Source: a virus
IMG/VR virus record: IMGVR_UViG_3300020054_000866
Location: 45,823 to 109,822 of that record
Reading direction: 5' to 3' (one strand)
DNA: 64,000 nucleotides
Within the stretch, counting starts at the first letter, position 1. Each line of letters begins with the position of its first letter. Shown piece after piece: positions 1 through 64,000 of the stretch. The notes beneath the pieces are model-generated. The model searched no databases and was not told the DNA's origin. It saw only the letters and a program-made list of their open reading frames with translations. The position numbers were made by a program, and so were the translations under genes.

Positions 1-1
1 T

Positions 2-253
2 CTCCAAAGTAGAGAGAACATGGTCCCATGTGACTCATGCTCTCCATCATTCGCGGCAGAAATCGTGTTTCCGGAGAAGAATCGCCACTGGGCACAGGTA
101 AGTGAGAATCCAGACGCCGTGCTCGAGGCGCTCTACAAATACGACGACAGCGGCGCACGCTACCTAACGCATGTAGCACAGCGGCTTCTCGAGGAGGCGT
201 CAAACGCCGATCGAGGCATCTCAGACGTCTACAGAGTAGAGATCATTCCATAA
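2..253 (+). CDS. Hypothetical protein, probably truncated by the window edge
   Basis: The first ATG is at 20, but the frame is open back to base 2, so the true start may lie outside the window. From that ATG the product is 77 residues, soluble, with a charged C-terminal half. I recognise no family. No strong Shine-Dalgarno lies before position 20 (only a purine run, agagagaac), which is another reason to suspect an upstream start. It is followed by a short non-coding gap before the kinase gene, so it probably ends an upstream plus-strand operon. Confidence 0.55.
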   Translation, partial: LQSRENMVPCDSCSPSFAAEIVFPEKNRHWAQVSENPDAVLEALYKYDDSGARYLTHVAQRLLEEASNADRGISDVYRVEIIP

Positions 254-271
254 TCTTTCGCTCTGTCACGA

Positions 272-302
272 GATTTTTCTCGTTTCCGTGTAGTATCGAA
301 AA
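272..302 (+). promoter_or_regulatory. Weak terminator-like hairpin and possible promoter before the kinase gene
   Basis: The 63-nt gap between genes holds a small hairpin with arms acgaga and tctcgt around a TTTT loop. About 15 nt further on comes a -10-like tagtat, followed by the strong ribosome site gacggaggg just before the ATG at 317. The hairpin has only 6 bp, so termination is uncertain. The -10 has no obvious -35. Confidence 0.3.
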
Positions 303-316
303 GACGGAGGGATGGA

Positions 317-1318
317 ATGTTTATCGTCATCGAAGGCACTGACGCCTCGGGAAAGTCTACTCTTGTAGACGCTGTTGTCTCTGAACTCACCGGGCAGCGG
401 TCAACTGCCGGCGCGATTCAGTACCACAAGGGCGCGCCGAAAGAGTTCACTCGCAAAGGCGTACTTTCAGAGTACGTAGAAGACATTCAAGACTTCAACT
501 GGTTCTCAGCGACAGCAGTCGCTGATCGATGGCATTGGGGTGAGGTAACGTATGCTCCGATCAAGCGTCGTCATACTAACATTGACGGCTTTGGTCTACT
601 TGGCGTTGCTGGCTGGCGATGGACCGAGATGTTTCTTCGCGCTCGCGGCATTACTCAGTTTTGGCTGTATCAGCCGCTTGAGATTATTCAGCAAAGAATT
701 AGAGAACGCGGAGACGACTTTGTAGAAGAGCATGAGCTCGAGCATATTTTAAGTCTCTACTCTTATGCGTTCGACAACACCATGTCGTGCATTAAGTTGC
801 AGCCGTCAAACGGCGGATTAGATCAAGTAGCAAACCTGGCGCGTGACGTCATCAGCTACGCTAAGACATTGCAATCTGAAGTTCAGCATCTAGAAAGATT
901 TACTTGGTACATCGGACCTCCAAAGCCAAAGGCGCTTCTCGTCGGTGACGAAAGAAACGACGAGACTGACACGATGTTGCCTTTCAAGCCTTCCGGTGCA
1001 AATTCAGCAGACTATTTGTTGAACGCCCTACCGTGCGAAACCTGGCGCGACTACGGAATCATAAATTCTGCCGATGTCTATGGAGAAGACATCATACGAC
1101 TATATGAAGCTCTTAATCGGCCAAAAGTTATAGCCCTTGGTCGCATGGCAGAAAAGCGTCTTCGTCAATGCTCACTCTACGAAAGTCTATACACAGTTCT
1201 TCCGCATCCTCAACATGTTAGACGATTTCACTACTCTGATCAAACAGAGTATGGTCGCGCAATTGATAGCTTCGCAAACGGAAACACACAGGAGTATGCG
1301 TCATGGGTTCTTCGCTGA
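317..1318 (+). CDS. P-loop deoxynucleoside monophosphate kinase fused to a UDG-superfamily-like domain
   Basis: The N-terminal ~190 residues look like a thymidylate-kinase-type dNMP kinase: the protein opens with IVIEGTDASGKST (Walker A) and continues with an alpha/beta P-loop body. The C-terminal ~130 residues (about 205-333) read like the uracil-DNA-glycosylase fold: a GDERND-x-LPF-x-SGANSADYLL segment matching the G-x-PG ... PF-x-G-x-SG pattern, then VIALGRMAEKRL, then LPHPQHVRRFHYS near the end. dNMP kinases are usually ~200-220 residues, so 333 is long and fits a fusion. A strong Shine-Dalgarno precedes the ATG. The gene overlaps the downstream thymidylate-synthase homologue by 16 nt, which suggests it phosphorylates that enzyme's product. 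The kinase call is firm; the glycosylase-like domain is an inference from pattern. Confidence 0.75.
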   Translation: MFIVIEGTDASGKSTLVDAVVSELTGQRSTAGAIQYHKGAPKEFTRKGVLSEYVEDIQDFNWFSATAVADRWHWGEVTYAPIKRRHTNIDGFGLLGVAGWRWTEMFLRARGITQFWLYQPLEIIQQRIRERGDDFVEEHELEHILSLYSYAFDNTMSCIKLQPSNGGLDQVANLARDVISYAKTLQSEVQHLERFTWYIGPPKPKALLVGDERNDETDTMLPFKPSGANSADYLLNALPCETWRDYGIINSADVYGEDIIRLYEALNRPKVIALGRMAEKRLRQCSLYESLYTVLPHPQHVRRFHYSDQTEYGRAIDSFANGNTQEYASWVLR

Positions 1319-2175
1319 CAGCAATTCACATCGAAGACGGAGTAAACGGCTACGTTGATCTTGTTCATCACGTGCTTGAGCACGGCCGCGAGGTGTCCCC
1401 ACGCGGTGTGAAGACAAGAGAAATTGAAGACGCAACTGTATTCATAGACAACGTGTACGACGCAATGCCGATGGGCGTTGGTCGAGGTGTCGTCCCGGGC
1501 ATTGGCGCCGTTGAGGCGTGCCAACTCGTCGCCGGTAGGAGCACGCCACGGACAGTGATTGCTATAGGTCCGCAGTTTACGAATTACGCTGAGAACAACG
1601 GAGAATTTCACGGAGCGTACGGTCTACGTACAAATGGCCAGTACGCTCACGTTGTAGACAAAATCAAGAGTGACCCAGACACGCGGCAAGCAGTCGTGAC
1701 GATCTGGAACCCTGAGTTTGACAACATGCCACAGAAGCGTGACTACCCATGCACAGTTCTTCATCAGTTTAGAGTTCGTGACGGCAAACTAAATATGAGT
1801 GTCTACATGCGCTCAAACGACGTGTGGCTTGGTGCAGCGTACGACTTTTTCCAGTTCACGCGGGTGCAGTTAGCGATCTGCTCGATACTTGGAATAGAGC
1901 CAGGCACGTATGCGCATCACGTTGGGTCGCTTCACATCTACGAGTCAAATATAGATGCGGTGACTAAGTTGCGTAAGACGAGCGCCCCTGTCGACCCAAT
2001 TCCGTATTTTGCTGGCAACTCGTGGGCAGACGTCGCACTATCTGCGCAGAACTGTCTTCTCGCCGTTGACCCCGAAGCTTTGCACGTACCGGAGCTAAAC
2101 GATACAGAGCTCTGGTACGTTAACGCAATGCGCTCCGCTATCGAGAGCAACGAGGCCAAACTCGGAAATGCCTAG
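1303..2175 (+). CDS. Thymidylate-synthase superfamily protein, probably dCMP hydroxymethylase (or dCMP methylase)
   Basis: The 290-residue product has the ThyA fold with the catalytic Cys in DYPCTVLHQF. The RSNDVWLG segment matches the phosphate- and substrate-binding RSxDxxLG of ThyA, and SLHIYESN matches DTHLYSNH. Aligned by eye to E. coli ThyA, Asn177 (in LPFN) is Asp here (LGAAYD), and His147 after the Cys is Thr. Asn-to-Asp at this position is the known switch from dUMP to dCMP recognition, as in T4 dCMP hydroxymethylase (Asp179). The inference is therefore 5-hydroxymethyl-dCMP or 5-methyl-dCMP synthesis rather than dTMP. The start overlaps the kinase gene and its end overlaps the next small gene, so all three are translationally coupled. 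Confidence 0.8.
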   Translation: MGSSLTAIHIEDGVNGYVDLVHHVLEHGREVSPRGVKTREIEDATVFIDNVYDAMPMGVGRGVVPGIGAVEACQLVAGRSTPRTVIAIGPQFTNYAENNGEFHGAYGLRTNGQYAHVVDKIKSDPDTRQAVVTIWNPEFDNMPQKRDYPCTVLHQFRVRDGKLNMSVYMRSNDVWLGAAYDFFQFTRVQLAICSILGIEPGTYAHHVGSLHIYESNIDAVTKLRKTSAPVDPIPYFAGNSWADVALSAQNCLLAVDPEALHVPELNDTELWYVNAMRSAIESNEAKLGNA

Positions 2176-2380
2176 TGATGAAAACGAAGAAGCTTTTGAG
2201 TATGCGTCTCCGATGCATGCCGCAGCGATTGGCATGCACGAGATGTACATCACGCTGAAGTCTGCCGGGTTTTCAAGAACTGAAGCTCTCGAGTTGATAG
2301 CAAGAATGCTTTCATACGGAGTCACAGAGACTCTAATAATTGAGAGCGAGCTTGGTGACGATGACGACGACGACGACTAA
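2168..2380 (+). CDS. Small acidic-tailed hypothetical protein
   Basis: A 70-residue protein whose ATG overlaps the end of the upstream gene by 8 nt and whose end overlaps the deaminase gene. It reads as an alpha-helical domain (helices around residues 16-30 and 38-52) followed by a run of seven Asp at the C terminus. The Asp run comes from a gac/gat repeat that also encodes the Thr run at the start of the deaminase in another frame. I recognise no family. Its position suggests a partner of the nucleotide enzymes. Confidence 0.65.
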   Translation: MPSDENEEAFEYASPMHAAAIGMHEMYITLKSAGFSRTEALELIARMLSYGVTETLIIESELGDDDDDDD

Positions 2381-2849
2381 CGCGCGGCCATCGTGGCAGT
2401 CGACATGGCTCACCGTTGCGACTGTTATTTCGCTGCGCTCACGGTGCTCAAGAGCGCAGATGGGCGCAGTTGTAGTGTCAAAAGACCAGCGTGTCTGCGC
2501 CACCGGCTATAACGGGCCGTCGGCGTCGTGGCCTGAAAGCGGCGACTGTATCGACTGGTGCCCAAGAGCGCGCGGCGAGTCACCACTAGACAACATCTAT
2601 GACCAGTGCCCGTCAATTCACGCTGAAGCAAACGCGCTGCTGTACGTAGACAGATCAAGCGTTGAAGGCGGAACAATATACATCACAAGTCCGCCGTGTA
2701 TGCAGTGCGCAAAGCTAATTACAAATTCCGGGTTGTTGCACGTCGTATGTTATATTGGCGAGCACGACATGCACCGCAATCCGTTGGATGTCGTCGAGTA
2801 CATTAAAAAGTGTGGAATAAGCGTTACGCTTGTCGCGCACTCGGAGTGA
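2361..2849 (+). CDS. dCMP deaminase family protein (zinc-dependent)
   Basis: The 162-residue product has the cytidine/deoxycytidylate deaminase core. IHAEANAL supplies the zinc-binding His and proton-shuttling Glu, and SPPCMQCAKLI supplies the two zinc Cys. A further Cys cluster (DCIDWCPRA and YDQC before the HAE) matches the extra zinc site seen in dCMP deaminases. The family converts dCMP to dUMP and is often allosterically controlled by dCTP/dTTP. The chosen ATG overlaps the previous gene; an in-frame start 21 nt earlier exists but would put the Thr-rich run internally. In this context the enzyme would tune the dCMP pool shared with the dCMP-type ThyA homologue. Confidence 0.85.
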   Translation: MTTTTTNARPSWQSTWLTVATVISLRSRCSRAQMGAVVVSKDQRVCATGYNGPSASWPESGDCIDWCPRARGESPLDNIYDQCPSIHAEANALLYVDRSSVEGGTIYITSPPCMQCAKLITNSGLLHVVCYIGEHDMHRNPLDVVEYIKKCGISVTLVAHSE

Positions 2850-2855
2850 CGTATA

Positions 2856-4673
2856 GTGGCTGATCTTTCTCAAGTACAACTTCACCTTGTCAACAGCGTA
2901 GAGTCTGCGAATGACTTTCTTTCGTGGCTTAGCGAACGACGGCCACACAACGCCATCGCGATCGACACGGAGACGGGCGAGATACCTGGAAACCCGAGGC
3001 AGCATGCGCTGTCACCGTGGCACGGACGTCTTCGGCTAGTTCAGGTCGGTGATGGCATGCAGGGCTGGTCAATACCGTGGGACGAATGGTCGGGAGTGTT
3101 CTACCAGGCGATGGAGCGCTTTGACGGTCCGATCGTCTGCCACAACATCGCGTTCGAGGCACGCTGGTTTGAGACTCAGTCACGCTGGAAAATGCCATGG
3201 CATCGCGCGCATGACACGATGATTATGGCTCACATTGTCGACCCGCTTGGTTCAGGCGCACTGAAGCGTCTTGCCGCGCTGCACGTCGACGCGCGTGCAG
3301 TTGCATTACAAGACACTCTTGATCAAGAGCTATCAGCCAACGGTTGGACCTGGGGAACTGTTCCCACAAACTTTGAGCCGTACTGGTCGTATGGCGCGCT
3401 CGACTGCGTTCTTACAATGCGTCTCTGGGAAATGTTCTACGAAAAGTGCGGACCTAACGGCGCGTACCACAAACCGTATGAGCTCGAGATGGCGACTCGT
3501 AAGATCGTCACGAGAATGGAGATCAACGGCGCTCGAGTTGATCTTGACTACTCGCAGAGAAAGTACAACGAGCTTAGCTCATACACCGAGTCTGTAAAGA
3601 ACTGGGCTAAGAATACGTACAACGGAACTTCTATAACGAGCAACATACAACTTGTTCGGCTGTTTGAGAGTCTTGGCGCTGAGATCACTGAGTTTACTCC
3701 GACCGGTCAGAAGTCTTGCACAAAGGATCAATTGAGGCTGCTAGCACAGAGCCCGATAGCGGAGGTCGCTAATCTCGCGGACACTGTTCTCAAGCAGCGT
3801 AAGGCCGACAAACTTGCTGGAACGTACTTTCTAAACTTTCTCACTGAGTCAATTGACGGCATTGTTCACCCGTCTGTGAAGACTCTTGGCGCTCGAACGA
3901 GCAGAATGTCGATCACAAATCCGGCGCTACAGACATTGCCGAAAGGCGATGACGTTGTTCGCCGAGCGTTCATCCCAAAAGACGATGACCACGTGATTAT
4001 CACTTCTGACCTCGACCAGGTTGAGTTCAGAATGTTCGCGTCTCTATCTAAAGATCCAAATCTAATTACGCTGTTCAACAGGGCGGACGCAACTGGCTCT
4101 GACCCGTTCACGGAGATTGGCAGAGAGATCTACAACGATCCGACGATGCAGAAGTCCGATAAGCGCCGCGCGCTGATTAAAGGCACGGTGTACGGAAGAC
4201 TCTATGGCGCCGGTGTCGCGAAGCAAGCCGTAACTGCCGGCGTTCCTGAGCCACAGATGCGACAAGTTTCTGATGCATTTGATCGCAGATTTCCGGGCAT
4301 GTCGTACTTTCAAAAGCAGATCGAGGACGCCGGCATGCGAAGGTTGCAGAGCGAGGGCCAAGGCTACGTATATACGTGGACAGGAAGAAGACTGCCGTGC
4401 GACGAAGACAGAGTTTACACGCTTGTGAACTACCTCATTCAGGGTGGAGCGGCAGAGGTCTTCAAAGCAAATCTTGTCAAACTCGATCAAGCCGATTTGA
4501 CTGAACTTCTCATCGTCCCGGTTCACGACGAAATAGTTCTACAGGCGCCACGAAAAGACGCAGACGAGATCAAGCAGATAGTGAAGCAATGCATGACCAC
4601 GTCTGACGGCTGGGATGTGCCACTGACCGCTGACGTAGACGGCCCGCTAGAGACGTGGGGCGACAAGTACTAG
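2856..4673 (+). CDS. polA: DNA polymerase family A with 3'-5' exonuclease domain
   Basis: A 605-residue product starting at GTG, with ggagtga upstream. The N-terminal part has a DEDD-type exonuclease: AIDTETG (~residue 35), ICHNIAFEARWF and a C-terminal YGALDCVLT. The polymerase palm and fingers follow. Motif A is SDLDQVEFRMFASL (~390), motif B is the O-helix RRALIKGTVYGRLYG (~430), and motif C is VPVHDEIVLQAP (~555). The length matches phage polymerases without a 5'-3' nuclease domain. The O-helix residue equivalent to E. coli Phe762 is Tyr, as in T7 polymerase. The polymerase must accept whatever modified nucleotide the upstream genes make. The stop codon overlaps the next gene's GTG (TAGTG). 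Confidence 0.95.
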   Translation: MADLSQVQLHLVNSVESANDFLSWLSERRPHNAIAIDTETGEIPGNPRQHALSPWHGRLRLVQVGDGMQGWSIPWDEWSGVFYQAMERFDGPIVCHNIAFEARWFETQSRWKMPWHRAHDTMIMAHIVDPLGSGALKRLAALHVDARAVALQDTLDQELSANGWTWGTVPTNFEPYWSYGALDCVLTMRLWEMFYEKCGPNGAYHKPYELEMATRKIVTRMEINGARVDLDYSQRKYNELSSYTESVKNWAKNTYNGTSITSNIQLVRLFESLGAEITEFTPTGQKSCTKDQLRLLAQSPIAEVANLADTVLKQRKADKLAGTYFLNFLTESIDGIVHPSVKTLGARTSRMSITNPALQTLPKGDDVVRRAFIPKDDDHVIITSDLDQVEFRMFASLSKDPNLITLFNRADATGSDPFTEIGREIYNDPTMQKSDKRRALIKGTVYGRLYGAGVAKQAVTAGVPEPQMRQVSDAFDRRFPGMSYFQKQIEDAGMRRLQSEGQGYVYTWTGRRLPCDEDRVYTLVNYLIQGGAAEVFKANLVKLDQADLTELLIVPVHDEIVLQAPRKDADEIKQIVKQCMTTSDGWDVPLTADVDGPLETWGDKY

Positions 4674-4990
4674 TGAATAGGTACATGGAAAAAGCGATAG
4701 AGCTCGCTCACAGCAGCAAGTGCAGGCACAAGCACGGGTGCGTTGTAGTCAAAAACGGAAAGATCATTTCAAAAGCCACAAACAAAAAAGTCGGAGACCC
4801 GTCCGTGGAGTTTCGTCTCGCGCTTCACGCGGAGTTTGCGGCTGTTGTAGCGGCAGGAACGCACGCCGCGGGTTCAACAGTCTATGTAGCCAGAGTCCAA
4901 GCAGACGGCTCGACTGCGCTGTCTAAGCCTTGTAAGAAGTGTGAAAATATGATGAAAAGATCTGGAGTATCTAAGGTAGTGTGGACATGA
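4673..4990 (+). CDS. Cytidine-deaminase-fold protein
   Basis: A protein of about 105 residues with LHAEFAAVVAAG (zinc His and catalytic Glu) and KPCKKCENMMKRSG (two zinc Cys), the minimal deaminase fold. It also has a KHGCVVVKNGKI strand pair typical of the family. It is clearly diverged from the dCMP deaminase at 2361, so it is not a recent duplicate. The GTG start at 4673 overlaps the polymerase stop codon; an in-frame ATG at 4655 is an alternative. Substrate cannot be told: free cytidine/deoxycytidine, a modified base or nucleic acid are all possible. The end overlaps the resolvase start by ATGA. Confidence 0.75.
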   Translation: MNRYMEKAIELAHSSKCRHKHGCVVVKNGKIISKATNKKVGDPSVEFRLALHAEFAAVVAAGTHAAGSTVYVARVQADGSTALSKPCKKCENMMKRSGVSKVVWT

Positions 4991-5451
4991 CAATTTATTT
5001 GTGCGTCGATCCAGGAAAAATGAGCGGTATAGCCGCCATAAGCTACGACCATCAAGAAGCGCCAGAGCTAGTCGCGTCAGGCGAGTACGACGCCAGAAAC
5101 TATCATAAGCCGATCATAGAAACTATTGTAGCGTCTTATTACACTAAGACACCGATCAAGGTGATTTGTGAAAGGTTTACGATCAACGCGCAGACTGTTA
5201 AGAACTCTCAAGCGCCGTACAGTCTAGAGCAGATCGGAGTTCTCAAGCACTTGATGCTTGTAAATGGGCTTGAACCCGACGACATAGTGTTTCAGTCACC
5301 GTCAGACGCAAAGAGAATGTTTGACAACAGCGCACTGAAAAAGTTAGACTTTTGGCACAAAGGTGGAGACGGCCATGCGCTTGACGCGATACGTCACGGT
5401 TTGTTGGCAGTCACAAAGGATGGCTGGGTGCCTCGTGCTTTGTTACAATAG
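4987..5451 (+). CDS. RuvC-like Holliday-junction resolvase family nuclease
   Basis: A 154-residue RNase H-fold protein. The first strand ends in LCVDPGKMSG (catalytic Asp), the next acidic residue sits in VICERF, and the C-terminal acidic motif is HALDAIRHGL, which together match the acidic triad of phage RuvC-like resolvases. It probably resolves branched replication or recombination intermediates before packaging. The ATG at 4987 overlaps the upstream stop (ATGA); a GTG 6 nt earlier is in frame. It is the last gene before an 89-nt gap with promoter-like sequence. Confidence 0.8.
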   Translation: MTIYLCVDPGKMSGIAAISYDHQEAPELVASGEYDARNYHKPIIETIVASYYTKTPIKVICERFTINAQTVKNSQAPYSLEQIGVLKHLMLVNGLEPDDIVFQSPSDAKRMFDNSALKKLDFWHKGGDGHALDAIRHGLLAVTKDGWVPRALLQ

Positions 5452-5475
5452 ATACTGAAGAAAAAACTTCAACAT

Positions 5476-5508
5476 GTGCATACTTTGCACTGTAATATGT
5501 GATACAGT
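5476..5508 (+). promoter_or_regulatory. Possible promoter and operator before the SNF2 helicase gene
   Basis: The gap 5452-5540 contains a short inverted repeat (gtgca, tactt loop, tgcac at 5476-5490) and then a -10-like tacagt at 5503-5508. No -35 is at normal spacing. The helicase gene's own ribosome site agagg follows just before its GTG. The inverted repeat could be a repressor site; this is inference. Confidence 0.3.
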
Positions 5509-5540
5509 GATGATTACTCAACGACGACAAGAGGTTTTTA

Positions 5541-7337
5541 GTGGCAGTTCAGGTAGAACTAAGTCAAGACGGCTCCTCAATTCACATTCATGCTGAGTGG
5601 CGATACAAAGAGCTATGTAAGAGCATCCCCGGCGCGTCGTGGGCTGCAAAAGATGGTGTTTGGAAGGTTCCTACAAGTTGGGCCTCGTGCTTGGCACTGC
5701 GATCTGTCTTTCGCGAAGAACTTGAGATCGGTAGCAGACTAACAGACTGGGCAGTCAATGAGCGCACGTCACGAGTAGACCCGTGTAATTCACTCCGTGA
5801 GCTCGAGGCACTTCCAGACGGCGACGGCTACAATGAAGATCTGTTCCCGCACCAGCGCGCTGGAGTCGAGTTTCTCGCTGCTGCACGTCGCGCGCTTCTC
5901 GCCGATGAGCCGGGGCTAGGAAAAACAGCACAGGCTATTCGAGGATTAAAGAAAATCCAAGATCTCGGTGATGAGGTATTCCCGGCTCTCATCGTTTGCC
6001 CGAACACCGTCAAGAAAACTTGGAAACGCGAGTTTTCTCTTTGGTGGCCAGAGGTAAACGTTCAGGTTATCGCCGGGTCTGCGGCTCAGAGACGCAAGCA
6101 GTTTGAAGAAGAAGCAGACGTCTACGTGATCAACTGGGAATCTCTTCGAGCGCACTCAAGGCTTGCGCCATACGGGTCTGTTGCGCTTGCTCGATGCGTT
6201 GAGTGCGGGGGTCACGACGACAAAGTCAGTGAGACTCGTTGCGAGGTCCACCAACGTGAGCTAAATCAGATTGATTTCAAGGCGGTTGTAGCCGACGAGA
6301 TCCACAGATCGAAGGACCCAAAGAGCAAGCAGACGCGTGCGCTATGGTCTGCGACTGGCGAGGCCGACATTAGATTCGCGATGACTGGCACTCCAATCGC
6401 TAATGACGTTCTTGATTTTTGGCCGATTCTGCATTGGATTTCCCCCGAGGAGTGGCCGAGCAAGACTAGGTGGATCGACAGAATGGTCGACATCATGCTC
6501 AACGCATTTGGTGGCATGATGGTTCTTGGCGTAAAGCCGCACATGCGCGATGAGTTCTACGCCGCAATCAACCCGAGGATGCGTAGGATGCTTAAAGAGC
6601 GCGTGCTCCCATGGCTCCCGCCCGTAATCATGGACAGACGCGATGTCGAGATGTCGGCTAAGCAACGAAAAGCGTACACTCAGATGCAGGAAGTAATGAT
6701 CGCCGAACTGGAGCACGGCGATGCTATTACTGCGCCAAGTCCGTTGACACAGACACTTCGTCTACTTCAATTTGCAAGCTCTTTTGCGGAGATAGACGTA
6801 GACGAAATGACTGGAGAAATCCAAGTAAAGCTCGCTGAGCCATCGTGCAAGGTCGACGCGTTGATGGACGATATACAGAACGGAGACTTTGGAGATGACT
6901 CAGTTGCCGTCTGCGCTGTTTCTAGGCAGCTAATTGAACTGCTGAGCGCGCGCCTAGAAAAAGCCAAAATTCCTCACGGGCTAATCACAGGCGCACAGGA
7001 CGAAGACGAGCGTCAGCAGGCAATTGATGATTTCCAAGAAGGAAGAATCAAGTGGATTCTCTTCACCGCGCAGGCGGGTGGCGTTGGAGTGACGTTGACT
7101 GCTGCTCGGCGGCTTATCATGCTTCAGCGCCCGTGGTCACTTGTCGACTACAAACAGGCACTAGACAGAGTTCATCGCATCGGGTCAGAGATTCACGACT
7201 CTATTTTGATCACGGACTACGTTACCGAGGGCACTATTGAGGAGAGAGTCATTGACGTGCTGGACGTAAAATCTGAGAACTTTGAAGAAGTCGTTCAAGA
7301 TAAAGCAAAGCTTCTCAAGATGCTAAAGGGAGAGTGA
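5541..7337 (+). CDS. SNF2-family DNA-dependent ATPase/helicase
   Basis: A 598-residue superfamily 2 protein. Residues ~1-80 form a small N-terminal domain ending in a WAAKDGVWKVP-type turn, resembling HARP-like modules seen before SNF2 cores. Motif I is LLADEPGLGKTAQAIRGL (~120-137), motif II is VVADEIHRSKD (DEIH), and motifs V-VI are SLVDYKQALDRVHRIGS near residue 545. A CVECGGHDDK ... RCEVH segment around 225-245, between motifs Ia and II, looks like an inserted zinc finger. Such phage helicases act in replication or recombination. The start is GTG with agagg 6 nt upstream. The adjacent nuclease gene begins 2 nt after the stop. Confidence 0.9.
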   Translation: MAVQVELSQDGSSIHIHAEWRYKELCKSIPGASWAAKDGVWKVPTSWASCLALRSVFREELEIGSRLTDWAVNERTSRVDPCNSLRELEALPDGDGYNEDLFPHQRAGVEFLAAARRALLADEPGLGKTAQAIRGLKKIQDLGDEVFPALIVCPNTVKKTWKREFSLWWPEVNVQVIAGSAAQRRKQFEEEADVYVINWESLRAHSRLAPYGSVALARCVECGGHDDKVSETRCEVHQRELNQIDFKAVVADEIHRSKDPKSKQTRALWSATGEADIRFAMTGTPIANDVLDFWPILHWISPEEWPSKTRWIDRMVDIMLNAFGGMMVLGVKPHMRDEFYAAINPRMRRMLKERVLPWLPPVIMDRRDVEMSAKQRKAYTQMQEVMIAELEHGDAITAPSPLTQTLRLLQFASSFAEIDVDEMTGEIQVKLAEPSCKVDALMDDIQNGDFGDDSVAVCAVSRQLIELLSARLEKAKIPHGLITGAQDEDERQQAIDDFQEGRIKWILFTAQAGGVGVTLTAARRLIMLQRPWSLVDYKQALDRVHRIGSEIHDSILITDYVTEGTIEERVIDVLDVKSENFEEVVQDKAKLLKMLKGE

Positions 7338-7338
7338 C

Positions 7339-8289
7339 ATGACAGTTCTAGAGACTCCGGTAGAAATCAAGCCAATACGCATATCCAACTCCGAGATTCA
7401 AACGTTTAAAGACTGTAGAAGAAAGTGGTGGCTAAGCTACTATAGAAGACTTCAGCCACGTGCACAAAAATACACTGGCCCACTGGCGCTCGGCACCAGG
7501 GTCCATGCGGCTCTAGACGAGTACTACTCGCAAGGAGTACCGCTTCTTGAGTCGTACGCAAAGTACGTCGAGATCGACAAGCAAGCGCTCATTGACTCGT
7601 TTAGGGACACAGTTGAACTTGACACTGAAGCCGAACTCGGCAGAATCATGCTTGAGGGCTACCTCGAGTGGGTAGAGGAAAACGGAATTGACGCAGAACT
7701 AGAGATGATCTCGACTGAGGAGATCATCAGCATGCCACTCTTCGATGGCAGAGTCGAGTTGCAGGGAAAACTTGACATGCGAGTCCGCAGAAAGGCGGAC
7801 GGTGTTCGACTGTTTAGAGACTTCAAGACAGTCGGTGGCTCGTTTGCAGAGTTCGCCAGTCTTGCTCACATGAATGAGCAGATTCTTACGTACATGCTTC
7901 TTGAAGCGTATCAGAACAAAGATGGCGAGCGCTGCGACGGTGGCATCTTTACGATGCTCAAGAAGGTGAAAAGAACTGCTAATGCAAAGCCTCCGTTCTA
8001 CGATCAGATAGAGGTTCGGCATAATCAGTTTACGCTAAGAACTTTTTGGAATCGCATACACGGAGTAATTCAAGACATGCTTCGAGTACGTGACGCTCTT
8101 GACGAAGGCTCTGACCCGCACTACGTTGCGTACCCGAGCCCCAGCCGAGATTGCAAGTGGAAATGTCAGTTTTTCGCTGTGTGCCCGCTGTTTGACGACG
8201 GTAGCGCAGCAGAGCAAGCACTTGAGGAGCTTTTCATTACAGATGACCCGTACAGCTATTATCAGACAAATGAGCCGAAAGGTAACTAA
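7339..8289 (+). CDS. PD-(D/E)XK nuclease, RecB/Cas4-like
   Basis: A 316-residue nuclease. It opens with ISNSEIQTFKDCRRKWWL, the typical Cas4/AddB N-terminal helix with its first Cys, and has GTRVHAALDEYY, the conserved HxxL-like helix. The active site is GKLDMRV...LFRDFKTVG (D ... D-x-K). A C-terminal CKWKCQFFAVC supplies three more Cys, so a 4Fe-4S cluster is likely. Such enzymes are 5'-end processing exonucleases in phage recombination. It sits between the SNF2 helicase and the RecA-like ATPase, a common actinophage recombination cassette. Confidence 0.88.
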   Translation: MTVLETPVEIKPIRISNSEIQTFKDCRRKWWLSYYRRLQPRAQKYTGPLALGTRVHAALDEYYSQGVPLLESYAKYVEIDKQALIDSFRDTVELDTEAELGRIMLEGYLEWVEENGIDAELEMISTEEIISMPLFDGRVELQGKLDMRVRRKADGVRLFRDFKTVGGSFAEFASLAHMNEQILTYMLLEAYQNKDGERCDGGIFTMLKKVKRTANAKPPFYDQIEVRHNQFTLRTFWNRIHGVIQDMLRVRDALDEGSDPHYVAYPSPSRDCKWKCQFFAVCPLFDDGSAAEQALEELFITDDPYSYYQTNEPKGN

Positions 8290-8292
8290 CAC

Positions 8293-9042
8293 ATGAGTGG
8301 TATTCAACGGTCGTTGACCATTATGGTCTACGGCGAGTCAAAGGTCGGAAAGTCGACATTCGCAGTGACAGCACCGTACCCGCGTCTCATGCTCGACGTG
8401 GAGGGCGGACACAGATTCCTCCCGATCAACGTAAAGTACTGGGACCCGATGCGCGAGGAGCCTCCTGTAGCAGATGGAAGCTGGGACACGTGCGTTGTCA
8501 ACGTGACCGAGTACGACACTGTTCTCAAGGCGTACCAGTGGCTGCAGCTCGGTAAGCATCAGTTCAAGTCGCTGATCATCGACTCGATCTCAGAGCTCCA
8601 GGTAAAGTGCGTCGACAGCATTGCTGGAAAGAATCAAATGCAGATGCAACAGTGGGGCGAGCTTCTTCGTCACATGGGCGGTCTGCTTCGAGATCTCCGC
8701 GATCTTACGATGCACCCAGTCGCGCCTCTGGAGGCGATCGTACTTACCGCGATGGCAAGAATGGGTCAAGACGGTCGCTATCGTCCGTACCTCCAGGGGC
8801 AGCTTGCCATTCAGGCACCGTACTTCTACGACATTCTCGGCGCGGTTACCGTCGAGACATTCCCAAATCCTGACCCAACGCAGCCGCCAATCAAGGCGCG
8901 TCAAATGTACGTCGAGCGTACTAGCGACTACGAGGCAGGCGAGCGTGTTCAGGGACGACTTGGTAAAGTCGTCGATCAACAGAATCTCAGCGTCGAGTCG
9001 ATGCTGGACATTGTCTTCGGCCCTCGGCCGAGTGAAAGCTAA
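8293..9042 (+). CDS. RecA/Sak4-like phage recombination ATPase
   Basis: A 249-residue P-loop ATPase with YGESKVGKSTFA (Walker A) near residue 12, LMLDVEGGHRF as the next strand, and SLIIDSISELQ as Walker B. Size and pattern match the Sak4 family of phage single-strand annealing/RecA-core ATPases, which work with an SSB. The next gene is SSB-like, which supports this. The start is ATG with only 3 nt after the nuclease stop. Confidence 0.85.
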   Translation: MSGIQRSLTIMVYGESKVGKSTFAVTAPYPRLMLDVEGGHRFLPINVKYWDPMREEPPVADGSWDTCVVNVTEYDTVLKAYQWLQLGKHQFKSLIIDSISELQVKCVDSIAGKNQMQMQQWGELLRHMGGLLRDLRDLTMHPVAPLEAIVLTAMARMGQDGRYRPYLQGQLAIQAPYFYDILGAVTVETFPNPDPTQPPIKARQMYVERTSDYEAGERVQGRLGKVVDQQNLSVESMLDIVFGPRPSES

Positions 9043-9076
9043 CAACAACAACAACACCAAAGGATAGGTGATAGAC

Positions 9077-9673
9077 ATGACTAGCCTCAACTGGGGTGAC
9101 CTCATCAGCGAAGCAGGGGATGTTGGCTACGAGCCACTTCCCGACGGCGACTACGATCTCAAGATCGTGGAGGCAAACGCCAAGGTGACTCAGACTGGAA
9201 AGACGATGTTCGCAGTCAAGGCGCAGGTTACGACTGGCGCCCACGCGAAGCGTCTCGTCTGGGACAATCTCGTCGTTTCGACCGACAACCCGAACGCTCT
9301 CGCGATCTTCTTCAGGAAGATGGGAGCTCTCGGTCTCGGTCGTGACTTCTTCTCAACCAACCCGAGCAACGCTCAGATCGAGCAGGCGCTTGTAGATCGC
9401 CCGTTCCGCGGGCAGGTTGGCAGCCGCACTTGGCAGGGCCAGAAGAAGAACGAGATCAAGGCGTACTACTCGGCCAATCCGGCGAACGCCGTTGCCGCGT
9501 CTGCCCCTCCCGCCGCAGCTGCGGCCCCTCCCGCTGCTGCGCCAGCGCCGCCCACGGCGCCGGCTCCGGCTCCGGCCGCGCCGGTCGCTGCGCCAGAGGC
9601 CGCGCCTGTTGCGGAAGCAGCGCCCGCTGCTGCTGAGGCAGCCCCCTCAGCGCCGCCTGCTGCGCCGTTCTGA
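9077..9673 (+). CDS. Single-stranded DNA-binding-like protein (DUF669-type) with Ala/Pro-rich tail
   Basis: A product of about 198 residues. The first ~135 form a compact domain (GDYDLKIVEANAKVTQTGKT ... LVWDNLVV ... FRGQVGSRTWQGQKKNEIKA) matching phage SSB-like proteins paired with Sak4 ATPases. The C-terminal ~60 residues are almost only Ala, Pro, Val and Glu, and end in APF, resembling the protein-interaction tip of SSB tails. I chose the ATG at 9077 because aggtgat lies just upstream; a GTG at 9068 is in frame. A strong hairpin terminator follows, so this ends the replication operon. Confidence 0.8.
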   Translation: MTSLNWGDLISEAGDVGYEPLPDGDYDLKIVEANAKVTQTGKTMFAVKAQVTTGAHAKRLVWDNLVVSTDNPNALAIFFRKMGALGLGRDFFSTNPSNAQIEQALVDRPFRGQVGSRTWQGQKKNEIKAYYSANPANAVAASAPPAAAAAPPAAAPAPPTAPAPAPAAPVAAPEAAPVAEAAPAAAEAAPSAPPAAPF

Positions 9674-9685
9674 TAGCTGTAGGTG

Positions 9686-9718
9686 AGTCGCCCGCTCCGT
9701 CTTCAGGGGCGGGCGGCT
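9686..9718 (+). terminator. Rho-independent-like terminator after the SSB gene
   Basis: A hairpin with 13-nt arms (agtcgcccgctcc and ggggcgggcggct), two G-T pairs and a 7-nt loop gtcttca. It is followed by a moderately T-rich stretch (gcaatttctttt). It separates the replication genes from the glycosyltransferase-like genes. Confidence 0.75.
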
Positions 9719-9747
9719 AGCCTGCAATTTCTTTTCTAAGGACACAA

Positions 9748-10950
9748 ATGCGTATTCTAATGACAGGTTTTACCGCTCTGCAAATAAACACAGAGCGTAG
9801 AACGATCAAGAAGATCGACGTGCCAGCGTCTATTGCCGAAGCACTCGAGTCTCGAGGGCACTCTGTCGACTGGAGAAGAGTGACTCCCGGGGAAGATCTC
9901 TCATCATACGACGTCGCCTGGGTAAACCTTGCGCCGCTAAACTCGCTGAACGGTCGCCAGGGCGCGATGGGTGCGCTGTACACGCTCTCCTCTGGTCTGC
10001 CCGCCGTTGGATTCTTCGATGACTGGCAATTCGCCGCAGTGTTTAACGCGTCACGAGCGTTGAAGCGACATCCAGAGCTTCTGTATAAGTATCTATTGTC
10101 TGGGCCGAGAGGCGATGAGCCGGCGACGTACTACTCGTATGATGACGCGAAGGCAGCACTTGATCGCGTCGCGGCGAAGAACCCTGAGGACGCAGCGAAA
10201 TGCGGTCTTGGGCGGTACTTCTTCAATGACACTGACGAGAACATCAAGCTTTACGAAAACCAACTTGTCGCTGCTGGAGAGTCTATGCTCGCTGAGCGCT
10301 GGGCAGCAGGCCTTGTTCCGGCGTGCCCAATGTACGCGTTTGGTGATAGGCAGCTCGTAAGAAAGCGAATGCCTAAGGAAATGAATGGCATAGAAGCGCT
10401 CGACCCGAGCTCGACTATCTATAACATCCTAGCGAGCAGCGAGCCGCTGCCACCGGAGAGCAAGCAGAGATCGTGGGTTCTCGGCGCGCTGATGCCGCAC
10501 GATACGTGGCTAGAAAAGAAGAAGCCCGAGTGGCCGGTAGAAATCATCGGAAGCAGAAAGCTTATTAAGAAGTTCGGCGGGCAGCGTCTTGACACGGAAG
10601 AAGACGTTCTAGCGTTCTACAACAATCACTGGGGGATTCTGTCTCCGCCGTATCCACACGCTGGCAGCGGTTGGTGGAGAAGCAGATTTATGTACGCCGC
10701 TCGAGTTAGGTCTATTCTTGTAGTAGATAAAGGCGAAGGCGACCCTATCGGTGACGCGTACAAAATCACAATCAAACAAGTCGAGAGTATGAGCGACGCT
10801 GAGCTCGAGGAAACTGCCAGAGCGCAGGCCGAGTCTCTTCGCCCGTACATGCCAAGCTACGATTCTTTTGTAGATCACTGCGAAAGAATTGTTCTTAGGG
10901 CGATCAACGAAGACAAAGGTTTGAAGATACACCCAGACGGAAGTAGATGA
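9748..10950 (+). CDS. Glycosyltransferase-like protein, candidate DNA-base glycosyltransferase (copy 1)
   Basis: The 400-residue product begins with a Rossmann-like strand (MRILMTGFTALQ) and contains YDVAWVNLAPLNSLNGRQG. A C-terminal donor-site-like segment, SPPYPHAGSGWWRSR at ~residue 300, is followed by SILVVDKGEGD. This is the layout of GT-B enzymes. Similar phage proteins occur beside hydroxymethylated-base synthesis genes; I infer a role in sugar addition to modified DNA, but sugar and acceptor are unknown. It is homologous by eye to the next gene (shared start, shared PL-SL motif, shared WW-x-R and VESMS motifs). A good Shine-Dalgarno, aagga, precedes the ATG. Confidence 0.6.
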   Translation: MRILMTGFTALQINTERRTIKKIDVPASIAEALESRGHSVDWRRVTPGEDLSSYDVAWVNLAPLNSLNGRQGAMGALYTLSSGLPAVGFFDDWQFAAVFNASRALKRHPELLYKYLLSGPRGDEPATYYSYDDAKAALDRVAAKNPEDAAKCGLGRYFFNDTDENIKLYENQLVAAGESMLAERWAAGLVPACPMYAFGDRQLVRKRMPKEMNGIEALDPSSTIYNILASSEPLPPESKQRSWVLGALMPHDTWLEKKKPEWPVEIIGSRKLIKKFGGQRLDTEEDVLAFYNNHWGILSPPYPHAGSGWWRSRFMYAARVRSILVVDKGEGDPIGDAYKITIKQVESMSDAELEETARAQAESLRPYMPSYDSFVDHCERIVLRAINEDKGLKIHPDGSR

Positions 10951-11972
10951 TGAAAAACATCGCGGTGACTGGGATGACAGCATCTCAGTACTCAAGATCG
11001 CGCAATTCATCGTCACTAAGCTTTGTCGCCTGTCTAAGCGACGCTGCTACCATGTATGGAGACGACGTCCGTGTTTCGTGGATAAAGCCGTCTGTCTCTC
11101 ACGCGCAAAGCGACTTTGAAGAATACGATGCGATACTTGTCGGTCTTTCTCCTCTTCTAAGTCTTGCTTCTCACTGCGCGTACGGCGTTCTTAATGTCGT
11201 CGGCATGCTAAAGGGCGATCAACGACTGCACTTCTATATTGACGCTCCTGACCCGGCAAAGATACGTCAAAGTCTGAGCGCGATTGTAAAGACGCCAGAG
11301 TCGTTGAAAAAGCCGATCTATAAGAATAGAAACGAGTACTCTAAAGTTTCTGGCTCAAGTGAGATTGTAGACAGGCTCGCTGAGTCTGCTGAGTATCTGT
11401 ATTCAGACAAAAACTACAGAGTGCTGTACCCAGCGTTCTCGTTCACAGACGACGTTCACGTATCAAGAAAGTTGTTCGGGGAGGACTCGCTGAGAATGGT
11501 TCCGTTCAACTTCGATGCTCTATACACGAGGCAGGAAGTTGACGCAGTAATTTCAGCGGAGAAAAGCAAGCTATGGCTTGTAGAAAATCACAAGACGCGC
11601 TGGTTTGAGAGAATGAAAAATCTTCTTTCATATGACTGGGAACCGGTCAAAATTAAAAGAATGCAGCCGGACACCGTGTCACTAGACAGAATTTGCAGAT
11701 CCACGGGAACAATCATATGCCCGCAAAACGACTCAATTACGTGGTGGACGTACAGATTAGTGCAATCTTTAGCAGCTCTAGTCCCGGTTTGTACAGAATG
11801 GCGAGATACAATCTCTATCGGGCAGTCATGGTCTGCCATACCGCAGGCCGTCGAGTCGATGAGCATAGCGGAGAGATACTCTCTAGCATTAGAACAACTG
11901 GAGCAATACTCTCTATCTATTAGAGACGCAGAGACAGAGACATCTAGACTATTTAAGGAGCTTTCACTCTAA
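10947..11972 (+). CDS. Glycosyltransferase-like protein, paralogue (copy 2)
   Basis: A 341-residue paralogue of the upstream protein: IAVTGMTASQYSRSR at the start, YDAILVGLSPLLSLASHCAYG in the N-terminal domain, and SITWWTYRLVQSLAAL then VESMSIAERYSLA in the C-terminal domain. The glycine-rich HAGSG of copy 1 is NDSIT here, so donor binding may differ. A two-enzyme arrangement would allow two sugars, or an initiating and an extending step. The ATG overlaps the copy 1 stop (ATGA), so expression is coupled. Function is inferred. Confidence 0.55.
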   Translation: MMKNIAVTGMTASQYSRSRNSSSLSFVACLSDAATMYGDDVRVSWIKPSVSHAQSDFEEYDAILVGLSPLLSLASHCAYGVLNVVGMLKGDQRLHFYIDAPDPAKIRQSLSAIVKTPESLKKPIYKNRNEYSKVSGSSEIVDRLAESAEYLYSDKNYRVLYPAFSFTDDVHVSRKLFGEDSLRMVPFNFDALYTRQEVDAVISAEKSKLWLVENHKTRWFERMKNLLSYDWEPVKIKRMQPDTVSLDRICRSTGTIICPQNDSITWWTYRLVQSLAALVPVCTEWRDTISIGQSWSAIPQAVESMSIAERYSLALEQLEQYSLSIRDAETETSRLFKELSL

Positions 11973-12445
11973 TGAACATTCTATTTAATCAGTGGCTTGA
12001 AAAGACAAAGAAGCTTCAATCAGAAGTCTACGGTGTAGATTACTCCGTGTTTCATAGCGACAGCCCAGAAGATCTTCGAGCGCTTATCGAGTACATCCGC
12101 TGGAACATGCTTGCTATTGATGACGAGCTCTCGGAGGTTCGCAAGGCGATTTCTTGGAAGCCTTGGCAGCACGACGAGCCGTACGCTGATCGCCGCGAGA
12201 TTCTCAAGGAATGCGTAGACGTTCTTCATTTTGTCGCTAACATTCTCTGCGCCGCTGGTGCACTTGATGAAGATCTTGATTCTGAGTACATCGCAAAGAT
12301 GCAAATCAACGCGAATAGACAGAAGGCCGGGTACAGAGTTCTTGATGACGGCATGAAGTGCAAACTGTGCGCGCGTGCCTTAGACGACTACGACACCTCC
12401 TCGTGTAAGGAAGACGGGTGCCCGCAGCGTCATGGAGTCGTCTGA
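11972..12445 (+). CDS. mazG: MazG-like nucleotide pyrophosphohydrolase with C-terminal Cys cluster
   Basis: A 157-residue all-alpha protein. DDELSEVRKAI supplies the first ExxE motif and ILKECVDVLHFVANIL supplies the ExxD motif of MazG/dUTPase-like pyrophosphohydrolases. The last ~35 residues carry CKLCARA and CKEDGC, a likely zinc site. The enzyme would hydrolyse a dNTP to dNMP. Beside a dCMP-type ThyA homologue the natural analogue is T4 dCTPase (gp56), which removes unmodified dCTP, but the substrate is not provable here. The start is TAATG-coupled to the upstream gene. Confidence 0.8.
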   Translation: MNILFNQWLEKTKKLQSEVYGVDYSVFHSDSPEDLRALIEYIRWNMLAIDDELSEVRKAISWKPWQHDEPYADRREILKECVDVLHFVANILCAAGALDEDLDSEYIAKMQINANRQKAGYRVLDDGMKCKLCARALDDYDTSSCKEDGCPQRHGVV

Positions 12446-12677
12446 GTTCGCGTGGGTTGATGTTTCAGCCCAGACAATCAAGCAAGGTGACGTACTGCGA
12501 GTAAAGCTCGATGCGTACACGACTTCTGCTGGAAAAATGCACAACGGGCGGCTAGTTCGAGTAAGAGAAGTAAAAGACGGAGACGTAAGAGTACACACTA
12601 TTGACTTAAAGACACCACATATCAACGACGCGAGGCACGCGCCTCATCGTCTTGAACGGAAGGTAAGCGTTTTATGA
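12432..12677 (+). CDS. Small hypothetical beta-rich protein
   Basis: An 81-residue product overlapping the MazG gene by 14 nt. It is beta-rich with a QGDVLRVKLDAYTT strand pair and NGRLVRVREVKDGDVRVHTI, which resembles an SH3/KOW-like barrel. I see no catalytic motif. It overlaps the next gene by 4 nt. Its role is unknown, possibly nucleic-acid or protein binding. Confidence 0.6.
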   Translation: MESSEFAWVDVSAQTIKQGDVLRVKLDAYTTSAGKMHNGRLVRVREVKDGDVRVHTIDLKTPHINDARHAPHRLERKVSVL

Positions 12678-12868
12678 GAGCAATAGTAAGATTTACAGCC
12701 GTCGGTAGTGACATCGAAGAGCTGCTATCAAAACTTAGAGAAGAATGGGCGTCGCTGTCAAATGGAAAAGACTTCCCAAGAGACAGCTCGATTGACATAG
12801 ACAAGTTAGAAGAAACTGACGAAAAATACAGGGCCGTGTGCACCGCTCGAGTTAATATAGAAACCTGA
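12674..12868 (+). CDS. Small hypothetical protein
   Basis: A 64-residue acidic protein starting at an ATG that overlaps the preceding stop. It predicts as a beta strand (RAIVRFTAVGSD), a helix, and a final strand (YRAVCTARVNI), so a small alpha/beta sandwich is likely. Family unknown. It lies in the same tight operon as MazG. Confidence 0.55.
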   Translation: MRAIVRFTAVGSDIEELLSKLREEWASLSNGKDFPRDSSIDIDKLEETDEKYRAVCTARVNIET

Positions 12869-12873
12869 GGAAA

Positions 12874-13182
12874 ATGACAAAAAAGATTGAAACCACGAGC
12901 GAGTCTCCAAGAGAGAAGATGCTTTCGGAGGCAGCAAAAATTATCTCTGGAGAGCGTGATCTTCAGTACGGCGGACCGGAAGACAATTTCCAAAGAATCG
13001 CGTCGCTATGGTCAGTCATTTTTGACAGAGACTTCAGCAAAGAAGATGTCGCAATGGCAATGATCGCAGTAAAACTCGCGCGATTTTCTTCCAACTACGG
13101 ATTTCAACCAGACACCTGGACGGACATCGCGGGGTACGCGGCGTGCGGTTACGAGGTCGGGTTGATCGACTCAGGAGAGTGA
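12874..13182 (+). CDS. DUF6378-like phage protein
   Basis: A 102-residue protein with the pattern EKMLSEAAKIISGERDLQYGGPEDNF, then VAMAMIAVKLARF, then DTWTDIAGYAACG. This is the all-alpha, MazG-like phage domain annotated DUF6378 in many phages. The conserved acidic and YG-x-PE-x-NF residues are visible. Biochemical role unproven; nucleotide binding is plausible from the fold and from MazG nearby. The ATG has tgagga upstream. Confidence 0.7.
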   Translation: MTKKIETTSESPREKMLSEAAKIISGERDLQYGGPEDNFQRIASLWSVIFDRDFSKEDVAMAMIAVKLARFSSNYGFQPDTWTDIAGYAACGYEVGLIDSGE

Positions 13183-13183
13183 C

Positions 13184-14431
13184 ATGAGCACGAAAAAGTT
13201 TATCGACTGCAACGGCCTCGCTGGCTTCATGAGCCTTGGCTTTGTAAACTCCGGAATGGAGATGCTGGCAAGGACTGGGACGTTGAACTTCGGTAATCCA
13301 GTTGCAGAAGTGAATAGACATCATCTCGGCAACTCGTGGAACTCGTCATTCTCCGATGATCCGAGCGACTGGCCTGATATGGAAGCAGACATTGTTCTCG
13401 GCTGCCCGCCGTGCTCTGGATGGTCTCTATGGTCTGGCCCGGCAAACCGCGGGCCTGATGCTAAGGCTCACGAGCATACTCGCGCGTTCATGAGATACGC
13501 AGCTCGCATCAAGCCGAAGATGATTGTCTTTGAATGTGTGCAGCAAGCGTACACTCAAGGACGACCAATGATGAATCAGTATCGTCAAATGGTAGAGGAT
13601 CTCTCAGGCAAGCAGTACGATCTCTATCACGTCAAGCACAACAATCTCCAGGTCGGCGGATTCTCATATCGCATGCGGTACTTCTGGGTTGCTGTTGAAA
13701 AAGGCATGCCGTTTGGCGCTCACGCTGAGACGCCTAGCGAGATGCCTAGAATGATAGACGTAATTGGTGACCTCGAGCACTGCGAGATCACGTGGGACCG
13801 ACAGGCGTACTCCAACGACGGGTCGAAGTACGTTGCCGATCTCAGAAACCAAGACGGTACTGTTGACGGTCACATGAACAAGACAAATCTCGAGTCGCAG
13901 AGAATTCAAGAAATCTTTGACATCATCGGCAACGATGGTTGGAAGCCGATGAAGCAGATGAACGAGGCTCTTAAGCTCGCCGTCGAGATGAACGGAGGGT
14001 ACTTTCCACAGAGCTGGAGCAACAAAGAAGACAAGATTCGCGCCAATGACTTCTACATGGGGTTCTCACTCCCAGCAAGATGGGACGCTGAATCTTTCTG
14101 CCACGTGCTCACCGGTAGCGCGCTCGATCACGTCGTGCACCCAACGCAGCCGAGAAGAATCACTCACAGGGAGGCGGCAAGAATTCAAGGCCTTCCCGAT
14201 GATTGGGAAATCGTCGCCGCGAAGGACTACACCCCGCAGAGCGCGACTTGGGGCAAGGCAGTGGCGGTGCAGGCGGCTAACTGGATCGGAGAGGCCTGCT
14301 CAGCGGCCTTAGACGGCCAGCCAAACGGTCCACAGGGTGAATTGATTGGTGATCGCGAATACCTTCTCGACACTGACAAGGGCTTTAGTAGAAACTTCGT
14401 CAAGAAGAACTTCTACCAGCGAGAAGACTAA
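13184..14431 (+). CDS. DNA (cytosine-5) methyltransferase family protein
   Basis: A 415-residue enzyme. Motif I is IDCNGLAGFMSLGF, motif IV is GCPPCSGWS with the catalytic Cys, motif VI is FECVQQA (Glu kept, but ENV replaced by ECV), and motif VIII is YRMRYFWVAV. Motif IX is RITHREAARIQGLPDDW, and motif X is SATWGKAVAVQAANWIGE. The target recognition region between VIII and IX is long. The enzyme would transfer a methyl group to cytosine C5 in DNA. This is odd if the phage already carries C5-substituted cytosine; it may act on residual or host cytosines, or be a step of another modification. The start is 1 nt after the preceding stop. Confidence 0.85.
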   Translation: MSTKKFIDCNGLAGFMSLGFVNSGMEMLARTGTLNFGNPVAEVNRHHLGNSWNSSFSDDPSDWPDMEADIVLGCPPCSGWSLWSGPANRGPDAKAHEHTRAFMRYAARIKPKMIVFECVQQAYTQGRPMMNQYRQMVEDLSGKQYDLYHVKHNNLQVGGFSYRMRYFWVAVEKGMPFGAHAETPSEMPRMIDVIGDLEHCEITWDRQAYSNDGSKYVADLRNQDGTVDGHMNKTNLESQRIQEIFDIIGNDGWKPMKQMNEALKLAVEMNGGYFPQSWSNKEDKIRANDFYMGFSLPARWDAESFCHVLTGSALDHVVHPTQPRRITHREAARIQGLPDDWEIVAAKDYTPQSATWGKAVAVQAANWIGEACSAALDGQPNGPQGELIGDREYLLDTDKGFSRNFVKKNFYQRED

Positions 14432-14437
14432 GTCGTT

Positions 14438-14463
14438 CTAAAGAAAGCGCCATTTGATATAGT
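14438..14463 (+). promoter_or_regulatory. Promoter candidate with CTAAAGA box, long-spacer variant
   Basis: CTAAAGA at 14438-14444 is followed by tatagt at 14458-14463, a 13-nt spacer. The same box occurs on the right arm 3 nt from its -10, so the spacing here is longer by 10 nt, about one helical turn. The downstream leader carries the ribosome site acggag before the ATG at 14503. Confidence 0.45.
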
Positions 14464-14502
14464 GGCGGCAGACAGTAGCTGTCAACTAATACGGAGCGAC
14501 GC

Positions 14503-15015
14503 ATGCAATCATTTCTAGTCTCGACTGACTCGTTTGAGACAACAGCAAAAGTACTAGACAACAAGCGCCTGCATAAGCAGACTCTTGAGGCATGGCAGTG
14601 CTTGCTAACAATCTCTGGCCTAGACCCAGAGGGCAACGACCGAAACCCTAAGGGCTGGGTGAATCACCCAGTTGTAAAAATGTGGCGCGGCTACGAGACA
14701 GTGTTTGTCTCATACATCTCGGCTACGTACTTCGAGTGGCGATCGCGCGGGTACAAATCAACTCTTCTTGAGAAAACGTACAGAACGTACGATCTAGCAG
14801 TCTCACTAGGCCGTGTCTCTTCCGAGTATCGACTCCCACCATGGATGCAAGACTCTACGTACTTTAGCAGCCTATGTTCTACTCATCGGACCGCACTCCT
14901 GTGCAAGAACTACGAGTGGTACCATCAGTTCGGCTGGCCAGAGGACTCGGGGACTGCACCAGAGACGTACGAGTACTTGTGGCCTCATCAAGACGGCTAC
15001 GTCATCGCCGGCTAA
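14503..15015 (+). CDS. Pyrimidine-dimer DNA glycosylase-like protein (MSMEG_6728/Pyr_excise family)
   Basis: A 170-residue protein with the family's start (MQSFLVSTDSFETTAKVLDNKRL, quoted here in part: FETTAKVLDNKRLHKQ), then WVNHPVVKMWRGYE and SYISATYFEWRSRGY. These match the MSMEG_6728-type group related to T4 endonuclease V by pattern. The N-terminal Met-Gln differs from the Thr2 nucleophile of T4 endonuclease V, so glycosylase activity is uncertain. It has its own promoter candidate and ribosome site. It probably repairs or senses DNA base lesions. Confidence 0.7.
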   Translation: MQSFLVSTDSFETTAKVLDNKRLHKQTLEAWQCLLTISGLDPEGNDRNPKGWVNHPVVKMWRGYETVFVSYISATYFEWRSRGYKSTLLEKTYRTYDLAVSLGRVSSEYRLPPWMQDSTYFSSLCSTHRTALLCKNYEWYHQFGWPEDSGTAPETYEYLWPHQDGYVIAG

Positions 15016-15059
15016 TCGGCTGAGATGGCCCTAGAGTTCCGCACAATAAACTCTACGAT

Positions 15060-15093
15060 ATTGCTCCGATAAGCAATGGTCATAGTATAGAAT
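15060..15093 (+). promoter_or_regulatory. Promoter with overlapping inverted repeat
   Basis: A perfect 6-bp inverted repeat (attgct, ccgata loop, agcaat, 15060-15077) sits just upstream of -10-like hexamers tagtat/tagaat (15083-15093). The next start codon, ATG at 15102, has no Shine-Dalgarno and lies 8 nt after tagaat, so the transcript may be leaderless. The repeat is a plausible operator. Confidence 0.4.
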
Positions 15094-15101
15094 TATTCGG
15101 T

Positions 15102-15443
15102 ATGAATGATTCACGCCCGGGCGAGACTCTATGGTCTGAGTGGTTAGGTGAAGACTACTCTTTATTCTCGAGCGGCGGAATTGTCTACTACACTATCGAG
15201 CACGTGGACATCGAGAATGAAGTTGTAAAGCGCGCTTTGGCATCGTCTCTTCAAAGAGATGGAGTAGCTCTCTCCTTAGGTGAAGGCTACAAATTTGTCG
15301 AGTCAGGTGTGCCGACACATGGATACGTCGGATACACAGACGGAGACGACGAGCCAACAGTTTGCGATTCCGACGGAGAGACATACTACGGTGACGAAAT
15401 CGACGAGGTGCTAGAAGCTACCTGGGTCGAAATCGATGCCTAG
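15102..15443 (+). CDS. Hypothetical acidic protein
   Basis: A 113-residue acidic protein without recognised motifs. The predicted pattern is mixed beta, with VYYTIEHVDIENEVVKRAL as a central strand-helix unit and an Asp/Glu-rich C terminus. It overlaps the WhiB gene by 8 nt, so the two are coupled and may act together in regulation. The absence of a ribosome site suggests leaderless expression. Confidence 0.6.
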   Translation: MNDSRPGETLWSEWLGEDYSLFSSGGIVYYTIEHVDIENEVVKRALASSLQRDGVALSLGEGYKFVESGVPTHGYVGYTDGDDEPTVCDSDGETYYGDEIDEVLEATWVEIDA

Positions 15444-15939
15444 CGGTCTAAGTAGATTCGACTGGCAAGACAACGCAGAGTGTAAGAAGCCAGAGAATAA
15501 GCATCTTGCCCCCAACTTCTTTTCTGCCGAGCTCAGGGACAGATACGACGCTAAGAATCTTTGCTACTCGTGTCCCGTAAGAAAAGACTGCCTCAAGTAC
15601 GCTCTTGAAGAAAAAGAACTTTGGGGCGTGTGGGGTGGCAAGGACGAGTCTGAAATACGAAGAGCGTTGTCAGTTTCTCACGAGGGCAAGGAAATACGAC
15701 GAACAAGATTCCCGAATTGCCCATATTGCGGAGCCCGTCCGGTCAAGCTTCAAGTTCTTGTGCGCCCATCACCTGAAGGCGGACGTTGGCCGACAATGCG
15801 ATTAGTAAATTGCACAGAGTGCGACTTCACCTGGAGAAGTAGAACAAGCGCAAACGCTGTAAGCGCATATCATTCAGCGCGAGAGAAGTCTAAAAAGAAG
15901 GCCGAGTCTTCAAAAAAGAGAAAGCCTAAGAAGACGTAA
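15436..15939 (+). CDS. WhiB-family iron-sulfur transcription regulator with extra zinc ribbon
   Basis: A 167-residue protein. The N-terminal WhiB domain has the four Cys (AEC near residue 15, then CYSCPVRKDC) and the LWGVWGG turn, the sigma-A-binding hallmark. A C-terminal half not usual in WhiB proteins carries CPYCGARP and NCTECDFTW, a zinc-ribbon pattern, and ends in a Lys-rich tail. Phage WhiB proteins can redirect host RNA polymerase. It is the last plus-strand gene; its stop is 1 nt from the end of the convergent minus-strand gene. Confidence 0.85.
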   Translation: MPSGLSRFDWQDNAECKKPENKHLAPNFFSAELRDRYDAKNLCYSCPVRKDCLKYALEEKELWGVWGGKDESEIRRALSVSHEGKEIRRTRFPNCPYCGARPVKLQVLVRPSPEGGRWPTMRLVNCTECDFTWRSRTSANAVSAYHSAREKSKKKAESSKKRKPKKT

Positions 15940-15940
15940 G

Positions 15941-16096
15941 TCAGTCGTGGCTGTGATCTCTTGCCGCAGCAAGAGACTGAGAAAGCGACGACACAGTCGC
16001 TTCTAGCATCGCAATCTTCTGCGCCTGCTGCGCGATCTGCGCGGTGAGACTGTTAATCACCTGCTGGACATCAAGTTGCATGTCTGGGTTTTCCAT
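15941..16096 (-). CDS. Small coiled-coil protein downstream of the tail fibre
   Basis: A 51-residue ORF that begins at ATG 16096, overlapping the upstream stop (TAATG). Residues ~8-40 form a heptad-like helix rich in Gln, Ile, Leu and Ala (QQVINSLTAQIAQQAQ). Its place right after the fibre gene suits a small tail-assembly or fibre-associated helper. It is the last gene of the late minus-strand block. Confidence 0.6.
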   Translation of the reverse strand: MENPDMQLDVQQVINSLTAQIAQQAQKIAMLEATVSSLSQSLAAARDHSHD

Positions 16097-16362
16097 TACG
16101 TGTACCTCTGTCTTTTTACGAAGTCAATCAGCTCTTGATCGACCGCTACGTGATTCGGGGATAATTTTATACCGAGATCGCTAGGAAAGTTTAGACCAAC
16201 GTTAGTTTGAGCCGGAACCGCTAAGATTCTTCCCGCGGTCTCGCAAATAAAGCACGACTCGTCATCTACCCAACTTACACCGCAGTCTGAGCAACAGTAA
16301 AGTGTAGAGTTCTTGTCTAGTGCTGAGAAGACAATGTCAGACGCGAAGTCTTCTACCTTCAT
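16096..16362 (-). CDS. Small zinc-finger-like protein
   Basis: An 88-residue protein with YCCSDCGVSW and SCFICETAG, giving two Cys pairs about 17 residues apart (CxxC ... CxxC), a zinc-ribbon pattern. The C-terminal part has no motif. The ATG has no Shine-Dalgarno, but TAGAAT lies 7 nt upstream, so a leaderless transcript is possible in addition to read-through from the fibre gene. Confidence 0.6.
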   Translation of the reverse strand: MKVEDFASDIVFSALDKNSTLYCCSDCGVSWVDDESCFICETAGRILAVPAQTNVGLNFPSDLGIKLSPNHVAVDQELIDFVKRQRYT

Positions 16363-16376
16363 GCGCGATATTCTAA

Positions 16377-18008
16377 CTACCGAGCTTCCTTAGCACTGAA
16401 CGAAGCGGCAGTATTGGCAAAGAACTGATTCATAGTGTTCGCGCTTCCGCCAAGAACAGTGGCAGTGTTGTTGATGAATCGGTACATCACAGAAGTGCCA
16501 GATGACGCGCCGTGAGTGTCGACAACTCTAACAAAAATTGGCGCGTACTGTTGCTGAAGAGTTCCGCCAGAGTTTTCTTCAGTAGCGCCAACTTGAACGC
16601 TCTGAACGTCTGTCCATGAGCTTCCGCCGTTAGTGCTTCTTTGTAGAAGCAAATACGGCTCTTCGTCTGTCGCAGTCACAGACTGAAAGACTCCACCCAG
16701 TTCTACAACGTTCTTCGTAAATCCACTAGTTACGGTCACTGTCACAGACGCAGCGGATCCGTTAGCATCCTGTATTGGCGAACCGTCCGTGATAGAAGCG
16801 TTTGCGTTAGACCCAGCGGCAGTGAGGTTGACGTCTGCCGTGTCTCCTTCGTATGTTGATAACGGGCTCGGTGAAAAGTTTGATCCGTCATAAACTAAGA
16901 AGTCTCCGGCTGCCGGTGGGGAAAATCCCATTGACACATCTGAAAGAGTGTCAAGATCGATTGGCCTGTTGATCCAATCTGCTCCGTCAAAGTACAGATG
17001 ATCTCCAGATGTAGGAGTGACTACTGTAAAGTCAGTGTCGCTAAGATCACCTAACGCGTGATTGGCGATGCTACTGACAGTCCCAGTGAATGTCGCATCG
17101 GTGCCGTCAGTGCCATTGTCGAGAATCTTAGACGTTCCGTTTCCAGCATAGATGTCGCCAGTGACACTGCCTGTAACGTCACCAGTGACATTTCCAGAGA
17201 GACTGGCAGTAACACTATTGAACGTGACGTTGTCCGTGGTCCCGACGGCTTGGCCAATAGCGATTGACGGTATCGACCCTTCTCCAATTGTCCCGCTTAG
17301 AATTACACCGGTGCCAGCAGTCAATGACTCGACATAGTCGCCTGTGGTGTCAGTGCCGAGCGCAACTGCGCCGCTTTGCACAGTTGTTGAAACAGTTATC
17401 GTTCCATTAGCAAGATCAGTAAGCGTCGCGCTTGCTGAACCTGCCACGTCTCCAGTGAGGGTTACGGTGATCTCAGGGTCCGGCTTGTTGAGAACATTTG
17501 ACCAGTCGACCTGCGCGTCGATCTCTCCGATTGTACCTGAGAACACCTCAGAGCTATTCGTCGCGTCTGGGACGAACGTGAATTTGCCGGTGGAATCGTC
17601 AAAGCCAAAGAAGCCGACTTTTGCTGCTGCACCATTATGCCAGCGGAACTCGACACCGCGATCTTTGTTGTCGTCAGACGCTGGAGCAGTGTCTCCACCA
17701 AGAGTGAAGATCGGATCATCAACAGTAACAGTCGTCGAGTTTGTTGTCGTTGTTGTGCCGTTGACGGTTAAGTTCCCTGTCACCGTAAGGTTACCGCCAA
17801 TTGATCCGGCGCCGCTCACAGTCAACGAAGTGAGCGTCCCGACGGACGTAAGACTTGAGCCAAGAACGGTTGAGGCAAGAGAATACGACGGCGAAGAGTA
17901 CGTAAATCTCTCGTCAATTGCTTGAATAGCAGTATTTAACGTAGAACCCCAGCCGGTGTCTCCGTTTTCTGGGAGCGGCGTCGCTCCATCAATTAAATAT
18001 GTAGCCAT
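16377..18008 (-). CDS. Tail fibre / tail tip structural protein
   Basis: A 543-residue protein rich in Thr, Ser, Gly and Val. The N terminus (LPENGDTGWGSTLNTAIQAID) is the short module found at the start of many phage fibre proteins. Residues ~50-110 and 180-310 are beta-repeat segments of the SLSGNVTGDVTGSVTGD kind typical of trimeric fibres. The C-terminal ~150 residues look like a globular receptor-binding or jelly-roll domain. Start ATG with ggag upstream. It follows the tape measure gene directly, with no Dit/Tal-type genes between. Confidence 0.8.
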   Translation of the reverse strand: MATYLIDGATPLPENGDTGWGSTLNTAIQAIDERFTYSSPSYSLASTVLGSSLTSVGTLTSLTVSGAGSIGGNLTVTGNLTVNGTTTTTNSTTVTVDDPIFTLGGDTAPASDDNKDRGVEFRWHNGAAAKVGFFGFDDSTGKFTFVPDATNSSEVFSGTIGEIDAQVDWSNVLNKPDPEITVTLTGDVAGSASATLTDLANGTITVSTTVQSGAVALGTDTTGDYVESLTAGTGVILSGTIGEGSIPSIAIGQAVGTTDNVTFNSVTASLSGNVTGDVTGSVTGDIYAGNGTSKILDNGTDGTDATFTGTVSSIANHALGDLSDTDFTVVTPTSGDHLYFDGADWINRPIDLDTLSDVSMGFSPPAAGDFLVYDGSNFSPSPLSTYEGDTADVNLTAAGSNANASITDGSPIQDANGSAASVTVTVTSGFTKNVVELGGVFQSVTATDEEPYLLLQRSTNGGSSWTDVQSVQVGATEENSGGTLQQQYAPIFVRVVDTHGASSGTSVMYRFINNTATVLGGSANTMNQFFANTAASFSAKEAR

Positions 18009-18042
18009 GTCGTCTCCGTTCTCAGACCTTATTCATAATATC

Positions 18043-21000
18043 TTAGACAAACGCGCCTTTGCGTAGTTGAAATGCTAGTTGACGTGAAACCATCGCCGCG
18101 AGTTCTGCTTCATCCATGCCAGCAGACGGGTATACGTTCAGCGTAATTCCGCCGCCAGAGAGCTGCTGAATGATTGCGCGATCTCGAGTCGACAAACCCT
18201 GCTCGTCGAGCGGCTCAACGCGCTCTCTACGACCACCTTCACCGATCACAGCGAGCATTCCGCCGGACACCGCTGGGACAATTCCACCCTCAGCAAGGCC
18301 GCCGGCAAACGCTCGCATGTTCGCAGCAAGAGCCGCGCGATCTCGTCCCGCCGATATCTGCACGGCTTGGAACAACGATGTGTTGTCGCCGACCGTTGTT
18401 GCGTTCTCGAACGTCGGGATTTTGGGGACCGAGATGCTTCTTCCGCCAATAACGGGAATCCAGTCCGGGGCAGTCCAACTTAGCTTACCAGCAGTATTAT
18501 TCCAAATGTTTGCAACGAAGTTAAATGCCGTTTTGAACGCTCCAGTAATTGCCCCAGCAACTCCAGAAATAAAGCTACCAACCTTTTGGAAGCCGAGACC
18601 GATTCCGTTAAGAACGCCTTCTACGACGTCAGAAACCACACTAAACGCGGTGCTAAAGATATTTCCGATCCCAGAGATAACGCCTGTGATAAAGCCCCAC
18701 GCCTTTGAGAACGCTGTCTTGATCCCTTCCCAAACTCCTCCGATAAAGTCTCCGATACCAGAGAAGATCGCGCGAATGTCGACACCGAAGATGTCTTCTA
18801 CCCAGTCGAGAATCTTACCGAAGATCTCCTTAAGAAAGTCCCACGCGAACTGAATCGCAGTCGAGATCGCGCCCTTGATCTTTTCCCACGCTTTTCCGAA
18901 GTGTTCGCTGACGCCGTCCATGTCGCCTTTGAACAGCGCAAAGATTCCTTGCACGAACTCCCAGACGCCCTGGAACACTTGAATGATTGACGAAACTATC
19001 CCGATGAAGTAAGAGATCGCTATAGCGGCAACGTCAATTGCCTCAACAAGAAGAAATTGAATCAACGGGATAATGTACGTCCCCATGAAGTCGCCAACCT
19101 GGCCCATCCAATAGTTGAGCGACTCCCAGGCTCCGTTCATACCGCCAAACGGCTCGAGCGCTGCATCGATAGCTTCTTTAATGGTGTAAAAGGCGTTAGT
19201 TAGTGCTACGAACACTCCGGAGACAAGATCCATTACGGCAGTTCTAAACGTCTCGCTGTTCTGCCACATCAAAACCAACGCGCCGATGACAGCGCCGATA
19301 GCTGCTACCGCTCCGCCGCCAGAGAGAAGAACTCTAAATAGCGAGGTCCCTTTGGCTGCTAACAGCTCGCTAAGCGCATGGATGCCGCCACGAAACTTCT
19401 TCACTACATCGAACGCTTTAATGAAGTATCCAGCGAACACCTTGCCAAAGAACCCACTGACCTTTAGCATGAGTTGTACGCCTTTTGCAGCACCCAAGAA
19501 CGCGGCTGTCATGAGGAATATCTCACGCACTGTTTCATTTGCAAGAGCCTTGTTTAGATACTCAAGGCCTGTTGTAAGAACACCAAAGAAGTTCTCAATT
19601 GACTCGGACTCGGTGAAGTACGCTAGTGTTTCACCAAGCGTTAACATGAACTCTGCAACGGCAGGTCCGGTGCTTGTTAGCGTATCAAATGCCCCCTCGA
19701 GCATCTGCAACCCGCCGCCCTGATTGAGGGTGTCAAAGAATCCCTTGATTCCCGGGTTGTTGCCGAGACGAATAAATACTCCTGTAAGTCCAGCAAGAAA
19801 TCGCGATATTGACGCAAAGTTTTCTGCGATTTCAATGAAGAACGTCTCCAGTCGGCCGTCCTCGAGTGCCTCTTCAGTGAACGTTGCCCAGCGCTCTGTT
19901 GCCTCCTGGAACAGATCTAAAAGATTCTGACCGCCGCTACCCGGACCGGCTGCAGCCGCTCCGAGATTCATAAGAGCATCACCGATGTTACTAAAGATCT
20001 CACCGAGCTGCGCAGCTACGTCGCCGGCTCTGTTGAAGTACTCCGTGAGCTCACTTACTTCGCCCTCAGCGGCCGAGTTCATGTCCTCGAGAGATGTCTT
20101 CCATCTCTCGGTAACTGTGACGATCCAGTCAACGAACCGCTGAATCAGTGGCCCAGCAGCGTCAAGAAGCGAGAGAAGCACATCGTAGAGATTACCAAAC
20201 GCCTCACCAAGACCTTCGATGACGTAGACGTTCGTGTCGCCAATTCTCTCCAGCTCTTCGAGATTGCGCGCCTCAGTAACTACATCAGCGATGTGAACGG
20301 CGACTCGGCCAAGAGCACCGCCTGTCTTCTCAAGTATTCTCTCAAGAACTGGGAAAAGATCGTCAACCAGTTTCTGAATCGCTTGCTCGAGAGGTCCAAA
20401 CAGTTCTCGGCCCGCGGCGTGCTTGAGCTTTAGCATGTCGCCCTCGAGCCCGACAATGAACTCCGCGAATCTTCTAGCCTCGTCGCTAAGCTTGTCGAGA
20501 GCAGACGTTGTCGAGGCCGCCGCGTCTTCAGTCCCTTTACGCGCTTTCTCGAGCTCCTTCTCCGCCTCGAGCTGCGCGCGGATCGCGTCACGCTCTGCTC
20601 TTGCCTTGTCGTCAATGGCTTCCTGAACTCTCTCAGTAGCGGCGACAACCTCGTCAGAACCTTCAACACCCTTGCGGTTTGCCTCTTCTGTCTCAGCAGC
20701 AAGATCGGAGTTGCGATCTTTCGCGCGGCGAAGATTTAGATCTGCTTCAGCGTACGCAAGTTCAGCCTCGCGACGAGCTCTTGAGTTTGGTGGCAGATCC
20801 TGCACCCTAGCGAGTGTCTCACGCGCTTTCTCAAGCTCGATTGCAGCACGGCGCTCTGAGATTGCAGCGTCTTCTGCGTCAAAGTTTAGTTGCTGAAGAC
20901 TTTCGGCAGCTTCTTTTCTCGCCTCGGTGAGATCTCGCTCGGCTCTCTCTAGATTCTTGTCAGCGCGAGCAAGAGACTCTCTGTTTGACTCAAGAACACG

Positions 21001-21504
21001 AAGAAGCCTGTTCTCGGCTTGCTCGATTCTTTCGGCATTGTCTTTTGCAGCCTTACTTGGCTTCTTGAGCTCTTTGATCGCGTCGCCCATGCCGCTAAAC
21101 GCCAGTTTAGCTGCCAGTGCACCCTGGCCTATTGCAGCGAATATTCCAGGAAGAACGATAAGAGCCGGAGCGGCCGCAAGAGCCGCGGAGGTGACTGCGA
21201 ATAGTCCAGTGACAAGCGCTGAAATGCTGCTGATGACACCAGCGATAGCGGGCCCTAGAGCATACCCGGTGGTGACCATCTTAAAGAACGCGTCATTTGC
21301 TTGTAGAGCAGCTTGTCTGAACTTTGCAAACGCTCCACTCGTTCTGTTAAGATTTTTTCTTACTCCAGCCGAGAACTGGTTACCGGCACGATTTCCAATT
21401 CTACCAAAGTCCTTCGCGGAATCGTTAAGAGCGTCTTTGATCTGATTTTGGAAGCCAATTGTGATCGCATTTACGGTAATAAACGCAGAACCGACTACAG
21501 CCAC
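18043..21504 (-). CDS. Tail tape measure protein
   Basis: A 1153-residue protein starting at GTG behind a near-perfect Shine-Dalgarno (aaggaggtgat). The N terminus has short helices and a hydrophobic stretch (~residues 65-125). Residues ~145-335 are a charged coiled coil, and several hydrophobic, putative membrane-inserting helices lie around 700-860. The C-terminal part has Gly/Phe/Ile repeats (FSGIGDFIGGVWEGIKTAF type). By the usual ~0.15 nm per residue, the tail would be roughly 170 nm, an inference. It follows the G/GT chaperone pair, the standard order. Confidence 0.92.
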   Translation of the reverse strand: MAVVGSAFITVNAITIGFQNQIKDALNDSAKDFGRIGNRAGNQFSAGVRKNLNRTSGAFAKFRQAALQANDAFFKMVTTGYALGPAIAGVISSISALVTGLFAVTSAALAAAPALIVLPGIFAAIGQGALAAKLAFSGMGDAIKELKKPSKAAKDNAERIEQAENRLLRVLESNRESLARADKNLERAERDLTEARKEAAESLQQLNFDAEDAAISERRAAIELEKARETLARVQDLPPNSRARREAELAYAEADLNLRRAKDRNSDLAAETEEANRKGVEGSDEVVAATERVQEAIDDKARAERDAIRAQLEAEKELEKARKGTEDAAASTTSALDKLSDEARRFAEFIVGLEGDMLKLKHAAGRELFGPLEQAIQKLVDDLFPVLERILEKTGGALGRVAVHIADVVTEARNLEELERIGDTNVYVIEGLGEAFGNLYDVLLSLLDAAGPLIQRFVDWIVTVTERWKTSLEDMNSAAEGEVSELTEYFNRAGDVAAQLGEIFSNIGDALMNLGAAAAGPGSGGQNLLDLFQEATERWATFTEEALEDGRLETFFIEIAENFASISRFLAGLTGVFIRLGNNPGIKGFFDTLNQGGGLQMLEGAFDTLTSTGPAVAEFMLTLGETLAYFTESESIENFFGVLTTGLEYLNKALANETVREIFLMTAAFLGAAKGVQLMLKVSGFFGKVFAGYFIKAFDVVKKFRGGIHALSELLAAKGTSLFRVLLSGGGAVAAIGAVIGALVLMWQNSETFRTAVMDLVSGVFVALTNAFYTIKEAIDAALEPFGGMNGAWESLNYWMGQVGDFMGTYIIPLIQFLLVEAIDVAAIAISYFIGIVSSIIQVFQGVWEFVQGIFALFKGDMDGVSEHFGKAWEKIKGAISTAIQFAWDFLKEIFGKILDWVEDIFGVDIRAIFSGIGDFIGGVWEGIKTAFSKAWGFITGVISGIGNIFSTAFSVVSDVVEGVLNGIGLGFQKVGSFISGVAGAITGAFKTAFNFVANIWNNTAGKLSWTAPDWIPVIGGRSISVPKIPTFENATTVGDNTSLFQAVQISAGRDRAALAANMRAFAGGLAEGGIVPAVSGGMLAVIGEGGRRERVEPLDEQGLSTRDRAIIQQLSGGGITLNVYPSAGMDEAELAAMVSRQLAFQLRKGAFV

Positions 21505-21562
21505 GTGTCATCACCTCCTTCCATACGTGTCATGCAACATAACTATTCTAGCCCACTTGAGA

Positions 21563-22006
21563 CTACCCTAGAGGCTCGTCTAGTGCCGCGCCGAATGGCA
21601 GTCTCGAGTTCTCATTGACACGGGTTGGCGGAATGTACGGCTTAGTCTCTCTCGAGCGCTGGAACGGATCTATTGGCGTGGGAATATCCTCTACCTCGAG
21701 ATCCTCATCTAACGGCCCGCCGATTCCAGGAGATGCGGCAGTGCGCTTTGTAGTAGGCGCAGCGTATCTGTACTCTCTGTGGTATAACTGACTGTAGAGC
21801 ATAGACCTAGACTTGTCTCGCGCTTCTGCCTGCTCTCCAGTCGTGATGTGAATGAAATCTTCCTCGAAGAAGAAGTGCAACACATCGAGCATATCGCTCA
21901 TTGGGAGCTGCTTAAGATCTACGCCTAGAGTTATTGCTTTGCCGTTGACGTACGGCCAGAGATCTAACGCCCAGTGGGTTAAGCTTCTGGCCGCGACGTA
22001 GGGCGC
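21563..22006 (-). CDS. Tail assembly chaperone GT extension (reached by -1 frameshift)
   Basis: The frame is open from just after a TGA at 22007-22009 down to 21563. The part before the first ATG (21901) reads as protein (SLTHWALDLWPYVNGKAI then TLGVDLKQLPMSDML), so the ATG is unlikely to be the true start. This is the T part of the classic G/GT pair. Shifting at Pro codon 107 of the upstream gene (CCT slipping to CCC) would give a 252-residue fusion. The T part is rich in charged residues and ends in proline-rich sequence. An independent start at 21901 cannot be excluded. Confidence 0.7.
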   Translation of the reverse strand, partial: APYVAARSLTHWALDLWPYVNGKAITLGVDLKQLPMSDMLDVLHFFFEEDFIHITTGEQAEARDKSRSMLYSQLYHREYRYAAPTTKRTAASPGIGGPLDEDLEVEDIPTPIDPFQRSRETKPYIPPTRVNENSRLPFGAALDEPLG

Positions 22007-22320
22007 TCAGAGTACGTCTCCATCAGCCATGTGACAATCTCCATAATCTGATCAATCTGAATCAGCTTATCTGGGTCCTTGCACATTTCATCAAAACGCT
22101 TGTACTCTTCTTCACCAGAAAGAACTGCCTTAAAAAAGTCGTCAATAACAGCAGCGTTTGCCGCAGGGTTGCTGTCGTCGCCGGTTCTAGAAGCAAGATC
22201 AATCATAACCTTGCCAGGAATACCGCGACGGCAGTTGAATGTTTCTCCATAGAGAGAAAACTGAACTTCTTCAGCATCTTCTTCAATAGTAGGTGAACCA
22301 AAGTCTTTAAACTTCGCCAT
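21979..22320 (-). CDS. Tail assembly chaperone G
   Basis: A 113-residue acidic protein with the look of phage G-type chaperones: EVQFSLYGETFNCRRGIPGK, then a helical middle (IDDFFKAVLSGEEEYKRFDE) and a C-terminal helix IMEIVTWLMETYSERPT. I chose the ATG at 22320 (third residue of the longest frame) because ggag lies 6 nt upstream. It lies directly before the tape measure gene, and its last ~9 codons overlap the T frame. Confidence 0.8.
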   Translation of the reverse strand: MAKFKDFGSPTIEEDAEEVQFSLYGETFNCRRGIPGKVMIDLASRTGDDSNPAANAAVIDDFFKAVLSGEEEYKRFDEMCKDPDKLIQIDQIMEIVTWLMETYSERPTSRPEA

Positions 22321-22400
22321 TGTCATCTCCGTGTATGTGTCAGCACTTCATTCCTGTGCATGTCATTAATATTTTATCTTGTAGAGACGTTGAAGGTGCT

Positions 22401-22793
22401 CTACGTGATAGCTAGATACAGATTGTTTGATAGATACCTGTTTGCACGAGTACCTGGGTGATCTACGCGCTCAGTATGCACAATTGCGCCACCGCGACCG
22501 CGGAATCGCAATGTCTTACCGGGACTAGGAAGAATAACGTGCGGTCGTGTGCCCTCGTGATGCATATACGCGTAATTGAGATCAGATCCTACGAGCATCT
22601 GTTGCCCATACGCAGTTCTGTTGTGCTCTAGGTGAATTGACGCCTTAAGTGCTCCGGTCTTTACCCCCACCTGCGCTTGCGCGGCCACCTTAACCTTAAG
22701 AGCGCGACGCTCCAGATCTCGCCCTACAGCACCGCCGCGCGACTTTAAAAGCACGTCAAGTGCAGGGTAGTTCCAAACTATTGTAGTAGTCAT
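22401..22793 (-). CDS. HK97 gp10-like head-tail joining / tail completion protein
   Basis: A 130-residue protein. The segment VGVKTGALKASIHLE followed by LVGSDLNYAYMHHEGTRPH is the HK97 gp10 signature (GxLrxSi ... YAxxhExGT). It ends with YLSNNLYLAI. It probably sits at the neck. The true start is ATG 22793, overlapping the preceding stop (TAATG); the longer frame upstream is not coding. Confidence 0.8.
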   Translation of the reverse strand: MTTTIVWNYPALDVLLKSRGGAVGRDLERRALKVKVAAQAQVGVKTGALKASIHLEHNRTAYGQQMLVGSDLNYAYMHHEGTRPHVILPSPGKTLRFRGRGGAIVHTERVDHPGTRANRYLSNNLYLAIT

Positions 22794-23296
22794 TACGGGA
22801 TAGCCAGAGTTAGCTGCATTGTAGTAAGTTGAAAGCCGCCCTGAGGTGGTGGAGTATCTACAGTTCCAATTACTCCAAGGCCGAAACCAGTTTCGTCCCA
22901 CTGATCAAACAAGTCAATTGCCTGTAGTAGAACCCAGGCGTCAACTGCTGTGATCTTAGAGGCGTCTTGAATGTTTGCTGCTGTCGGCGGACGACCGTTC
23001 ACTGAAACTATCGGTATTTCTCGTGCAACCGTGACAAGAACAACAGCAGTTCTAGGGACGTTGCACCTCTGCGGTGTAGACGCTTGATCCCCAGGCGGCC
23101 CAAGATACGCTTGAAGAAGTGTAACTGTCAACTGCTCGCAATCAATTGCTGTCTGGCCAACAGTGTAGTACCTTCTAGACGGTATCGGGACATTGTACGA
23201 CTCAAACGTAGACACAGTTCTAGTAAGAACTCCATCAAGAAGAGTGACAATGTTTAGAGCGTCGCTAGACACACCAGAAATATCAACTATCGACAT
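22793..23296 (-). CDS. Tail terminator-like protein
   Basis: A 167-residue protein starting at ATG 23296, 1 nt after the preceding stop. It has the features of actinophage tail-terminator proteins: a GQTAIDCEQLTVTLLQ helix-strand unit, VPRTAVVLVTVAREIP, and a C-terminal QLTTMQLTLAIP strand. Position between the connector and the gp10-like gene supports the call. There is no catalytic motif. Confidence 0.6.
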   Translation of the reverse strand: MSIVDISGVSSDALNIVTLLDGVLTRTVSTFESYNVPIPSRRYYTVGQTAIDCEQLTVTLLQAYLGPPGDQASTPQRCNVPRTAVVLVTVAREIPIVSVNGRPPTAANIQDASKITAVDAWVLLQAIDLFDQWDETGFGLGVIGTVDTPPPQGGFQLTTMQLTLAIP

Positions 23297-23297
23297 A

Positions 23298-24662
23298 TCA
23301 CGAGCCAATCGTGTACGTAGAAACGACGTTAGACGCAAGAGCGATTCTTAGATTTCCAGAAGTAACGTACACTGTTTCTTCTGCACCGCCACTTGTTCTT
23401 GTTGCGTATAGGTCCCACGAGCCGCTGTCAATCATTCCCAGCACTGATAGAGCGTCCTCGTACGTAACAGTTACAGTAAGCCTGTCGTCAGTTACCGACT
23501 CAGCAGTTCCAGCTACAGCAGTTTCCGCGACGTCTGATGCGACCCTGTCGTACGTAAATGTTGTAGACGTCGGGACGGTCTCAATGGTGTACGTGCCATC
23601 GAACGTTGAATCGATGCCTGAAACTACAACCTCAGTACCGACATAGAATCCGTGGTTCGACGATGTAGTTAGCGTAACAAGATTAGAAGAAAGCTCGGCA
23701 GTTGACACAGACACTGTTGTCGGCGTTGGGTCAGTAATAGTGGCTGCCCCTTCGAGCTCTAGCGACTCGGTCTCGGCGTAGCTTCTGATGTACACTTTAG
23801 TCGACCACCCGCCTGCGGCTAAGAACAGAGCGTTTAGCGAAGAAAGAGAGACGTCTGTGCTGCCTGAGCCGCTGCTTGCTGAGACGTCAATATCTGCAAT
23901 GCCGCTCGGGTACTTCAATGGCTTGGGCGCATTGCGCCTAGCTCTTGGAACATCTGGCGTAAACACTCTTGCGCGGGCCCTGGCTCGATCCGGGTTAGAC
24001 GCTCTTAAGAACAGGTCAACGGCGTATATGCCAGTTTTAAGTTCGTCGATAAAGTCTTGATTGTCAAGAATAGTGTAGGAAACACCCTGTCTTGATATAG
24101 AAGTTACACGCTCTGGAAGATCGCACGGGTCGCCAGCCCACAGTTTTGCGAACTCCATCGCAAGTGTTCTTGCGGCCATCTTACCAATGGTTGGCGGTTC
24201 TACTCCGTAGGAGTAAGTGACTTCAATGTTGCAAGGTGTCCACGCAACACCGTCTCGTGCTTGAAGTGTTGAGTGATCGACTAGATAGTATTTGTCTGGG
24301 CTGATTATAGTGCCCACTCTGTTTCTTACTGTGTGAATCTTAGTCACAGGCCGACCGCGAAGACGAATACGTGAAGACGGTGTAGTACCGTCTGAGGTCA
24401 TGTCTTCATAAAAGTCAATGTCGTCTGAGTAGTAATTGTACATGTCGCCTTCGATAAGAGCAGCCTCAATGTTTCTGTAGCTTGGCCCAAATCTAAACGA
24501 CCGACCCGCGCAAATGTAGCGCTCAGTTACCGTAGTCGTCCCGCTATACTTTCTTCCAGACAACGCCCAGAGAAGATTAGAAGCCGATTTCGCCGCTTCG
24601 TATGAAAACTCAGTCTCAGCGTAGTCGCCAAGTTCTTCTGGCGTAACCCATAAATTTGGCAT
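23298..24662 (-). CDS. Head-tail connector/adaptor protein with inserted beta module
   Basis: A 454-residue protein. The first ~220 residues resemble phage head-tail adaptor proteins (LWVTPEELGDYAETEFSYE start, helical bundle, TLAMEFAKLWAGDPCDLP). Residues ~320-390 hold a beta module (SSNLVTLTTSSNHGFYVGTE through TSTTFTYDRVASD). It recurs in the two neighbouring upstream virion genes. The remaining C-terminal part is also beta-rich. Adaptors are usually ~100-200 residues, so this one is greatly extended. Ribosome site agaggtag precedes the ATG. Confidence 0.65.
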   Translation of the reverse strand: MPNLWVTPEELGDYAETEFSYEAAKSASNLLWALSGRKYSGTTTVTERYICAGRSFRFGPSYRNIEAALIEGDMYNYYSDDIDFYEDMTSDGTTPSSRIRLRGRPVTKIHTVRNRVGTIISPDKYYLVDHSTLQARDGVAWTPCNIEVTYSYGVEPPTIGKMAARTLAMEFAKLWAGDPCDLPERVTSISRQGVSYTILDNQDFIDELKTGIYAVDLFLRASNPDRARARARVFTPDVPRARRNAPKPLKYPSGIADIDVSASSGSGSTDVSLSSLNALFLAAGGWSTKVYIRSYAETESLELEGAATITDPTPTTVSVSTAELSSNLVTLTTSSNHGFYVGTEVVVSGIDSTFDGTYTIETVPTSTTFTYDRVASDVAETAVAGTAESVTDDRLTVTVTYEDALSVLGMIDSGSWDLYATRTSGGAEETVYVTSGNLRIALASNVVSTYTIGS

Positions 24663-24693
24663 CGTTCTCTACCTCTTTTGCAGCAAATGCAGA

Positions 24694-24730
24694 CGGCGCG
24701 TCCTATGTATTCTATACACAGAACGCGCCG
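24694..24730 (-). terminator. Hairpin between major tail and connector genes
   Basis: A perfect 8-bp stem (cggcgcgt and acgcgccg) encloses a smaller inverted repeat (gtat, tct, atac). It has no T tract on either side, so it may attenuate transcription or mark a processing site rather than terminate fully. It would let the tail protein be made in excess of the downstream connector. Confidence 0.45.
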
Positions 24731-24749
24731 CCTACCAGGTAGTTTAGAC

Positions 24750-25793
24750 TCAGGCTACTGGGTCCTCTGTTGAAGCAATGATGAAGTCGATGTCCTCATC
24801 GGCGTTGTAGTCCGTGGCTCCAGGTACGTTGTACTCAGTGGTTGAACCCTGAGAAGTAAAGTCACTGACCGCGCGGCTGTTCTTCGCGACGTCGGCTGTG
24901 CCACTGTCAGCAGTAGACGCGATATCGGACGCAGTCTTAGCGTACGTAAACGTTGTTGTCGATGGGACATCGACGATTGTAAACGTGCCGTTAAGATCTG
25001 TGTTCGTGAGACCAGCAACAACAACTGTGTCGCCAGCGGCAAAGTTATGAGCCGCCGCTGTAGTGATTGTCGCGACGTTCGACGTGAGCTCGACATTATT
25101 GACTGTCGCGCTGAGATCGCCGTGCCATGTGTAGAAGCCCTTGCGGCCAGTCGGCGCCCAGTCTGAACGAGCGTAGGCGTACGGACGCTCTGTCGCAGTT
25201 GCGAACTCCCAGCGGTCGTCGAGGCCGTCGCCGAACGCTGAGTTACCGAGACCATAGCCCTCAAACGTTGTCGCGATCATGCCGTTTTCGATGACGCGAT
25301 CGCCAGAGAGGCGAAGTCGACAGTATGGGAACACCCAATGGAAGTACGGGTTGGTCGCAGCGCGCTTGCCGTCGGCAACCGCGAATGACCAACACTCGAT
25401 CGCAACACCGAGACCGGAGGGATCGTCACCAACACCAGGAGACGCCCAGCCGATGCTCTTACGGTCGGGGCTAACAAACGTGCCGTAGTTCTTGCGAAGA
25501 AGAAGGCCGCTTGACATGAGCTGAGTCAGCTCTGGGTCTGGCTCACAGATCGCTAGCTCCATGGTGACTCTCTTCAGAGTGTCTGGGGCCTGATATGAAA
25601 CGCAGATGGTGCCGTCAGCGGACTTTTCAGTGATCTCATCGCCAGCCTCGTACTCAGGCGTAAACGACAAGCGCATAAACGCTGACGTGGTGTAGCTATC
25701 ACCATCGTTGTTTAGAAGGTTACCGGCGGCATCAAGACGCGTCACGCGAATTGACACACCCTGGATGCTCGCGGCGTAGTCTTGGGTCGCCAT
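24750..25793 (-). CDS. Major tail (tube) protein with Ig-like/beta module
   Basis: A 347-residue protein. The N-terminal ~220 residues match actinophage major tail proteins: YAASIQGVSIRVTRLDAAGN start, FMRLSFTPEYEAGDEI, NPYFHWVFPYCRLR. Residues ~229-298 hold the module shared with the flanking genes (LTSNVATITTAAAHNFAAGD ... STTTFTYAKTASD). It ends in an acidic tail. Such C-terminal beta modules often decorate the tail surface. A ggag site precedes the ATG. Its position before the connector genes, not next to the G gene, is unusual. Confidence 0.75.
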   Translation of the reverse strand: MATQDYAASIQGVSIRVTRLDAAGNLLNNDGDSYTTSAFMRLSFTPEYEAGDEITEKSADGTICVSYQAPDTLKRVTMELAICEPDPELTQLMSSGLLLRKNYGTFVSPDRKSIGWASPGVGDDPSGLGVAIECWSFAVADGKRAATNPYFHWVFPYCRLRLSGDRVIENGMIATTFEGYGLGNSAFGDGLDDRWEFATATERPYAYARSDWAPTGRKGFYTWHGDLSATVNNVELTSNVATITTAAAHNFAAGDTVVVAGLTNTDLNGTFTIVDVPSTTTFTYAKTASDIASTADSGTADVAKNSRAVSDFTSQGSTTEYNVPGATDYNADEDIDFIIASTEDPVA

Positions 25794-25836
25794 TTCTGTT
25801 TATCTCCTTCAGTGAGGCGGTGTTCTAGTTCCTATT

Positions 25837-26931
25837 TTAGACGGTCAAATCGACCTTGACTGTGTAGTGTATCGCTGGATCGAAGTAGACCGCTGCTGGG
25901 CGCAGGGCCTTGATTAGCATGTCATTTTGGTTTCCAGACACGTTATATCCCTGAGCTAATGTCTCATTGACAACTTCTGGCTTACCAAGATGAACGTCTA
26001 CACAGCCAGTGGCGAAAATCCACTTCGTAGTTGTTGATCCGACCATTTGTGCAAGCCCTGATGCAGACGTAGAGGTTACGTTCGCCGCTGTCTTAGCGTA
26101 AGTGAACGTGGTAGACGTGGGGGTACCGGTCACGGTGAACGTCCCATTGAATGTTGAATCAACACCAGAAACACTTACAGTGTCGCCGGTAGTCAAATTG
26201 TGGGTAGCAGATGTTGTCAATGTGGCAACGTTGCTAGTAAGAGCTTTGTTAGTGACTGCCACAAATGGACCGTCACCAGTGTAGCCAGAGCCAACAATCA
26301 CTGGAGTTCCGTTAACTGTCTCCAAGTGCTCTCGACCGTCGGAGTTCTTAACTCTAATAAGCGGCCCGTCGGACACTGCCTGAATTGCAACATCTCTAGA
26401 TACGTGAATCACTCCCTGCTCCCCAGCAGGCGATCCTGCCATGGCGCCCTCAAGAATAGCAATCGCGCGCCAGGCTGAGACTGGTGTCGAAGCCGATGAC
26501 CCAGCAGCAAGAGTGTACTCGCCGGCTTCTGTCAGATATTGACTAGTAGTCGAATCACTTCTTACTACGTAGCCATTCCATAGCTCTCGCTCAACAGCTT
26601 TCTGTGTAGCTGCCTCGAGCTGCTTGACAACTAACGCCATTCGATCTTCACCAGTAAGACCAAATGTAGATCTTGAGTCTTCTACTTCGATGAAGAATGG
26701 CTTGACTTCAACATACTGCGCCAGCCCAGTGCCGTTGAAAATCTCGTGCGCTGACGTGCCGGTGTCCTCGAGAAGGCGAACGGTCGGCTCAGAATCGTAT
26801 TCGAAAGAGAATCCACGAATCCAGCGCTCGTCGTACGCCCTTGCGGTGTGAGACATCACACGGGCGACGCTGAGAATACCAAAGACAGATGGCTTTAACT
26901 CCGATGCAGGGTATACACCGCGAAATGCCAT
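25837..26931 (-). CDS. Second HK97-fold capsid-like protein with beta module
   Basis: A 364-residue protein. YVEVKPFFIEVEDSRSTFG, followed by a long helix (RMALVVKQLEAATQKAVE) and SAWRAIAILEGAMAG ... GVIHVSRDVAIQAV, looks like the E-loop, spine helix and P-domain of HK97-type capsid proteins. Residues ~223-292 hold the shared beta module (LTSNVATLTTSATHNLTTGD ... TFTYAKTAANV), and the last ~60 residues return to the capsid-like fold. It could be a minor capsid or pentamer protein, or an encapsulin-like decoration. It lies directly after the major capsid gene with a strong aaaggag site. Fold call is inference. Confidence 0.5.
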   Translation of the reverse strand: MAFRGVYPASELKPSVFGILSVARVMSHTARAYDERWIRGFSFEYDSEPTVRLLEDTGTSAHEIFNGTGLAQYVEVKPFFIEVEDSRSTFGLTGEDRMALVVKQLEAATQKAVERELWNGYVVRSDSTTSQYLTEAGEYTLAAGSSASTPVSAWRAIAILEGAMAGSPAGEQGVIHVSRDVAIQAVSDGPLIRVKNSDGREHLETVNGTPVIVGSGYTGDGPFVAVTNKALTSNVATLTTSATHNLTTGDTVSVSGVDSTFNGTFTVTGTPTSTTFTYAKTAANVTSTSASGLAQMVGSTTTKWIFATGCVDVHLGKPEVVNETLAQGYNVSGNQNDMLIKALRPAAVYFDPAIHYTVKVDLTV

Positions 26932-26999
26932 TTTATTCTCCTTTGGTCCTCAACGCCGCCCGTGGATGTACTACTTATTTCTTGTGACTATTACTGGGA

Positions 27000-29033
27000 T
27001 CAGTACTCGATCGCAGCAGCCGCGGCGCCGCCAGTCGTGTCACGGAGGGCCGCAGCCACACCGTTGACCGAGATGGTGGATGTCACGACGAGCGACTCAA
27101 TACCAACCTTAGCAACACCCTCGAAGGTCTCAACGAACATCTTGTAGTCGTTGGTGCCAACCAGTGTAGAGTCACGGATGATTCCGAGGTCCAGCGTGCC
27201 GCCGTCGAGGAACAGGAACGTTCCCTCGGCGAACAAGTACCAGGTGAAGGTGTCGCCGAACTCGTTCAGCGCGCCTGCGCTCTGGGCGCCAGCAACGTTG
27301 AGGTCATGTGAGTACGTGACGTTGACGTTGCGAGCCGCGAGGTAGCCGTCGATCTCACCGGCAGCCGCCATGGTGTCGTCACCAGGCATCGCAAGTGTGA
27401 GGTCGGCAACCATAGCGTCCTTGATCCAGTGAGGAGCAACGACGCGGAGCTGCGCGCTTGAGTCGAGACGGTGACGGCTGCGGTATAGAGCCGCGGCGCG
27501 ACCGACCTGAACTAGGAAGTCACGAGCCACGCCGATGAGGCTGGTGGACGTGACCGCTGTTGAACCGCTGGTGAGCTTACCGAGCAGGTACTGCTCAGCC
27601 TCACGGGCGTGCTGAATCAGAGCGAGCTCGTTGTGACGAGCGACGAGCTCTGGGTACGCACGTGTCATGAGATTGCCGAACTGGAGCTGCAGGGTCACAG
27701 CGTCGGTAGCGACGGTGGTCTCTGTAGCCGCAGTGACGGTGAGGCTGTCCTTAGTGGAGGAAGCCGCGATGTCATCAGCGTTTGTCCAGACACCGACAGC
27801 GTTCGCGTGATCAGCGAGCACCGGCGGGACGATGTAGCGAATGCCGCCACGATCGGCCTGGAAACGAGGCAGCGAGTCACGGACCGGACGATCGCCAACA
27901 CCGAATCCGAAGATGTCGTACTTGACCTCGAACGGGGTGCTGTGACCACCAGAAGCGACGAGAGCCTCTGGGCCGGACACTTCCTTGATCTTCGTGATGT
28001 TGCTGTCAACGTCCTGACCGAGCACGCGGGACTCCGGGTACTTGGTTGTGAATGAAGCAACGATGTGCTGCTCGCCGTCGCCACCCTTAACACGGCGAAG
28101 ACCGTGCAGACGGGAGACGAACGCCTCAGCGACCTCGTTGACGTTGCTAAGTGTCGCGCCGGCCGTGTAGCCAGGGATGTCAGCGCCAGCGGTGATCACC
28201 ACTGGAGCCGCAGCCTCGGTCTGTACGGGACGACGGTCTTCTGGAGCCTGGACTTCTACATCCATGCCCTCATCTGCGGCGGCAGTCATTGGTGCCTCCT
28301 GACCTTCCTGCTCTTCCTGAGCGATTTCAATGTTTTCTGATTGGAGTTCAGCAGCTGTCTCGGTCTCCTCAACAGCAACTTCTTCAGTCTGGAGTTCAGC
28401 AGCTGTCTCGGTCTCCTCAACAGCAACTTCTTCAGTCTGGAGTTCAGCCTCGGGCGCCTCTTCAGCAACCTCTTCCTCAACGGCAAGCTCGGCCTCTGGC
28501 TCAACCTCAGCGGCAGCTTCGTCAGGGGCCGCAGCCTCTTCCTCAGCGTCTTCCTCTGGGTCGCCAGCGGCAACTACCGCCTCGTCAGAAGCAGCCTCTT
28601 CGGCAGCCTCGGCAACTTGTTCATCTTGTGTGGTCGAAAGCTCAGCCTCTACCTCAGTGTCAGTTGAAGCGACAGACATTGACTTCTCCTCTTCTTTCTC
28701 TTCCTCGGGCATGTCTGGAGTTTCCTCCATGTCCGATTCTGGAGCTTCAGCGGTGTCATCCATGTCACCCTCTCCATCCTTCATGCCCTTGACACGGTAT
28801 GCGGCCTCGGCGGCGCGTGCAGCGAGCTCTTCAGCAAGTGCAGTGCGACGCTTCGACTCATCGCGAACGGTGTCAAGCATGTCGGCGAGAGTTGTCATCT
28901 TCTCTACTGACTCTGGAGTAGGATCTTCACCCTCGACCGCTTCAAACTCGCCTACAATTGCATCCTGAAGCTCGATTACTTGATCATCGGTCAGTTCAGC
29001 AATCGTGTCGAGCATTTGCTTGATACGGTCCAC
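27000..29033 (-). CDS. Major capsid protein with N-terminal scaffold (delta) domain
   Basis: A 677-residue protein starting at GTG behind ggaggag. Residues ~1-260 are acidic and helical (opening MDRIKQMLDTIAELTD), with long Glu/Ala runs, the fused scaffolding domain removed on maturation. The HK97-type capsid body begins near residue 285 (ADIPGYTAGATLSNVNEVAE), with FEVKYDIFGFGVGDRPVRD and a C-terminal YKMFVETFEGVAKVGIES. The gene has its own promoter-like region with a palindrome. A perfect 48-bp tandem duplication lies in the scaffold part. Its protease is encoded two genes upstream. Confidence 0.88.
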   Translation of the reverse strand: MDRIKQMLDTIAELTDDQVIELQDAIVGEFEAVEGEDPTPESVEKMTTLADMLDTVRDESKRRTALAEELAARAAEAAYRVKGMKDGEGDMDDTAEAPESDMEETPDMPEEEKEEEKSMSVASTDTEVEAELSTTQDEQVAEAAEEAASDEAVVAAGDPEEDAEEEAAAPDEAAAEVEPEAELAVEEEVAEEAPEAELQTEEVAVEETETAAELQTEEVAVEETETAAELQSENIEIAQEEQEGQEAPMTAAADEGMDVEVQAPEDRRPVQTEAAAPVVITAGADIPGYTAGATLSNVNEVAEAFVSRLHGLRRVKGGDGEQHIVASFTTKYPESRVLGQDVDSNITKIKEVSGPEALVASGGHSTPFEVKYDIFGFGVGDRPVRDSLPRFQADRGGIRYIVPPVLADHANAVGVWTNADDIAASSTKDSLTVTAATETTVATDAVTLQLQFGNLMTRAYPELVARHNELALIQHAREAEQYLLGKLTSGSTAVTSTSLIGVARDFLVQVGRAAALYRSRHRLDSSAQLRVVAPHWIKDAMVADLTLAMPGDDTMAAAGEIDGYLAARNVNVTYSHDLNVAGAQSAGALNEFGDTFTWYLFAEGTFLFLDGGTLDLGIIRDSTLVGTNDYKMFVETFEGVAKVGIESLVVTSTISVNGVAAALRDTTGGAAAAAIEY
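28342..28437 (-). repeat. Perfect 48-bp tandem duplication in the capsid scaffold domain
   Basis: Two identical 48-nt units (28342-28389 and 28390-28437) each encode the same 16 residues, AELQTEEVAVEETETA, and a partial third copy follows. Identity at DNA level, including third codon positions, points to recent duplication by slippage. Confidence 0.95.
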
Positions 29034-29056
29034 TGTCCCTCCTCCGGGCCAGTCAC

Positions 29057-29079
29057 GGCAACATCACTATAATGTTGCC
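29057..29079 (-). promoter_or_regulatory. Perfect inverted repeat enclosing a -10-like hexamer upstream of the capsid gene
   Basis: Arms ggcaacat and atgttgcc (8 bp, perfect) flank a 7-nt centre, cactata, which on the minus strand reads TATAGTG. This could be a promoter inside an operator, or an mRNA hairpin just upstream of the GTG at 29033. A second -10-like element, TGTTACAAT, lies at 29142-29150. Confidence 0.5.
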
Positions 29080-29155
29080 TCGGGTTTCTGTCCAAGGGAG
29101 GGACTCAAGCCATGGAAGGCAGAGGCACTCTCCTAGAAAACATTGTAACATATAA

Positions 29156-29719
29156 CTAGGTTAGTAGGCGCAGAAGAGTGCTCATTTCAGAAGAAACTTC
29201 CCCCTGAGAAAAGACGTCACTTCCAGACATATATCCTTTAAGTTTCTTTGTTGGCTCTTCTGCATCTTCGGCGCCGATCTTCTCTTCTACTCTGCTGATC
29301 ATGTCTTTGACAAGATCTCGCAGTACTGGCGGAAGATCACTGAACTTAACTTTCTCGACTTCCTCGCCGAACGGCAGCGGAAGATTCGCCATGACTTCTC
29401 CTAGAAGTCTAGCCGATTCCCTAACGTTTTCAAGGGATGTGGCGTTTAATGCGCCTTCATCAAGTCTCGTTAGTAGCGTTTGCAGTTTCGCGGCGCTTGC
29501 CGCGGCAGCAGCGTAGTTTCCAGCACTATCGAGGTTCTCAAGCTCCTCAACACGTTCTACAGCGCGTTGAAGACCTGACGTACCGAGGTTCTCTTTGATC
29601 CTAGCGAGAACAACACGAAACTTACCCTTTGCGTCTCGTGGTTGATCGACTCCCGAGGTATAGATAGTGTTTTCGCGGTCATATTTTGCCGCAGCAGAAA
29701 CTGCTTTTACACCCGTCAT
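29156..29719 (-). CDS. Head-assembly protein of unknown function
   Basis: A 187-residue, mostly helical protein. It begins with a loop carrying DQPRDAKGKFRVV, the 'RDxxG+F' mini-motif also present in the giant protein and the protease polyprotein. A long helical region follows (LARIKENLGTSGLQRAVERV onward). It is the gene directly before the major capsid protein, where scaffold or decoration proteins sit. The ATG overlaps the upstream stop (ATGA). Confidence 0.65.
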   Translation of the reverse strand: MTGVKAVSAAAKYDRENTIYTSGVDQPRDAKGKFRVVLARIKENLGTSGLQRAVERVEELENLDSAGNYAAAAASAAKLQTLLTRLDEGALNATSLENVRESARLLGEVMANLPLPFGEEVEKVKFSDLPPVLRDLVKDMISRVEEKIGAEDAEEPTKKLKGYMSGSDVFSQGEVSSEMSTLLRLLT

Positions 29720-30003
29720 TCTGAGGTCTTACCTTTCACTACACCGTCGGGAATTAGGGCAAATCTGCAATATCCCATGGGTTCGACTTCCGCTGAGATG
29801 ATTTTGCACTCAGTGCCTCCCGCGTAGAGAATACAGTTTTGGCAGGTGACGCCAATTTCAGCATTCTCATTTTCAGCCGCAGTTTCGTATCCAGCCCAGA
29901 CACCGGTATCATCTTCGTTGAACTTGCCGTACTTCTGAGTTATCGCAATTAGCGCGTCAGCAAGCTCTTGCTCTTCTGCAATGATTTTGCCAACGGCAAT
30001 CAC
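29716..30003 (-). CDS. Small Cys-containing head-region protein
   Basis: A 95-residue protein with an N-terminal helix (VGKIIAEEQELADALIA) and a Cys motif CQNCILYAGGTECKI ... GYCRF. The spacing (CxxC, then C, then G-x-C) parallels the motif in the larger protein at 34124, so both may bind a metal or iron-sulfur cluster. The GTG start overlaps the polyprotein stop (GTGA). Confidence 0.6.
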   Translation of the reverse strand: MIAVGKIIAEEQELADALIAITQKYGKFNEDDTGVWAGYETAAENENAEIGVTCQNCILYAGGTECKIISAEVEPMGYCRFALIPDGVVKGKTSE

Positions 30004-33000
30004 TGCATCGGCGGCGCTTTTGGGTCAGCATCACCACTCTCAACGGCAGCACGAATCGTAAGGCTCTGCACTCTTGCCTTGATGCCATCAACAACGTCGT
30101 CGTCTACGAGACCTGCGTTCTTCCACTTCTCTGGGATAAGGTCAGCTCGCTTGAGAGAACGCGCGCGCTTCATAATGTGACGGCGCACCGCGGCTCGCTT
30201 GCTCGGCTTTGAGCGTCCGTACGCTTGAATCGCGTCCTTGAGCTCCTCGATATTTCTGATCGGGTACGAACCGTCCGGAAGAGCCTTACCCTCTTTAGCA
30301 AGCTTTTCGCGCGTCTTGGTCGAGATGTATCCGAGCTCATCGTACGCGAACGTGCTACGCACCCTGTTAGAAAGCTCTTCGGCCTTAGACTTAGTATCTT
30401 CACTAACTACCGAGAGTTTTTCAAGAGCGTCAAGTCTCTTCTTCATGTCCTGAAGAGGGTCGCTCTTCATTCTCGCCAGTGTAGACGCACCGGCAGCAAC
30501 AAGAGCGTATACCTGGCCACTCGCTACTCGAGCTCTAGCGATTGGGAAGCCGGGGACGTTGACCTGACACACGGCGACGAGCTCTAGCGAACCACCAATA
30601 GGCCGCCAGTCACCGGACGGCGCAGAAGCGCGAAGAGCTCTGATCTGCTCAGGCGTGGCTGTAGTGCGAAGAGAGCCAGCTACCCAGATGCCATATGAAT
30701 CTTCCCCAGCGTGCACGTCGGCGATGGCAGAGCCAGTGTCGTCGTAGTGACGTGCTGCGTCTGAAGCGCTAGCCTCGAGAGGCGCGTGACCGCCGGCGAG
30801 AGTTAACTGCCCGACTGGGTAGTCGTTGCCGTCATCTGCTCGGAGAACTCCTGTATGGAAGTACGAGTACTTGCTCTTGCTTCTCGGTGGCTTTGTCCCG
30901 TACGCCATTCCGATGTGATCAACGTGCCATGCAGCGATATGGCCGTACACTTGACCCTCGTCTGTCACTGTAAGCGGCGTCGCCTTAGTGAGCTTGGGGT
31001 TCTGGAACCATTCGGCGGGCGGAACAATAGGTATCGAGCCAGCAACCATGCCACAGGCGACTAGCGCCTGTGCGTCAAGATCGTTGAGGTCCTCGACGTA
31101 GATTCCGTCAGGGGTGACTTCCATTTCTTCCTCCTGAGACTGAAGATCTTCGCTATCTTCGTCTTCTATGTAGATCCTGCATTCCTGGAACGCTGGCTTA
31201 GGTACTATTGTAACTGCCATTACTCGGGCCTTATCGACCTCGATTTTCCCTCCGCCGATCTTCTTGACCTTTTTCTTGACCTCTTCAAGAAGCTCTTCCG
31301 CTTTTTCATCAGAGTCGTCGCCAAGAATTTCGTCGTCGTCATCATCACTTTCGCTGGCCTCGAACATGTCCAGGTCCGCCGATACTCCTCGGATGAATCC
31401 GTTTTTCACAAGACGCTCTGCCTCGGCGCCGTACGCGCCCGTGTCGAAGACGCCATACGCGTTTCCGATCCCGTCATCAGTTCGCTCCATGTGATCAATT
31501 CGACCAACAACAACAGATCCGTTGTGCCCATCGCCTGTCTTGATCTGCCACAGAAGCGGCAGCGGGAGCTCACGGAGAGTGATCGCGCCTTTCTTAAAGA
31601 CTCTTCCGTCTCCGGTTTCTGCACCTTCTGGGATTACGAGAGGGATCTTGAACTTACACCCGCCGTAAGAATTCTTATAGCCTCCGGCGACAAGAACTCT
31701 GCTCTTCGCGTCAGCGACTTTTGCTCGTAGAATGCTTGTCTCGATGATCTGCTCTTCAGAAAGAACATCGTACAGATCTTCAGCGCTTCCGCGAACGCTC
31801 TTCTTCTTCTTTCCAACGTTGTACTTACTGCCAGGCCAGACTCCAGTCATCTCCTTGTGACGAAGTGAGCAGTAGCCTTTCGCGCGAGGGCCCATGTACT
31901 TACGTAGATGGCGGTAGCAACGTGTCCAATCGCCTGGAGTGTTCCAGCGAATCTTAAGAGCGCCGCGGCCAATTGTCCAATATCTTCTGAGCTTCTCAGC
32001 TTTGCCGCGATTTCTATCAAGGCCGCCGGCAGCCATCAGGGTGTTCAACGGCTCAACACCGTACATCTCAAGGAGACGTCTCTCATTTTCATCAAACACG
32101 TAGACGTAGTTCCCAGACGCCGTCATCGTTTGATCGACCTGGGCCAAAACGTCATCGTAGACCTCGCCTGTAAGAGCGACTACAGGCGGAGGTGTTGCTG
32201 ATGTTAGGTCAGCAAGAATCTGCTCGTCCTTAACCCATTCACCGTCTTCGCGAATAAACGTTGTCGGTGATGTCGATGTAGACGACGCTGGAACTACGCT
32301 TACAAGATCCATGACCGCTTGCGGATCATCAGGTGAGACTATAGCGACGTACATTGGCTCGACGTCGCTTGTCTCTGGTGTAAGCTCTTCACCAGGCTTA
32401 GACGGTTCAACGGTGTTTTCGTTGATGTCGTACGCGGTAGACGTTATTGGACTGTACCAAATCTTACTTTCTTTTGGCTTCTTTTTAAAGTAGTCCTGAA
32501 GAAGCGGATGATGCTCTGCTCTTTTAGTGAACAGCTCTTCTCCGCTCTCTCTTTCCATGTTGCGAATGTAGTCGGACTTTTGATACTCCGGCGCGCGATC
32601 GCCAGCAGGTTGAATTTTCTGCCCACGGACACGCTTATCTTGTAGATCGGCCCCGCCGCTGCGCTGCTCCATTACCCACGCTGGATAATTATTGACAATT
32701 TTTTGTAGGTCCTCAGAGCGTAGTGCTGGTAGACCGCCAGGAATTGCTGCCTTTGGTCTGTCAATCGGCGCGCGTGGCTCGCCAAGAATTCCTCGAGTAT
32801 CGAGCGGCATCCCAGGTGTATCGGTGAGAGGGCCAGTCTGCATCGCCGGCTGTGTACCCTCCGCCTGGACCCTGTTCGCACGAACTGTCTGACTTGAGCC
32901 ATCGTCCATCTTCAGAGTGACGCTCTGAGTGTCTGGGTCAATCCCGCTAATCGAGCCGGACTTCGACGCATCGCCGTCAACTACAACTCGCCCACCCATC

Positions 33001-34127
33001 TTAGCGAAGCGGCCGCTTTTGTCGCGAACTTGCTTTCGTGCCTTTGCTGATCGCTCCTCGGGAGTATATTCGCCGTCAGCGTCACTCTCTTCTCCGGCGG
33101 CGGTGAGCACTGAGTCGATCTCGCCCCAGTCAATTTGATCAGCGGCCGCAGCAGCAAGCTCGGCTTCTTCCTCATTGAGTGAGTAGACAGACACGCTTGT
33201 GAACGGGCGCTCCTGAAGGTGCGCGGAAATAATCAACGCGGTTTGCGGATCAATAAGAATGTGGCGCTTTTCTACGACATCATACGGATCGTCAAGAGAC
33301 CGATCGTACGTGTAGATATCGCTGTCGACGTGACCGAGATCGTCCCAGTCACCATCGTCCCAAACGTAGATAACCTCATCGAGACCGAGCATGTAGAGAC
33401 GATCAATTCCGCTGCCGTCAAGACGAACACGAGCGATGAACTCTGGGCAATCGCCGTCACTAATGTTTTGTGCAAGATCAAAGACATCAATGGCAGGCTT
33501 AGCGTATCTACTAATTGACATTGACTCTTGGTCGCTGTACTCTTCGTACGGGTCTACGACCGTCTCGCCGCTGGCAGTCTTCGCCTTCTTATTTTCACGC
33601 TCAACGATGTTTTTGGCCCAGCGCCACGCCGAATCTCCACCCCATAGCGCCCAGGCAATTCTTCCATTCGACGGGTAGCCATCTTCTCCAGGGTCGTAGC
33701 CTTTTGCCTTCTTATCAATCTCGTGACGAGGAAAGTACTTAGCGATATGGCGAACCTTTTTAATTCCAATTTGCCCGCCGGCGGCTAAAGTTCTTGCCGT
33801 GCTGATGCCGACCGGCGTCCCGCCTCTTTTGTACTCTTTTCTCCACTCAAGAGCCTTCTTTGCTTCAGCCTGTACACCCTTTGGGATAGTGTACATTCTG
33901 GCAGAAGCAGTCAACGCAACGACACGAAGGTCGGAGAGAGCGGCAGATGCAAGCTCGTGCATTACGTCGGAGGGCTCACTATCGCACGGCCCCCAAGGCA
34001 TTAGATACGACATCTCCGAAAGCATTCCGGAGTCTTCTACCATATTAGTTTCGGAGTTTACAACTACGCCCCTAGAGCCGTCTGTAAAGAGAACCAGATT
34101 CTCTGACTCGCCATGAACGGTGATCAT
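30000..34127 (-). CDS. Capsid maturation protease within a 1375-residue multidomain polyprotein
   Basis: Domains by eye: (a) ~75-185, a phage module with IPKGVQAEAKKALEWRKEY and GRIAWALWGGDSAWRWA; (b) ~365, the RDKSGRFAKMGG mini-motif; (c) ~715-780, KIRWNTPGDWTRCYRHLRKY and KGYCSLRHKEMTGVWPGS; (d) ~825-985, an HK97-type prohead protease with GHNGSVVVGRIDHME and GFIRGVSADLDM, where His and Ser would be catalytic; (e) ~1055-1220, a module with YGHIAAWHVDHIG and GIWVAGSLR; (f) ~1290-1360, LPDGSYPIRNIEELKDAI. Prohead proteases are usually 200-300 residues, so this is a large fusion that may process itself. ATGA overlaps link it to both neighbours. Confidence 0.75.
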   Translation of the reverse strand: MITVHGESENLVLFTDGSRGVVVNSETNMVEDSGMLSEMSYLMPWGPCDSEPSDVMHELASAALSDLRVVALTASARMYTIPKGVQAEAKKALEWRKEYKRGGTPVGISTARTLAAGGQIGIKKVRHIAKYFPRHEIDKKAKGYDPGEDGYPSNGRIAWALWGGDSAWRWAKNIVERENKKAKTASGETVVDPYEEYSDQESMSISRYAKPAIDVFDLAQNISDGDCPEFIARVRLDGSGIDRLYMLGLDEVIYVWDDGDWDDLGHVDSDIYTYDRSLDDPYDVVEKRHILIDPQTALIISAHLQERPFTSVSVYSLNEEEAELAAAAADQIDWGEIDSVLTAAGEESDADGEYTPEERSAKARKQVRDKSGRFAKMGGRVVVDGDASKSGSISGIDPDTQSVTLKMDDGSSQTVRANRVQAEGTQPAMQTGPLTDTPGMPLDTRGILGEPRAPIDRPKAAIPGGLPALRSEDLQKIVNNYPAWVMEQRSGGADLQDKRVRGQKIQPAGDRAPEYQKSDYIRNMERESGEELFTKRAEHHPLLQDYFKKKPKESKIWYSPITSTAYDINENTVEPSKPGEELTPETSDVEPMYVAIVSPDDPQAVMDLVSVVPASSTSTSPTTFIREDGEWVKDEQILADLTSATPPPVVALTGEVYDDVLAQVDQTMTASGNYVYVFDENERRLLEMYGVEPLNTLMAAGGLDRNRGKAEKLRRYWTIGRGALKIRWNTPGDWTRCYRHLRKYMGPRAKGYCSLRHKEMTGVWPGSKYNVGKKKKSVRGSAEDLYDVLSEEQIIETSILRAKVADAKSRVLVAGGYKNSYGGCKFKIPLVIPEGAETGDGRVFKKGAITLRELPLPLLWQIKTGDGHNGSVVVGRIDHMERTDDGIGNAYGVFDTGAYGAEAERLVKNGFIRGVSADLDMFEASESDDDDDEILGDDSDEKAEELLEEVKKKVKKIGGGKIEVDKARVMAVTIVPKPAFQECRIYIEDEDSEDLQSQEEEMEVTPDGIYVEDLNDLDAQALVACGMVAGSIPIVPPAEWFQNPKLTKATPLTVTDEGQVYGHIAAWHVDHIGMAYGTKPPRSKSKYSYFHTGVLRADDGNDYPVGQLTLAGGHAPLEASASDAARHYDDTGSAIADVHAGEDSYGIWVAGSLRTTATPEQIRALRASAPSGDWRPIGGSLELVAVCQVNVPGFPIARARVASGQVYALVAAGASTLARMKSDPLQDMKKRLDALEKLSVVSEDTKSKAEELSNRVRSTFAYDELGYISTKTREKLAKEGKALPDGSYPIRNIEELKDAIQAYGRSKPSKRAAVRRHIMKRARSLKRADLIPEKWKNAGLVDDDVVDGIKARVQSLTIRAAVESGDADPKAPPMQ

Positions 34128-34873
34128 TTCTCTACACCTTTTTGTTGTAGCTTATCGTCAGTAATCGGCCCGCCGGTCGCCCAGGCAGCACACGTTCTAG
34201 CAGAGGCGCATTTGAAGTCAAAGGCTTCACAATACCCAAGCTCGCCGGCGTCGATAGAGTCCCACGGGTCGGTTGCGCCGTCTGTGCCGCCAAGACCTTC
34301 AGCAATACAGTTCTTAACACTGGTTGTTACGTAGAAAAACACGCAATTGCCGCACAGGCTCTTTTTAGCATCTTCTGGAGAGACACTCCAGCGATCCGCC
34401 ATATCTTTCCAGTACATATCGTTTGGCTGCTCTGGGTTGAGTGGCCCGTATTCAGCAACCTCGATCGCGCGCTGGCGATTCTTGATATTCAAGGCAATAT
34501 CAGACGTTGCCGGAGGGCACTTACCGTCCTCTACAGCCGCTGTGACCGTGGTCGGATCGCCGTCCTTATCGGAAAAATCCTCGACCTTGAGAACTGGAAC
34601 TCGTTCGCCTTTAACCTGTCTGGTGTCAAAGTATTTGATGAAATCGACGTTCACATACTCGGTGTAGTACTTCGGGTCGTCAATTTCATCAAAGAAGTTT
34701 TCATCGATTTGAACCCACGAGCCGTTGTCTCTGATGAACGTTCTGCCTTTTTGCTCGCTAGCAAAAACAAGGTATACTCCGTCATCGACGTCAGAATCGA
34801 CAACAACGTAGAGGTCGTCTCTGGGGCCGATCGATGTTGGCCACACTGGGACGCTAGCGGTCTTACTTGCCAT
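34124..34873 (-). CDS. Cys-rich virion-region protein
   Basis: A 249-residue protein. The N-terminal ~85 residues are beta-rich (LYVVVDSDVDDGVYLVFA ... TFIRDNGSWVQIDE); the segment FIRDNGSWV is echoed in the protease polyprotein (FIREDGEWV), so a small domain is shared. The C-terminal part has LCGNCVFFY ... NCIAEG ... LGYCEAFDFKCASARTCAAW, six Cys in a compact array suited to an iron-sulfur or zinc site. It is followed by GPITD and a charged end. Role unknown; it lies in the head operon. Confidence 0.6.
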   Translation of the reverse strand: MASKTASVPVWPTSIGPRDDLYVVVDSDVDDGVYLVFASEQKGRTFIRDNGSWVQIDENFFDEIDDPKYYTEYVNVDFIKYFDTRQVKGERVPVLKVEDFSDKDGDPTTVTAAVEDGKCPPATSDIALNIKNRQRAIEVAEYGPLNPEQPNDMYWKDMADRWSVSPEDAKKSLCGNCVFFYVTTSVKNCIAEGLGGTDGATDPWDSIDAGELGYCEAFDFKCASARTCAAWATGGPITDDKLQQKGVEK

Positions 34874-34878
34874 AGCAG

Positions 34879-35151
34879 TCAGTCTCTCATCTCATCAGAC
34901 GGGTTTACCGAATCATCGGAAGCGCGTTCAACTGTCATTCTATACTGTACTCCACGACTCGAGAATGATATTTCGCCATTTTCAAAGTCACTAAGAGGTT
35001 CTGACAGCGGTAGAACCTTATATTTGTCAAAGCTACTTAGCTGAATTGCCGGATTTTCATCATTGAAGACAAGTGCAGAATTCCAATATTGGACCCTGTT
35101 CGTGTATTCTCCAGTCAACTCTTTTATCGTGATTCCAGTGTATTCAATCAT
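34879..35151 (-). CDS. Small hypothetical virion-region protein
   Basis: A 90-residue beta-rich protein (ITIKELTGEYTNRVQYWNSA, then SRGVQYRMTVERA). No family recognised. It starts 4 nt after the stop of the giant gene and ends 6 nt before the next, so it is made from the same message. It could be a small chaperone or immunity-type partner of the giant protein, but nothing in the sequence proves this. Confidence 0.5.
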   Translation of the reverse strand: MIEYTGITIKELTGEYTNRVQYWNSALVFNDENPAIQLSSFDKYKVLPLSEPLSDFENGEISFSSRGVQYRMTVERASDDSVNPSDEMRD

Positions 35152-35154
35152 AGT

Positions 35155-38100
35155 TTAATAAATCCGCTCGAACAATACAAAGAAGTCTTCAACAGGCACT
35201 CCGTTTATTTCAGATATACCACGAGCTTCTAGACTCACGAGTATATTTTCACGCACTTGCGTTCCTACGTGCACTTTCTTAATAGCAGAAGGCGATATCG
35301 CGCCTTTAACAAGAATCTCGTACGCGTCGAATGAAGTCATTTCATTGTACGGATCTCTCTCCGACCGAGCGCCAAATCTGTCAGTCTCGTTTGCCCATAT
35401 GTCTAACCGACTGAGAATGACGTCTGGATCAAGTTCAAACGCGTAGTTTGTAGTCGAGTACGTCGATGTCGGGTCCATTTGAATAGATCTCGGGGTAGCT
35501 CTAGAAATGTACGCGTATTCAGCAGAGCCAGTTCCGTAGTCGGCGTACGACGACTGGCCTTCGATGCCTATGCCGGAATCAAATCTCTTTCTAGAACTGA
35601 CAATGCCAGGTACTCCCGCGCCTATATCATCTGGCTCACTAAGCCCGAGCACTCGAAGAACTACCTTTGCGGCGGCCTCGCTCTCAGTTATCCAAGAGTC
35701 ATCAAAAGTCTCTGAATAGGACGCTGGAAGATTGCCAGCGTGCCAGAACGACTCGCCGCCTCCAAGCGCGATTCTTTTCCTTAGAGCGTCGACAAGCTCT
35801 TGAGAGTGTCGAATCTCGACCTTGCCGGTTGCAGGATCTGTTGCTACAGTGTAGTCAAAAAGACTCGGATACAACTGCCGCAGCTCTTGAACTATTCTAT
35901 CTCTATTTGCCCCCGAGGTCGTGAACGCCGGGTTGTTGTAGTTGCCTTCTGAACTAAGAACGCTAATCGCTCTATTTTCTACAAGGAGCTCGATGTCCTG
36001 CTCTGTTGCCGGTCTTGGGTCGCGAACGCCGGCTACTTTCATTGCTAGTTCAACGACTTCACTTGAGGGATTGTCGTCGTCAAAAAGAATACGAACTCTG
36101 TTTACGTCTGCAATAAGATTGTCAGATCCGCCCTGGACAGCTCCACCTTCTTCATTGTACAGCCCCGTGTATGGACTACTGTATGAGCTGCCAGAAGAGG
36201 TTGTTGCAATTCTTATTGAAAAACCATCTCCTTGATACACGAGCTCTTGCATAGATCTATCAAGGTAGAGTCTTCCGTTACCGTCTTCTTTTCTAATGTC
36301 ATTTGACTCGCCTACATACTTTACGCCGTTGTCGTCGACTTGAATAAAAGTGTTGTATAGCGCGTAACCGATCACGGTGTTTCTCATACGATCAGTGCCA
36401 GTTGAAGTGCTAACTGACCACCCGGAGTCATCGTCTCTAGCCCGCTGTTTAGCGACAGCAGTAAGTCTTTCAGCAGCCCAGGCGGTAAGTTTGAATGACA
36501 TTTGTGTCTTAACTTTGTCGCTAAAGTTGCGCTTGACTCGAGATATCTCCACCTCACCGTCTTCTATGTCTGAACCATCAAACAATGTAGAAGTTGCTAT
36601 CGACTTCTTGTCAGCAGAGTTGGCTATACTAATAGCTTCAGTCATAGACGGTACGTCGTCAAACGCCGAGCTCGTTAACGGAAGAACGTCTACGTCTTCT
36701 CTAAGCTCTCTCCCTGGCCCGAGGAATCGTGACGCGGCCACCCGCGCCGCTAGTGCCGGGTCTGACATAAACAGTTTTGAGACCTTTCTAGCCGCTTCTG
36801 GGTTGTCAGCCATTATTCGTTTAATGGATTCGATGCTCTCGCGAAGAGTAGTGGCGACAGCAACCCACGAATCTTTCCCGCCGACTGCGTTCTTTCCAAT
36901 TGATGACTGATTCTTCTTACTAATTGTCCAGTCGTCTTTTACCTCGATGTCTTTAAATCTGCCGTTAATAAGAGCGTTCTTAAACTCTCCTAGTACAGCA
37001 CGAACTTCAGGATCTGTCGCTTCTCCTATTGCAGCATGAAGATATATTGAAGCCCCAACTACGTCGCCTTGACTAATCATCGCGAGGGTCTGAGTTTCAA
37101 TAGCCCCGTTGTACGGCTTAGCGTCTCCATCAGGAGTATCAGGTCTTCTATTATAGTTGATATCGACCGCCGCCACTCGCGCAAAATTAAGAATATCGCG
37201 GATGCGAGCGAGCTCGCCTAAGTACCCTCTCTCGCTCTTGTCAATTTCTGAAGAGTACGCGTGCCTAACAGCAGCCACTACAGCCATAGTGTTGCCCATA
37301 ACTGTCTCAGGAATGCCTTGCTCATCAAAAATCTGTCTATATTCTTTTGCAAGGACCTCAGAAATTTCATCTACCTCAAAAGGATCTTCGTTGCTGTAGT
37401 CCGTGAAATTCTTAGACATCTTTGCAGTCTCGGCGCGCGCGCGGAGTGCTTCTGAGTGTCTTTCCAAAAGCTCTGGCATGAATTCGTCGAGAGACGGGTG
37501 TAGCTCGCCGGTTCCGACCATGCGTAGGAGCTCATCAGCGGTGAAGAATTTAATTTCTGACGTCTCGTTATCGCTGATTTTCGCGCTCTTCGCGTCTTCA
37601 GCAGAAACTGTGAAGCCAACTGTAGAGTACCGCCAGTCCTGCGTGACATCGTTCTCATGTATGAAGTCGGGGACTGTCAACGCGTTGATAGAAATTCCAA
37701 TTTCCTCTGCGGTCTCTTCAATCGCGGTTGTTCTAGGGTCTTCTGCATTTCTTCTGTTTCTATGCGCTCCACCAGGCAGACCCCACTTCCCCCCTCCTCC
37801 TGGGATCCACGTTGCTCTTTTGCCAAGAACGTACTTAACTTCTCCATCATCGTCAACAAACGAGATTAGCGCGCCGCCGGCGCCGTATCTTCCCCAAAAT
37901 CTTTGCTTCTCCGCCGAGAAGAAATAACCTTCGCCAGCGCTATCTGCTCCACCGTCACCCATCGGTATAAACATTGGTAGTAGAACATCGGGATCGTCAA
38001 CGTTGACGTCGTATCTATCTATAAACGACTCCGCCACCCAGACATCGTCGTCTATCTGACTAAATTCTACTCCCTTGTACGTAGCTTTTTGGAGAGGGTA

Positions 38101-41100
38101 GATACTCTTCTGATTTGATATTTCTCCAGAAGAATTAATGTTCTGCTCAACCCACTCGGGATCAGCATCCTCGATGTACTTTCTCCATTTACCACTTTCT
38201 ACTTTGGCTTTGAGATCACCTTCAATGAAGTAAAAGACCTTGTTGGTCTGAGGAGTAGTCAACCTTCCTTCATAGTCTGGCAATATTCCAGCGTTGTCGT
38301 ACGTCTCTTCAAGTTGCGAATTAAGCACTCGACTCCACGCGATGTGATGCGGGCTGCCGACACGAAATGGATTGAGACTCTCTAGCGCTTTGACAACTAT
38401 TTCCCGAGTCGGTCTAGGGTGACGAGCATCTACGAGATTTGCGTCAAGCCACTCGTCTGATGCGATTGAGTAATAGTCGCGGGCAAGTTCTTTGCTCGGG
38501 CTTTCTGAGTACGTATCGTGTTTTTCCGAGACTGCCTTTGCGATATTCTCGATAAAGAGCTGTACTTTTTGCTCGGTGAAATCAGACTGGGACTTTCCCT
38601 GCTCTTCTCTCTGACTATCTATTATTCTCAACGCTGAAATTCGGTACGAAGCATCTTCTACTGACCCTGGCTCAAACCCTGCACCTTCAATAATGGCACG
38701 TTCAGAATCTGAGAACTCGCCGGCATCAGAGTCATCACCATCGACCGGGCTATCTACATCGGAAGTTTCTGTATCTTGAGTGTTTTCTTCGAGAGATTTA
38801 ACTTTTTCTTCTAAAGATTCAGATTTCTGCGACTTCACGAGCTTAACGTAGTACGAGCCGTCTCCGCGATCTTCGACTGAGTCTACTTTGAACGAGCCGT
38901 ACGCGATAACCTCTCCCTCATCCCATGTCGATAGTTCGCTTACATCTACTCCAATTGCATCTTCTCCATCGACTTCTAGAATGATGTCTCCGAATTCTTC
39001 TGATGTTTCTACGTCCTTTGAAAAAGATCGAGGCGGGATAGTAACTGTAGATCCTTCTGTTATGAAGTCCTCAGTGCTCTCATTGTTGACAATCCCTCTG
39101 TACATTTTTCCACTGTAGGGAGAAGACTCTGAAAGTCGCGTAAGTAGACGAAAGAAAGCGCCAGCAACTGATGGCTCTTCTCCGCCTATCTGTTCTTCTC
39201 CTTGTACTAGTTTTAATTGTGATCTAAGAAGATCTCCATACGACACTGGAAGTTTGTTTTCTTGAGCAAACTTAACAACGTCTTTCATCGAGCTAGGCTT
39301 GTCAATCTTGCTAAGCGCTCCCCCTAGATAGCGCTCCGTCGTGCCGTACCCGTCTAAAATTCCGCCGTCAAAGAATGTTAGAAACGCGACTAAGGCTCTT
39401 AGAGCTTCTTTCTTCTTTACGTCGTCAGATTCTGCAAACTCTATGCGTTCCGATACTACGTCCTTAAGACCAATATTGTCGTCGTCTTGTAGAGCATTGG
39501 ATAAGACGTCGACTAGATCGTCTAAGTACTCATTCTCTTCTTTTGAATTATTTTCTAGATACTCTTCTAACAGCGAGATAGTTCTGTCTGCAACATCTCT
39601 AGACTGTAAGAATCCGGCCAACTCAAATTCGGATGTAAGCTCATCGTCATCGCTGTACAGAACATCATCTGGCTCGAAATTCTTAATTTTTTCAGATACT
39701 TCAGATTCAGCATCGACTGTTGGAGAATCTACAAGGTCGCTGATGTCGTAGTCTTCGTCTAGGACTATCACCTCGTGGTATTTGCCATTGCGCGTCACAT
39801 GGACTGCTGCAATTCTCTCAACGGGGACTAACTCCTCGACAACGTTGTCACCAAACTGCTCTACAAACTCTCTTGTAGTCGCCCAGTTTGTTGTCGACTT
39901 CTTTTTCTGAGCACCGACAGCGCGAAACAACGGAACGGTGTCACCATACTGCGAACGAAGAGCTTCTCTAGTCGCCTTAAAGGCGTCGTAAAAATCTTGT
40001 GGCGATGTTTCTGGATCATCGCCGTCCATAATTTTGTCTACGTCTGTATCAGCATTGAAAAATACTCCGGAGGCAGCACTCTTTATTGCCGTGTACACTC
40101 CTTTATTTTTGAACAGATCTTTGTATGCGGCCAAGTTAGTTTCTGGAGAAAGAGTGCTCAGCCTTTCAGCAGCATCAGCGACGTCTTCTACTGATGCTTT
40201 TGCGTCTTTTCTTCTATCGAAACGTAGCTCATTTATTCTTTTTGATAACGCGACGTACTCTTCGGCTTCTTCCCTTGTTAGTCCACCTTTGGCCTCAAAG
40301 ACTTTGATTCTTTCTTTAAGCTGCTTTTCCTCAGCGAGAGCGTCGTTGTTTGGCGCCCCCTCAGGGGCGTCAACTTTTGGGGAATCACCAACAACTGCAA
40401 TAGCGTCGGATCGACGTATTGTTGTTTCAAAGCCACTCGGTGGACTAATCGTAATGAACGTATCGTCTGGCGACGTCTGACCAATTTCTTCTCGAAGAAG
40501 ATCTTTGATCGTCTCATCGTCTGCCGTATACTCCGGATTCTCAGAATCTCGTAAAGCTTCTGTGATGTTTTTTGAAGCTTGCGCCACGTCGGTACCAGGA
40601 GACTCAGGACGATCAGACTCCTCGCCTGTCCAGGCGTCATCTCTTCTATTGTCCTCGACGTTTTCACGAAGAGCCTCTGTAGTTCCGGCTGGCGCTTCGC
40701 CCGAGTCCCCGCTGTCGTCTGGCTTTGGAGACGGCGGCTCGACACCCATCGGACCTTCACCGTCATCGTCGCCCATCTTACGAAGTTCTTCGAGCTGCGA
40801 GTCAAGGTTCTTCGGCTTCTTGCCTTCAGGAACCTTACCGCTGTCAATCCACGGCGAGTTGTCGTCGCCGTCCTTGATTACTGTAAGCGCAGTTGTGCCT
40901 TTACTGTCGATGTACTTCTTAGGACCATAGCTCTTCTTCGCTTTTTCACCAAGCTTGTCTGGGTCGCGATGATCAATGTCCTTAAGAATGTAGACATTGA
41001 CGTATCCGCCACTTTCGTTGTACCGAACAACTGTGCCGGCATAGCCCCACTTATCTCGAACTCGCATCCCAGGCTTGATGAACACGCCGTCCTTACTAAA

Positions 41101-44100
41101 CCCAAGACCGCTACCCTCTGGCGGAAGACCCTTGCCAATCTCAGCAGGTCCATACACCGAGCCGTCAAGAATTCTTCTTGCGTCACGCACTGATCCGTGC
41201 GCAAAGTCGTAGTCGAGCTTTGTCTTGCCAGTCGAGGTAGAGAACTCGTCAAGCCCGTCCTCCTCGTTGCGCAAACGAGATACTGCCTCGCTGAGAGAAA
41301 TCTTCCCGTCGGTGTAGTCTGAAATCGCGTCAATCGCTCTTTGAAGAGCGTCCTTGAACTTCTTACCAGTTGAGCCCTTGCTATAGATATCGTCCTTAAC
41401 CATCTCAAGGTCGTCTGTGGCTTCTGACAAGTCGTCGCCGAATGTCTTCTGGGTCTTAGGATCAAACGCGACTTCTTCAATGATTGCGCCAGATGTGTCA
41501 ACCGGAGCCTCGTCTGGAGAAGGAGGCGGCAGCGGCATGTCACCTTCGAGAGCCTCAGGAGACTCCGGAGTCCCGCCTGGCGCGACTTCGTCACGTGTCT
41601 CAGCAACTTCTTCGCTCGCTGAGAGTCTTGAGTCAACGACCTCGCCAACGCGTTCGTTGTACATCTCGACGATTTCTTCTTGAGTCGGGGCAGTCCCGAT
41701 TGACTGACCGTCAACCCACGCTTCCCAGGTGTCTGAGAACATCTGTCGAATGTAGCTATTTTCGCTTCCGACAGCGTCAAGCTCGCCTTCACCGAGATCT
41801 TCAAGATTGTACTTCGCTACTTCAGCGGCGCGACGCTCTGGGTCGATCTCCACGGGTACTGGCGGAGCTTCTGGAGCTTCTGGAGCTTCTGGGACATCAG
41901 CCTCAGGAGCGCTAGGCAGATTGGGCGACTCGTCTGCTTCAGTTGTATATCCGTAGATGTACTCAAGAGAGCCTGGATCAAGTTGTTTCTGCGCGCGTGT
42001 AACAGCAACGTACGCAAGACGCAGCTCTTCATCCGCTGGCATAATTGTTGCGCCAGTTTCGCCGTCGACTCTTGGTCCTCTGAAGTCATCGCCAATACGA
42101 ACACGATCCCACTCGAGACCTTTAGCTCTGTGCGCCGTGCTAACTACGACGTCAGGTCTGTCCGCTGATCCGTCGCCAGCAAGCTTCGAGCGAAGCTCAT
42201 TCAATGTCCGCGCGCGGTTGTCGTCGCCCTTGATTGAGCGCACCCAGCTCTTGTCAGCGGCGTTCCACTTAAATCCGAGAGCCTTGATCGACTCTTTAGT
42301 GTCAAATGTTTTTCCGGAGAGTTTTACTCTGTCTCCAGAAACCTCGAACATAACGCCATTAGCAACTTCGCCAGACGAACCGCTCGCAACTTCTGATGGC
42401 ATAAGCGGCGGCGCGCTCGGAAGCTCGTCAGATGACACGTCAGCGTTAGTAGTGTACGGGATTAGACGACCTAGCATGTCGTACAGTCCGTCGACGCCTT
42501 CGCTGTCTACAAGATCGACAAGAAATTCCAGCTTCTTATTGTCTTCGTCTTCGAGAGACTTGACAACTTCATCCCACGACGAGAACGGCGCAAGATCTTC
42601 GTGCATCTGCGGTCGATCGTCTAGTCTTGCCCCAGACTTCAACCAATCAGCGTGGCGAACAAATCTCTCTAGGTCTTCTTTAAACGACTTAGTTACACCG
42701 ACTTTTCTTCCAGCCTCGAGCTCTCTGTAGATTTCTCGAACTGCGCCGGCGTTTGAGCGAACAAGAACCGCGTCAGCATCGGGCATGCCCCCTCTCGGGA
42801 GGATCTTGCCGTCTGGGCCGCCGCCTTCGATTCTGTAGTCCGAACCAAGAGCTGCTAAGAACCTGTTACCGATTCCGGCTATCTGCGGGCCGAATCTCCA
42901 AGACTTTGTTAATGGCAGATCATTCGGAGCACTGATTTTTTGTAGCTCGTCTTCAGCACCGCGGAAACCGTAGATCGCTTGATTACCGTCTCCAACGTAC
43001 ACAACCTGCGCGGTCTGATCTGCAATGACCTTTCCGATTACAGGGTTGATGTCCTGTGCTTCGTCAAAGAAGATGACATCGGCTTTGTAGTCAAGTCCGG
43101 AGCCGTCGGCAGATAGATCAGGGCGAGACAACGCCCAGATCTTCGTCGCGTGGTTGTTGTTGAACGGAAGAACGCCACTCGGGCTCTTAAGATCGTCCCA
43201 AATTTCTCCGGCCTTAGCAATCCATTCGTCTGGGACGTTGTCAAACTCGAAGTGCTGAGGGCCAATCTCATCATCGGCGCTAATCGTATAGTTTGTGACC
43301 GCCTTATTGATCGCGCGATACACCTGAGTAGCCGTCATGTCCTTGTCTGGCTCGTCTGGGCTTGGCTGCCCAGTTATTCCGAGGTCATTGGCAAGTTTAC
43401 TTGGCTTGTTGTTGAAGCGGTTTTTCTTACGCTTGTCTGTGAGACTCGAGCCAATTGCTCTCCACGCGATTGAGTCGCCAGTACGTGACTCAACGTTGCC
43501 TGGCATTGTCGCATCAGCCTCGAGCTGAATTGACTTGTTGAACGCGACGTACGCTATTCTCTTCTTAGGCTGCTCTTTCTTCAAGCGCCTTGCAATAAGC
43601 TTAAGAGTGCTCGTCTTACCAGTCCCGGCAAGAGCACGAACAACAACATTTTCACCAGTAAGCACGGCGTCAACAACATCGCGCTGTTGAGCCGTCGGTG
43701 GGAACTTCTCGTCAGCGTAGGGATCCTTGACGTTTACGCCATCTTTCTCAGGACGCTCAACAACTCCGTCATCAAGAGCATCTGCCATTGAGACGTTGCT
43801 GTCTGTTGCGCCGCCAGGTACGCCTTCGGGGTCTACAATCGACTCGTCTGGAGTCGCATTGTTGATCATGTCGTCTGGGTCTGGCACGTCGCACGGGCCT
43901 TCTCCATCACCGACTGCCGCTGTGATGCCGGCGCCGCCGCAGTTCCACGCGGCCGCTACGGCCTTAGCGGCTTCGTAGTCAGCGAGCTCGTCCTTGTACA
44001 CCGACATTGCAGCGTCGTACTCTGCGCGGTCTTGGGCGATCTTTTCAGCCTCACGGCCATCGAACGACTCTGTAGAAACGTCAGCATCAGGCGCCGATGC

Positions 44101-47100
44101 GCGGGTTAGCATCGCGTCAGTAATGTCCCAGGCGGCTTCGGCATCAGCGTCAGCGCGGTGCCAGTTGCCGAGCTCTACACCGAGGTACTCAGCGACAGGG
44201 CCGAGGCTGTTCGACGAACGCCTCTTGCCGTCGCGGCCTACCTGCGAAGGACCGTCTGGAGAGCCAGACGACCACGTTGGCAGAGTCCCTCTTGCCATTG
44301 GCAGAGAATCAATAGTTCCACCAATCTCGAGTTCGAGGCCCTGCTCGCCTAGAGTACGCTGTAGTACTTCAGTATCAAACGGAACGTTCTGTCCGCCAAG
44401 AATCGGACGATCTCCAACAAACTCGATGAATCGCTCGTGCGCCTCGCGCATTGATGGCTGAGTCTCTAGCCACTCGTCGGTGACAAGCTCCCCGTCCTCG
44501 CGCTTTAGATTCTCTTTTGACCAATCCGAGAGTCTAAACTCTGGATTCATGTACATGTTGAATCTATCGACGACCTCGCCGTTGACAATTCGAACAGCAC
44601 CGATCTGCACAGGACGGTTGAGTTCGCCGTCTCCAATGCCAGTTGTCTCATAGTCAAAGTAGACGATCTCAGTTCCGCGAATGATCTCCGCGACTTCTTC
44701 CCAGCTCTCTGCGCCCTCAAGAAGATCTCGCATGTCGCCACTGAACGTCTCTTGACTTCTAGGCGAGTACGGTCTCTTTGGTCGATGAAGCGCGGGCTTA
44801 TCGCCCTTTGGAGGTGTCGTACCGCCGCGGCTAACTTCAATCTCAGTGTCTTCGTTCCACTCCTTGCGCTGAGACTCGTGGCCAGGGTAGTATCCTTGAA
44901 TACTTACCTTGCCTTTTGGAGTTTCGGAATCGCGGAAAACTTTTTCGACGACAAATGAATCAGTCGCGGTAATGTCGCCTGGCACTAGGTCCTGCGCCTG
45001 GTAGCCCATCGCGTCAGTGAGCGGCTCTGGATCTGGGAAAAGATCGGGATCGTCTTGGCCTTCTTGAATCCCGAAGCGATCAAGAATCGACTGGCGACGA
45101 GCCTTCAAGCGCTCCTTAAGAAGAGCGGCATCATCTGGATCCGAGACAATTGAATCTACTGTTTCGTCAATCTGCGACGGAGTGATGTCACGAAGTCTCT
45201 TCGCGGCAGCCTGCAATGTTGCATCATCGATATCGCCAAAGACTGACGCCGCCTGCGGATTTAGATCTGGGTCGCGAAGAGTGTCGAGCTCTGTTACGTT
45301 GTTGCCAAACGCCGAGCCTTTCTCAGCGCCACGAGCACGATACATCAACGAGCCGCCTGGGTCGAGACGCACCGGGTCTCCATTGCCGTCTGTGACGATG
45401 TTGTCATAGACCAGCCCAACGCTGTCCCAGTTTGCTAGCCAGGCGTCAGCAACAAATCCTTGACGGACCTTGTCGAGATACTCAGTGTCTCCACCGTCGA
45501 CCCTAAACTCAAAGTCACCGGTGTCGGCGTCTTCAATTAATGTAGAGACGATTCTTGTGTCGCCATCTTCACGACCGAGGCGAACACGTGCTGCCGGCAC
45601 TCCGAGCATCTCGTAGAATGCGGATGCAAGAACTTCGTTCTCCGCGTGAGACTGCGATCTCGGCGACTTGACGTAGTATCTTCTGCCATCGGGAGTCTCA
45701 TAGAACCCACCCGGGTTCGATCCCGCCTGGCCGCCAGTGCGAGACCATGTTTCAATGTCGTCGGCGTCTGGATCGTACGCTGTAGCAGCAGACGGCGCTT
45801 CAGGCGCCGCCGCATCGGCTCTACGAACTTGAACAATAGTCTCAACACCAAACTCATTACTCTGCTCGCGGACAGACACTACCTGTAGCTCTCCGAAGCC
45901 GATCCATTCCTGCTCGTCTGGGACAAACGACATGTCTGACACGTTAAGGCTGTCAATCTCGCCTGGTGGCACCTCAAGAACAATTCTACGCTCATTCACG
46001 CCGGTGGGGAAGAACAGACGACTCATTAGAGAGCCATCGGCAATCTCCTGCGCAGTGAATGGGCGAGCATCCATAGAAAACGTCGAACCCTCAGTCAGAA
46101 GAGTCTCGATCTCCGGATTATCTTTGTGAATGTTAAGGACTCTATAGAGTGGCCGATTATTCGGTGACGCGGCGGAAGAAACAATTCTGTAGAACGCGGC
46201 AGCGGTAGTGTCCGCCGACAGATCGTCAGAGCCAGACGAAATTGCTTTCTTACCATTGATGTAGTCGGCGTACTGGCCGTACTCTTCGATCATCTCGTAG
46301 TACGCGTCTTCTGCTATTGATGCAATGTCACCGTCTACTCCGTCTCTCTCAAGAATATTGCTGATAGCACCGAGCATTCGCATTCTTGAGTCTTCGGGGG
46401 AGATTACGTCTGGTTCAGCGAGATCTCCGCCGTCTCCACCGTCAATAGACATGACGATACCCCAGAACGCTCTGAACGCTTCGCGATCTGCTGGGTCGTC
46501 GGACTTCGATAGTGGGTAGAATCTTTCAAACGCTTCATCAAACGACAAAACCGGATCGTCGCTGCGGCCGAAGATAATTTGATCCGCGATTTCTTTGATC
46601 TTTGGATTTGTTTCTTCGTGAGAGCGCATAAGCTCAACAGCGCGTTGCGCTCGCTCGTTGTCTAAGCTCTGCCCAGTTCGCTGAGCTTTCTGCGCCGTGA
46701 CTCTGTCGGCCTCGCCTTGCGTCTGAGGTATTTCGGAGCGTGCCGGGCTGTACTCAGGCGAATCAAACATGTCGCCTTTAAACTCTTGTAGTCTTTCGAC
46801 GTTGCTGACACGGTTAGGGTCATCAAACGCCGAGTCGTAGATGCCCGCAAGAATTATGTCGGCATCGACACCTGACATTTGAAGCGCTTCATAGAGCGCC
46901 TCAGCAGGCACAGTTTCATCTCCGTCTGAGAACTCAAGATTGCCGAGACCTTCAGCACGGTCCCCACTCTCGCTAGGCATGACAGCTTCGCGCAGAGCCT
47001 TGGCAAGCTCTTCCTGCGAAAATCTTGTCGAAAGCTCAGAAGGATCGTCTGTGTAGTCTTCGCTTGTCTCATCGGTGCGACCACGGGGCTCGTACATCGA

Positions 47101-50100
47101 GTAGATGTCAACCTTGTGCGCGCCATCTGGGACCTCGAACATCGAGTCAAACTCGCTCTCGAATTCTGGAGAAATCCCAGACGGAGTCTTAGACTCGCTT
47201 GGCATCGGCGAGATTTTGTCAATAGAGAACGTTCTCTCTTCCATCTCGCCATCGACGTCTAAGAACCCGACGACGTTAGTTAGCCCGTTCTTCGGGTTAC
47301 TGTAAATGCGACTTGGAGTAAACGTTCTCTCCTTGCCGCTGTACATGAACCGAACTGTTCCGCCGGCCTCCATCGCGTCTTCTATTGCAGATCTAATGCC
47401 GAAGAAGCTCGTATCTGTAATATCAGCGGGCCCGCCAGTGTATAGCTCTGGGTCTATGTCTGGAGTAACCCCGTCAAAGATGTCTGGGTCGCCGTCACCT
47501 TCGGTTAGTTTCTGGAAAAGCTCGGCGTTCTCCTCGTCATCGTTGCTGAAACGTGCGTTAAGTGCACCGTCAGTCTCAGCGTCGCCAAGGAAGCTGCGAG
47601 CCTCCTCTGGAGTCAGCCTAGGCTTATCAAACGTAACAACAACCTTGCGTTCATCGCCCATTCCAAGAGGAGACCCGTCAAGACTGTCGTACAGACTGTC
47701 ATTCTCTTCGATGTACCCGCCGGCGTCATTAACACGCTTAACGAGATCTTCGGTGAAGTCCTCTTCAACCATTGGGAACGCAATTTGAACGCCATCGCCC
47801 TTAGGCTTAGTGTTCATTGGGCTAAGCGGATCGCTGCCGTCACCTTCGGTCGGAGGCGTGATGTCGTCATCGGTTGGCTTGAAGAAGTCAAGAACCTCTT
47901 GGCCGAAGTTATCTCTGATCTCAGCGTCAAAGTCAGTAACTGACGGATCGCTTGAGTCTGCTCTGAACGCGACCTCGACGTCTTCTTCAGCGTCCTCTGG
48001 CGCGCGAACAATGGCAGTGACAATGTAGTTGCCAGGGCTTGGCTCCTCAAGAAATACCTCAGCGAGCTCGCCTTCGTACTCTGCGCTTATTGAGCCCTCT
48101 CGGTACTCACTCGAGGATACGGGAACCTGGCCTTCTGGGGTCTTGCCTTCTACAATGTCCTCAAGTTCGCCGTAGAAATCTTCTGTATCGTCGTCACCGT
48201 AGTAGAACGAGATTTTGTCGAAGTCGGCAACGTCTTCCCAGGACACTCTTTGAGTATCTGGAGAAGAAAGTCTTACTCCGTTCTCGTCGTGAGTGTACGT
48301 TACGTCAAAGCCGTCTTCGTCAGACTCAGTTACTACGCCGTAACCGTTCGGGCCCTGGACAATTGTCGCAATTCCTCTCTCGAGTTCGTCTTTTTCGGAA
48401 GGTTGGCGATCTACTTTCTTGAGAGTGGTGCCAGGTCTGCCTGTTTCGTCGCCTTTTGACTTGTCGTAGTCGATGACGCGGTCCATGACGTCTGTGATTT
48501 GAGAGTCCCTGCTTGGAGTTTCAGCAGCAGGTTTGCCGGAGTCAAGCTCGGGGAAGAACATGCCAGCCTGACCAGGCCTGTAGACCGTGTAGCCCTCATC
48601 GCCAGCAGCGTAGTCCCCATAGTACTTGGGCTTTCTTGGCCCACTCTTAGCAACTTCGTAGCCGCGGGACTGTAACTCCGCGATAATGGAACTAGCAGAG
48701 TACTCAGACTTATCCGCAAACAGTGAATAGCCTCTGTCAAACGGTCTCTCCGCTCTCTTGCCATGTTTTGCGAGCTCCGCCATGAGCTCTTCGTCTGTCA
48801 TCTGCTCGAGCTCTTTAGCCTTCTTGTCGTCGCGCTTTGGCCGAGGCTTCACTGGCTTCACTGGGGGGAAGAGATCACGTCTCTCCTCCTCAAGGAACTT
48901 TTCTATAGCTTTTCGAGCATCTCTCTCTGCGCGCTCTGCTTCTTTCTTTTCGCGCTCTTCTTCTTTTCTTCTCTCTTCGACAATTCTTGAGGTGTCCATC
49001 GGGCTAATCGGGTAGCCATCTGGAAACACGTCTTTTGGAAATACACCTGGCTCATCAGCACGACTGTTTATCCACTTACGCCATTCCTCGTAAGTCATGT
49101 CTCGTGGGCCTGCGCCAATTTGATTCTTCCACGCCTCGTACGCCTCGCGGGAGTCGTCAAACATTTTTTCTCCGCTAGGGAAACGCGCCTCAGCAGCGTC
49201 TACCTCGCGGGCACCCTCTACAATCCTCTCGAGTTCACCATAGAAATCTTCTTGCTCCTCGGGTCTGAATGAAACTTCTTGGAAGTCCTCAGTGACGTCT
49301 CCCCAGGCAACTGTCCGAGTTTCTGGAGAATCAAGTTTGTTCCCGTCCCTGTCGTGCGTGTACAGGATGTCGATGCCGTCGTCATCTATATCGGTGATTA
49401 GGCCAGAGCCGTTTGGCTCACTGACAATTGTCGCAATATCATTCTCGATTTCCTCTCGTTCGAGGACATCCTCTCTTATGTAGTCAGATTTGAGAGCTCG
49501 ATCTATAACGTCTGCAATTTGAGAGTCTCGGGTCGGGAATTCAGTGGCACCCTCTGCGTCAGCAGCCTCCTGTAGAACCTTCTCATATGCCGGCGAGTCA
49601 TCTTTCGCGGCGCGCTGCACGTCAGCCCACGACTTGCCGTCAGCGACCTTTTCGCCAATGGAGTTGTCTGTGAGATCAGCACGATGGAGACTGTAGTCTC
49701 CGGTCTCAAGATTCTTTCGAACGAAGTAGCCGTCATCAGATACGAACTGCTCAAAGCCGGCGTCACCGCTATCTGCTCTCGACCACCCCGTGGGAGCGTC
49801 GAGACGACTGATTTCTCCTTCTCGAACGAGCGACTCGCGGCCGCCGGTAACTCTGTCGAGCTCTACCTCCGGGATCTCCTTAAGCGCTTCTCTCGAGATA
49901 ATCGCCTTCGAAGACACGCCCTTTGACGAAGGGAGCGCGTAGATGCCGCCTGGAAGACTTGGGCTGTCAGTGATCTCGATCTCGATGTCATCGTCGCCAG
50001 ACGCTCCAACAACACGTCCGGAGACTGAGAAAATGCTGCCATCAAGATCTAAGTTGAAGCTAAAGCCGCCGCCCATGAAGGCGAATCGACCGTAACGATC

Positions 50101-50721
50101 GCGTCGCTGCATTCTCGCGCGAAGCGAGCGAGCAGCTCTTGAGTTGCCACCGATGCCGAAGCCACCAACAGCAACAATGCTAAGAGGCTCCGGAGCAATA
50201 GCGTCGTCGAGGCGCAGGTAAGTTGGCACAGCACCTGACGGCGCGACAGACAGACGGGTGAACGCGTGAACTCTCTCTGACGAGCCGGGGAACGCCGAGT
50301 ACGCGGCTGAAACAAGCGCGCGATAGCTGTCATCAATGAACGGGTCAGCCGCAAGCCAACGAGCATTCGCGTGACGAAGCGACGCGCTGTTCATCTTATG
50401 ACTCTTTGTCGACGCCGGATGCGACACTGGAAGCAAATCGCAGTGACGCATCGACTGAGAAGTTTGTGTATTAGAAGTGCAGAGTGAGATAAACTGTGAC
50501 ACCTCGCGAAGAGCGTTGAACACTCTTACTCGAGGGTCGTGCGTCACTGTTCGCGCCAGTGAACGGTTCGCTACAGCAATCGCAGCAGCAACAGCAACTC
50601 TGCGCTCCGGAAGAACGCGGCTGTTCGCATCAGCAACAAGCGCAAGAACGTCGGTACGGATCTTTATTCCGTACTGATGAATGAACTTACTCTTTGCAAC
50701 ACTTCTGTTTCTTGTTTTCAC
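35155..50721 (-). CDS. Giant 5188-residue multidomain polyvalent protein (ART, kinase, DnaQ, UvrD helicase, NUDIX)
   Basis: A single uninterrupted frame of 15.6 kb. Approximate domains: ~90 DLLPVSHP; ~207 RDRYGRFAFMGG; two ~85-residue repeats at ~418-500 and ~775-858; WYL-like ~1100-1175; ADP-ribosyltransferase 1 ~1500-1625 (LYRVLN, STFSMD, EQEW); HipA/PI-kinase-like ~1655-1830 (GSNPGGFY, YYVK, NWDSVG, LDPGGSL); DnaQ ~2015-2200 (FDYETTG, NVPFDTEV, HRADADAE); UvrD-type helicase ~2345-2925 (AGTGKTSTL, DEAQDINP, GDGNQAIYGFRGA, HRAKGLEW); ART 2 ~3520-3665; ART 3 ~3800-3965 (KMYRGI, EGEVIAYG); NUDIX ~4270-4400 (GLPGGAHRNRR ... EETAEEIG). The GTG overlaps the upstream stop. A late-operon position after portal suggests packaging and injection. 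Confidence 0.85.
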   Translation of the reverse strand: MKTRNRSVAKSKFIHQYGIKIRTDVLALVADANSRVLPERRVAVAAAIAVANRSLARTVTHDPRVRVFNALREVSQFISLCTSNTQTSQSMRHCDLLPVSHPASTKSHKMNSASLRHANARWLAADPFIDDSYRALVSAAYSAFPGSSERVHAFTRLSVAPSGAVPTYLRLDDAIAPEPLSIVAVGGFGIGGNSRAARSLRARMQRRDRYGRFAFMGGGFSFNLDLDGSIFSVSGRVVGASGDDDIEIEITDSPSLPGGIYALPSSKGVSSKAIISREALKEIPEVELDRVTGGRESLVREGEISRLDAPTGWSRADSGDAGFEQFVSDDGYFVRKNLETGDYSLHRADLTDNSIGEKVADGKSWADVQRAAKDDSPAYEKVLQEAADAEGATEFPTRDSQIADVIDRALKSDYIREDVLEREEIENDIATIVSEPNGSGLITDIDDDGIDILYTHDRDGNKLDSPETRTVAWGDVTEDFQEVSFRPEEQEDFYGELERIVEGAREVDAAEARFPSGEKMFDDSREAYEAWKNQIGAGPRDMTYEEWRKWINSRADEPGVFPKDVFPDGYPISPMDTSRIVEERRKEEEREKKEAERAERDARKAIEKFLEEERRDLFPPVKPVKPRPKRDDKKAKELEQMTDEELMAELAKHGKRAERPFDRGYSLFADKSEYSASSIIAELQSRGYEVAKSGPRKPKYYGDYAAGDEGYTVYRPGQAGMFFPELDSGKPAAETPSRDSQITDVMDRVIDYDKSKGDETGRPGTTLKKVDRQPSEKDELERGIATIVQGPNGYGVVTESDEDGFDVTYTHDENGVRLSSPDTQRVSWEDVADFDKISFYYGDDDTEDFYGELEDIVEGKTPEGQVPVSSSEYREGSISAEYEGELAEVFLEEPSPGNYIVTAIVRAPEDAEEDVEVAFRADSSDPSVTDFDAEIRDNFGQEVLDFFKPTDDDITPPTEGDGSDPLSPMNTKPKGDGVQIAFPMVEEDFTEDLVKRVNDAGGYIEENDSLYDSLDGSPLGMGDERKVVVTFDKPRLTPEEARSFLGDAETDGALNARFSNDDEENAELFQKLTEGDGDPDIFDGVTPDIDPELYTGGPADITDTSFFGIRSAIEDAMEAGGTVRFMYSGKERTFTPSRIYSNPKNGLTNVVGFLDVDGEMEERTFSIDKISPMPSESKTPSGISPEFESEFDSMFEVPDGAHKVDIYSMYEPRGRTDETSEDYTDDPSELSTRFSQEELAKALREAVMPSESGDRAEGLGNLEFSDGDETVPAEALYEALQMSGVDADIILAGIYDSAFDDPNRVSNVERLQEFKGDMFDSPEYSPARSEIPQTQGEADRVTAQKAQRTGQSLDNERAQRAVELMRSHEETNPKIKEIADQIIFGRSDDPVLSFDEAFERFYPLSKSDDPADREAFRAFWGIVMSIDGGDGGDLAEPDVISPEDSRMRMLGAISNILERDGVDGDIASIAEDAYYEMIEEYGQYADYINGKKAISSGSDDLSADTTAAAFYRIVSSAASPNNRPLYRVLNIHKDNPEIETLLTEGSTFSMDARPFTAQEIADGSLMSRLFFPTGVNERRIVLEVPPGEIDSLNVSDMSFVPDEQEWIGFGELQVVSVREQSNEFGVETIVQVRRADAAAPEAPSAATAYDPDADDIETWSRTGGQAGSNPGGFYETPDGRRYYVKSPRSQSHAENEVLASAFYEMLGVPAARVRLGREDGDTRIVSTLIEDADTGDFEFRVDGGDTEYLDKVRQGFVADAWLANWDSVGLVYDNIVTDGNGDPVRLDPGGSLMYRARGAEKGSAFGNNVTELDTLRDPDLNPQAASVFGDIDDATLQAAAKRLRDITPSQIDETVDSIVSDPDDAALLKERLKARRQSILDRFGIQEGQDDPDLFPDPEPLTDAMGYQAQDLVPGDITATDSFVVEKVFRDSETPKGKVSIQGYYPGHESQRKEWNEDTEIEVSRGGTTPPKGDKPALHRPKRPYSPRSQETFSGDMRDLLEGAESWEEVAEIIRGTEIVYFDYETTGIGDGELNRPVQIGAVRIVNGEVVDRFNMYMNPEFRLSDWSKENLKREDGELVTDEWLETQPSMREAHERFIEFVGDRPILGGQNVPFDTEVLQRTLGEQGLELEIGGTIDSLPMARGTLPTWSSGSPDGPSQVGRDGKRRSSNSLGPVAEYLGVELGNWHRADADAEAAWDITDAMLTRASAPDADVSTESFDGREAEKIAQDRAEYDAAMSVYKDELADYEAAKAVAAAWNCGGAGITAAVGDGEGPCDVPDPDDMINNATPDESIVDPEGVPGGATDSNVSMADALDDGVVERPEKDGVNVKDPYADEKFPPTAQQRDVVDAVLTGENVVVRALAGTGKTSTLKLIARRLKKEQPKKRIAYVAFNKSIQLEADATMPGNVESRTGDSIAWRAIGSSLTDKRKKNRFNNKPSKLANDLGITGQPSPDEPDKDMTATQVYRAINKAVTNYTISADDEIGPQHFEFDNVPDEWIAKAGEIWDDLKSPSGVLPFNNNHATKIWALSRPDLSADGSGLDYKADVIFFDEAQDINPVIGKVIADQTAQVVYVGDGNQAIYGFRGAEDELQKISAPNDLPLTKSWRFGPQIAGIGNRFLAALGSDYRIEGGGPDGKILPRGGMPDADAVLVRSNAGAVREIYRELEAGRKVGVTKSFKEDLERFVRHADWLKSGARLDDRPQMHEDLAPFSSWDEVVKSLEDEDNKKLEFLVDLVDSEGVDGLYDMLGRLIPYTTNADVSSDELPSAPPLMPSEVASGSSGEVANGVMFEVSGDRVKLSGKTFDTKESIKALGFKWNAADKSWVRSIKGDDNRARTLNELRSKLAGDGSADRPDVVVSTAHRAKGLEWDRVRIGDDFRGPRVDGETGATIMPADEELRLAYVAVTRAQKQLDPGSLEYIYGYTTEADESPNLPSAPEADVPEAPEAPEAPPVPVEIDPERRAAEVAKYNLEDLGEGELDAVGSENSYIRQMFSDTWEAWVDGQSIGTAPTQEEIVEMYNERVGEVVDSRLSASEEVAETRDEVAPGGTPESPEALEGDMPLPPPSPDEAPVDTSGAIIEEVAFDPKTQKTFGDDLSEATDDLEMVKDDIYSKGSTGKKFKDALQRAIDAISDYTDGKISLSEAVSRLRNEEDGLDEFSTSTGKTKLDYDFAHGSVRDARRILDGSVYGPAEIGKGLPPEGSGLGFSKDGVFIKPGMRVRDKWGYAGTVVRYNESGGYVNVYILKDIDHRDPDKLGEKAKKSYGPKKYIDSKGTTALTVIKDGDDNSPWIDSGKVPEGKKPKNLDSQLEELRKMGDDDGEGPMGVEPPSPKPDDSGDSGEAPAGTTEALRENVEDNRRDDAWTGEESDRPESPGTDVAQASKNITEALRDSENPEYTADDETIKDLLREEIGQTSPDDTFITISPPSGFETTIRRSDAIAVVGDSPKVDAPEGAPNNDALAEEKQLKERIKVFEAKGGLTREEAEEYVALSKRINELRFDRRKDAKASVEDVADAAERLSTLSPETNLAAYKDLFKNKGVYTAIKSAASGVFFNADTDVDKIMDGDDPETSPQDFYDAFKATREALRSQYGDTVPLFRAVGAQKKKSTTNWATTREFVEQFGDNVVEELVPVERIAAVHVTRNGKYHEVIVLDEDYDISDLVDSPTVDAESEVSEKIKNFEPDDVLYSDDDELTSEFELAGFLQSRDVADRTISLLEEYLENNSKEENEYLDDLVDVLSNALQDDDNIGLKDVVSERIEFAESDDVKKKEALRALVAFLTFFDGGILDGYGTTERYLGGALSKIDKPSSMKDVVKFAQENKLPVSYGDLLRSQLKLVQGEEQIGGEEPSVAGAFFRLLTRLSESSPYSGKMYRGIVNNESTEDFITEGSTVTIPPRSFSKDVETSEEFGDIILEVDGEDAIGVDVSELSTWDEGEVIAYGSFKVDSVEDRGDGSYYVKLVKSQKSESLEEKVKSLEENTQDTETSDVDSPVDGDDSDAGEFSDSERAIIEGAGFEPGSVEDASYRISALRIIDSQREEQGKSQSDFTEQKVQLFIENIAKAVSEKHDTYSESPSKELARDYYSIASDEWLDANLVDARHPRPTREIVVKALESLNPFRVGSPHHIAWSRVLNSQLEETYDNAGILPDYEGRLTTPQTNKVFYFIEGDLKAKVESGKWRKYIEDADPEWVEQNINSSGEISNQKSIYPLQKATYKGVEFSQIDDDVWVAESFIDRYDVNVDDPDVLLPMFIPMGDGGADSAGEGYFFSAEKQRFWGRYGAGGALISFVDDDGEVKYVLGKRATWIPGGGGKWGLPGGAHRNRRNAEDPRTTAIEETAEEIGISINALTVPDFIHENDVTQDWRYSTVGFTVSAEDAKSAKISDNETSEIKFFTADELLRMVGTGELHPSLDEFMPELLERHSEALRARAETAKMSKNFTDYSNEDPFEVDEISEVLAKEYRQIFDEQGIPETVMGNTMAVVAAVRHAYSSEIDKSERGYLGELARIRDILNFARVAAVDINYNRRPDTPDGDAKPYNGAIETQTLAMISQGDVVGASIYLHAAIGEATDPEVRAVLGEFKNALINGRFKDIEVKDDWTISKKNQSSIGKNAVGGKDSWVAVATTLRESIESIKRIMADNPEAARKVSKLFMSDPALAARVAASRFLGPGRELREDVDVLPLTSSAFDDVPSMTEAISIANSADKKSIATSTLFDGSDIEDGEVEISRVKRNFSDKVKTQMSFKLTAWAAERLTAVAKQRARDDDSGWSVSTSTGTDRMRNTVIGYALYNTFIQVDDNGVKYVGESNDIRKEDGNGRLYLDRSMQELVYQGDGFSIRIATTSSGSSYSSPYTGLYNEEGGAVQGGSDNLIADVNRVRILFDDDNPSSEVVELAMKVAGVRDPRPATEQDIELLVENRAISVLSSEGNYNNPAFTTSGANRDRIVQELRQLYPSLFDYTVATDPATGKVEIRHSQELVDALRKRIALGGGESFWHAGNLPASYSETFDDSWITESEAAAKVVLRVLGLSEPDDIGAGVPGIVSSRKRFDSGIGIEGQSSYADYGTGSAEYAYISRATPRSIQMDPTSTYSTTNYAFELDPDVILSRLDIWANETDRFGARSERDPYNEMTSFDAYEILVKGAISPSAIKKVHVGTQVRENILVSLEARGISEINGVPVEDFFVLFERIY

Positions 50722-51386
50722 GACGTTGCCTCGCCTGTGTAACGTGGTAATAGATCTCGATCTCTGCTGTATCCTAGAAGTGTCACTAAATCCTTAGCAC
50801 GGTCAAACGGGTTTTCGTCATTAGCGAGCGCGCGCTTCCACGCGGCTCGAACGGATGGAATGAACTCGTAGCCGAAGCCCGAGTACTCGGCCATCGCAAC
50901 AATTGCTTCCTCTGGAGATGCATACTCGCTCTCATCGAGAATTTCAACAAACAACTCTTCATACACCGGGCGTGTACCTGCGGTAATCGCCGAAGCGTCT
51001 TTCTTTGACGACCTCGGATGCGTCGCCGGAAGAAGATCGTTATCTTGGGTGTAGTTTGGGTTTGACGGCTTACCGGAGCGAAGAAGCTTTAGATACGCGT
51101 TCACTCTTGCCATCGCCCATTGATCTCGTGTCTTGCCTGGGCGATGAGATGTTGAAAACGCGCCTGCACCGCGGCGGTACACCGCCTTGAGCTGCCCCAT
51201 CGTCGCCTTACGGCCAGCAGACGCCTTCTTATTGTGCTCCTGCATCTTGTTGCGAAGAGCTTTTTCAGTCTTGTCTGAAAACTTTATTTTCTTAGCGTTC
51301 TTTGCCTTTGCTGAACCAGGCTTATTTTTCTTTGAGCCCTTGATTCTCTCACTCGGCTTCGCCGGAACACTGCTACTCTTTGCCAT
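50718..51386 (-). CDS. Conserved head-region protein with basic N terminus
   Basis: A product of 222 residues. The first ~45 are Lys/Ser/Ala-rich and basic. Then comes a conserved phage module: SAGRKATMGQLKAVYRRGAG, RPGKTRDQWAMARVNAYLK and QDNDLLPATHP, found in many actinophage head proteins. It ends in another DLLP motif (DRDLLPRYTG). The DLLP motif also opens the giant protein, so both may bind the same head component. Start: ATG 51386 (a GTG 3 nt earlier is possible) behind ggagg, overlapping the portal stop. Confidence 0.65.
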   Translation of the reverse strand: MAKSSSVPAKPSERIKGSKKNKPGSAKAKNAKKIKFSDKTEKALRNKMQEHNKKASAGRKATMGQLKAVYRRGAGAFSTSHRPGKTRDQWAMARVNAYLKLLRSGKPSNPNYTQDNDLLPATHPRSSKKDASAITAGTRPVYEELFVEILDESEYASPEEAIVAMAEYSGFGYEFIPSVRAAWKRALANDENPFDRAKDLVTLLGYSRDRDLLPRYTGEATS

Positions 51387-53080
51387 CACTGCGCCTCCGG
51401 TGGCTGTGGTGATTCTGGTTCTACGCCCTGCTGAGGCTCCGATGCCTGAGGCGGCGCTCCTTGAAGAAGTTGCTCGAGGCCGGGCGGCATCGGCGCGACA
51501 CTCTGCGCCTGTTGTGCTGCTTTAGCCGCCTCGAGAGCTTCAGGCGCGAACGCTCCAATCATCGCTTCAGTGAGCTCTGGAGTGATCATGCCTTTCTCGA
51601 AGACGAGACGCATCGCGACCTCCTGAGGAGTCGGCGCATCTGAATCACTGAAACCGTGAGTCTTACGCCAGGTGTCAAACGACACCGCCATGCGATCAAA
51701 GCCGCTATCAGCGTCTGCCGCGCGGTCATTACGAGTCGCAACGGCGCTTGGGTCAAACCAAACAACGATGCGCTCGACCTCTGTCTTATCGAAGCCGTTT
51801 GCAATCAGATAAGGACGAAGATATACAACGGTGAGCGCGTCGGCGATCAAAAGCATCAACGGCTCGATATGCGCCTTGTACAGTGACTCGTCGATCTGAA
51901 GAGCGTTCGAGTACTTCACGTTCGCAAGACCGGTGATGATGTCCTTTGGCACATCGAGGCCCTGAAGAATTCTCTCGAGCACACGGTCAGCACGCTGCGC
52001 AAGTGCTGGGTCAAATGAACGCTCGAACTTAAACTGCTTAATGCGATCGCCAAGTTCAGCAGGCCCACGAATAATCAGCGGAACAACGGCACTGGCGCTA
52101 TCCTCGTCTCGGATCGGTGTCGTCATCGCATCGATGAGTTGATCCTCGAATTCGTCACCCATCTCCTCGGGTGTCGCCTCCGGGTACATGTCGGTCGGAT
52201 CGTCAAACGGGTAGTCGGGGTCCGGAGACGCCGCGACACTAAGCCCGTCCGGAAGATACAACGCACCAGCGTTCAGACGAGAACGAGCGGTCGCACGGAA
52301 TGTTCTGTTCAGAAGCAGAAGCTCGGCGCAAAGATCAAGAAGACCGCGCAAGCTCGAATCAGCCTCGTCAGAGAATCTGGGGTGCGCGCGCCAAATGCGA
52401 CCAATAAACGCATTTCCCGGAAGAAGAACAAGACCTTGCTTTTGGTTCATGCTGCCGTTTCCACCAAGAATGTCCCGGCGAGGCGCAATTCCGTAGTTGT
52501 TCTTTTGGTCGATCTGTACCTCGTCAACTGAGCGAATGTCCCACGATTCTGGAGTGCCGGAGCCTGGCTTCGCTGGCATCTGAACGAGATAGCACTCGCC
52601 GGAGACGCTCAGGTTTAGTGCCGCATCTCGAATCAAACCAGCCTGACCACCGTACGCCGAGTCAAGACGGCTTAGCGCGCGCTCAGCGGCGCGTGCAAGC
52701 CTCTCGTCAACACGTGAGCTTGTACGCACCGAGATCGGAGTCTCCGCTGGATTATCAACTGTCGCCGCGTAGATACGAATTCTTGACGCAACGGACGCAA
52801 CAAGATTGAATGCGTACTTCACCTCGCCGATTGCGTCGTAGTACTCCCACGCCTCGCTCTGCCATGCGCTTGAATGAGCCTGGCGAGTAGCCTTGAACTT
52901 CTCGGCCTCGCTTCGATCGTTCAGACGAAGCTGAGTCGCGGCCGCGGTTAGTGTTCTCGGAGTCGAGTACGCCGCGGGTCGAGCAGGTGTGTACCCGGGA
53001 GGAAGAGCCGTCACAGGTGACGGAAGAGACGGTGGTGTGTATCGTCGTGACCTAGCAACTTCTCGGCGGTATACGCCCAC
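51386..53080 (-). CDS. Portal protein
   Basis: A product of about 564 residues with the actinophage portal pattern: WEYYDAIGEVKYAFNLVAS near the N terminus, RLARAAERALSRLDSAYGG, ECYLVQMPAKPG, a long helical core, then LQGLDVPKDIITGLANVKYSNA, the typical stem helix region. It ends in a Pro/Gln-rich tail. The chosen start is GTG 53080 because aggag lies 6 nt upstream; the frame extends to a TTG further up. It forms the dodecameric DNA gate at the capsid vertex. Terminase lies 3 kb upstream across the non-coding hub. Confidence 0.85.
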   Translation of the reverse strand: MGVYRREVARSRRYTPPSLPSPVTALPPGYTPARPAAYSTPRTLTAAATQLRLNDRSEAEKFKATRQAHSSAWQSEAWEYYDAIGEVKYAFNLVASVASRIRIYAATVDNPAETPISVRTSSRVDERLARAAERALSRLDSAYGGQAGLIRDAALNLSVSGECYLVQMPAKPGSGTPESWDIRSVDEVQIDQKNNYGIAPRRDILGGNGSMNQKQGLVLLPGNAFIGRIWRAHPRFSDEADSSLRGLLDLCAELLLLNRTFRATARSRLNAGALYLPDGLSVAASPDPDYPFDDPTDMYPEATPEEMGDEFEDQLIDAMTTPIRDEDSASAVVPLIIRGPAELGDRIKQFKFERSFDPALAQRADRVLERILQGLDVPKDIITGLANVKYSNALQIDESLYKAHIEPLMLLIADALTVVYLRPYLIANGFDKTEVERIVVWFDPSAVATRNDRAADADSGFDRMAVSFDTWRKTHGFSDSDAPTPQEVAMRLVFEKGMITPELTEAMIGAFAPEALEAAKAAQQAQSVAPMPPGLEQLLQGAPPQASEPQQGVEPESPQPPEAQ

Positions 53081-53141
53081 AACCTTCTCCTCGTCTCGTG
53101 ACGGAGTCAACTAAGATTCATATGTCCGGCGAACCGGGAAA

Positions 53142-53432
53142 CTAGTTGACGCGGTCTAATATCGCGCCGGCGATGAGTGAATATGCGAGAACGCATGAGA
53201 CAAACAACGTCGGCTCTTCTGCTATTTTATACATAGATACAACAAGCGTTGCTGTGTAGACACTTGCGCACCAATTGCACGTAATCAAATATCCGAGATT
53301 GATCCGTGTTGGCGGATATCTTTTCCAAATTCTCGTGCGAAGCCCGTCAAACATCGTGTCGGTCGTCACAAAACGGGTTAGCCGTGTGGCGGCTAGTCCA
53401 AGTGCAATAAACTCAAGGGCTGTCACGATCAC
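53142..53432 (-). CDS. DUF1360-family small membrane protein
   Basis: A 96-residue protein with two hydrophobic segments (FIALGLAATRLTRFVT at the start and VLAYSLIAGAILDRV at the end) around a loop with the family motif YLITCNWCASVY. This is the DUF1360 pattern, common in Bacillus and actinobacterial genomes and phages. Its function is unknown. The GTG start overlaps the upstream stop (GTGA). It is odd inside a head operon and might act at the host membrane during infection. Confidence 0.75.
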   Translation of the reverse strand: MIVTALEFIALGLAATRLTRFVTTDTMFDGLRTRIWKRYPPTRINLGYLITCNWCASVYTATLVVSMYKIAEEPTLFVSCVLAYSLIAGAILDRVN

Positions 53433-53806
53433 TCAGGGTCTCCTGTTGCATACATTGTTCGGTACGGGTTCCATGAACGCAAACGAGAGCCGCAGCCGCA
53501 GTTCGCATCCTTCTCAAGAACAATCACCTTTCCTGTCAACGTACGAAGACGTGCTGTTTTCTTCGCATCACGTGACAAAATAAGTGATTCTGGGTCATAC
53601 TTTTCGCGGAAAATCAGCATTGGCCCTTGATCAGAGTCAGACGCAATCATTATCGTGTCGCTCGTGATCACGGCGCGAACGGCGGTGACCATTCGTGAGC
53701 GAGGTATTCTCTCGTAGACCTGAAACGTCTCGTATTGATCACTTTCTACGGTGCCTGCCGGGCAGACCCGTGAGCGTAGTGGAAAGTTGTCATACAGAAT
53801 CTTCAT
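53429..53806 (-). CDS. Hypothetical protein with CGCG motif
   Basis: A 125-residue beta-rich protein (FQVYERIPRSRMVTAVRAVI) ending in a motif NCGCGSRLRSWNPYRTM that is seen in actinophage head-gene clusters. The Cys pair could hold a metal. It overlaps both neighbours by 4 nt. Function unknown; a packaging or head-vertex role is inferred only from position. Confidence 0.55.
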   Translation of the reverse strand: MKILYDNFPLRSRVCPAGTVESDQYETFQVYERIPRSRMVTAVRAVITSDTIMIASDSDQGPMLIFREKYDPESLILSRDAKKTARLRTLTGKVIVLEKDANCGCGSRLRSWNPYRTMYATGDPE

Positions 53807-54423
53807 GTTCTACTCAGTCTTCTTCTCATTGCCGAGTACGTAACATCGGCCGCGTCGGCGAGCTCACGAACTGAGACGCCGCGTTCAGCCTCGGATCTAC
53901 AGATCATTGTCAGTTCGGCGTTTGCTCGAGCGTGCGGTCCGTCGGGATTTGTGCCGGCGCGGTAGCGACGTGCGATCGGTGAGATCTCGGCGATTCTCTC
54001 TCGAGCGGCTGATGACAACTCAGGAGCGTTCGGATCAAATCGAGTAGCGATCTTTCTGGCGTTTCTGGCGTTTCTGGCGTTTCTGTCTGGCGCCGCGGAG
54101 GAAGCGGCAGCGGAGGAGGTGGATGAGGAGGGAGAGGAAAAGCTCTCTTTTTCCGCCGTCCTTAAGATTGTAGAAGAAGAAGAAGAAGAAGAAGAAGAAG
54201 AGAGGGGAGGCAATGGAAAGATGTGTGTTTGAGGTGAGTGTGTTGTGGGGCGAGTGACCCAGGCGCGCACCGTTGACCGCGTTCTCGGCGGGTCCAGGGC
54301 CTCACCAATTGCCGCGAGCGGCCAACCCGCCTTGTGGAGGGCGGTGGCTCTCGCATGGAGCGCCGGGCCCTTTAATGCACGCAAGAGACCAATCTCGGAA
54401 TTCGGTAGCCTCTTCTTCGACAC
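53803..54423 (-). CDS. HTH DNA-binding protein, possible small terminase subunit
   Basis: A 206-residue protein with two helix-turn-helix-like regions: ALHARATALHKAGWPLAAIG near residue 30, and GVSVRELADAADVTYSAMRR at the C terminus. The middle is low complexity: a run of ten Ser and several RNA repeats, both from simple DNA repeats. As first gene of the head operon it could be the small terminase or a regulator. The GTG start has no ribosome site but lies exactly 6 nt after TACTAT, so a leaderless transcript is likely. Confidence 0.55.
   Translation of the reverse strand: MSKKRLPNSEIGLLRALKGPALHARATALHKAGWPLAAIGEALDPPRTRSTVRAWVTRPTTHSPQTHIFPLPPLSSSSSSSSSSTILRTAEKESFSSPSSSTSSAAASSAAPDRNARNARNARKIATRFDPNAPELSSAARERIAEISPIARRYRAGTNPDGPHARANAELTMICRSEAERGVSVRELADAADVTYSAMRRRLSRT
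54053..54085 (-). repeat. Tandem 9-bp repeat in the HTH gene
   Basis: Three full copies of tttctggcg plus a partial fourth, encoding the repeated Arg-Asn-Ala on the minus strand. Confidence 0.9.
54172..54201 (-). repeat. (AGA)10 trinucleotide microsatellite
   Basis: Ten perfect AGA units on the plus strand, read as a Ser tract on the minus strand. A change in copy number would keep the frame, so length variation is tolerable. Confidence 0.95.
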
Positions 54424-54429
54424 TCTCTT

Positions 54430-54435
54430 ATAGTA
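54430..54435 (-). promoter_or_regulatory. Late promoter -10 (TACTAT) for the head operon
   Basis: TACTAT on the minus strand, 6 nt before the GTG at 54423, preceded by TGT as in the promoter at 57742. There is no CTAAAGA box and no -35 consensus. It would start transcription at or next to the GTG. Confidence 0.5.
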
Positions 54436-54457
54436 ACATAACGACGGCGGAAAAAAG

Positions 54458-54613
54458 TGTACATTTTGCGGTTGCTTTGTACATTCAGCGTTTTCTCTCT
54501 CAAATGCTCACCCGCTCTGCGGCGGATCGCTCTTCAGGGGCCTCCTCTTTTTCTGCCGCTCTTTCATTCATCGACGACGCGGAAGAAGTGTACAAATCCG
54601 ACGACTTTGTACA
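54458..54613. promoter_or_regulatory. Two pairs of TGTACA sites (operator candidates)
   Basis: TGTACA occurs at 54458, 54478, 54589 and 54608. The pairs have start-to-start spacings of 20 and 19 nt, about two helical turns, and the second copy of each pair is preceded by TT. A palindromic hexamer repeated at helical phase is typical of dimeric regulator binding. Confidence 0.4.
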
Positions 54614-55211
54614 AAGGGGCAAAGTGGTTTGGACGTGAGAGAGTGAGGCGCGTTATTCGGAGGCGCTTTTGAAACGTTTCGAGCACTTTTTCTGAGCGAG
54701 AGAGCGAGAGCGAGAGCGAGAGAGCTTAGCGAGAGAAAAGTCTCTCTTAGCGTGAGAAGTGTCACTTTTGGCAACTGTCAACTTTTTCCTGCTTGAGAGC
54801 AAGAGAGAAGTTGTGAGCGCTCTTTCTCTTGCTACTTGTCTGAGCTCTCAGAGGAGACGTTGACATGACGACGAGGTAGTCACTACTTGAGGCCTACAAC
54901 TGCCTAGGAGAATGTCGTCGACGCTTGAGCAGGCAGCTTACCTGCCTCTCCACCTCTTGAGGTCGAGACACCAGCCAGGTAGTGGTCGCCTGCTGCCTTG
55001 TGGCGTCTGAGTGGCCTCTGAGTGGTCAAGTAGGCCTTGTAGTGTGCGCCTGCCTGCCTGCCAGGCCTGCCAGGGCCATGGCCATGGCCAACATGCTTTT
55101 CTGTGGTCAAAGTCTGCCAGCGAACAGGAAAGTGCAAAGTTTTTTTCGTTGAGTGACAACGACTTCCAAGCTTTCTGCAAAAAAGTTTGGTAAAGGGGGT
55201 GTACTTTTGAT

Positions 55212-55227
55212 CTAAAGATGATACTAT
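55212..55227 (+). promoter_or_regulatory. CTAAAGA-N3-TACTAT promoter (plus strand)
   Basis: CTAAAGA at 55212-55218, spacer tga, TACTAT at 55222-55227, then GGTCTA. The stretch is nearly identical over about 22 nt to the minus-strand promoter at 57742. It drives the small membrane protein gene at 55283 with a leader of about 50 nt. Confidence 0.65.
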
Positions 55228-55282
55228 GGTCTATAACAAGCCAGCCGCACCCGCAAAGGTGCAACGACGAAAGGAAAACCAA

Positions 55283-55513
55283 ATGAATATGAAGAAGCTT
55301 CCCGCACTCATCGCCACCGCGATCGTCGCCCTCTTCGGGTTTGGAATGATTGCCGCATTCATTGCTGACGTCAACAAGACGTACGACATGAGCGGCATGA
55401 CCGCATGGGAAACCGTCATCGCGGTCTCAGTCTTCCTCTTCTTCATCGGCGTCATGACTACCGCATGCGTCGGCATCTACGAGACGCTGACTGACAACTA
55501 CGACGAGATCTGA
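55283..55513 (+). CDS. Small two-TM membrane protein
   Basis: A 76-residue protein starting at ATG 55283 with aaggaaaa upstream. It has an N-terminal Lys pair and then a first membrane helix (LPALIATAIVALFGFGMIAA). After a short periplasmic loop comes a second helix (TVIAVSVFLFFIGVMTTA) and an acidic C terminus. It is the only plus-strand gene in the right arm, with its own promoter and terminator. Its size and layout suit a holin-like or superinfection-exclusion protein, but no family is recognised. Confidence 0.75.
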   Translation: MNMKKLPALIATAIVALFGFGMIAAFIADVNKTYDMSGMTAWETVIAVSVFLFFIGVMTTACVGIYETLTDNYDEI

Positions 55514-55540
55514 CCGCAAAGGAGCAAGCCGCACGGAAAA

Positions 55541-55562
55541 GGCCGGGGTGAATGCCCCGGCC
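55541..55562. terminator. Bidirectional terminator hairpin
   Basis: A perfect 8-bp GC stem (ggccgggg and ccccggcc, loop tgaatg). The pairing extends through ggaaaa and tcttcc with one mismatch. It lies between the convergent genes ending at 55513 (plus) and 55590 (minus), so it can serve both. Confidence 0.75.
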
Positions 55563-55589
55563 TCTTCCGCGTGTGGTGAAATGCGGCGA

Positions 55590-56147
55590 TCAGTTGACGA
55601 CGGTCACGTTGCAGTCATCCGCAAACAGAGACTCAAGTGTCTCCATCGTGATGACCCCTTCGCCGTCAAGACCCTCGTCGGATTGGTACTGAGCGACAGC
55701 CGCAAGGGTGAGGTCTCCATACCAACCGTCCTTGTCAGTGTACGCGTCGGGGTAGCCGAGCTCGGTCAGGCGACGCTGGACGTGGTGAATTGACAGCGAC
55801 TTCTTCGCGGCCTTGTTCTTGAAGACGCAAGCCGCAAGTGACACGTTGTCAGTTTCGTTGCCACTGACTGCTGCGCCACCCGGCGATGGGTCGCGTCGTT
55901 TCTTTGAAGCCGGCTTTGACTTTGGCTTCGGCTCTGGCTTCGGCTCTGGCTCTTCCGCGGCAGCGACAACAGCAGTCTCTCCTACCGGGCGCTCGAACTT
56001 GGTGCCGTCCTGCACCTTGCCATCGCCATCGCCATCTGTGGCGTCTGGGTTGTAGCCATCGCCGATTGGGCGCTCGAACTCTGTCCCTTCCTGGACTACT
56101 CCGTCGCCGTCGCCGTCTTTGGCGTCTGGGTTGAACTCTGTGCTCAT
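55590..56147 (-). CDS. Peptidoglycan-binding-domain protein with DGDGDG repeats
   Basis: A 185-residue protein starting at ATG 56147 (aggaag upstream). Two tandem ~24-residue units carry NPDAKDGDGDGVVQEGTEFE and NPDATDGDGDGKVQDGTKFE, calcium-loop-like sequences. Then comes a Pro/Lys linker (~70-95), and a C-terminal peptidoglycan-binding fold (HHVQRRLTELGYPDAYTDKDG ... GWYGDLTLAAVAQYQSDEG). No catalytic domain is present, so it is not a complete lysin. It may be a virion protein that touches the cell wall. It is next to the large terminase gene. Confidence 0.75.
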   Translation of the reverse strand: MSTEFNPDAKDGDGDGVVQEGTEFERPIGDGYNPDATDGDGDGKVQDGTKFERPVGETAVVAAAEEPEPKPEPKPKSKPASKKRRDPSPGGAAVSGNETDNVSLAACVFKNKAAKKSLSIHHVQRRLTELGYPDAYTDKDGWYGDLTLAAVAQYQSDEGLDGEGVITMETLESLFADDCNVTVVN

Positions 56148-56177
56148 GTTACACTTCCTTGTTCGGTTTGGTATCAA

Positions 56178-57599
56178 TTACCGTACTGTAAATACTCTAC
56201 CACCTCTGCCCGTTGACGACTGCCCTCCACGGAACGCTGGCAGTCTTCTTGACGCGACAGACTTGGCAGTGATCGTGCCTCCGACAAAACCTTTCGGCGG
56301 TTTGATGAGCAGCGCGGTGAGCGCGTGTACGAGCGCGTCGATTCTGTCTGGCGACTTCCCCTCGCCGGGAATCCACGCGATCATCTGCGACTCGAGCTCC
56401 GGAAGGTAGTTGATGTGGTGGACTCGGTTCTGTTCGTACGCGAGCGTAACTGGTTCGGCGCGAAGCGCCTTGCCATGTTTCGAGTGTACCTCGAGAACCT
56501 TGATCGACGGGTCGATTGCGAGGATGGCGTTCGTGACAAGGGCGCCGCCCTGGTTGACTTCTGCCACGACAGGGCACGAGTACTTTCGCGCCATCTCGAC
56601 GACCTTGTTCGCCCATTGCTCAGGTGAGCCGTGGATACTTGCGTCCTCGAGAACCCACGCGTTGCGTTTGTACAGATCTCGCTCGCCTGTCGACGCGCAG
56701 ACGACAATCCCGCACTCGTCTCTTGGGTTCTCGGCGACTGACGGGTCGACACCAACTACTCTGAGTGGCGCCGAGTGCGGGAACCCGGTTTCTCTCGATC
56801 GTTCGATGAGTTCATCTGTCCAGAGCGCGCCTTCGACGTCGGAGAGCATCTCGCCGTAGAGCTCCTGCGCAGCAAGCCGCGTTCCAGCGTAGACACCGGT
56901 GATCGCGTCGAGATACGTCGACGAAAGGTTGCCGGCGTTGTCAAGCGTCGATCCTCTCGAGATGCGAACGTTGTAACCCTTCTCGGATTCCGCAAGCAGC
57001 GAGTACAGAACCGGCACGCGTTTCGGCGTGGTCGTGCAGATGATCTGTGGCGCCTTCCCAAGACGAGTGGCGACGCGAAGGTTGTCCCACGATGTCATTC
57101 CAGCCGCGTCCGGCGACTGCCGCCATGCCGCGATCTCGTCTGCCCAGGCGTAGTGGAACTGCGGACCACGAAGGCCGTCTGGTTCGTCCGCGGTGAAGCA
57201 CGTCGCGGTGTTTCCGTTCGGCCACGTCAGTCGTCGCTTCGACGGCTCGTACAGTGGGCGCTCGCTCGGCGGCGAGACGCTGATGATCCCAGACTCGCCC
57301 TCGACGATGACGTCACGCACGTCAGCCGCAGTACGTGCGACGAGCGCGAAACGTATTTGACCCTGCGAAGTGTCCTTCGCCTTCTCACGGACCCACTCGG
57401 CGGCTGATCGCGTCTTGCCGGCGCCTCTGCCCGCGAGGTACATCCAAATTGACCAATCGGTTCCGTCAGGCGGTAGCTGTTCGGGCCTCGCCCAGGCTCG
57501 CCAGTCCCAAACGAGCGCGTCCATGTCTACTCCGTCGAGCAGCGCGGCGCGTTCTTCGTCTGGGAGCAGGGCGAGCCGCTCCATCATGCTCTTGCCCAT
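56178..57599 (-). CDS. terL: Terminase large subunit
   Basis: A 473-residue packaging ATPase-nuclease. Walker A is LAGRGAGKTRSAAEW (Lys 62), Walker B is WADEIAAW near residue 150, and the nuclease begins with VVGVDPSVAENP near 288. The C-terminal acidic motif is RIDALVHALTALL. Length fits the family. The start has no Shine-Dalgarno but lies 6 nt after TACAAT, and the small gene's stop at 57612 is nearby. It is separated from portal by the non-coding hub and two smaller units. Confidence 0.93.
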   Translation of the reverse strand: MGKSMMERLALLPDEERAALLDGVDMDALVWDWRAWARPEQLPPDGTDWSIWMYLAGRGAGKTRSAAEWVREKAKDTSQGQIRFALVARTAADVRDVIVEGESGIISVSPPSERPLYEPSKRRLTWPNGNTATCFTADEPDGLRGPQFHYAWADEIAAWRQSPDAAGMTSWDNLRVATRLGKAPQIICTTTPKRVPVLYSLLAESEKGYNVRISRGSTLDNAGNLSSTYLDAITGVYAGTRLAAQELYGEMLSDVEGALWTDELIERSRETGFPHSAPLRVVGVDPSVAENPRDECGIVVCASTGERDLYKRNAWVLEDASIHGSPEQWANKVVEMARKYSCPVVAEVNQGGALVTNAILAIDPSIKVLEVHSKHGKALRAEPVTLAYEQNRVHHINYLPELESQMIAWIPGEGKSPDRIDALVHALTALLIKPPKGFVGGTITAKSVASRRLPAFRGGQSSTGRGGRVFTVR

Positions 57600-57605
57600 G
57601 GCAAG

Positions 57606-57611
57606 ATTGTA
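57606..57611 (-). promoter_or_regulatory. -10 box (TACAAT) for terL, leaderless arrangement
   Basis: TACAAT on the minus strand with exactly 6 nt (CTTGCC) before the terL ATG. No CTAAAGA box at the 3-nt spacing. It overlaps the end of the upstream small gene. Confidence 0.5.
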
Positions 57612-57734
57612 TCACTTCTTGGTCTTCGGCTTCTTCGAACCTCGCCAAGCCCAGTGACCTGCGCCACCGACAAACTTGGTCGAAGACCCTGGAATCGGTC
57701 GGCGGATTGCTTCGTTACCCTGGTTACCTGTCAT
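57612..57734 (-). CDS. Small basic peptide upstream of terL
   Basis: A 40-residue ORF from ATG 57734, or 43 residues from ATG 57743. It contains RRPIPGSSTKFVGGAGHWAW and ends in a Lys-rich tail. The 57743 ATG lies inside the promoter sequence, so 57734, 7 nt downstream of TACTAT, is preferred and would be leaderless. It could be a small packaging or DNA-binding protein. No homologue recognised; too short for confidence. Confidence 0.5.
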   Translation of the reverse strand: MTGNQGNEAIRRPIPGSSTKFVGGAGHWAWRGSKKPKTKK

Positions 57735-57741
57735 GTAGACC

Positions 57742-57757
57742 ATAGTAACATCTTTAG
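57742..57757 (-). promoter_or_regulatory. CTAAAGA-N3-TACTAT promoter (minus strand)
   Basis: On the minus strand CTAAAGA (57751-57757), spacer TGT, TACTAT (57742-57747), then GGTCTACATG. It is nearly identical to the plus-strand promoter at 55212. It drives the 40-residue peptide and terL. Confidence 0.65.
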
Positions 57758-57768
57758 TTTTGAGTTTC

Positions 57769-57993
57769 TTAGCCCTTTGCCGCTGCTTGAAGGTGCTCGA
57801 TCTCGGCTCGCAGCTCTGCGATCACCGAACGAAGCTTTTCGGACTCGGCGACAGCTCTGAGCATGTTGTCGCGATACTCTGTCGTCAAGGACTTGATGTG
57901 CTCTCGAAGATGCCGTATCTCGTCCGCTGCGTTGTGCGCCGCGTTGACTATTGCGGTTTCGGGTGGATCTGACTCGACCTCAAAGAATGTCAC
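57769..57993 (-). CDS. Small coiled-coil protein
   Basis: A 74-residue protein. After a short start, residues ~18-70 form a continuous heptad helix (DEIRHLREHIKSLTTEYRDN then LRSVIAELRAEIEHLQAAA). Its ATG overlaps the upstream stop (ATGA). The upstream gene encodes another coiled-coil protein, so the two may pair. No function recognised. Confidence 0.65.
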   Translation of the reverse strand: MTFFEVESDPPETAIVNAAHNAADEIRHLREHIKSLTTEYRDNMLRAVAESEKLRSVIAELRAEIEHLQAAAKG

Positions 57994-58325
57994 GATGCGT
58001 CTCCTCCCCGGGCATCATCCCAAGCGTCTAGAGCGCTGTCCCAGCGGCCAGTTCTGATGCTGGCAGCAAGATGATCACCGGCATTGCGGAGTCGTTCAAT
58101 GACGAGGCGAGCATCGTCGAGTTCGTCTTCGGCGTTGGAGATGTCTTGGCTGATGCCTGCCGTTTTTGCCTGCCATTGATCACGCTCTGTGGCGAGACGC
58201 TCGATCTCGTCGGCAGCGTCGTCGAACAGTGAACCGGACAGCATCGTCACAGTCGCTTCGCCCTGAGACTCATCAACGACCCGAGCCATGGTTCTCAAGT
58301 CTTCTACGATGTTTCTGTCACTCAT
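57990..58325 (-). CDS. Coiled-coil protein
   Basis: A 111-residue protein starting at ATG 58325, which overlaps the preceding stop by one base (TGATG). Residues ~36-85 are helical with Glu/Asp/Arg heptads (DAADEIERLATERDQWQAKT ... AEDELDDARLVIERLR). The pattern resembles small phage proteins annotated as regulators of head or DNA binding, but I assign none. Confidence 0.65.
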   Translation of the reverse strand: MSDRNIVEDLRTMARVVDESQGEATVTMLSGSLFDDAADEIERLATERDQWQAKTAGISQDISNAEDELDDARLVIERLRNAGDHLAASIRTGRWDSALDAWDDARGGDAS

Positions 58326-58798
58326 CAGCCGGCAAGAGCTTCGATCTGTCCGAAGTGCTCTGGGCAGACGTAGCGAACTACATGCCGCATCCAAAGTCCG
58401 ATGCTTTCGTTGAGCGTCGGGTCTACTTCGGACACCATCAGCATGACCTCGACGAGAAGCCTGTCGATCGCGAACCCCTGATCAAGCGAATCACAAATGC
58501 CGGCGGCGAGGTTGATGAGAACGTCATCCGTATAGCTGTAGTACCACAGAGGCGTGTCTTCTCTGACCATGTCAAGGTAGACGTCTGGTTGGTACCCGTT
58601 CATCGGCGGCTCTTCGTACGGAGCCAGAGTCGGGCGCGTTTCAGAGGTTGGCACCTCGGCAGTAGTTGTCGGAGGCACAGTCGTGTCCGCTGGCTCTTCT
58701 GCCGCGGGTGGCGTCGTAGTTGTTGCTTCGACGTACACGATCCTCTCTCCGCCGCAGGCGGCCAAAAAGATAATCGGTAGAAGAATTGTCTTTTTCAT
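58325..58798 (-). CDS. Secreted lipoprotein, DUF732-like
   Basis: A 157-residue protein starting at ATG 58798 with aaggga upstream. It has a signal peptide MKKTILLPIIFLAACGG with a lipobox (LAAC), then a Thr/Pro/Glu-rich linker (~30-75), and a C-terminal helical domain of DUF732 type with two Cys (AAGICDSL and RYVCPEHFG). It would be anchored on the outer face of the cytoplasmic membrane. Phage lipoproteins of this kind often block entry of other phages; that role is inference. Confidence 0.75.
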   Translation of the reverse strand: MKKTILLPIIFLAACGGERIVYVEATTTTPPAAEEPADTTVPPTTTAEVPTSETRPTLAPYEEPPMNGYQPDVYLDMVREDTPLWYYSYTDDVLINLAAGICDSLDQGFAIDRLLVEVMLMVSEVDPTLNESIGLWMRHVVRYVCPEHFGQIEALAG

Positions 58799-58857
58799 TG
58801 TCGTTTCCCTTCGCTGCAGCGTCGTACAGCCATCATACACGTGTGACCGGCAGAACC

Positions 58858-59025
58858 CTAGACACACTTGTGCTTTCTGTGCCACTTCTCGACGTGCGCC
58901 CACGTCGACCAGCGAAATGACTTTCTTCCGCAGATCGTGCACTGCCCTCTGCGATTCGGTGAGCCTGGCTCGATTTCGACGAGCGTTCGAGCGTCACTTG
59001 CTTCTTCCGTGTGATCTGTTCGCAT
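58858..59025 (-). CDS. Small C2H2-like zinc-finger protein
   Basis: A 55-residue ORF from ATG 59025, overlapping the upstream gene by 32 nt in another frame. It contains GQCTICGRKSFRWSTWAH and then EKWHRKHKC, giving CxxC-x12-H-x4-H spacing as in a zinc finger. The frame overlaps a longer open frame (58833-59117) that lacks such motifs and is rejected. Probably a nucleic-acid-binding peptide. Confidence 0.5.
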   Translation of the reverse strand: MRTDHTEEASDARTLVEIEPGSPNRRGQCTICGRKSFRWSTWAHVEKWHRKHKCV

Positions 59026-59368
59026 TTCTCAAGTTCTTCTGTCGTGTGATGTCTTTTATTCCACGCCAGGGCTCGTCTAACGGTGTAGACAACCCTGCCG
59101 CACGAGCGTGAAGGCACTCGATCATGAGGATGCCACGCGGTGTGATTTCGTACGCAGATGTCTCGTCATTCCGCGTGGCTAGACCTTCGTCTACAAACTT
59201 CTTCAAGACGATTGTCACTCGGCGATTCTCGAGGTCTCTCGGATTGAACGCGGTGATCTCGTCTACGGTCATCGACTTTCTCGCTGACTTCAAGACCGTG
59301 AGAATGAAGTACGGCTTGCCATGCAGAGTAAGCGGGAACGGCTCGACGAGGCGTGCTGACTTTGCCAT
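58994..59368 (-). CDS. Winged-helix DNA-binding-like protein
   Basis: A 124-residue protein. FILTVLKSARKSMTVDEITA, then RRVTIVLKKFVDEGLATRND, then AYEITPRGILMIE match a winged helix: helix-turn-helix, recognition helix and beta wing. The C terminus is basic. It is a candidate early regulator in the right arm. ATG 59368 follows the zinc-finger gene's stop by 9 nt. Confidence 0.65.
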   Translation of the reverse strand: MAKSARLVEPFPLTLHGKPYFILTVLKSARKSMTVDEITAFNPRDLENRRVTIVLKKFVDEGLATRNDETSAYEITPRGILMIECLHARAAGLSTPLDEPWRGIKDITRQKNLRNANRSHGRSK

Positions 59369-59377
59369 CGAAGTCTC

Positions 59378-59629
59378 CTAGGTTCTTTTGTGTTGGTCGT
59401 CGATTGCAAGGCTGAATCCGCAGTGAGGGCACACTCGGCGCTCACCGTCGTCGACAGTTTCCATGTCCATGAGGCACTTGCCGCAGATCAGAACTCGACC
59501 CTTCCAACGCTCTTTCTTGGGAACGTAGCGCGTGGCGTGTTCAAGTGTCAGATGCGCAGCGTGCTCCGTCGCTCGCTCGAAGCCTTTGCCACAGCGCCGG
59601 CAAACATGCTTGAGCTTCGACTTCGCCAT
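59378..59629 (-). CDS. Zinc-finger protein (two Cys/His clusters)
   Basis: An 83-residue protein from ATG 59629. The first cluster is CRRCGKGFERATEHAAHLTLEH, in effect CxxC ... H ... H (only part is listed here to show the metal residues: CRRCGKGF and HLTLEH). The second is ICGKCLMDM ... CPHCG, a CxxC ... CxxC ribbon. Two metal sites in so small a protein suggest nucleic-acid binding. The start is 1 nt after the preceding TGA. Confidence 0.65.
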   Translation of the reverse strand: MAKSKLKHVCRRCGKGFERATEHAAHLTLEHATRYVPKKERWKGRVLICGKCLMDMETVDDGERRVCPHCGFSLAIDDQHKRT

Positions 59630-59630
59630 C

Positions 59631-59975
59631 TCAGTACAGCGACGCGACCTTGTGCGTGTCTGAGACATCGAGCATGGTGCTCCAGACGCCTCCGCATGCT
59701 GCCGCCCACTGCTTTCCTCGAGAAACCTTGACGCGGTCCTTGAAGTTCGAGTAGTTGAGCGTGTCGACCTGCCCTGCAAGCCACTCCGCGTACGTCCCGG
59801 GCGACACGAACACTCGGTGCTCGTAGTCACGATGAGGCGTCGAGATGATCTCAGTTTCCTCGAGATTCGCGATGGACTCCAATGAACGCACGTCTCGAGC
59901 GCGAACCGTAAGCTTCCCATCGTCGCGATTGTGATTGACGACGCTTACAAAACCTTCTTGGGTGAACACCCACAT
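59631..59975 (-). CDS. Conserved phage hypothetical protein (MWVFT family)
   Basis: A 114-residue protein. It starts MWVFTQEGFVSVVNHNRD, then KLTVRARDVRSLESI, PHRDYEHRVFVS and ending with GGVWSTMLDVSDTHK. This is a widespread small phage and actinobacterial family without known function. A strong site ggagga precedes the ATG, and the CTAAAGA promoter at 60030 supplies the leader. Confidence 0.7.
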   Translation of the reverse strand: MWVFTQEGFVSVVNHNRDDGKLTVRARDVRSLESIANLEETEIISTPHRDYEHRVFVSPGTYAEWLAGQVDTLNYSNFKDRVKVSRGKQWAAACGGVWSTMLDVSDTHKVASLY

Positions 59976-60029
59976 ACCTATCCTCCGTCATTTTGTCATT
60001 TGGTTTGTTAGTTGTAGTGGGCTGGTGCC

Positions 60030-60045
60030 ACTATACAGTCTTTAG
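60030..60045 (-). promoter_or_regulatory. CTAAAGA-N3-TATAGT promoter
   Basis: On the minus strand CTAAAGA (60039-60045), spacer CTG, TATAGT (60030-60035). A leader of about 50 nt leads to the ggagga site and ATG at 59975. It overlaps the end of the upstream gene. Confidence 0.65.
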
Positions 60046-60264
60046 TTATTCAGCCGGCGTCTCGTCATCGAGCGCGACATTCGACTTCTTCACTTGCTCG
60101 AGGATGTCACTCGGCAGATCAGAAAACGCCATCGGCGTCACCTCAACGTTGCCGTATTCCTCCATCATGCTCCTCGAGAACATTCGGTGCATGCCGGGCA
60201 TCGCGTACGACTCGAGACGCCTTCCGTCGGAGTCGAACGCGACAATTTTGTAGATTTCGGCCAT
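60046..60264 (-). CDS. Small hypothetical protein
   Basis: A 72-residue acidic protein with EIYKIVAFDSDGRRLESYAM (a beta hairpin) followed by a helical part (LPSDILEQVKKSNVA) and an acidic tail. A good site (taaggag) lies upstream of ATG 60264, with -10-like TACAAT further back in the leader. No family recognised. Confidence 0.6.
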   Translation of the reverse strand: MAEIYKIVAFDSDGRRLESYAMPGMHRMFSRSMMEEYGNVEVTPMAFSDLPSDILEQVKKSNVALDDETPAE

Positions 60265-60299
60265 TTCTGTCTCCTTACGCCGTAGCTAGGTTCATTGTA

Positions 60300-60473
60300 T
60301 CATTGCTTTGGCGCAAGAATCGCGAGAATGATACCGTAGAGCCCAAGCGACACGACGAGCTCAGTGCTTGCACCCGCCGCTGCGGCCGCGACAGACATCG
60401 CGCCTGCCGCAGTCGCAACGACGGCAGTCCAGACTACGTCTCGCAGTCTTGAGACCCAGTCGGGACGTCGCAT
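60300..60473 (-). CDS. Small two-TM membrane protein
   Basis: A 57-residue protein from ATG 60473, 1 nt after the upstream stop. It has two hydrophobic helices: VVWTAVVATAAGAMSVAAAA and LVVSLGLYGIILAILAP, with a basic N terminus (RRPDWVSRLR). The positive-inside layout suggests an N-in hairpin. Holin-like by size only. Confidence 0.6.
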   Translation of the reverse strand: MRRPDWVSRLRDVVWTAVVATAAGAMSVAAAAAGASTELVVSLGLYGIILAILAPKQ

Positions 60474-60474
60474 G

Positions 60475-60855
60475 TCAGGAAGCGCTCTTCCGAGTGCGCC
60501 CCTTGAGCCGAGCGGAGGGGTCGCGCAGTTCGACACCAGCCTCGCGAACAAGCCGGCGAGCCTTGGCGTACGAAACACCGAGGTTCTTGCCAACGGCGTC
60601 GATGCTGAGGCCGGAGGTGTAGAGTCGTCCGGCGGTAGCCGCGTCGGTAACAGCCGGCGTGCTGTCTGAAATGAGGTTCTTCTCGTCTCGAAGCGTGCTC
60701 ATCGGGTCGACGGCGATAGTTTCAGCCGCAGTCGTAGTTGTAGTGTCTGTGTTGTTCATTTTCTGCCTCTTTTTGTCTTGTTGTATGTTCTGAAGCTCGG
60801 TTCTTGATCTTTCGATCAATGATCGTGCTTCGTTTAGTAGTGACTTTTCGCTCAT
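60475..60855 (-). CDS. HTH DNA-binding protein with resolvase-like C-terminal HTH
   Basis: A 126-residue protein from ATG 60855 (ATGA overlap). The N-terminal half is helical and hydrophilic (LLNEARSLIERSRTELQNIQ) with a Thr run. The C-terminal part, TAGRLYTSGLSIDAVGKNLG and VSYAKARRLVREAG, is a helix-turn-helix like those at the end of Hin-type resolvases. An internal start at MNNTD with agaggc upstream is possible. Likely regulator. Confidence 0.65.
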   Translation of the reverse strand: MSEKSLLNEARSLIERSRTELQNIQQDKKRQKMNNTDTTTTTAAETIAVDPMSTLRDEKNLISDSTPAVTDAATAGRLYTSGLSIDAVGKNLGVSYAKARRLVREAGVELRDPSARLKGRTRKSAS

Positions 60856-61010
60856 AGCAGATCGTCGAGTTGATTCAAACGCCTGTAGACGCGATCCATC
60901 TCGGATTGCAAGCGATTGCTTCGAGAAAGCTCCTCGTCGTACCGTAGCTGTAGCTGAGCGACCTGCCACTCGAGTTGAAGTATTCTCTCTTCATCGCTTA
61001 CGTCTTTCAT
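60852..61010 (-). CDS. Small coiled-coil protein
   Basis: A 52-residue protein from ATG 61010. Nearly all of it is a heptad helix (QLEWQVAQLQLRYDEELSR ... MDRVYRRLNQLDDLL). The longer frame upstream does not look like coding sequence. A -10-like TATAAT lies in the leader, 12 nt before the ATG. It ends with an ATGA overlap to the HTH gene, so the pair is coupled. Confidence 0.6.
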   Translation of the reverse strand: MKDVSDEERILQLEWQVAQLQLRYDEELSRSNRLQSEMDRVYRRLNQLDDLL

Positions 61011-61053
61011 ATTGTCTTTTTCATTATACAGATCTTGGTTGTCGATTAGAACA

Positions 61054-61242
61054 TCAGGGCTGTGACCTACGGAAAGACTCGACGACGTTCTGAGACGGCG
61101 AAACAACTCCAAGAAGCGTGGCTGGCTGTTCTTTCTCATGCTTATCAATTCTTATCGACATTCTCCAAGCGACAACCGCGATGATTGTCGACAGTGCCGT
61201 CAGCGCGAAGCACGCCAGTGTCACGACGCCGGCGCGTTTCAC
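61054..61242 (-). CDS. Small single-TM protein
   Basis: A 62-residue protein from GTG 61242, which overlaps the upstream stop (GTGA); agagg lies before it. The helix VVTLACFALTALSTIIAVVAW spans the membrane, and a charged region (RMSIRIDKHEKEQ) and a C-terminal tail follow. The shape fits a spanin-like or membrane-regulatory peptide. The extended frame upstream is a shadow of the next gene. Confidence 0.6.
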   Translation of the reverse strand: MKRAGVVTLACFALTALSTIIAVVAWRMSIRIDKHEKEQPATLLGVVSPSQNVVESFRRSQP

Positions 61243-61421
61243 CTCTGGACCTCTGACATTTCCCGCAAATGATGCTTGCGTTCGTTGTCGCACGTCGGGA
61301 TCGCAGTAAGCGCGAGGTACGTAGTGATGCGATTCCCGCATGCCGGGCACTTCCAAACGTGCTCACCTCGTTTCACGACGGGCTCCCTTCTCTTCGACTT
61401 GGTTGCTTGTTGCTTCGCCAT
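61239..61421 (-). CDS. Small zinc-ribbon-like protein
   Basis: A 60-residue basic protein from ATG 61421 (a TTG 12 nt earlier is in frame). It has VWKCPACGNRITTY, a CxxC pair, and a later PTCDNERKHH, which could complete a metal site with Cys and His. The N terminus is Lys/Arg-rich. A -10-like TAATAT overlaps the WhiB stop codon upstream. Confidence 0.5.
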   Translation of the reverse strand: MAKQQATKSKRREPVVKRGEHVWKCPACGNRITTYLALTAIPTCDNERKHHLREMSEVQR

Positions 61422-61435
61422 AGCGAAAGACAATA

Positions 61436-61702
61436 TTACATAGACTCTTGCTTCTGAGTTGACTTTCTGTCATTTCTCAGGGTTTTTCTGATCTGCCGCT
61501 TGATTTTTTCGCGCTGGTTCGTTGTAAGTCCGGCCCAGACGCCAAGGTCCGTGTGTTTCATCGCGTGCTCGTAGCACTTTTCTCTTGCACTACACGACTG
61601 GCAGATCTTTCTGGCTCTTTCTACTGTCTTTTTCGACGTTTCGTTGAAAAATAGCTCTGATTTTCCCGAGCAGGGTGCGTTTTTCATCCATGACGGCGTC
61701 AC
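61436..61702 (-). CDS. WhiB-family regulator (second copy)
   Basis: An 88-residue protein from GTG 61702 behind aggaga. The four Cys are in APCSGKS and ICQSCSAREKCYEH, and DLGVWAGLT is the WhiB turn. The C terminus is a basic helix (REKIKRQIRKTLRNDRKS), typical of the DNA-contacting part. This small form matches classical phage WhiB proteins, while the copy at 15436 carries an additional zinc ribbon. It is downstream of the HslV-like gene. Confidence 0.88.
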   Translation of the reverse strand: MTPSWMKNAPCSGKSELFFNETSKKTVERARKICQSCSAREKCYEHAMKHTDLGVWAGLTTNQREKIKRQIRKTLRNDRKSTQKQESM

Positions 61703-61710
61703 TGTGTCTC

Positions 61711-62301
61711 CTAGGGTGCTATGGTCTGAGAGATTACCTGTGATGGTAGCCTTGAACCTGTGTCAAGTTTTGTTGCTATTTCAATAGCTCTCTGAACATA
61801 CTCTACCGCGAGCACGTCTGAGAGAAAGTTCGGATTGTAGTCGCATAGAGCGTTCATCGCGCCGATCGCATAGTCTCCGCCGCTGCCGGCGCTATAGAAC
61901 CCATATCTGTCTCGAGTCCAAGCGTAGTCTTCGTCTACCGCGTAGATCACGCCGCGAACTGAGATGATGAGCGACGACCCGTGAGCTGCTTGCTCTTTGT
62001 CGCTCTTTGTCGCGTATCCGTGGGACTCAAAGCACTCGCGGAGGGCAGGTATGAACTTCGACGTGAAAAACGAATCCAAGTCTGCGCCAAAGACTTTCGG
62101 CGGCTTTGGCGGATCAAAAGCGTGACAAACGATGTTGATCGCACGAAGATCGCCGGCAGTCGCCATGACATAGCCTGACTTTTCGGTCATCTTCGAGACA
62201 CCAGGCGCGAGGCTGTATGCTCTGCCGTTGTCGTCGGACACGAGCGAATCGCAGCCAACAACTGACCAGGTGTCGCCTTGAACCGCGAGAATTGTCGTCA
62301 C
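61711..62301 (-). CDS. HslV/proteasome-beta-like Ntn-hydrolase
   Basis: A 196-residue protein. From GTG 62301 it reads MTTILAVQGDTWSVVGCDS, so removing Met leaves Thr1, the catalytic nucleophile of HslV and proteasome beta subunits. The second half, SLIISVRGVIYAVDE and GFYSAGSGGDYAIGAMNAL, matches HslV's SLIITGNGDV and IGSGGPYA. Asp near residue 18 (GCDS) and Lys near 38 (SKMTEK) fit the Asp17/Lys33 catalytic partners. An upstream ATG adds seven residues and would hide Thr1. The GTG lies 6 nt after TATAGT. Role: intracellular proteolysis or a maturation peptidase, substrate unknown. Confidence 0.75.
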   Translation of the reverse strand: MTTILAVQGDTWSVVGCDSLVSDDNGRAYSLAPGVSKMTEKSGYVMATAGDLRAINIVCHAFDPPKPPKVFGADLDSFFTSKFIPALRECFESHGYATKSDKEQAAHGSSLIISVRGVIYAVDEDYAWTRDRYGFYSAGSGGDYAIGAMNALCDYNPNFLSDVLAVEYVQRAIEIATKLDTGSRLPSQVISQTIAP

Positions 62302-62307
62302 ATCGGT

Positions 62308-62313
62308 ACTATA
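62308..62313 (-). promoter_or_regulatory. -10 box (TATAGT) for the HslV-like gene, leaderless arrangement
   Basis: TATAGT on the minus strand, 6 nt (ACCGAT) before GTG 62301. The TAG stop of the upstream gene lies inside the box. Confidence 0.55.
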
Positions 62314-62638
62314 CCTTGTCAATGATCGACAGCGGCACCTTCACCTCGACGCCATGCGAGATTCCGTTCTCATCGACTGACGAAAACCTTCCGACCGGCC
62401 TGTCAAATCGCATGAGAAGCTTTGTTCGCGCTTTGCCGACAATTGTCCCGAGCTCGCCGTGAATATACGCCGGCGACGCCTTAGTGTTCACGCGTACGCG
62501 GTCTCCGATCAGATAGTCGTCGACTTTCGCGGTCACGCGAATCTTTTCTCGTCTCTCGGCGACCGCGTTGTCAATGTTGAAAAGATCTCCGTCAAGCCGG
62601 CCGCTCTCAATTGCTTTCAATACTTCTTCTGCGTCCAT
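62309..62638 (-). CDS. KOW/SH3-like hypothetical protein
   Basis: A 109-residue protein. After a helical start (AEEVLKAIESGRLDG) comes a beta barrel region, YLIGDRVRVNTKASPAYIHG then ELGTIVGKARTKLLMRFDRP, which resembles KOW/SH3-type domains. It has a good site (ctggag) before the ATG at 62638. It might bind RNA polymerase or RNA, but that is only a fold-based guess. Confidence 0.6.
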   Translation of the reverse strand: MDAEEVLKAIESGRLDGDLFNIDNAVAERREKIRVTAKVDDYLIGDRVRVNTKASPAYIHGELGTIVGKARTKLLMRFDRPVGRFSSVDENGISHGVEVKVPLSIIDKV

Positions 62639-62674
62639 ACGTCGCTCCAGTGTTGTGTTGTGTTGTGTTGTTGC

Positions 62675-63202
62675 TTACGCGACAAGAACTATCTCGTCGC
62701 GGAGGCGCTTTGTTGCTCTGTGAAGAGCTACTCGAACGGCTGCGTCACTCATTTGCAGCTTTGCTGAGATCTCCTTTGACGAAAGCTCCCAAGCGTACCG
62801 CAACGAGACGATTTCACGCGATCTGTCGTCAAGCACTTCGAAAGCTTTCCTGAGAGCTTCTACGTTTGCTCGGTAGTCGTCATTCTCGAATGCGTAGACG
62901 TCTTCGCAAGACAGTTTGCCGTTGAACGCGAAGGAAAAGTTTTCTGGGTCGCAGGGCTCAGTCTTTCTCGCGGAATTTCTGCGATGCTCGTCCATGACTG
63001 CCGCGTGCGCGATCACGAGAGCAAGCGATCGAAGACCGCTGGTCCCGCCGTAGACTGAGTCTCGAGCAAGCAGCTTAGAGAAAGTCATCGAGACGATCTC
63101 GTCTGGGTCGCTCGACCCCTTCTTTGTCGCGTACGACGCGATCATCTTCTTGAACGATCGGTACTCTTTTTCGAGAGTTGAAGCTACGTTTGTCGTTGTC
63201 AT
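62675..63202 (-). CDS. ECF-type RNA polymerase sigma factor
   Basis: A 175-residue protein from ATG 63202. Region 2 is visible as SSDPDEIVSMTFSKLLARDS then LRSLALVIAHAAVMDEHRR. Region 4 is DDRSREIVSLRYAWELSSKE and ISAKLQMSDAAVRVALHRAT, a clear sigma-4 helix-turn-helix. There is no region 1 or 3, as in ECF sigmas. It follows a 32-residue membrane peptide by 5 nt with no Shine-Dalgarno, so coupling is likely. It is a candidate for recognising the CTAAAGA promoters. Confidence 0.85.
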   Translation of the reverse strand: MTTTNVASTLEKEYRSFKKMIASYATKKGSSDPDEIVSMTFSKLLARDSVYGGTSGLRSLALVIAHAAVMDEHRRNSARKTEPCDPENFSFAFNGKLSCEDVYAFENDDYRANVEALRKAFEVLDDRSREIVSLRYAWELSSKEISAKLQMSDAAVRVALHRATKRLRDEIVLVA

Positions 63203-63207
63203 TCGCG

Positions 63208-63306
63208 TCAGTGAAGAATGAAGATGCTCGTCAGTAGAGTGGCCACCCCCGCTGCCAAGCAACTAAGCGCAAACCACCAGCCAACATCATCGGCGTTTTT
63301 GTTCAT
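63208..63306 (-). CDS. 32-residue membrane peptide upstream of the sigma factor
   Basis: ATG 63306 begins a 32-residue ORF: a polar start with two Asp, then WWFALSCLAAGVATLLTSIF, a single membrane helix. There is no ribosome site; the ATG lies exactly 6 nt after TATAAT. It ends 5 nt before the sigma factor gene. It may be a membrane tether or anti-sigma peptide; no family exists that I recognise. Confidence 0.6.
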   Translation of the reverse strand: MNKNADDVGWWFALSCLAAGVATLLTSIFILH

Positions 63307-63312
63307 GAAGAT

Positions 63313-63336
63313 ATTATAATGTCTTTAGAAAGACAT
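63313..63336 (-). promoter_or_regulatory. CTAAAGA-N3-TATAAT promoter with a palindrome over the box
   Basis: On the minus strand CTAAAGA (63322-63328), spacer CAT, TATAAT (63313-63318). A perfect inverted repeat, ATGTCTTT-AG-AAAGACAT (63319-63336), covers the CTAAAGA box. This is the only CTAAAGA site seen with such a palindrome, so it may be specially regulated. Confidence 0.65.
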
Positions 63337-63677
63337 CAGGCCCAAGACGGCAGAGGAAGCGTCACGATCTTTCCGTAAATTTTGTCGCGCGCTTCGTTGA
63401 TGATCGCCCTGTCCAGCGCCTCGAAGTACTCGATCGCGGGCTCAAACGATCCCAGCCCGCGGTGCTTTGCCCAGTCTTTGAACTCCTCGAGTGCTTCGTC
63501 AAATGAGCTACACGGCTGACGGAAGTTGATTCGGACTTTTCGCAGCACGCGCGGCGAGTTGTTGCCTGTCATTTGTATTTCGAGCCACCACTTGTTGTCG
63601 CTCGAGCACTCGGCATTGACGAGAGGCGACATAATCGTCACGTCAATCTCGATGGTCGGGGTCGCTGTCGTTGTCAT
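63336..63677 (-). CDS. Hypothetical protein, leaderless
   Basis: A 113-residue protein. The N-terminal half is beta (TPTIEIDVTIMSPLVNAE, then LRKVRINFRQ), and the C-terminal half has helices (SFDEALEEFKDWAKHRGLGS and FEALDRAIINEARDKIYG). No family recognised. The ATG has no ribosome site but follows TAAGAT by 6 nt. Its stop lies inside the palindrome of the next promoter. Confidence 0.6.
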   Translation of the reverse strand: MTTTATPTIEIDVTIMSPLVNAECSSDNKWWLEIQMTGNNSPRVLRKVRINFRQPCSSFDEALEEFKDWAKHRGLGSFEPAIEYFEALDRAIINEARDKIYGKIVTLPLPSWA

Positions 63678-63683
63678 GAGGTC

Positions 63684-63699
63684 ATCTTACTTTCTTTAG
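63684..63699 (-). promoter_or_regulatory. CTAAAGA-N3-TAAGAT promoter
   Basis: On the minus strand CTAAAGA (63693-63699), spacer AAG, TAAGAT (63684-63689), then 6 nt to the ATG at 63677. Confidence 0.65.
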
Positions 63700-63700
63700 A

Positions 63701-63901
63701 TCAAGCACGTTCTTCTGCGCTGAGCCGCTTGACCTGCTCTTTTTCCGCGGAGGTGACGTACGACGACTTCATCGCGGATTTCATCGCCCGGAGATGGCTT
63801 TCGTGATGATACAGCCGCGCCACGGCGTATTCGCTTGCGAACGACCGCGGCCATCCGGTTCTCTCAACGATGTTGTCAATAACTTCGCTGTACTTGCCCA
63901 T
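63701..63901 (-). CDS. Small hypothetical protein, leaderless
   Basis: A 66-residue basic protein. The helices KYSEVIDNIVERTGWPRSFA and AEKEQVKRLSAEE bracket a His-rich loop (YHHESHLR). No family recognised. The ATG has no Shine-Dalgarno and lies exactly 6 nt after TACAAT. Confidence 0.6.
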   Translation of the reverse strand: MGKYSEVIDNIVERTGWPRSFASEYAVARLYHHESHLRAMKSAMKSSYVTSAEKEQVKRLSAEERA

Positions 63902-63907
63902 GCCTAC

Positions 63908-63923
63908 ATTGTATCTTCTTTAG
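63908..63923 (-). promoter_or_regulatory. CTAAAGA-N3-TACAAT promoter
   Basis: On the minus strand CTAAAGA (63917-63923), spacer AGA, TACAAT (63908-63913), then 6 nt (GTAGGC) to the ATG at 63901. The box begins directly after the stop of the next upstream gene. Confidence 0.7.
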
Positions 63924-64000
63924 TTAGTAGATTTCAAACCCGCCGGAATGAACTAAGAAGTCTGCGAACTCCGCGATGTCGACAGTGCTTAGCCGGTGGC
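63924..64000 (-). CDS. C-terminal fragment of a gene cut by the window edge
   Basis: An open frame from the window end to a TAA at 63924-63926. The visible residues (LSTVDIAEFADFLVHSGGFE) are helical and acidic. The 5' part lies outside the window, so no function can be given. Confidence 0.5.
   Translation of the reverse strand, partial: HRLSTVDIAEFADFLVHSGGFEIY

What the first reader, a model, noticed from the sequence alone, without database searches (positions are those of the whole stretch)
35155..50721. A 5188-residue giant protein combining several effector and nucleic-acid enzymes in one late gene
One uninterrupted 15.6-kb frame occupies about a quarter of the window. By eye it holds at least seven recognisable enzyme-type domains (ART x3, HipA/PI-kinase-like, DnaQ exonuclease, UvrD-type helicase, NUDIX) plus a WYL-like and other small modules. 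It lies directly after portal and a head gene, so it is probably a virion protein delivered with the DNA. This fits the 'polyvalent protein' concept (Iyer, Aravind and colleagues), but this size and combination are remarkable. Domain boundaries and count are approximate.
Basis: partly seen in the sequence, partly recalled or inferred. Interest (0 to 1): 0.95.

Follow-up and report, generated by a model that had tools for sequence, protein, structure and literature searches.

The report
Giant multi-enzyme phage head protein
A phage related to viruses of Actinobacteria carries one 5,188-residue gene close to its portal gene that strings together protein-, DNA- and nucleotide-modifying enzymes, and a short tag it shares with the nearby head-protease gene suggests it is loaded into the virus head and injected with the DNA.

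Summary
The open frame is real: 5,188 residues on the minus strand, its whole DNA identical in a second metagenome contig. Pfam confirms DnaQ exonuclease, UvrD helicase and NUDIX. A fold model supports an R-S-E ADP-ribosyltransferase (ART) and a CtkA/HipA-type kinase. A second ART is a distant copy of the first. A WYL-like module is weak; one further ART candidate is unconfirmed.

It is not a one-off. Large genes follow the portal in the 11 cultured Microbacterium, Arthrobacter and Gordonia relatives examined and in many IMG/VR contigs, with shuffled domains and closed frames up to 7,671 residues.

The best new clue is a ~65-residue module ("Q.RD..G[RK]F..MGGG") near the N-terminus. It recurs in the head-protease-side gene; in the records searched it was seen only in large genes between portal and major capsid gene. 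Profiles from either protein find the other above decoys. Three Gordonia relatives lack it.

Best reading: a polyvalent effector recruited to the procapsid through this module and ejected with the DNA. Packaging and injection are inferred. New variant of a known kind.

The parts
35155..50721 (-). giant gene, 5,188 aa, ~571 kDa, pI 4.4, 4 Cys
49570..50721 (-). N-terminal conserved region, res 1-384
   Evidence: 40% to the DSL-LC01 giant, 28-48% to parts of other giants
49939..50151 (-). head module, res 191-261, Q.RD..G[RK]F..MGGG; proposed head-targeting/processing tag
49213..49548 (-). internal repeat copy 1, res 392-503
   Evidence: 46% to res 732-859
48145..48528 (-). internal repeat copy 2, res 732-859
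47197..47397 (-). WYL-like module, res 1109-1175 (weak)
   Evidence: 7 of 8 family copies hit PF13280 weakly
46828..47196 (-). unnamed domain, res ~1176-1298, recurring in many giants
   Evidence: local matches of 28-54% in several giants
45814..46221 (-). ART1, R-S-E type, res ~1501-1636; R1527, E1603, E1605 kept; the Ser of the RS(F/W)T motif is Pro in this virus
   Evidence: alignment; Foldseek to Vis, VIP2, CDTa; HopU1 and 6dre Z 9.7
45064..45759 (-). CtkA/HipA-type kinase, res 1655-1886
   Evidence: CtkA Z 15.9, rmsd 3.0, 212 aligned; invariant K1685, E1696, D1759, N1764, D1766, D1787 in 7 rows
44125..44664 (-). DnaQ (DEDDh) 3'-5' exonuclease, res 2020-2199
   Evidence: PF00929 1.1e-14, phrog_192 2.6e-25
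41836..43710 (-). UvrD-type SF1 helicase, res 2338-2962
   Evidence: PF00580, PF13361, phrog_1967 7.5e-86; 42% to Mimi gp77
39742..40284 (-). unconfirmed ART-like segment, res ~3480-3660
   Evidence: conserved in L148, L149; no profile match to ARTs
38827..39174 (-). ART3, res ~3850-3965; R3875, RSFS, E3935-G-E3937
   Evidence: hhalign to ART1 97.6%, E 4e-12; self-BLAST ~1e-6 to 3e-6
37504..37860 (-). NUDIX hydrolase, res 4288-4406
   Evidence: PF00293 9.5e-9
35158..35781 (-). DarT-like ADP-ribosyltransferase fold, res ~4981-5188; R5046, Y5069, E5135 (H4994 is less strictly kept)
   Evidence: DarT chains are the top 7 rows, Z 9.0-11.6; R, Y, E invariant in 7 rows
50718..51389 (-). DUF5824 protein between portal and giant, 4-nt overlap with giant
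   Evidence: PF19141 4.6e-10
51386..53110 (-). portal protein
   Evidence: phrog_776 1e-104
34124..34873 (-). conserved gene after the giant (45% to DSL-LC01 48512)
30000..34127 (-). 1,375-aa head gene carrying the second module copy (N half) and portal/head-maturation-protease PHROG matches (C half); two genes in DSL-LC01
32898..33080 (-). second copy of the head module
27000..29033 (-). major capsid protein
   Evidence: phrog_777 1.5e-83
56178..57599 (-). terminase large subunit
   Evidence: phrog_979 6.6e-24; 84% to DSL-LC01 TerL

Best explanation
It is a portal-linked polyvalent effector of a long-tailed actinophage-like virus. SHOWN: one gene in the late block joins an N-terminal region and head module to WYL-like, ART, CtkA/HipA-type kinase, DnaQ, UvrD, second ART, NUDIX and DarT-like parts; the module also sits in the head-protease-side gene and, in the records searched, only in large genes between portal and major capsid gene; relatives shuffle the enzymes and often keep N-terminus, module and C-terminus. 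INFERRED: the module recruits the chain into the procapsid (or marks it for the head protease); the chain is packaged, perhaps cut, and threaded through the tail with the DNA. In the cell, ARTs and kinase alter host proteins, the DarT-like domain modifies nucleic acid, NUDIX clears NAD/ADP-ribose-type signals, and DnaQ+UvrD act on the ends of the incoming genome before the phage's own replication enzymes are made.
For: Synteny: a portal homolog upstream of the module-bearing frame in 77 of 80 IMG/VR loci, module at frame position 180-230 in 75 of 80 (frames counted from the preceding stop; several loci are near-identical assemblies). Module whole-record searches: 14 of 17 matched; 33 of 33 matched, but these were chosen because they carry it and 4 were already. 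Giant-only profile finds the protease-side genes at 1.9e-7 and 5e-6 among 2,321 ORFs of two viruses, next real hit 3.3, best reversed decoy 0.3; the reverse profile finds the window giant at 8.7e-5, best decoy 0.14. Enzyme folds and motifs. Purifying selection between two related giants: dN/dS ~0.16 overall, 0.02 in the 400-codon window holding DnaQ, 0.03 in the one holding an ART and the second kinase. The virus has a separate PolA, helicase, RecA and RuvC, so DnaQ/UvrD here are extra. Precedent: P1 DarB (250 kDa, N-terminal packaging signal; passages of PMC9024508), T4 Alt (passages).
Against: No virion proteomics. ART1 of this virus has Pro where all six aligned relatives have the motif Ser, so ART1 may be weak or inactive. 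GodonK, Forza and GMA2 lack the module though GodonK and Forza keep a kinase-bearing post-portal gene, so the module is not universal. In 12 of 33 records only one copy was found; some contigs are short, but two of 126 and 81 kb (G027, G028) had room for a second. The DarT-like model has low mean confidence (pLDDT 61) and Foldseek E is only 0.055. How ~571 kDa would pass a long tail is unproven. No zincin-type self-processing peptidase was seen by Pfam.
Confidence: 0.72

Rival explanations
1. Processed polyprotein: the head protease cuts the giant inside the procapsid, so the working units are separate injected enzymes and the shared module is a processing signal rather than an address tag.
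For: The module's other main carrier is the head-protease-side gene. Parts of the region are separate genes in DSL-LC01 (48507, 48509) and the post-portal content is spread over two large genes in Zooman, Forza and Sixama. Microbacterium phage Burro, with a >4,400-residue gene, shows a ~250-kDa virion band that its authors ascribe to that product or a processed part (passage of PMC7302621; homology to the present family not tested).
Against: No cleavage motif was identified; in Mimi and Atuin the module sits in a gene separate from the one annotated as protease.
Confidence: 0.35
2. Structural head component (minor head/scaffold-like protein) whose enzyme domains are mostly relics or serve assembly.
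For: Usual place in the head block and a module shared with a head gene.
Against: Catalytic motifs of kinase, DnaQ, helicase, NUDIX and ART3 are present; dN/dS is low in enzyme regions of two relatives; enzyme content and order vary, unlike a structural part.
Confidence: 0.12
3. Late intracellular multi-enzyme, not packaged; it is next to portal only because of operon structure.
For: No direct packaging evidence.
Against: Module shared with a head gene; position kept in 77 of 80 loci; literature argument for packaged ARTs in such contexts (passages of PMC9503650).
Confidence: 0.12
4. Assembly or frameshift artefact joining unrelated genes.
For: None found.
Against: Identical gene in a second contig and large identical parts in others; divergent relatives with frames of 4,616-7,671 aa.
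Confidence: 0.01

Closest known systems
Actinomycetia phage DSL-LC01 WJZ48510 (3,289 aa, 'hypothetical protein')
   Same: same place in the portal-to-capsid block; res 1-384, 1109-1885, 3060-3304 and 4682-5182 of the window giant align at 28-45%
   Different: DnaQ, UvrD and NUDIX not found in it by alignment or Pfam; neighbouring pieces are separate genes
Arthrobacter phage Mimi gp77 / Atuin gp71 ('DNA helicase', 2,709 / 3,113 aa)
   Same: post-portal giant with the head module and a 41-42% identical UvrD helicase
   Different: no kinase, DnaQ, NUDIX or C-terminal match to the window giant by BLAST
Polyvalent proteins (Iyer et al. 2017, PMC5512222)
   Same: disparate enzymes in one chain, near virion genes, predicted to be injected (abstract, sections 6, 32)
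   Different: that survey says Alt/VIP2-type (R-S-E) ARTs are not in genuine polyvalent proteins (section 9) and describes another kinase type; here R-S-E ARTs, CtkA/HipA-type kinase, DnaQ and DarT-like domains are combined
Phage P1 DarB
   Same: 250-kDa virion protein, gene listed next to portal, with an N-terminal packaging signal, believed to enter the cell (passages of PMC9024508)
   Different: methylase-helicase (PMC5512222); its <30-residue signal was not compared with the module
crAss001 cargo proteins
   Same: large virion cargo thought to pass the tail partly unfolded (passages of PMC10172136)
   Different: RNA-polymerase-associated; homology not tested
Microbacterium cluster EK / Burro >4,400-residue proteins
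   Same: very large actinophage gene; Burro's is called virion associated (passage of PMC7302621)
   Different: few recognisable domains; EK phages are listed as podoviruses (listing); homology not tested

Membership tests
Polyvalent protein | two or more domains of unrelated activity in one polypeptide | tested here: met
Polyvalent protein | encoded by a phage beside late virion genes, portal-terminase packaging | tested here: met
Polyvalent protein | packaged and injected with the DNA | not testable with these tools
   indirect only: shared head module
Polyvalent protein | domains typical of the 2017 catalogue (HYD2-type ART, zincin peptidase, MuF, ArdC-N) | tested here: inconclusive
   no Pfam hit to these at E<=1; not every catalogue domain need be a Pfam model
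R-S-E ART | ART fold and R / S-x-S(T) / ExE | tested here: met
   fold; R and ExE invariant in 7 rows, Ser replaced by Pro in the window's ART1, RSFS kept in ART3
CtkA/HipA-type kinase | fold plus Gly-rich loop, Lys, Glu, D..N.D and D(P)GG | tested here: met
DnaQ DEDDh exonuclease | ExoI D-x-E, ExoII N..D, ExoIII H....D | tested here: met
   Pfam; motifs read by eye in the translation, ExoIII also (the script's stricter ExoI/II patterns missed the window copy)
UvrD SF1 helicase | Walker A, DExQD, motifs III, V, VI | tested here: met
   Pfam; Walker A and B read; motifs III, V, VI
DarT | DarT fold | tested here: met
   top 7 rows all DarT, Z 9.0-11.6 vs 6.7 for the next; low-confidence model, Foldseek E 0.055
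DarT | catalytic R, Y, E (R51, Y71, E160 in Thermus DarT, passages of PMC9967889) | tested here: inconclusive
   invariant R, Y, E in that order; structural equivalence not checked
DarT | ADP-ribosylates ssDNA; DarG antitoxin partner | not tested
   only some neighbours were scanned with Pfam

The most novel reading that the evidence does not exclude
The RD..GRF..MGGG module is a head address label (shared by cargo and head-protease-side protein) that lets a large group of actinophage-like viruses load exchangeable enzyme arrays of up to 7,671 residues into the head, and the recurring C-terminal DarT-like domain is a virion-delivered nucleic-acid ADP-ribosyltransferase: the phage side using a fold known as a bacterial anti-phage toxin.
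Probability: 0.4. Interest if true: 0.87.

Novelty: new variant of a known kind. Interest (0 to 1): 0.72.

Why it matters
Cultured relatives in laboratory hosts (Microbacterium foliorum, Arthrobacter globiformis) carry the same layout, so packaging, processing and injection of giant phage effectors can be tested directly. A defined packaging tag for the heads of long-tailed phages, and a DarT-like domain placed in a virion protein, would each be new handles on how phages disarm hosts in the first minutes of infection.

Tried and rejected
No Pfam hit above cut-off covers res 1-1650 or 3001-3900, and no PHROG hit (the best Pfam lines there were LEM 0.053 and DUF2017 0.33). Profile search of the PDB with the ART1+kinase alignment gave nothing meaningful; with the C-terminal alignment nothing at E<=10. 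Direct hhalign of ART1, ART3, the C-terminus and the res 3480-3700 segment to the Pfam-type ARTs of Sixama, Forza and G007 gave no support; only ART3-to-ART1 worked. Foldseek's top rows for model 1 are lethal-factor chains, mostly aligned over the whole model at ~21-23 A rmsd; I did not use them. BFVD gave no clear viral match to the C-terminus. Rfam found nothing in 34000-52000. In genome contigs (84,980 species) 210 pattern matches gave 0 relatives of the module. The artefact reading was rejected. An early impression that relative L049 had a permuted domain order came from a partial frame; the full frame (G007) has a second kinase instead; order does differ in L034. Literature: no paper found that describes this gene family in these terms; searches were (open-access PMC only; one search returned nothing); the DSL-LC01 paper was seen in 12 passages.

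Papers: PMC5512222 abstract, sections 6, 9, 32 and passages; PMC9503650, PMC7302621, PMC10611076, PMC7886860, PMC9967889, PMC9024508, PMC10172136 passages; PMC12810830 abstract and outline; others only as search listings. T4 Alt is taken from passages in PMC5512222.

Full report
CHECK OF THE OBSERVATION. The frame 35155-50721 is a single minus-strand ORF of 5,188 codons with a GTG start overlapping the end of the gene before it. The window is 45823-109822 of a 109,822-base virus record. The gene's 15,567 bases are identical throughout in IMG/VR contig 3300020189_000013; two other contigs match 14,164 and 11,649 bases and three short ones 1,081-3,395, with no mismatch inside the covered stretch. 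It encodes ~571 kDa, pI 4.4, with four cysteines. Third-position G+C falls from ~0.55 to ~0.45 after residue ~3300, which with the patchy homology hints at a mosaic origin.

SURROUNDINGS. In transcription order the late block reads terminase large subunit, endolysin-like gene, small genes, portal, a DUF5824 gene, the giant, a 249-aa gene, a 1,375-aa head gene with portal-family and head-maturation-protease PHROG matches, a 187-aa gene, major capsid, tail genes and tape measure. No sheath hit appeared among the 20 late genes scanned, so a long non-contractile tail is inferred. The plus-strand block carries thymidylate enzymes, PolA, RuvC, a helicase, a PD-(D/E)XK nuclease and RecA, each matched to an annotated DSL-LC01 gene, so the DnaQ and UvrD domains in the giant are additional to the replication set.

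DOMAINS. Pfam: DnaQ res 2020-2199, UvrD res 2344-2914 (phrog_1967 res 2335-2915), NUDIX res 4288-4406. Model 1 (res 1377-1890, mean pLDDT 74): the second half matches CtkA at Z 15.9 (rmsd 3.0, 212 aligned) and HipT/HipA at 11-12; the first half matches R-S-E ARTs (HopU1 and 6dre Z 9.7; Vis, VIP2 and CDTa in Foldseek at prob 1.0, E 3e-4 to 2e-3). In a seven-row alignment R1527 and E1603-x-E1605 are invariant, but this virus has RPFT where the other six have RS(F/W)T. The kinase residues K1685, E1696, D1759, N1764, D1766 and D1787 are invariant there. Residues 3831-4030 align to the ART1 profile (97.6%, E 4e-12), with RSFS and EGE kept: ART3. Model 2 (res 4665-5188, pLDDT 61): the last ~200 residues match DarT; the top 7 of 50 rows are DarT chains (Z 9.0-11.6), next KptA 6.7; Foldseek ranks DarT first to third, E 0.055-0.13. 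In the seven-row alignment an R, a Y and an E in that order are invariant, as R51, Y71 and E160 belong to the active site in Thermus DarT (passages of PMC9967889); I could not superpose them. The segment res 3480-3660 recurs in L148 and L149 with conserved R, T.NWAT and E but matched no ART profile. The WYL-like copies are weak.

FAMILY. The portal has matches in 839 phage records. I examined DSL-LC01 and eleven cultured relatives. Large genes follow the portal, sometimes after a small one: DSL-LC01 466, 347 and 3,289 aa; Pumpernickel 2,235; Zooman 611+1,764; Big4 611+1,756; A3Wally 611+1,913; Cece 1,654; Mimi 2,709; Atuin 3,113; GodonK 1,479; Forza 734+1,017; Sixama 774+1,285; GMA2 883. BLAST maps show a mosaic: helicase shared with Mimi, Atuin, L028, L033, L037 and L049; DnaQ with L028, L033, L034 and L049; kinase with DSL-LC01, eight of the IMG/VR frames and the Gordonia phages; NUDIX with L034 and L049; C-terminus with DSL-LC01, L028, L030, L032, L034, L036 and L049. 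G007 (the record of L049, 6,546 aa) keeps the ART1-kinase-DnaQ-helicase order and adds a second kinase, two Pfam ARTs, two NUDIX stretches, KTSC and a sub-threshold ParB match. G022 carries a 7,671-residue frame closed at both ends and G025 one of 6,094. The kinase also occurs in seven listed phages of Gram-negative hosts, four annotated ADP-ribosyltransferase; the two genes I looked at are 1,222 aa (Dolphis, no portal gene in the 14-kb stretch seen) and 1,238 aa (Mecenats66, upstream of terminase and portal).

THE HEAD MODULE. Residues 191-261 hold Q.RD..G[RK][FW]..MGGG....G..VG. It lies at residue ~15-30 in the Microbacterium and Arthrobacter giants and at frame position 180-230 in 75 of 80 IMG/VR loci. 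A second copy lies in the 1,375-aa head gene (res ~350-410), in DSL-LC01 48513 and in the matching genes of Mimi, Atuin, Pumpernickel and Cece; DSL-LC01 has a third in 48507, directly after its portal. Searching 17 records with the mixed 19-row profile, 14 matched; GodonK, Forza and GMA2 did not. For the window virus and the five named phages that matched I placed each match by coordinates: post-portal giant, protease-side gene, or 48507 (Mimi has a weak third match, 0.004, inside the same protease-side gene). For the IMG/VR records I judged by frame size and order only. One exception to the simple picture: in G008 the contig cuts the giant's start, and its first match is in a 1,935-aa frame lying between giant and protease-side gene. 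Of 33 records chosen because they carry the module (four also), 33 matched: 12 once, 20 twice, one (G034) three times, the last with two large frames of 4,896 and 3,540 aa; the second copies lie in frames of 1,080-1,894 aa. Two long contigs, G027 and G028, show only one copy. To avoid circularity I built profiles from giants only (14 rows) and protease-side copies only (4 rows) and searched 2,321 ORFs of the window virus and DSL-LC01: giants-only found 48507 at 2e-20 and the protease-side genes at 1.9e-7 and 5e-6 (next real hit 3.3, best reversed decoy 0.3); protease-only found 48507 at 8e-8, the window giant at 8.7e-5 and the DSL-LC01 giant at 0.006 (best decoy 0.14; a 0.03 hit lies in an ORF over a tail assembly chaperone gene). 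Census: 254 pattern matches in viral contigs, 190 relatives, best 80 kept; a portal homolog lies upstream, 0.5-7.3 kb, in 77 of 80; one of the 80 frames is itself protease-side. In genome contigs 0 of 210 pattern matches were relatives; the scan needs exact short patterns, so distant copies could be missed.

SELECTION. Between G007 and the fetched 6,328-residue part of the G022 giant (97% identical protein) dN/dS is ~0.16 overall, 0.02 in the 400-codon window holding DnaQ, 0.07-0.14 across the helicase, 0.08 for ART1/first kinase, 0.03 for the window with an ART and the second kinase, and up to 0.37 elsewhere; the short last window has no nonsynonymous change. The window giant itself is saturated or nearly so at synonymous sites against its relatives, so this speaks for the family rather than this copy.

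MECHANISM. The best reading is a packaged, injected polyvalent effector, with the module as recruitment or processing tag. The steps shown are anatomy, synteny, the shared module and conservation; packaging, cutting, ejection and targets are inferred. Precedents: P1 DarB's N-terminal capsid signal, P1 DarA/Hdf inside the head (abstract of PMC12810830), crAss001 cargo, packaged phage ARTs and NUDIX.

NOVELTY. It belongs with polyvalent proteins in the sense of Iyer et al., except that injection is untested. It departs from what I read of their 2017 catalogue in R-S-E ARTs, kinase type, DnaQ, a DarT-like domain and the module shared with a head gene. Size alone is not a record (12,242 aa in a plasmid), though it exceeds the >4,400 residues that a 2020 paper called the largest of any actinobacteriophage.

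Noticed in passing
window 62675-63262 (-): Gene with sigma-70 region 4 (6.8e-11): a possible phage sigma factor near the end of the window.
   Followed up: no
window 61711-62322 (-): HslV-type protease gene (phrog_1040 1.7e-20), also in DSL-LC01 with a WhiB gene beside it.
   Followed up: no
window 30000-34127 (-): The head-protease gene is itself a fusion of two genes that are separate in DSL-LC01.
   Followed up: partly
window 49213-49548 and 48145-48528 (-): ~110-residue internal duplication in the giant, 46% identical, function unknown.
   Followed up: no
L141/L142 (G034): One record has two module-bearing large frames in tandem, 4,896 and 3,540 aa.
   Followed up: partly
L143 5078-8746, L144 7015-10731: Phages of Gram-negative hosts carry the same CtkA-type kinase inside ~1,200-aa genes, annotated ADP-ribosyltransferase in Dolphis and hypothetical in Mecenats66.
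   Followed up: partly
L148, L149: Conserved domain LFR.VG.Q..T.NWATTRE..QFG...NGKYHEVIV in other viral contigs; unassigned.
   Followed up: partly
L056 6463-12267 (-) (G008): A 1,935-aa frame with the head module directly after the giant, a second large late gene in that virus.
   Followed up: no
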